Origin: Lentzea aerocolonigenes
GTDB lineage: Bacteria; Actinomycetota; Actinomycetes; Mycobacteriales; Pseudonocardiaceae
DNA: 19,444 bases
Assembly (NCBI RefSeq): GCF_000955955.1
Contig: NZ_JYJG01000436.1
Location: forward strand, 1 to 19,444
Direction of reading: 5' to 3'
Shown here: in pieces, positions 1 to 19,444 of the stretch
Numbering within the stretch: the first letter of the stretch is position 1
Layout of the letters: the number at the start of each line of letters is the position of its first letter
Translations under genes and position numbers: made by a program
Notes under the pieces: model-generated
Told to the model about the DNA's origin: nothing
Databases searched by the model: none
What the model saw: the letters and a program-made list of their open reading frames with translations, nothing else

Positions 1-421
1 GCGATGTCTGTCGGCGTGGCTTCGGTATCTCGGCCGCTGGGTTGTGGTGTGGTGACAGGATTTCGTCGCGGATGGCGTGGACGTAGATGGTGCGTATTGC
101 GGCGAGCAGGTGTTCGGCGGTGCTGTGGCCTCCGCGGTCGCTGCGGCGGACGATGCGGAGGTCGACGACCTGCCGCATCAGTGTTTGGATGTCGGTGGCG
201 TCGACCTGGTCCAGCGGGCGGTCACCGAAGGCGGTGACGATGTAAGCCCAGTAGGTGCCGTAGGTGCGTTGCGCACCCGGACCTGCGGCAGCGGCGACCT
301 TGGGCACGTACTCGGCGAAGGTCGGGATGTCGGTGGGCTCCCAGAGAAGATCGTCCGGGGTGAGGCCTAGTTGGGCGATGAGTAGCCGGGCGGCTCGGAT
401 GGTGGTGGGGTTGGTGCTCAT
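1..421 (-). CDS. Tyrosine recombinase/integrase, N-terminal part, cut by left window edge
   Basis: The 140 complete codons read in the window match the N-terminal SAM-like (core-binding) domain of actinobacterial phage-type tyrosine recombinases. Residues 33-40 (PTFAEYVP), 50-60 (AQRTYGTYWAY), 64-70 and 101-136 (TAEHLLAAIRTIYVHAI, then HNPAAEIPKPRR) follow the family pattern. The catalytic domain lies beyond position 1. The start is ATG at 421, with GAGG six bases upstream. An in-frame ATG at 439 is possible, but a TAG stop directly abuts it and it has no ribosome binding site. Known role of the family: DNA strand exchange for integration and excision of mobile elements. The right edge of the window holds the C-terminal half of a recombinase of the same family and orientation. 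The identification is from motifs read by eye; activity cannot be judged without the catalytic half. Confidence 0.85.
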   Translation of the reverse strand, partial: MSTNPTTIRAARLLIAQLGLTPDDLLWEPTDIPTFAEYVPKVAAAAGPGAQRTYGTYWAYIVTAFGDRPLDQVDATDIQTLMRQVVDLRIVRRSDRGGHSTAEHLLAAIRTIYVHAIRDEILSPHHNPAAEIPKPRRQTS

Positions 422-439
422 GACGCGCCTCAAGGACAT

Positions 440-550
440 CTAGGGGGCTGCTCGTGAGAGTGCGTCTGCGAAGTTGGACGCCCGGCGGCCTTGCGTCACA
501 GTGGAGCGCTGGCTGACCGATTCTGTCACGGCAGCAGGAGGTCGCATCAT
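440..550 (-). CDS. Possible 36-codon ORF abutting the integrase start
   Basis: This short ORF starts at ATG 550 (a second ATG follows at once, and a GTG lies eight codons in) and ends in TAG at 442-440. It is in the same frame as the integrase, directly against the ATG at 439. Its C-terminal part (STVTQGRRASNFADALSR) reads like ordinary protein rather than out-of-frame noise. It could be a leader peptide, a separate small gene translationally coupled to the integrase, or the original N-terminus of the integrase now split off by a nonsense codon. There is no convincing ribosome binding site and I do not recognise the product, so this is a weak call. Confidence 0.25.
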   Translation of the reverse strand: MMRPPAAVTESVSQRSTVTQGRRASNFADALSRAAP

Positions 551-963
551 CGTCCGGCTTTGTCAGATGCGGGCCGACGGCGTCGGAACGTCAGGCTCGC
601 GCGCCGCTTGTTGCCCGCTGATGGATGAGCTCGCTTGATGGTGACGCTTCGAGCGATCAGCGGCGTGTGAGTGTGTCAGGCCGCCCGCCGGTTCCGAACA
701 CCGCTGACACCCTGCGGTCGCCCAGCGCCTCCTCGCGGCAGCCCAGGCCATGCGGCAACTCGATCAGCGGACGTGCTGTGACCGGCTGGACCGGGTACCG
801 GGCCAAAGTGTGGTACCTACAGGACTCGGCCGAGGCAGCCGACGCGGTGTGCACCAAGCCCGCCACCGCGTCGTTCCGCCACGAGTCCGGCTAGAGCCTG
901 TCACCTGTCCTTCGACGAGTTCATACTGTTCCGGCTTCACCCAGCCGCGAGAGGTGATGTCTG
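551..963. other. Intergenic stretch without a convincing gene
   Basis: Several open frames cross this stretch on both strands, but none has a good ribosome binding site, a recognisable motif or a believable composition. One 7-base inverted repeat (GTGTCAG at 673-679, CTGACAC at 704-710, 24-base loop) is visible. It is too short and too widely spaced to call a terminator or an insertion-sequence end. The last 15 bases carry the GAGAGG ribosome binding site (949-954) of the ferric-reductase-like gene. The stretch is probably the upstream control region of the two divergent genes plus decayed sequence. Confidence 0.5.
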
Positions 964-2298
964 GTGACGACGAACTCACGCATCCGTCGCAAGGGCCTGG
1001 CTCCGGTCGTCCAGGCGCGGTTGGCTCTGTGGACGTTCGTCATCGTCAACCTGGCGATCATCGAGTTCCTGTTCCTGACCGCGGGCAAGGGCAAGAACGA
1101 GGTCCTCACCGTCGCCAAGTTCTTCGGCCTGCACGCCGCGCTGATCATGATGTGCCAGCTGCTGCTGGTGGCACGGCTGCCGTGGCTGGACCGGCGCATC
1201 GGCATGGACCGCTTGACGGTGTGGCACCGGTGGAACGGTTTCCTTCTGTTGTGGACGGTGCTCACCCACGCCACGATCGTCGTGCTCGGGTACGCCACCC
1301 TCGACAACGTTTCGATAGCAAAGACGTTCGTGGCCCTGGCCGGCGTGCCCGCCTCGCTGCTGGGCATGCTCGCGGCCACCACCATCCTGGTCACCGGGGT
1401 CGTTTCGACGCGGTACGTCCGGCGGCGTCTGCAGTACGAGACCTGGCACGGCCTGCACCTGCTGCTGTACGTGGCGCTGGGCCTGGCGTTCGTGCACCAG
1501 CTGATCGAGACCACGACGTTCAAGTCCTCGCCGTCCGCGATGGCCTACTGGTGGGCGCTGTGGCTGTTCGCTTTCGGCTCGTTGGTCGTCGGGCGGATCG
1601 TGCGGCCACTCATCCTCAACGCCCGCCACCAGTTCCGGGTCGCGGCCGTGGTGCCGGAGTCACCCAACACGGTGTCGGTGTACGTGACTGGCCGCGGCCT
1701 CGACCGGCTGCCAGCCAAGGCCGGTCAGTTCTGCATCTGGCGGTTCCCCGGACACCGTCACTGGTGGCTGGCGAACCCGTTCTCGCTGTCCGCCGAGCCT
1801 GATGGACGCTCGCTGCGGCTCACCGCCAAGGCCGTCGGCAAGGGCAGCGCGGGCCTGCGCGACCTGCAGGTCGGCACGCGCGTGTTCGTCGAGGGCCCGT
1901 ACGGCGCGTTCACCTCACTGCACCGCACCCGGCCGGGCGTGCTGCTGATCGCGGGCGGGGTCGGGGTCACCCCGATCCGGGCTCTGCTGCAGGAGCACAC
2001 GCCCGGCGACTTCGTCGTCCTCTACCGGGTGCGCGACCAGCGCGAGGCCGTGCTGCTGAACGAGTTGCACCAACTCGTCCAGGCCCGCCGCGGTCGGCTG
2101 CACCTGCTCACCGGCCGGACCGGCCAGGGAGCCCGGCCATTCGAGCCGGGCGCCCTGCGTCAGTTGGTGCCCGACATCGTGGAACGGGACGTGTACGTGT
2201 GCGGTCCGTCCGCGATGACCGCGGCCGTGCTGAGCGGGCTGCGTCAGCTGAACGTGCCGCGCCTTCAGGTACACGCGGAGAAGTTCGGCTTGGCCTGA
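964..2298 (+). CDS. Ferric-reductase-like transmembrane flavoprotein (ferredoxin reductase family)
   Basis: The 444-residue protein has an N-terminal membrane domain (about residues 18-215, with hydrophobic helices near 21-40, 53-72, 90-110, 122-147, 162-182 and 193-213). Candidate haem ligands are His57, His88, His102, His162, His165 and His178. A ferredoxin-reductase module follows: the FAD-binding barrel has NPFSLS at 271-276 and GPYGAF at 311-316, and the NAD(P) domain has GGVGVTPIRA at 331-340 and YVCGPSAM at 411-418. Members of this family move electrons from cytoplasmic NAD(P)H through FAD and haem across the membrane to ferric iron or another acceptor; the substrate cannot be told here. 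Its length is normal and it looks intact. The start is GTG 964, with GAGAGG nine bases upstream. A damaged CBS-BON gene follows 92 bases later on the same strand. It is probably not part of the conflict module. Confidence 0.88.
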   Translation: MTTNSRIRRKGLAPVVQARLALWTFVIVNLAIIEFLFLTAGKGKNEVLTVAKFFGLHAALIMMCQLLLVARLPWLDRRIGMDRLTVWHRWNGFLLLWTVLTHATIVVLGYATLDNVSIAKTFVALAGVPASLLGMLAATTILVTGVVSTRYVRRRLQYETWHGLHLLLYVALGLAFVHQLIETTTFKSSPSAMAYWWALWLFAFGSLVVGRIVRPLILNARHQFRVAAVVPESPNTVSVYVTGRGLDRLPAKAGQFCIWRFPGHRHWWLANPFSLSAEPDGRSLRLTAKAVGKGSAGLRDLQVGTRVFVEGPYGAFTSLHRTRPGVLLIAGGVGVTPIRALLQEHTPGDFVVLYRVRDQREAVLLNELHQLVQARRGRLHLLTGRTGQGARPFEPGALRQLVPDIVERDVYVCGPSAMTAAVLSGLRQLNVPRLQVHAEKFGLA

Positions 2299-2390
2299 CG
2301 GGTGGTGCCCTGTCGCGCTACCTCTGTGCGCATTCGCGACTGAAGACCGTGGCGCACAAGAATGTCAGACCCCCGGAGTAGCGGACCGAC

Positions 2391-2711
2391 TTGGCCGAGG
2401 TCGCCAACCTGACGCTCAAACACCGCGTGCGTAGCGTCCCGGTCGTCCACGAGGGTCGCCTCGTGGGCATCGTGACCCGCCGGGACATGCTCCGTTCCAA
2501 CAGTCGCGACGACTGGATCATCGAGGCGGAGATCCACCACCGCCTGGACGTGATCGACTCCTCGTACCGGTGGACCGCCGAGGTGTCCGGCGGCCAGGTG
2601 TTCATCGTGGACAGAATGAACGACGCGACCGACCGCCACGTCGCCGAGGTGCTCGCGCGCGCGGTCGCCGGCGTCACCGACGTCCGGTTCGCCGAGTACG
2701 CGGGGAGCTGA
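2391..2711 (+). pseudogene. 5'-truncated CBS-BON domain protein
   Basis: The readable 106 residues are the second half of a CBS domain (VRSVPVVHEGRLVGIVTRRD, about residues 13-32) followed by a BON-like domain (about 45-103, ending GVTDVRFAEY). Intact actinobacterial CBS-CBS-BON proteins are roughly twice this length and begin with a complete CBS pair, so about half is missing. The only available start is a TTG at 2391 without a good ribosome binding site, and an in-frame TAG sits at 2379-2381. Related proteins bind adenosyl ligands through the CBS pair and are often linked to stress or dormancy genes. Here the remnant ends 25 bases from the stop of the convergent giant gene. The truncation is best read as a deletion or insertion scar at the island edge. 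A short functional BON protein is possible but less likely. Confidence 0.75.
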
Positions 2712-2736
2712 CCGCGTCGAACGCCGCGCTGCCTGA

Positions 2737-5700
2737 TCACGTCCGCACGACGCTGACCTTCGTGTACATGCGCAGGAACTGCGCCTCGACGCCGTCTGGC
2801 GGAGTAATCACCGGCATGAGTGTGATGGGCACGGCGTCGCTGACAACATGATCAGCCTGGAGGTGGAGTGTCCGCCGCTGGGAGTCCAGCAACCGGGCCT
2901 GCGAGGTTGCACTTTCCTGTGGCGCGACGAGAATGCGTCCCCAGAGCGCGAGTGGAGACATGATCTCGCTGTCTCGCACCAGTTCTGCGGCGGTGTCGAG
3001 GTCGCCCACCGCCGTCATCAGCGCTCGGGCGATCGGAGCGAGATCGCGCTCTGCGTCTCGAAGCGACGGCTTCACCAGCATCGCCTGGCTGAAGGAGCGG
3101 AGCTGGCGAACCTGACGCGGCGTGAGTTCCCTGCTGAGCGACAACGTCCGCAGCCGTGCCCATGCTCCGTTGAGCGCGTGGCGTTCGGGTCGCGCGATCC
3201 ATGCCGTGACGAACTGTTCAGCTTGAACGCTTGCTGCGGCACGCCGACCAGTCTGGTGCAGGATGGCCACTGCGGCGGCGGCAGCCGAATCGTCCCCGTG
3301 AACGCCGAGGAAGTCCAGCACGACAACTGCGGCGAGGGCCACAGCCGCGTCCATTTCCTGGTCCGGCACCAGGTTGGCCACTGCGGGACCGTGCAGCGCC
3401 AACCACTGGGCCACAATCGCGGCCATGACGTCGACGCTCGGTTCTTCGGCTTGCTCGACGATCGTTCCAGCCGCTCGGATGATCGTCTCGGTGGGATCGT
3501 TTTCGCCGACGACAGCTGGAAGGCCCTCGCGGTACCACCGTTGGTAGTGTTTGAACTTCGTGACTGGGGGAGCGTGCACGGCGTCGCTTCCACCTCGGAT
3601 CGCCTCGTGTGAGTTCAGCGTCCACTGTGGCAGGTTCAGGCGCACCAGCCGAGTGTTGACGTCGCGCACCGTGATCGATGTCCGGTTCTTGCCGACGAAA
3701 GCGCTGTCCACTTCTGTGAACCGGCTGTCACCTTCCGCCAGACCTGGCTCGGCGGACTCGTAGGACAGGAGCACCGGAGGCATTTCGAGCCGGGCGACAT
3801 ACCGCCACTCGCCGCTGGCGGCTACGACCGGATCGCCCTTTCCAACTACCACGCGCAGCGGCGCGCTCGGGTGGAGGGCTTTTGCCTGCTGGGCGACCGC
3901 CGGATGCGTGGTGATCGAGATCGCTCCGGAGTGGAGCTTTTTCGCCGCCAGATCGCCGATCCGGCGGAGGTTCGCCAGGAGGTCGTCTGCCGAGATGTCG
4001 CGGATCCACGATGCGTGGCCGACGGGAAGCCAGTGGTAGCGCCTGCTTCGGGAATCCATGCACACCAAGCCCGCGACGGCGCCGTTCTCGTCCAACACGA
4101 CGTGTTCGGCGGTGACGATCGGGTTGGTGACGTCGTTGCCGTGCAGGCCGGCGTGTGGTGTTCCGGTTTCGTCCACCGACCACCACAACGTGTGGGTCCG
4201 GCGGTTGGCTACCAACGCCGCGCCAACTTGGTCGCACAGCGCGTGAGGGACACCCTGGACGAGGTCGTTGACCGCGACGGTGAAGACCGCGTCACCTGAT
4301 CTGAGGAGCAACGCCCTCGTTCCGAACTGGGCGAGGATCTCTGTGCGCACCAACCGGTTGGAGGGCCACTGACCGGACCGTTGGTCCCGCCGGCACACGG
4401 TCACCACTCGGCGGTCCACCCCGACGATGATGATCGTCACCGGGAGCACGCCGCCGAGGTTGGTGAGCAGCGGGCGGCGGGTCTCAGGGTGGTCGAGCGA
4501 CTGGCGCAACCACCGGTAGCCAGGCCAGTTCGACTCCGAATCGCCCGCGAGCCGCACCTCCACATCCGGCAGGCCGGCCAGCGCGAGATCACCGGTGGGA
4601 CCGACGGTCAGGAGCCCGGCGTCGCCCGGCCGGATCCCTTCGTAAGAAACGGGTTCGATGTCGTTGCGGTGGTTGAGCCAAACGGCGTCGACATCGGTGT
4701 AGGCGGCGAGATCGTTCGTGGCGATCGGGTAGGACAGGTGTCGTCCGGCGCCGAGGCGGAGTGCGCCTCCACGGGTGTTGGTTCCGGCAACTGGGAGGAG
4801 CAGCCGAGAGCGCCGGTCCTGGGGGAGAGCGGCACGAAGACTCGTGGACCACGACGTGAGCACCAGGTGGTTCGGTCCCACCTCCCACAGCCCTCCGGAC
4901 GAACGCTGGGACAGGCGCAGCGTCACCCGATCGCCTGCTGCGAACATCGACCAGTCGACGTTCGCGAGTGAGGCACCGTTCTCTTCGTTGATCAACGCGC
5001 CGCGGACCTCGACCACCCGTCCCGGGCCCAGTTCCAGCCACAGTCCGGAGTTGTCCGCGTTGGGCGCGGCGACGGTGAACTTCGCGGAACCGTCCGGCCA
5101 GAACGTCTGATCCTCGACCAGCGCACTTGCGGGCAGACCGTTGTGCGGCATGCTCTTGGGCGTGTAACGCAGGGTCCAGCCGTTGTCGATGCTGAAGAAG
5201 ACCCCTTCGTCGCGTGCGGTTCCGGGACGGACCGGATAGGGGCCGACGCGGCGGCCGTTCGTGTTGTGCCCCGTCTTGCGGTCGTGGTGGATCCATTCGT
5301 GGCGCCTGCACGCCTGCGCGATGTCGCGCGCGGTCGAGTTGGCGAACGACATGCGCGCCCACGCCACCTTGACCAGCTCGGCGGCCTCGCCACCGCGCTC
5401 CGCGATCGGCTGCCACGGTCGCACACCCGCCGGTTCGTTGATATCGGTGCGCAGCACTCGGCCGTGCCGCAGGCTTTCGTTTGGTGCGGTTCGCAGCACG
5501 GGCTTCCCGGTGGAGTCGAGGTGCACCAGGCAGACCTTGGGGTGGGGCGTGGCGAGGATGGAGACGCCGGAACCGTCCACCGGGGACGCGGAGATGTCCG
5601 GTAGTCCGGAAACGGTGAACATCGAGCCCATCGCCTCGTCCCGCGCCGGCGCCACGCGAGCGAGCGCCGTCGCCTTCGGGAAAACGATCACGGGCCGGTC

Positions 5701-8700
5701 GTGGGCGGATAGGTAGGACTTGTCTGAGGGGAGCGCGGTGAGCAGGGTGACCTTGCGCTCGTCGTCGAGGGCGAGCCGCACCACGGCTCCCGAGCCGACG
5801 CCCTCAGCGCCCAGCACCTGCGATGCGTTGAACAGCACGCCCGGAGCGATCTCCAGCCTTTGGTCGCCCATGACCGCGTAACAGGTGCCGTTGCGGCTCG
5901 CGAGATAGCTGACCAGCGTCTCCGGCTTTCTGGTCGGTGCGTGGCGCACAGAGCCGAACCGCGTGTCCCGCTTGACGTATAGCAGCTTCACCAGCAGGAC
6001 GATCTTCATCGTCTCCGGGTCGAGACCGCCCGCGACGAGACGGGACAACGTGCTCTCCCGATAGGAGAATTCCCTGCGGTTCACCCGCACCGCCAGATCG
6101 TGGGCGTTGTCTGCTCCGTGCAGGCCGAAGATGACCGTCAGTTCGTTGTCCGTCTGCTCGATGCGCTGGGCGGTGAGGAAGACGAAGTCCCCGTCGCGGA
6201 GGTCGGTCGCGGTCTCGCGCACGGTGTGGAACGTCCGGATCCGGCCGCCCGTGGAAAGTGCCTCGACGGTGTCCAGCCTGGCCAGCACCCGCTGCTGAAC
6301 GAGTCCGGTCCTGCCCTCCGCGCGAAGGCGGTCGAGCAGGGCGTCCCGGCTGACGTCATCCAGCGACGCGGCGAACGGCACCCACTGGGTCGCCTCGAAC
6401 GGGTCACGCGTGTCGCCGAGCGAGCGGCCGGCCTGAGCGCGCAGGACGTGAACAGTTCCGACGTCCAGGCTGACCCTGAGGTCGATCAGGTGCAGGTGCT
6501 GCTTGGTGGCCTCGTCCACCACCCGCCGGGTGTAGTGGTGGGTGATGTCGAACTGGTCGACTACGAGAACAGGGTCACCGTGGTCCTCGGACAAAACGTA
6601 CGACACCGCATCCACCCGGTCACCGTGGAACAGCGCGGGGAGTGGACTGTCTTCCGCGGCCGGTACCCGGAGCCGCTCCGGTGGGACCGCCACGGTCCAC
6701 CCGTATCCCCATTCGAAGAGGTGGTGCTGCCTCTCCTCGGTCGGCGGGCCGATGTAGTGAAGTGGCTCCGCCAGCACGATCCGCGTGCCGTTGGCGACGA
6801 TCGAATACCGCCGCGCGAAGTCGTCCAAAGTGAGCGGTTCGGCTTTAACATAGGAGGCCAGGAAGCCGCGGCTAGTCGGCACCAGGCGCGCCCGTGCGGC
6901 GTTCCTGATGTACTGCGCACCGCCGACAGCCGGCTCCTGATCCGGTTCGAGCGGGAGGCGGGAGGTGTGCACCCCGTCGGGACCGGGTGGGCGTAGTCCA
7001 CCACCGACCTCGAACGCGGTTCCGTCCTGGGCCACCGAGCCGAGCACGTGCTCCTTGCCGGACTTCACGAACCGCTGCCACAGGTCACCGCCGGGATCTG
7101 GGCTCGTCCTCCGCGTCTCACCGCGCAGGCGCAGCGCGAAGTACCTGCGCACCTCGACCTGTGGGAGCCCGTTCACCGTCGACGCAGAGGAACGGGTGAC
7201 CCGAAGCTCCGCGCCTCCTACCGACAGGCCGCCGAGCATGCCCTGCGTCCTCGTGGCGCCGAGCAACGTGCGGTCGCTGCCGCGAGACGAGACCGAGACG
7301 GTGCGGACCGCGCCTGAGGCTCTTTGATTGACCACTTGCACACCGGCGCCCTCGATCTTGAGCAGACGAACGACGTCGTCCGGCGAGACCTGTGCGTCCT
7401 GTCGCAAGATCACCGGCTTGCCCACGATCTGCCGGTAGTCGTGATTGTGGTCCGAACCGATGTACTCCGCGTCCTCGCCGGGATCCGGCTCGCCGTCCCG
7501 CAGCTGGAACAGGGCGCGGACGGTGATCCGGCGATAGACGTACTCGAACGTCCACTCGCCGCCTTCGAGCGTGCCTGAGAACAGCTGGCCGATCAGCTTC
7601 GGGTCGGTGTCGCCGAACCACTCTGGCTCCAGTTCCACGTAGTGCACCGCGTCGCCGAAGCGGCACCACGTGCCGTACCTCTTGCCGTCAGCGAGCCGCC
7701 TGACGATCACGCCCTGGACGGCCGCGGACGCGGCAACGTCGTCGAGCACGACCGCCGGGTCCGTGTTCGCGGTGTGCACCTTGCTCACCAGGGCCGCTGT
7801 GGACAACGCCGCACCGCGGACGATGGTTACGGCGCGGGGGTGGTCGGCCCGGGGTTCGTTCACCACCTCGGCCAACCGTCCGTGCACCAGGTCCTTCGCC
7901 AGGTTCGTTCCGTGCTGGTCGAGCAGGGAGAGCGACTCAGCTTCCACGCTCACCACGAGCGATGTCGACGTGGCGACGCGGGGATGTGTGCTGATCTTCT
8001 TCGACACCATGTGGCTGAGCGTCAGGATGTCGCCTCGTCGTACGTTGTGGAGTTCGTCGAAGCGTTGCGGCGTCGGTGATTCCGACTCACGCACTCCTTG
8101 TGACTGGACGAACGAGACCGGCACTGTTCCCCGCCGGGCCTGATAGTCGGTCCACGGTTGCGTCAGGACGTGAACCCGGCTGCCAGCGCGTTCCGCACCC
8201 AATGCGCGCACGGTCAGCGGGAAACCGGGCGGCGGCTGAATCTCCACCACGCGTTCTTCGCCTTGCCGGACGACCACGGTCAGGTCGTCGTCCTGGTCGT
8301 CGAACAGCCGCAGCCATTGGACGTTCCGGTCGTCGTGGTCGGGCTCCCCGTCGGCGCCCAGCCGCACCGTCAGCAGCAGTCGTTCGGTGTCGGCGAGCGC
8401 AGCCGTCAGCACCAACCCGTGCCGTTCCGGCCGCAGCAGGCCGTCGAGCGCCTCGGGGTCGGTCCACACCTCGGGCGGCAGGTGGTAGAGCAATCCTGGT
8501 GAGCTGACGAAGTGCCACTCGCCGTCGTCGATCGAGGTGAACGTGAGCGCAACGGAGTCAGCGGCGGCGAGTTCGTCGACGATCAGCTCGCTCAGCCCTC
8601 TGACCACCGGAAGCCAGTGCCGCAGTGCGCTGTCCCAGCGCACGAGCCGACGTCGTGGTCCGTCCGGTGCGATGCCCGAGAACGTCCGGGCGAGATCGGG

Positions 8701-11700
8701 ATCCCAATGACGGTGCACGATCTCGGCGGCAGCGGATTCGTCGGACGGATAGGTGTAGCCCTTGGCGCCGTCGACCTCGACCCGCAGCCATGGCGCGGTG
8801 GCGTGCACGATGGCCGCCCTGACCTCGTCGTGGCCCGGTGCCGCTCGATCGAGCCGGCTGACCTCGACGACGGCCGGCGGGGTGCCGCGGACCTGGGCCG
8901 CGATGATGTCCCCGACCACCAGTGGCGCCGCTGTCGGTGCCGGTACGTGGCGCAGCAGGTCGCCGGTGCCGCAGTTGAGCCAGACGACCTGGCTGGAGTT
9001 CTCCAAGTCTGGAGGTTGGACGGCCGCGACGACTCCGATGACCGTCGCACTCTGGATGTTCCGCCTCGCCCCAGCCGGCCGCGCCTGCTCGTCGAAGAGG
9101 TCCCGCAGATGCGCTGAGCCTGACATCCGGGAGGACACGTCGAGGAGGGATCGGACCTCGCAGGCGTGAAAGCGGTCTGCGACGGACACCATGAGCCGCA
9201 GTTGCTCGGACCTGTTCCGGCGTTCGGTCAGGTCCCGGTCGTGCAGCCGCAACGGGACGCGCGTGGTTCTGAGCTCGCTCGCCAAGCTGATCTGCTCCCA
9301 GAGAGCGCTGATCCGCTCGGATGGCGACAGCGACTCGGCGGCGACGGTCGCTTCACCCCGGCGCCGCACCAGACCGGAGATGAACTGGTTTACCTGCTGG
9401 TCGAGGTTCTTCTGCGTCCATTCGCTCATGCGCATCTGCGAGGCTCCACGCAGACCGCGCAGCTCACTCGAGTAGCGGCGCCGGCGATAGATCGTCTCGA
9501 CGGCGCGCAGCTGCAGCAGCAGTGCGCTCTCGCCGCTCAGCGGAAGGTTGAAGAGCAAACGTTGCAGCAGCTGGGTCGCGTGCTTGAGATTGTTGGTGCT
9601 GAACTCCAGGATGCCGTCGATCGTCGCGGAGTGGATGCTCGCGAGCTGGCGCAGGTGCGCCGGGGAGGGCGAGCCGGCCTCCGGCAGTCGCGCCCTGATC
9701 AGCCCGATCATCAGGCTACGCACGTTCAGCGGCAGCTGTTCCGTGTGGTCGACCGCGTGCACGCGGTCGAGCCAGTCCTCGACCCACTCCACGTACACCG
9801 GATCGGTTGCGGCGAGATCCGGTTCGGAGAGCAGCGCGGAGAGCCGCATCACCCGCATGGTCATCGGCGCGGACTGAACGCTCGACCAGCTGTCGACCTC
9901 GTCGGAGTGCTCCCGCCACACGGCCAGCGGGTGCGCGGGGGACAGCAGCAGTCGCTCGGGACGGGCCGCGTTGCTCGTGATCGCGGAGCGGTCGCCGCCC
10001 GCCTGGCGCAGCGCGCTCTCGTAGGACTTGTTGTACCGGGCCCGGCTCGCGTACCAGTCGAGGTCGAGCTGGGGCCACGTGTCGCGGATCGGGTCCGGCC
10101 AGTCCTGTGGGTAGATCTCACGCAGCAGTTGAGCGGGCGTGAGGAGGTCCGGTGGCCGAAGACCGCGGTCGAGAGAGGTGCCGTAATTGGGTTTCCGGCG
10201 AGGGTCGGCGTTCGCGCGGAAGTGTTCCCTCTCGATCTGCTGCCTGCGCCGGTTCTCGCGCCGCTTCATTTCGCGTTGGTGCGTGTCCACCTCGCACAGA
10301 CGGTCGATCGCGGCGAACAACACCTGGCGAGCCGGCGGGAGATCTCCGGTGAACCACTGGCTTGGTGAGGTCGTGTCACTCGACTTGATCCAGGCCCGCG
10401 AGATCCACATGCTGCTGACCGCGGGCAGGGCCTGCCGGTTCGAACGGGCCCGCTGCTCGTGCAGGCCGAGGTCGTGTGCGTTGTCGTCCTCGAGCATCCG
10501 CAGGGCGAAGTCCGCGAACGTCGCCGACCGCGGCCTAGGCGTGAGGCCCGCGCCGGTGGCGTGGAGCAGCTGGTAGTTGTGCCAGGTCAACGTCGCCATG
10601 GCCGGACTCGTCCCGTCCGCGTCCACGTAGTCGCCGCGCTCCAGCGCCTCTAGCATCGCCGCGTCGTCCCGCAGCACGTCGATCGCGTGGAACAGCAGGC
10701 TGATCAGGTGGTCGTTCCGAGTCGTACCGTCGGCGGCGGGGATGTTCTCCAGCAGCCTGACCGAGAGCGGAGCGAGCAGGAACAACCGCACGAGGTGTTC
10801 CGTCGTCCTCGGCAGAAATGCCGGTCCGTGGAGGCGGCGGTGGTCCCAGCCGTCGTGCTTGCGGTGCAGCCACGGCGAGAACACGGTCGAACCATCCGCG
10901 AAGGTGGTCGAGGTGATAGGCCCGTCGTCGAACGACGCCTCCAAACGAGGGTGCAACCGGGTGAACGCACGCACGTGATCAACGGCGGCCTCGCCCGAGC
11001 CCGCCGTGTGAATCGTGATCACCGAGCCGCTTGCGGGCGGCTCGGGCGTCTGCCACCAGCGGGTGAGCCTGTGCGCGGTCTCGACCGGATCGACCTCGGC
11101 GGCCATCTCCCACATCGTCGCGTTCCACAGCACGGCCGAGAGAACGGCGGGAGTCGTTGACACACGGCCGCTGACCAGCGCGTAGGCCTCTTCCAGGGCA
11201 AGGTCTGATCGTCCGTGCGATCGCCAGAGGCCGATGTCCTCGCCGGTGATCGCCTCGTGCTCCAGTTCGTCGACGGTCGGGCCGTCGTCGCCGGGGTGCC
11301 CGAACCACGAGCGGGCCAGCGCGGCGAGCAGGTCGGGCTGCAACTCGGTCGCACCGTCCCCGGCGCGCCAGAGGTCCTGCCACACGACTTCTCGTGCCTG
11401 TCGGTCGGCGCGGCAGGCACCGTCCGCCGCGGCGAGCAGCGCAAGCCTGCCGAAGTCGCCGCGCAGCGCCGCGGTGGCCAGCGGGATCGCCGTGTCACCG
11501 AGCCAGTGCGTGCCGCCTGTCCGAGGCTGCCGGCGCGTGAGCTCCGCCAACGCCACCAACGTGAGCGTGGGCATGATGAACTCGCCGAGCTCGTGGTAGG
11601 GGATCGTTCTGACCTGTGCCCGATGTCGGCGTGCGTCGTCCGCGAGCCGCGCGGCGATCTCGTCCAGCAGCACGGCTCTGGTGCCCTGTGCGTCGCGGGC

Positions 11701-12039
11701 GACCTGTGACAGCGCCGTGCCGAGCCGCGGCGCGAGCGGGTGGTCGGTGAGCGACAGGATCGAGCTGGCGACGTTGTCGGTCAGCCCGAGCACCTCCTGG
11801 TCGGGCTGCTGGGGATGACCTTCGGCCTGCGAGTCGTTCTTGATCGCTGCGAGGAGAGGCCCGAGCGCATAGGCCTGGAGCCGTGGTCCAGCGGTCGTCA
11901 GCGCGAGGGCCGCGTGTCGCAGTTCGATCGTGGTGATCTCACGCCTGCGCAGCGTCGTCATCGTGTCGAGGAACGCGTCGGTGTCCCGAGGGGACAGTCG
12001 CATCGTGGTGGTGAAGAACCAGTCCGCAGCCAGCGTCAT
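2737..12039 (-). CDS. Giant 3,100-residue protein of unknown function; helical ends and a beta-rich GD-repeat centre
   Basis: I do not recognise this as a named family. It starts at ATG 12039, with GGGAGG (12047-12052) seven bases upstream, and overlaps the protease stop by four bases (ATGA). The frame stays open upstream to 12699, but only inside the protease gene. Residues 1 to about 970 look mostly helical, with a strongly basic/acidic helix at 586-616. Residues about 1000-2750 look beta-rich. They repeatedly show a G-D followed by alternating hydrophobics: 1041-1050 (VVGDIIAAQV), 1334-1342, 1804-1815, 1947-1955, 2367-2376, 2470-2479 and 2580-2588. This is compatible with serial small barrels of the S1/OB type. 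A His-rich segment lies at 2247-2258. Residues about 2840-3070 are helical again. I saw no Walker A motif, no protease triad, no signal peptide and no membrane helix. A cytoplasmic scaffold or sensor partnering the protease is inference. Confidence 0.9.
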   Translation of the reverse strand: MTLAADWFFTTTMRLSPRDTDAFLDTMTTLRRREITTIELRHAALALTTAGPRLQAYALGPLLAAIKNDSQAEGHPQQPDQEVLGLTDNVASSILSLTDHPLAPRLGTALSQVARDAQGTRAVLLDEIAARLADDARRHRAQVRTIPYHELGEFIMPTLTLVALAELTRRQPRTGGTHWLGDTAIPLATAALRGDFGRLALLAAADGACRADRQAREVVWQDLWRAGDGATELQPDLLAALARSWFGHPGDDGPTVDELEHEAITGEDIGLWRSHGRSDLALEEAYALVSGRVSTTPAVLSAVLWNATMWEMAAEVDPVETAHRLTRWWQTPEPPASGSVITIHTAGSGEAAVDHVRAFTRLHPRLEASFDDGPITSTTFADGSTVFSPWLHRKHDGWDHRRLHGPAFLPRTTEHLVRLFLLAPLSVRLLENIPAADGTTRNDHLISLLFHAIDVLRDDAAMLEALERGDYVDADGTSPAMATLTWHNYQLLHATGAGLTPRPRSATFADFALRMLEDDNAHDLGLHEQRARSNRQALPAVSSMWISRAWIKSSDTTSPSQWFTGDLPPARQVLFAAIDRLCEVDTHQREMKRRENRRRQQIEREHFRANADPRRKPNYGTSLDRGLRPPDLLTPAQLLREIYPQDWPDPIRDTWPQLDLDWYASRARYNKSYESALRQAGGDRSAITSNAARPERLLLSPAHPLAVWREHSDEVDSWSSVQSAPMTMRVMRLSALLSEPDLAATDPVYVEWVEDWLDRVHAVDHTEQLPLNVRSLMIGLIRARLPEAGSPSPAHLRQLASIHSATIDGILEFSTNNLKHATQLLQRLLFNLPLSGESALLLQLRAVETIYRRRRYSSELRGLRGASQMRMSEWTQKNLDQQVNQFISGLVRRRGEATVAAESLSPSERISALWEQISLASELRTTRVPLRLHDRDLTERRNRSEQLRLMVSVADRFHACEVRSLLDVSSRMSGSAHLRDLFDEQARPAGARRNIQSATVIGVVAAVQPPDLENSSQVVWLNCGTGDLLRHVPAPTAAPLVVGDIIAAQVRGTPPAVVEVSRLDRAAPGHDEVRAAIVHATAPWLRVEVDGAKGYTYPSDESAAAEIVHRHWDPDLARTFSGIAPDGPRRRLVRWDSALRHWLPVVRGLSELIVDELAAADSVALTFTSIDDGEWHFVSSPGLLYHLPPEVWTDPEALDGLLRPERHGLVLTAALADTERLLLTVRLGADGEPDHDDRNVQWLRLFDDQDDDLTVVVRQGEERVVEIQPPPGFPLTVRALGAERAGSRVHVLTQPWTDYQARRGTVPVSFVQSQGVRESESPTPQRFDELHNVRRGDILTLSHMVSKKISTHPRVATSTSLVVSVEAESLSLLDQHGTNLAKDLVHGRLAEVVNEPRADHPRAVTIVRGAALSTAALVSKVHTANTDPAVVLDDVAASAAVQGVIVRRLADGKRYGTWCRFGDAVHYVELEPEWFGDTDPKLIGQLFSGTLEGGEWTFEYVYRRITVRALFQLRDGEPDPGEDAEYIGSDHNHDYRQIVGKPVILRQDAQVSPDDVVRLLKIEGAGVQVVNQRASGAVRTVSVSSRGSDRTLLGATRTQGMLGGLSVGGAELRVTRSSASTVNGLPQVEVRRYFALRLRGETRRTSPDPGGDLWQRFVKSGKEHVLGSVAQDGTAFEVGGGLRPPGPDGVHTSRLPLEPDQEPAVGGAQYIRNAARARLVPTSRGFLASYVKAEPLTLDDFARRYSIVANGTRIVLAEPLHYIGPPTEERQHHLFEWGYGWTVAVPPERLRVPAAEDSPLPALFHGDRVDAVSYVLSEDHGDPVLVVDQFDITHHYTRRVVDEATKQHLHLIDLRVSLDVGTVHVLRAQAGRSLGDTRDPFEATQWVPFAASLDDVSRDALLDRLRAEGRTGLVQQRVLARLDTVEALSTGGRIRTFHTVRETATDLRDGDFVFLTAQRIEQTDNELTVIFGLHGADNAHDLAVRVNRREFSYRESTLSRLVAGGLDPETMKIVLLVKLLYVKRDTRFGSVRHAPTRKPETLVSYLASRNGTCYAVMGDQRLEIAPGVLFNASQVLGAEGVGSGAVVRLALDDERKVTLLTALPSDKSYLSAHDRPVIVFPKATALARVAPARDEAMGSMFTVSGLPDISASPVDGSGVSILATPHPKVCLVHLDSTGKPVLRTAPNESLRHGRVLRTDINEPAGVRPWQPIAERGGEAAELVKVAWARMSFANSTARDIAQACRRHEWIHHDRKTGHNTNGRRVGPYPVRPGTARDEGVFFSIDNGWTLRYTPKSMPHNGLPASALVEDQTFWPDGSAKFTVAAPNADNSGLWLELGPGRVVEVRGALINEENGASLANVDWSMFAAGDRVTLRLSQRSSGGLWEVGPNHLVLTSWSTSLRAALPQDRRSRLLLPVAGTNTRGGALRLGAGRHLSYPIATNDLAAYTDVDAVWLNHRNDIEPVSYEGIRPGDAGLLTVGPTGDLALAGLPDVEVRLAGDSESNWPGYRWLRQSLDHPETRRPLLTNLGGVLPVTIIIVGVDRRVVTVCRRDQRSGQWPSNRLVRTEILAQFGTRALLLRSGDAVFTVAVNDLVQGVPHALCDQVGAALVANRRTHTLWWSVDETGTPHAGLHGNDVTNPIVTAEHVVLDENGAVAGLVCMDSRSRRYHWLPVGHASWIRDISADDLLANLRRIGDLAAKKLHSGAISITTHPAVAQQAKALHPSAPLRVVVGKGDPVVAASGEWRYVARLEMPPVLLSYESAEPGLAEGDSRFTEVDSAFVGKNRTSITVRDVNTRLVRLNLPQWTLNSHEAIRGGSDAVHAPPVTKFKHYQRWYREGLPAVVGENDPTETIIRAAGTIVEQAEEPSVDVMAAIVAQWLALHGPAVANLVPDQEMDAAVALAAVVVLDFLGVHGDDSAAAAAVAILHQTGRRAAASVQAEQFVTAWIARPERHALNGAWARLRTLSLSRELTPRQVRQLRSFSQAMLVKPSLRDAERDLAPIARALMTAVGDLDTAAELVRDSEIMSPLALWGRILVAPQESATSQARLLDSQRRTLHLQADHVVSDAVPITLMPVITPPDGVEAQFLRMYTKVSVVRT

Positions 12040-14177
12040 GTCGTCGCCTCCCATGGCGGCACGGGCGGACGCATCGATGTCCGCAGTTGCAGGAGGACCT
12101 CCGCCAGCTCGAAGTCCGGCAGGTCGGGATCGTCGGTGAAGCCCGCGATGCGGCGCGCGTCGACGCCGAGACCCGCGAGCCAGGTCACCGTCGAGGAGCT
12201 CAGCGGGGTGCGGCCGAGGAACGCCCACCAGGCGGCAGAACCCGCGGACAGCGACTGAGGTATCACCAGACCCGCCCGCTGCGCGGAGATACCGGCAGAT
12301 GCGTTCTGAGCGGACAGGAAGGCGGCGAGGTCGCCCTCTTCGGACTCGTCGAGCCACGTTGCCAACCTGCCCGCGGGTGTACGGCGGTTGGCAGCGTGTT
12401 CGGTCCACGGCTTCCGTGTTCGTGCGTCGATCCCCGCCCGGATCATGCCCAGCAGCACCGAGTCGACGAGCTTCGTCTCGCGCAGCACGGCAGGTATGCG
12501 TGCGGGGGCTTCTGGTGCGGGTGCGACCGAGAGCCACATGTCCACGGTCTGATCGAGCGTCATCGCGGCGTGCAACGACGCAGCGTTCGCCGGCGCCACG
12601 CGGGCTGCCGCGTGGCGCCGGACCAGCGCAGGGAAGAACTGGGGCTGGTAGTCCCGCACCAGTAGCAGTGACGCGGACTCCTGGAGCGGTCCGCCCCACA
12701 CCTGTGCCGCGTTGAGCTCAGCGACAACGGCGTCGGCGACCTCGACCGGGTCGGCAGTCGTCGGTAGCGGCTCCACGGTGGACTGTTTCGGGAGAGCGGG
12801 CAGGCCTCGGCGCCACATCGCCTGCCACGCCCCGGTCATGAGCCGGTGTGCGACCTGATCGCCGTTCGCCAGCGGTGGGGCGTCGGTACCGGTCGCGGCG
12901 TCGGCGCCGTCGAACCACAGCCGTGTGAACACGTCGACGAGTTCGGCTCCCTGCCCCGAACCCAGCTCACGGGCGAGCCCGCAGGCGGTGGCGACCGCGT
13001 CGACCGGGAGAGCCGCCGTCACGACGAAGACCAGAGCAGCTTGCGGCGCCAACAGCCGCACCCGGTTCCGGCACTCGCGCGCGGACAGTGCGGCAGACCC
13101 ATCGGCAGGCCAGTCGAGCACGAGGCCGAATCCGATCCCGCTCTCGGCCGAGCCGTGCCCGCGCAGCCGGAGCAGGTGGTGTTCCCTGTCCGGCAACGTG
13201 ATCCGCGCGTCGGCACGGTGCCACCGCCGCGGGGCGACGTCCGAACTGTTGAGGCTGATCACGTCGTCCTCGAGGCGGTTGAGAGCCGAGCTGAAGTCGA
13301 TCCCCGGCGCCGCGGCGACCACGTTGGTGCTCGGTCCGCGCTGCAGGCAGACCCAGGCGCCGAGGTCGGCCATGTCGAGGCTGTCCACCGGCAGCGGCCT
13401 GCCGTCGGGCCGCCACTCGGCGGGCACGCGGTGCAGGAGCAGGCCGTGCGGACCGGACAGGTCGATGTCGGGTTCGGCGGTGTCGGGAGCTACCGGGGCC
13501 GTGTACTCGATGGCCAGGTTCTTTTCGGCCGCTCGGACGAGCGCCGAGAACATGAAGTCCGTGAGCAGTCCACTCACTCGCACGGCGCCCAAGGCCGAGC
13601 CGGGATAGGTGTCTCTCTCCCCGCGGACGACCCCGAGCAGTTTGGCGCCGTCACCGCTGAGCAATGGGCCACCTGACAGCCCGCCCCACGCGGACACCTT
13701 CTTGCCGTCCTTGTCAGGACGTGCCTTTGGCGGCATGGTGGGCAGGTCGAGGCGGTAGCTTCCGAGCTTGCGGAAGGTGATCGAGGACACGAGCCAGGTC
13801 TCGTGCGCCAGGGAACGCTCCCCGTTGTTCCGGTCCGCCCAGGCGTAGCCGAGCGTCATGCATCGTGCCTTGCCGACGCCGCGCAACTCAGCCCAGACGA
13901 CATCGTCGTCAAGGGCGGACCACGGGCTGTCCTCCACGTCCACGAGTGCGGTGTCGTCGTAAATACCCTTGCCGCACCACACAACCAACCCGGTGTATTC
14001 GCCCCCGAGCTCAGGCCACACCGTGCAGGTGGACTCGAGACCGCCGACAACGTGCTTCGCGGTGAGCAACAAGCTGGGTGTGACCGCGTAACCCGACCCG
14101 AACCGGAGTCCGTGGATCAAGGCGATCCGGCGTTCTGGCAGTTCGAGCGAAGACTGGTCGTTCGCGGGGCTCCCCAT
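12036..14177 (-). CDS. Trypsin-fold serine protease with a large unknown C-terminal region
   Basis: The first about 215 of 713 residues form a trypsin-like domain with an apparently complete triad: His42 in LLTAKHV, Asp75 in YDDTALV and Ser168 in GLSGGPL. There is no signal peptide or membrane segment, so the protease should be cytoplasmic, unlike classical secreted trypsins. Residues about 235-713 are unrecognised and mixed alpha/beta, with GLLLHRVP near 243 and mainly helical sequence after about 420. The region probably mediates partner binding or autoinhibition. The gene begins 12 bases after the Trypco2 stop; AGGGG at 14187-14191, overlapping that stop, sits nine bases before ATG 14177. 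Its TGA overlaps the giant gene's ATG by four bases. Trypsin domains beside Trypco2 proteins are known from predicted conflict systems, where they are thought to act as effectors or processing enzymes. The actual substrate is unknown. Confidence 0.9.
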   Translation of the reverse strand: MGSPANDQSSLELPERRIALIHGLRFGSGYAVTPSLLLTAKHVVGGLESTCTVWPELGGEYTGLVVWCGKGIYDDTALVDVEDSPWSALDDDVVWAELRGVGKARCMTLGYAWADRNNGERSLAHETWLVSSITFRKLGSYRLDLPTMPPKARPDKDGKKVSAWGGLSGGPLLSGDGAKLLGVVRGERDTYPGSALGAVRVSGLLTDFMFSALVRAAEKNLAIEYTAPVAPDTAEPDIDLSGPHGLLLHRVPAEWRPDGRPLPVDSLDMADLGAWVCLQRGPSTNVVAAAPGIDFSSALNRLEDDVISLNSSDVAPRRWHRADARITLPDREHHLLRLRGHGSAESGIGFGLVLDWPADGSAALSARECRNRVRLLAPQAALVFVVTAALPVDAVATACGLARELGSGQGAELVDVFTRLWFDGADAATGTDAPPLANGDQVAHRLMTGAWQAMWRRGLPALPKQSTVEPLPTTADPVEVADAVVAELNAAQVWGGPLQESASLLLVRDYQPQFFPALVRRHAAARVAPANAASLHAAMTLDQTVDMWLSVAPAPEAPARIPAVLRETKLVDSVLLGMIRAGIDARTRKPWTEHAANRRTPAGRLATWLDESEEGDLAAFLSAQNASAGISAQRAGLVIPQSLSAGSAAWWAFLGRTPLSSSTVTWLAGLGVDARRIAGFTDDPDLPDFELAEVLLQLRTSMRPPVPPWEATT
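12047..12052 (-). promoter_or_regulatory. Ribosome binding site deciding the giant gene's start
   Basis: GGGAGG on the minus strand lies seven bases before ATG 12039, inside the last codons of the protease gene. It fixes the start of the giant protein at the ATGA overlap rather than at codons further upstream. It also implies translational coupling between protease and giant protein. Confidence 0.8.
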
Positions 14178-14189
14178 GCCAGGTCACCC

Positions 14190-14531
14190 CTACTCCTCGT
14201 AGTCCCCGATGAGCGTCTCCGCGCCCTGGGGAAGCGACGTGTCGTGAGGCTTCAGGAGGACCTTCAACCGGTGCTTCGCCGCACCCTCGTGCTCGCGGGC
14301 TGCGCCGACCGACATGACCTTCCACAGGCTGACCTTGCCGTTGGCCTTGCGGGTCAGTTTCGCGGTGATCTCCAGCTCGAGCTCGATGGACTCGGCGGTG
14401 AACCGGATGCGCTCGTTCTTTCCCGCCTCGATGGATTCGGCGAGTTCGGACCGCAACAGCTCGATGGCTGTGGACAGCGCAATGCCGTCGTGGTCGATGA
14501 GGACCTGTCCGTCGTGTTCTGCACCTGTCAA
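14190..14531 (-). CDS. Trypco2 (trypsin-co-occurring domain 2) family protein
   Basis: The 113-residue protein has the layout of the small Trypco2 family. It has an N-terminal helix (AIELLRSELAESI, 22-34), two strands (IRFTAESIELELEI, 42-55), a middle strand (LWKVMSVGA, 69-77) and a last strand (KHRLKVLLKP, 87-96), with a short acidic tail ending DYEE. The family is defined by association with trypsin-like domains, and a trypsin gene follows 12 bases downstream. The role is not established; an adaptor or regulator of the protease is inferred. The start is TTG 14531: AGGGAG at 14538-14543 lies six bases away, no ATG is available nearby, and the length fits the family. An open frame continues upstream for 101 codons but has unlikely composition and is rejected. 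It is the first gene of the minus-strand operon, behind a structured leader. Confidence 0.88.
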   Translation of the reverse strand: MTGAEHDGQVLIDHDGIALSTAIELLRSELAESIEAGKNERIRFTAESIELELEITAKLTRKANGKVSLWKVMSVGAAREHEGAAKHRLKVLLKPHDTSLPQGAETLIGDYEE

Positions 14532-14537
14532 GGCAGG

Positions 14538-14584
14538 CTCCCTACTCGCTGTTCGACCTCTGCTGTTGAGGTATTTCAGCGAGT
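14538..14584 (-). promoter_or_regulatory. Composite stem-loop adjoining the Trypco2 ribosome binding site
   Basis: Two nested perfect inverted repeats lie in the leader. The outer 8-base arms are 14544-14551 (ACTCGCTG on the plus strand) and 14577-14584 (CAGCGAGT). The inner 5-base arms are 14556-14560 (ACCTC) and 14568-14572 (GAGGT). Two symmetric 4-base internal loops and a 7-base apical loop separate them. In the minus-strand transcript the structure ends on the base immediately before AGGGAG (14543-14538), the Shine-Dalgarno of the TTG start. It could act as an RNA switch on translation, or as a nested operator if bound as DNA. Geometry is seen in the sequence; function is inferred. Confidence 0.55.
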
Positions 14585-14654
14585 GGATACGCAGCGTTAC
14601 ATCAATCCATGATGAGGTTGTGGTATCACTCGAACGTCGTACTGCTGGATGGTG

Positions 14655-14669
14655 TCCAGCGTCGCTGGA
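14655..14669. promoter_or_regulatory. 15-base palindrome, candidate operator
   Basis: TCCAGCG-T-CGCTGGA is a perfect 7+1+7 inverted repeat near the middle of the divergent intergenic region, about 125 bases from the Trypco2 start and 320 from the plus-strand start. Its symmetry and place suit a dimeric repressor or activator controlling both operons. No second copy was noticed elsewhere in the window. No gene in the module is an obvious classical regulator; the winged helix of the FtsK-like protein or the AbrB-like protein are possible binders by inference. Confidence 0.35.
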
Positions 14670-14977
14670 ATCGTTGTGACTCATGTTGTTTGGACGATGC
14701 GGATATTCCATGTCATCGTGCAGACTTGTGGACTGATCAGGTGAATGGGGCTGGTCCCGGTAACAGTTGGTCGGATCTGTTCGATTGTTCAGGACGGAAT
14801 TCGTGGTGGGCAGTTGCGCCGATGCGACGACCATATGTCGCGATGTCTGTCGATTGGCCCGCTGACGTGTGACGGGGCACCAAAAGATCTACCAGCAGCT
14901 ATTTGCGGCGCTGTAACGCTTCTGTGGGCTCGCACGAGGTTTGTACCACCGTCCACGTCGAATGAGCCGGCTCCACC

Positions 14978-14983
14978 AGGAGG
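14978..14983 (+). promoter_or_regulatory. Ribosome binding site deciding the start of the 254-residue protein
   Basis: AGGAGG is followed after five bases by GTG 14989. This selects that start over the in-frame TTG at 14941 and ATG at 14962, which lack such a site. Confidence 0.8.
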
Positions 14984-14988
14984 CGCCA

Positions 14989-15753
14989 GTGCCACTGTTC
15001 CGCCGCGACCAGCCCCAGGCGGCGAGTCCCCCTCCGCCCCCACAACTCCCGGACAACACCGATTCCCCATTCCTGAACGTGCTTTCTCGTGAGCTGAACG
15101 CCGTTCTCCCCAAGGAGAAGATCGTCGAGATCCGCTCCCAGCTGACCGCGACCCGGGAAGCGGCGCCCGAACAGGACCGCCTCCGCGCCTTCCTCGCGCT
15201 GGACTGGCTCACCCACGCTTGGCTGGGGAGATGGTGTGCAGTGTTGGCGCGTGACGAGCAGTTCGCCGCCGCCCTCCCCTCACTTCCGCCGATCCGCGAC
15301 TTGCATACTGCGGGACAGACGGGCGATCTCGTCCACATACTGCGCCACAACGAGATCACGGCGGCGGACCATCTCGCGCAGAATTACCGCGACGACAACT
15401 TCTACGACATGGCCACCGTCTCTGCGGCGCGCCAAGCGTCGTCGAGCGCTCCGGCCAAGGCGGCGGGCAGTGCTTTCGCCGACGCGGCGGCGTCGACGCT
15501 CCTCGACGAGTGCCTGGCAGCTCGCGCCGACCGCGCGTTGAGCGCTGTCCGGACGCTCTCGTTCATGTATTGCCTCGACGAGGTGTGGAAGCACATGACG
15601 ACCTGGGCCGCAGGGCCTGGGAGTTTCGACGTCAAGAAGCTGAACATCAACAATCTCGCACCCGCGGCGGCGTGGTACGCACTACAGCCGGTGACCGGAC
15701 AACTCTTGGACGACGCTGCCCGGCTCTACCTCGACCTGCATCGGATGCGCTGA
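14989..15753 (+). CDS. Unrecognised helical protein, partner of the FtsK-like NTPase
   Basis: The 254-residue protein begins with a short basic segment (MPLFRRD) and a proline-rich linker (residues 14-22). The rest is almost entirely helical, including an Ala-rich stretch (142-180) and a Trp/Tyr-containing C-terminal bundle (185-252). I see no signal peptide, membrane helix or catalytic motif and do not recognise the family. The start is GTG 14989 behind AGGAGG. Its TGA overlaps the ATG of the FtsK-like gene (TGATG), so the two are translationally coupled and probably made in equal amounts as partners. It is the first gene of the plus-strand operon, facing the Trypco2-protease operon. A structural subunit or an adaptor recruiting the NTPase is inference from context alone. 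Confidence 0.8.
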   Translation: MPLFRRDQPQAASPPPPPQLPDNTDSPFLNVLSRELNAVLPKEKIVEIRSQLTATREAAPEQDRLRAFLALDWLTHAWLGRWCAVLARDEQFAAALPSLPPIRDLHTAGQTGDLVHILRHNEITAADHLAQNYRDDNFYDMATVSAARQASSSAPAKAAGSAFADAAASTLLDECLAARADRALSAVRTLSFMYCLDEVWKHMTTWAAGPGSFDVKKLNINNLAPAAAWYALQPVTGQLLDDAARLYLDLHRMR

Positions 15754-17807
15754 TGGAACTCACCGACAACCCCGATGGTCTCGCCGCGGTCGTCACCGCG
15801 CGGAACCTGGCGCTCCACCGGAAGCTGGGAGCTGAGCGTCACAGACTCAGGCAGCTGAGTGAGGCCGATGCGCACGTTCGCGACGAGCTGGGCAGCGGTG
15901 TGCTGTCGTCGGAGACCGCAGCGGCGCTGCGGTTGGCCCAGCTGCCGACGTCCAGGCTGAGTTCTTCCCTGCAACGGGAGATCCAGGCTGGCCGGTGGAG
16001 CCTCGACGACACCCGCAGGACCACGTCGCCCTCGCCGGAGCTGAGTGCTGCCTTCAGCGAGACCTCGGCGATGTGGCAGCAAGCCCTGGCCACGGCGACC
16101 GCGGCTCTCGACAGCTCGGCGTCGGAGACCGCACTCCTCCTGGACGAGCACGAGCACGACTTCACCCGCATGACCGGAGGTGAGCAGCAGGTCATGTCCT
16201 CGTTCGCGTTGCCGCACAAGACGTATGTCGGTGCCGCGCGGACCGGGAAGTCCACTGCGGTGCCGAGGTGGCTGGGCCTGTTGGAGGTTCTGCCGGAGAA
16301 GCCGTGGGGTCGCCTTCCGTGGACGGACTTGTCCGACCGCAACCTCGTCTTCCTGCCCGACGAGCAGAACCTCTACTACTGGGACGCGGTTTCCGCGGTT
16401 CAGAGCATCGTCGCCGACCAGATGTCGCGCTCTGCCCCCAATGGCCTCAAGATCACGTGGGTCGACGGCATGCACCAAGGACAGAGTGCGGGAGTGTTCC
16501 TGCGGCTGGCAGAGAACGGCCCGCGTGTGTTGGACGGTCAGGTGTGGACGGAGCCGTCGAGCATCGAGGCGGCGCTGCGACGGGTGGCGAACCGGGTGGG
16601 CCAGATCCAGCAGTCCTGCCTGAAGGACGAACTTCCCGATCTCGACAGCTACAACGATCGGCCCGGAGTGCCGGTCGAGGCGCATCACGTCGTGGTCGTC
16701 ACCGGCTACCCGCACGGGTTCCAGCAAGCGTCGGCGACCCTCCTCCAGCAGATCTCCGAGCAGAGCTACCGCACCGGTGTCTCCGTTCTGGTGGTCATGC
16801 ACCCGATGATGGCCTCGATCGCCCCGACGGCCGGCTCCGCGGTGTCTTACTACGCCACGATGGAAGATGGTGCCATCCCGAAGTCGGCGCCCGAGTGGTG
16901 CACGTTCAGCGTCCTGCCCAGAGGCGAACCCGTAGTGGGCCGGGCAGGGCAGCCGCACGCTCGTGTCTTTCCCCACGAGGAGAATGTCGCGGTCTGGATG
17001 CCCTACTCGCCGAGGAACCTCGAGAAAGCCGACCAGGAGGCGATCCTCCTCGGCTATGTGCGCGCGTCGGCCCAGCTGGTCGCGACCGGGCTCAGCCCGC
17101 GCGAGCTCGCGGTGCGCAACCTCGACCCGGAGGAGCGGACCACCGCACTGCGCAAGGCAATGCTCATGTGGCTGCACGAGCAGAGCGGGCGGGCAGACGG
17201 TCCGCGCTGGGAGGAGTTCCTGACCTCGGACGCGGTGCACGTCACCGGGACGACGTTCACCGCCGACGAGATCGGCAGGCAGGCGAAGTACTTCCACGAG
17301 CAAGGACTCGTGTTCGGCGCGCCAGGGTCGGAATCTCCGATGCCGGTGCTCACTCCAACGGGCGAGGACCTGTCAATGCGCAAGGATGTCAACGCTGCCG
17401 ACTTCGCGGCTCTCTCGGGGACGAGACCGGGCGACACCTACAACACGATCTTCCGTGACTCGGTGACCGTGTCGCAGGTGACAGTCGGCAGGGACAACAC
17501 CGTCACCCAGCACCAGCACGCCGCGGCGGGGTTCGAGGAACTGGCCACGGCCATGCGCCACGTCTCTGAGTTGCTGCCCCGGATCGGGCTGTCCGCTCCA
17601 GACGCGGAGGACGCCGCCGAGCACGTGTCGGACGTCATCGCCGAAACCACCGCCGCCGAACCGGACCCAGGCCGGATCCGTCGCGCGCTGAGAGGACTGA
17701 GGACGTTTCTGCAGCCCGTTGCCGACCAGGCGGTGAGCGGAGTGGGCGAGGGTGCGCACGAACTGGCGAAGGAAGCGCTCGGCCACCTGCAGCAGTTCGT
17801 TTCCTGA
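15753..17807 (+). CDS. FtsK/HerA-like P-loop NTPase with winged helix and a V-x-V-G-x-x-N linker
   Basis: The 684-residue protein has helical N-terminal sequence (1-140) and then an FtsK/HerA-like NTPase core. Walker A is GAARTGKST at 160-168. A segment resembling the FtsK strand after the P-loop lies at 233-256 (ITWVDGM), and the Walker B position at 311-322 reads HHVVVVTGYPHG, without the usual acidic pair. A winged-helix-like domain covers about 465-540 (LMWLHEQ, YFHEQGLV, VLTPTGEDL). A short beta-prone linker at 571-586 contains SQVTVGRDNTV, and a helical bundle ends the protein (593-683). Linkers of this sort resemble RHIM/amyloid-like signalling motifs in bacterial immune proteins. The start is ATG 15753, overlapping the upstream stop; the frame is open back to 15510 but only inside the upstream gene. 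It probably acts on DNA or as an NTP-dependent switch. The FtsK-like assignment is fairly sure; the function is not. Confidence 0.82.
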   Translation: MELTDNPDGLAAVVTARNLALHRKLGAERHRLRQLSEADAHVRDELGSGVLSSETAAALRLAQLPTSRLSSSLQREIQAGRWSLDDTRRTTSPSPELSAAFSETSAMWQQALATATAALDSSASETALLLDEHEHDFTRMTGGEQQVMSSFALPHKTYVGAARTGKSTAVPRWLGLLEVLPEKPWGRLPWTDLSDRNLVFLPDEQNLYYWDAVSAVQSIVADQMSRSAPNGLKITWVDGMHQGQSAGVFLRLAENGPRVLDGQVWTEPSSIEAALRRVANRVGQIQQSCLKDELPDLDSYNDRPGVPVEAHHVVVVTGYPHGFQQASATLLQQISEQSYRTGVSVLVVMHPMMASIAPTAGSAVSYYATMEDGAIPKSAPEWCTFSVLPRGEPVVGRAGQPHARVFPHEENVAVWMPYSPRNLEKADQEAILLGYVRASAQLVATGLSPRELAVRNLDPEERTTALRKAMLMWLHEQSGRADGPRWEEFLTSDAVHVTGTTFTADEIGRQAKYFHEQGLVFGAPGSESPMPVLTPTGEDLSMRKDVNAADFAALSGTRPGDTYNTIFRDSVTVSQVTVGRDNTVTQHQHAAAGFEELATAMRHVSELLPRIGLSAPDAEDAAEHVSDVIAETTAAEPDPGRIRRALRGLRTFLQPVADQAVSGVGEGAHELAKEALGHLQQFVS

Positions 17808-17864
17808 GCGTGCGAGCGGGCGGTGCCCCTAAGCAGCATTCGAATGGATCGCTGTGGTGAGCTA

Positions 17865-17893
17865 TTGACCCGTCGCTGGCTGTGGAACACGAT
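17865..17893 (+). promoter_or_regulatory. Weak candidate promoter before the small nuclease-fold gene
   Basis: TTGACC (17865-17870) is a good -35 box and lies 17 bases before CACGAT (17888-17893), a poor -10 box. It lies in the 119-base gap after the FtsK-like gene and suggests the next gene may be expressed separately. The support is one good hexamer only. Confidence 0.25.
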
Positions 17894-17926
17894 CGGCCGA
17901 TCTTTCCCTGTGACGAGGAGCGACGT

Positions 17927-18358
17927 GTGAGTCTCGCGAAGCTCAACAACGATCAGCTTCACGCCTACGCGGCCTACTGTGCTGCGGCAGAGGCGGTGCT
18001 GAGGACCCGTCTGTCGGTCCGTGTGGTGGACGAAGGTCGTCGCTATCGCCTGAACGTCTACGGGAAGCTCGTCCAGGTGTTCAGCAAGCGGTCCACGGAG
18101 TGGCAGCTGACTGGTGCACCCAGTCCGCTGGTGTCGAACACTGTCGCCGTCGTCTTTGTCGATTTCGCAGGGAAGGAACCCGAGTTCTACGTCGTGCCCG
18201 CGCGAACGCTGAAGGAAGACGTCGACCGCCGGTATCAAGCGGATTTGGTCCGCAAGGGCGAACGTGCACCCATAATGGGTAGTCACCACTACCTCGTGAA
18301 ACCAGAGCATTTAGAGCAATGGCAGGGCAAGTGGAGTGTGCTCGGCGGCAAGGGCTGA
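17927..18358 (+). CDS. Small protein resembling PD-(D/E)XK-fold domains, probably inactive
   Basis: The 143-residue protein starts at GTG 17927 with GAGGAG (17915-17920) six bases upstream. An initial helix (residues 7-27) leads into a strand near 40-54 (YRLNVYGKLVQVFSKR), a hydrophobic strand at 73-80 (VAVVFVDF) and then FYVVPARTLKEDV (87-99), ending with EQWQGKWSVL (130-139). This order resembles actinobacterial domains of the restriction-endonuclease fold, in which a strand carrying V-K is followed by a strand like VFVDL and then YVVPA. The acidic residues and lysine of an active PD-(D/E)XK site are not clearly present, so a binding rather than cleaving role is likely. It follows the FtsK-like gene by 119 bases on the same strand and may be its third operon member or a separate unit. 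The fold assignment is tentative; it could be an unrelated small alpha/beta protein. Confidence 0.75.
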   Translation: MSLAKLNNDQLHAYAAYCAAAEAVLRTRLSVRVVDEGRRYRLNVYGKLVQVFSKRSTEWQLTGAPSPLVSNTVAVVFVDFAGKEPEFYVVPARTLKEDVDRRYQADLVRKGERAPIMGSHHYLVKPEHLEQWQGKWSVLGGKG

Positions 18359-18431
18359 GATCGCACGCTCGACGTTCGGCACCAAAATCTGTACGTAAGG
18401 AGTTTCAACTTAGCGACCATGCGGCCGAGTG

Positions 18432-18881
18432 TCACAGGTCTCGCTGTGTTGAGTAGTAGGCGGTCAGGATCGATGTGACTACGGTGATCGGATGTAGGCG
18501 CAGGATCGCTGAGCGCGGTGCTGCGACGAGCAGGAGCCGATCGCTGGCCTGGAGGCCGAATTGGGTTCGGGCGCCTGAGGGAATGAACAATTGCCGTCGG
18601 CAGTCAATGGTAGACGCCGACTGTCCGCTGGTTGCCCGCCGGATGATGATGGCATCGGCGCTTGTCGAGACGTGGGTGTGGTCGCCAACAGTCCAGTTCA
18701 AGGAGGTGATGACGTCCAGTGCGGGGATGCGGCCGGAGTGATCGACCTTCGCGATGGTCATCGCCAACGGCGAGATGGGACCGGCTACAGGGATCTGCTG
18801 CAGCGGGAGCAGATCGGTTGGCGATTCCAGCTGTGCTGGCGGGGGAGGTGGTACGAACAGCGGGACGGCGGCTTCGGTCAT
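18432..18881 (-). CDS. AbrB/MazE/SpoVT-like DNA-binding protein coupled to the integrase
   Basis: The 149-residue protein has a proline-rich N-terminus (10-22) and two swapped-hairpin-like halves. Residues 44-83 contain VDHSGRI and DAIIIRR; residues 94-130 contain RRQLFIPSGARTQFGL, DRLLLVAAP and ILRLHP. The second half, with R-x-x-x-I-P and G-L-x-x-x-D-R-L-L-L-V, follows the AbrB/SpoVT pattern. The start is ATG 18881, overlapping the TGA of the upstream integrase by four bases (ATGA), so the two are translationally coupled. AbrB-like proteins are usually dimeric transcription regulators or antitoxins. Here it probably regulates the recombinase or the element; that is inference. The frame is open upstream to 19349 but only within the integrase gene. 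Its stop faces that of the plus-strand nuclease-fold gene, with 73 bases between and no clear terminator. Confidence 0.8.
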   Translation of the reverse strand: MTEAAVPLFVPPPPPAQLESPTDLLPLQQIPVAGPISPLAMTIAKVDHSGRIPALDVITSLNWTVGDHTHVSTSADAIIIRRATSGQSASTIDCRRQLFIPSGARTQFGLQASDRLLLVAAPRSAILRLHPITVVTSILTAYYSTQRDL

Positions 18882-19444
18882 TGCACCCACCTCGTGGAAG
18901 CAGGAAGCGCAAGGTTGCTCTCCGACTGTTGGTGGGGTGCGAGGGGGTGTGGTTCGCTGACTAGCGAGGATAGCGCAGCGGCGACTTCGGGTAGTTGCGC
19001 TCGGGTGTAGATGCCCGTGGCGTCGTTGTGGTGGTCGGTGTGGCCGGCGTAGGCGTGGGCTACGGCGTGTCCGAAGTGGCGTTCGACCCAGGTGAGTGTG
19101 GTGTGTCGGAGCGAGTGGGTGGAGATGCCTTGGGCTGCTGCCCAGGGGAGTTGGTTGCCGGTGCGCCGCCAGAGCCCGTCGTAGCGTCGGCTGGTGATGG
19201 GTGTTCCGTCGCGGTAGCGGAGTAGTGGTTCGGGTGACGGTCGGCGGGTGCCGCGTTCGTCGCGATGTCTGAGTAGGGCTCGGATGAGGGTGGGGCTGGC
19301 TGGTTGCCAGCGGATGGCGTCGTTCTTCTCTCTCAGTCGGAGCAGGCACCAGCGGGTGTCGATGTCGTTCTCGTGGAGCGCGAGTGCGCCGCCGCGGCGG
19401 CAGGCGGTTTCGGTGTGCAGCCGCAGGATGAGTGTGTCGAGTGG
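18878..19444 (-). CDS. Tyrosine recombinase/integrase, C-terminal catalytic part, cut by right window edge
   Basis: The 188 codons read from the window edge contain the catalytic residues of a tyrosine recombinase. Counting from the edge, these are Arg16 in TETACRRGGAL, Lys40 in LREKNDAIRW, His110 and Arg113 in STHSLRHT, His135 in AGHTD and the nucleophile Tyr146 in TGIYTRA. The C-terminus ends at TGA 18880-18878, overlapping the AbrB-like start. The visible half appears intact and potentially active. It belongs to the same actinobacterial recombinase group as the N-terminal fragment at the left edge, and both read right to left. The N-terminal domain lies beyond position 19444. It probably mobilises the element that contains or borders the conflict genes; no attachment site could be identified in the window. 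Confidence 0.9.
   Translation of the reverse strand, partial: PLDTLILRLHTETACRRGGALALHENDIDTRWCLLRLREKNDAIRWQPASPTLIRALLRHRDERGTRRPSPEPLLRYRDGTPITSRRYDGLWRRTGNQLPWAAAQGISTHSLRHTTLTWVERHFGHAVAHAYAGHTDHHNDATGIYTRAQLPEVAAALSSLVSEPHPLAPHQQSESNLALPASTRWVQ

Follow-up and report, generated by a model that had tools for sequence, protein, structure and literature searches.

Two tightly coupled operons diverge within a 19,444-nt stretch of DNA from Lentzea aerocolonigenes (hereafter the window), raising the question of whether their five genes form one conflict system or only some of them do. The left operon, read on the minus strand, encodes a Trypco2 protein, a trypsin-like protein and a giant protein; the right-hand pair encodes a 254-aa protein and an FtsK-like protein (Table 1). 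An earlier note had described these genes and proposed that all five, including an FtsK/HerA-like NTPase, act together. The genes and their junctions are as it described: the giant and trypsin-protein ORFs overlap by 4 bases (12036–12039), a 12-base gap separates the trypsin-protein ORF from the Trypco2 ORF, which ends at 14190, and the 254-aa and 684-aa ORFs overlap as TGATG and are translationally coupled. Its suggestion of an undescribed conflict-system candidate with Trypco2, an intracellular trypsin and a giant is supported, and is strengthened by the effector swapping reported below. The core, in our reading, is a predicted two-gene peptidase conflict unit made of an S1/OB giant and its coupled protein, accompanied at this locus by Trypco2, and working by the sensor/protease logic proposed below (probability about 0.6). 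As a pair, the two have the look of a bacterial alarm-and-protease system, so far undescribed, in soil actinobacteria.

Table 1. Features of the two operons, in window coordinates
Feature	Position	Strand	Description
Giant protein	2737..12039	(-)	ORF, 3,100 aa
Coupled peptidase	12036..14177	(-)	ORF, 713 aa: N-terminal trypsin-like domain and C-terminal coupling domain
Trypco2 protein	14190..14834	(-)	ORF, 214 aa; PF19631 match
254-aa protein	14989..15753	(+)	ORF, GTG start at 14989
Predicted FtsK-fold pseudo-ATPase, 684 aa	15753..17807	(+)	ORF, ATG start at 15753

A Pfam scan placed PF19631 at residues 118–196 of the 214-aa Trypco2 ORF (E 2.9e-19). The true start of this gene is therefore uncertain and may plausibly be as late as the TTG at 14531. 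The trypsin-like domain of the 713-aa protein was matched by Trypsin_2 below the Pfam cut-off (E 0.0026); its putative catalytic triad consists of H42, D75 and S168, which we take to lie in the motifs TAKHVV, DDTALV and GGLSGGP. Residues ~250–713 of the same protein make up the constant coupling domain. The profile for this domain was built from 9 of the 18 ORFs that it matches, the other nine not being used, and in a leave-one-out test all 9 builder sequences were retrieved, the window's own domain with an E-value of 3.5e-57. Among 1,289 ORFs, the 18 that matched were all genes directly upstream of a giant, and the gene upstream of the giant had the constant C-terminal domain in every one of the 18 loci with readable context. 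These loci include near-duplicates (L007/L009, L059/L060, L094/L095 and L105/L106); L093 duplicates the contig of L009 and was excluded from counts. In L009 the first ORF call made the coupled gene look fused to the giant, a reading that the true upstream frame ruled out.

While the C-terminal part of the coupled protein is constant, its N-terminal half differs between loci: trypsin in one (this locus), CHAT in 12, caspase in four and EAD1 in one. On the giant tree, which does not contain L105 and L106, the distribution of these effector types requires at least five changes. With a simple pattern, candidate His/Cys dyads could be discerned in most CHAT and caspase forms; it failed to pick up the His of L105 and returned no clear Cys for L060. 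The accessory genes obey known pairing rules: Trypco2 adjoins the trypsin form, an alpha/beta-hydrolase gene was found in exactly the four caspase loci, and the EAD1-type coupled protein, in L005, has a neighbouring EAD1-trypsin gene. In L005 the EAD1 matches of the coupled protein and this neighbour (21.7 and 23.7 bits) lie just under the cut-off of 24.2 bits, and no EAD match was found in the window by the Pfam scan. A divergent partner gene is also seen in other giant loci, encoding a second CHAT protein in seven of them and the EAD1-trypsin protein in L005.

This layout recalls the VMAP ternary (vWA-MoxR-VMAP) conflict systems in which, according to the available text of Kaur et al. (2020; PMC7159879), Trypco2 goes with trypsin and alpha/beta-hydrolase with caspase. 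Like those systems, the loci studied here combine a constant C-terminus with an interchangeable trypsin or caspase at the N-terminus and share the accessory pairings and actinobacterial hosts, and the combination of trypsin with Trypco1/Trypco2 is represented by PF19631 in the adjacent gene; unlike them, as far as that text describes them, the partner is a 3,000-aa protein with predicted S1/OB folds. The coupled protein could thus be a divergent VMAP, the giant having taken the place of MoxR/vWA, as the common layout, swappable peptidase, constant C-terminus and accessory pairings would suggest. However, hhalign gave a probability of 0.3% for the coupling domain against VMAP-C, on which VMAP membership of the coupled protein was rejected, and the coupled proteins scanned had no VMAP-C match in Pfam. 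Neither MoxR nor vWA was found among the scanned window proteins or in the part of the neighbours scanned at other loci, and the same genome encodes a genuine VMAP-C elsewhere (alignment A6 was made from 15 of the 20 VMAP-C loci retrieved). We regard such a derivation as very unlikely. Judged by sequence comparison, the coupling domain appears to be new, and so does the core relative to known peptidase-based conflict systems; no published description of the giant/coupled-protein pair was recognised in the titles and abstract beginnings of the matches listed.

The giant itself is not a chance ORF, since seven other proteins align with it along its full length. Its relatives are 25–55% identical and occur sporadically in Actinomycetota; the nearest of them, P0012–P0018 (43–55% identical), were excluded from neighbourhood counts. 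Eight of nine giants entered alignment A4; L007, whose contig stops inside the giant gene, was for that reason left out of the alignments and the tree of giants. The protein looks helical over residues ~1–960 and rich in beta-strands over ~985–2830, with a helical C-terminus. The structural model covers residues 1700–2840 (1,141 residues, 37% of the protein), and within that part Foldseek indicated a resemblance to S1/OB-fold proteins, including S1, NusA, eIF2-alpha and exosome-type folds, with S1/OB barrels predicted in tandem. The p204 HINab-dsDNA structure was among the first Foldseek matches (E 6.4e-4, probability 0.47). Internal repeats were weak in profile comparison (best probability 52%), and profiles of the giant segment, trypsin protein and coupling domain gave no match to solved structures. 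The modelled folds point to a giant that may bind nucleic acid.

The same folds could indicate that the giant serves as an RNA- or translation-linked protease scaffold in stress or development of filamentous actinomycetes rather than in defence, a reading with which the lack of any toxin or nuclease domain match in the giant or coupled protein (Pfam, NCBIfam, PADLOC) is also compatible. Against it stand the exchange of effectors on the giant tree and the rare, patchy distribution of the giant, which was found in 3 of the 24 genomes from the genus and in at least 6 of 295 Streptomyces genomes; plasmid-borne copies of the locus moreover have a 21.8-kb block in common, beyond which they diverge. 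A role outside defence therefore seems unlikely to us. The coupling domain was found in at least 5 of the 295 Streptomyces genomes, always at giant loci, both counts being taken as one draw of genomes. The counts from the class-wide and Streptomyces searches, which scored only 2 to 5 candidates in each genome, and from the contig scan, which relied on two peptide patterns, are lower bounds. No relative was found in IMG/VR and phage records. Patchiness and plasmid copies fit the mobile island envisaged by the earlier note. Pieces of the flanking recombinases it had listed are present at either end of the window, itself a complete contig, the left one matching under the Pfam cut-off; the broken neighbouring gene it mentioned was not identified, and the ferric-reductase-like gene at 964–2298 appears intact.

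NTP-dependent switches such as MoxR, STAND and GTPases lie at the heart of many predicted peptidase-based conflict systems. Here, the same exchangeable peptidases and accessory genes go with another core, in which no NTPase is recognised. We propose that the giant would act as a sensor and scaffold for nucleic acid that is foreign or abnormal, binding perhaps RNA because of its resemblance to S1, and that the coupling domain would keep the peptidase inactive on it. Sensing would free or reshape the peptidase, which could then cleave cellular proteins or activate a partner such as the alpha/beta-hydrolase of caspase loci, and the cell would be stopped or killed according to abortive-infection logic; Trypco2 would be a trypsin-specific regulator. 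If so, a nucleic-acid sensor would be coupled directly to proteolysis, and the natural trypsin/CHAT/caspase swaps offer a ready experiment on protease control.

The HIN receptors AIM2 and IFI16 act with caspase-1. The predicted tandem OB folds and caspase-type peptidase of the present loci are similar to these at the level of fold analogy only, common descent being unsupported. By this analogy the giant might be a new kind of nucleic-acid alarm scaffold, paralleling HIN-type inflammasomes functionally in bacteria, in which some fifteen S1/OB barrels would sense invader DNA or RNA and, without a recognised NTPase switch, unleash any peptidase that the constant coupling domain docks, so that trypsin, CHAT and caspase would serve as interchangeable cartridges; we offer this tentatively, as possible but doubtful.

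Several bacterial systems share single elements with the proposed unit. EACC1-caspase two-gene systems, prevalent in actinobacteria according to the available text of PMC7159879, likewise pair a constant component (EACC1, a single-TM domain) with a caspase-type protein; here the constant partner is giant and the peptidase itself is exchanged, and EACC1 had no match among the window proteins scanned. The accessible part of PMC12799240 describes Hachiman/AVAST nuclease-protease pairs and canu loci as bearing interchangeable peptidase activators on unrelated immune cores. Trypsin-like or caspase peptidases are attached to a core here too, but it is neither Hachiman nor Avs, and no metallo-beta-lactamase nuclease was recognised among scanned window proteins. 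Multiple S1 domains, together with OST-HTH, are found in TERNS3 effectors, the effector modules of a ternary system in the available portion of PMC8195603, whereas the S1/OB protein here is the constant core; the Pfam scan of window proteins found no OST-HTH. Trypco adapters also occur in DGR loci (PMC10907252, available text).

The right-hand pair is probably an independent neighbour and a separate unit. The 254-aa protein had no match in Pfam, NCBIfam or PADLOC. The predicted structure of the 684-aa protein has an FtsK-type RecA-like fold; hhalign showed no significant similarity between its core and seven FtsK domains (0.5%), so the FtsK assignment comes from the model, and the profile gave a chance-level match alone against solved structures (E 0.56). 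The only P-loop-like string of the protein, GAARTGKS at residue 160, is missing in all 12 relatives, none of which contains GK[ST], and is disordered in the model (pLDDT 25–31). At the Walker B strand the sequence is VVVV[TSA]GYP or nearly so, with no acidic residue. The earlier FtsK-like designation is thus retained for the modelled fold, but without Walker A and B motifs the NTPase reading does not hold; we consider the protein a predicted pseudo-ATPase.

Were the five genes one system, the 254-aa and FtsK-fold proteins might be subunits that the trypsin activates, serving as executioners or regulators. The tight coupling and divergence of the operons, the divergent CHAT and EAD1-trypsin partners of other giant loci and the inactive FtsK domains reported among VMAP-system effectors (PMC7159879, available text) favour such a role. 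Yet the pair is found in none of the 17 other giant loci within the fetched flanks, and in L061, the single additional full-length pair with known context, a 49% identical 254-aa partner lies beside an FtsK-fold relative with no giant nearby; a search of the source genome (G253) for a giant found none. Among named strains, carriers of the FtsK-fold protein and of the giant do not overlap, several entries having no strain name. Homologs of the pair thus occur apart from the giant, the observation by which the earlier note had itself proposed to judge the linkage of the two operons, and we reject the five-gene unit as the leading explanation on the 17 loci and L061, a shared function being quite improbable. 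A clade-specific link between pair and giant may still exist among the giant's nearest relatives, P0012–P0018. The C-terminal module of the 684-aa protein (~130 aa) also occurs as small stand-alone proteins of Streptomyces.

The window is an entire contig, one of 648 that make up a 10.2-Mb genome. The coordinates bear out the spacing claimed in the earlier note for the minus-strand genes of Trypco2, the 713-aa coupled protein and the 3,100-aa giant. NCBIfam added a weak MarP-type match in the trypsin region of the 713-aa protein, and TAKHVV, DDTALV and GGLSGGP occur there in this order, the one expected of a trypsin triad.

Features of the window and of two related loci (locus code given where outside the window)
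Feature	Position	Strand	Match
Recombinase, N-terminal/central part	1-439		Phage_int_M, E 4.8e-4, below cut-off
Giant, 3,100 aa	12039-2737	minus	no Pfam match
Coupled trypsin protein, 713 aa	14177-12036	minus	Pfam trypsin, E 0.0026, below cut-off
Trypco2 ORF	14834-14190	minus	Pfam, E 2.9e-19
254-aa protein	14989-15753	plus	no Pfam match
684-aa protein	15753-17807	plus	no Pfam match
158-aa ORF	17882-18358	plus	no family match
Recombinase, catalytic domain	18878-19444		Phage_integrase, E 3.8e-10
DUF4365/TPR gene	L060:854-4498		PADLOC Aga_REase-PNTD1-PNTD2 at N-terminus, E 3.5e-24
Protein kinase gene	L002:22267-23844		PADLOC PD-T4-6, strong

A search of 5.8 billion proteins returned the giant itself and 8 others, 7 of which aligned with it over its full length at 43-55% identity. 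A broader profile search gave 13 proteins including the window's own, with Streptomyces and Kitasatospora among the members, and a contig scan found eight loci (L002-L009) in Mycolicibacterium, Streptomyces, Nucisporomicrobium, Nocardia and Micromonospora. Genome searches detected the giant in 3 of 24 genomes of the window's own genus (two new, one the window's), in 6 of 295 genomes of the genus of G253, which is most likely Streptomyces (one being L009 again, with a coupled protein 99.9% identical), and in 1 of 394 genomes sampled evenly across the class, the window's own. Two Streptomyces plasmids from different strains (L105 and L106) also carry it; along 21.8 kb their sequences show just 5 differences, and past this stretch they have no relation to each other. 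This near-identical giant island ends in abrupt divergence about 1.3 kb past the giant stop, around locus position 21860, which suggests recent movement.

The gene directly upstream of the giant encodes a protein with a constant C-terminal part, the coupling domain. Leave-one-out profiles of this domain recovered 9 of 9 members (E 3.5e-57 to 2.3e-13). When the complete profile was run on the 18 loci, with 1,289 ORFs of 150 residues or more, it matched 18 of them, always the gene upstream of the giant and no other; nine of these matches were absent from the set used to build the profile. Across the 295 Streptomyces genomes it gave five matches, every one in a giant-bearing genome and at the giant locus. 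The sixth such genome (G489, locus L098) was missed in this search, yet matched at ORF level with E 1.2e-26.

The N-terminal half of the coupled protein is exchanged between loci. Trypsin was found in the window alone (1 of 18 loci) and CHAT in 12, assigned by Pfam in nine, by record annotation in L105 and L106, and in L095 by the 39% identity that its coupled protein shares with the L003 one. Four loci have a caspase: L060 (E 1.2e-7, above cut-off), L059 (by 62% identity to L060), L008 (weak, E 0.02) and L004, which lacks a Pfam match and is assigned by only 23% identity to the L060 caspase (E 3.8e-6). The remaining locus, L005, has EAD1 just under the cut-off; its divergent neighbour gene combines EAD1, also just under the cut-off, with a clear trypsin domain. 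An alpha/beta-hydrolase gene lies 5' of the caspase gene in exactly the four caspase loci, and the 17 non-trypsin loci yielded no Trypco2 relative. On a tree of 23 giants, at least five changes of effector type are needed to account for the 15 rows with a label. The tree pairs L004 (caspase) with L005 (EAD1) as sisters and has L002 (CHAT) as the window's nearest labelled neighbour. Label scatter on this tree is no greater than for shuffled labels (mean 5.5 changes). In seven Streptomyces loci (L003, L094, L095, L096, L097, L105, L106) a second, divergent CHAT gene lies opposite the CHAT-coupled gene; its product is conserved and about 715-785 aa long where the ORF is clear. At least five of the seven also encode a small protein with membrane-like stretches, as judged by eye.

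In appearance, with an exchangeable peptidase, the Trypco2 rule and the hydrolase-caspase rule, the unit matches the vWA-MoxR-VMAP ternary conflict systems described by Kaur et al. 2020 (PMC7159879). Membership of these systems fails on two testable defining features. Compared with 15 VMAP-C sequences, the coupling domain gave an hhalign probability of 0.3%. A clear VMAP-C is encoded elsewhere in the window's own genome, one of 20 genomes with VMAP-C among the 40 of the relatives search.

Gene pairing, effector exchange, distribution and the fold of part of the giant are observed. We put the probability that giant and coupled peptidase form a peptidase-based conflict system at roughly 60%. The S1/OB-fold giant would sense, the coupling domain would restrain the peptidase, and sensing would release it, with cell arrest or death as the predicted outcome. 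That the giant is specifically a nucleic-acid alarm is a less likely reading. A published parallel (PMC12799240) is found in immune cores, not related to the one here, that have trypsin-like activators joined to them.

Neither the 254-aa nor the 684-aa gene of the divergent right-hand pair occurs in any of the 17 other giant loci, a set that leaves out the nearest giant relatives. Genome samples of 24, 394 and 392 gave full-length relatives of the 684-aa protein in 1, 2 and 1 genomes, these being only the window's own genome (first two samples) and G253 (last two). In G253 a relative of the 254-aa protein (49% identical) adjoins it, and no giant lies near the pair. The description of the 684-aa protein as an FtsK/HerA-like NTPase holds for its fold, which is FtsK-like in a predicted model with an overall pLDDT of 59 and core values mostly of 55-82, and not for its motifs: GK[ST] is absent from 12 of 12 relatives, and LPDEQNLY occupies the true P-loop position (strand 197-200/helix 209-224). 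The GAARTGKS of the protein itself falls in a disordered stretch of the model, and in the 12 relatives the strand at whose end Walker B is expected reads VVVV[TSA]GYP or a close variant. The region that the 684-aa protein shares with genuine FtsK proteins is N-terminal of the ATPase domain in the latter, and we therefore call it a putative pseudo-ATPase.

Most partial matches in other genomes derive from its C-terminal 130 residues. This module of about 130 aa (residues ~570-684), with a motif like GPVFNGxVSxAQxAWNN, is also present in small actinobacterial proteins, those of Streptomyces included (L041, L044-L048, L050), and may be an adaptor. The same end weakly matches the PADLOC candidate PDC-M14B, the sole PADLOC result among the window's five proteins. 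Two Streptomyces genomes (G443, G684) have both giant and module, megabases apart.

Elsewhere, the DUF4365/TPR gene adjoins the giant locus in a genus relative of the window. The kinase gene lies downstream of the L002 giant, and its PADLOC match is only a hint because kinases match such models readily. The tyrosine-recombinase pieces at the two contig ends share a strand, as would be the case in a circular element or in a contig that broke where recombinase copies are repeated. The 158-aa ORF adjoining the recombinase fragment looks protein-like by eye and may be an intact gene or a gene remnant.
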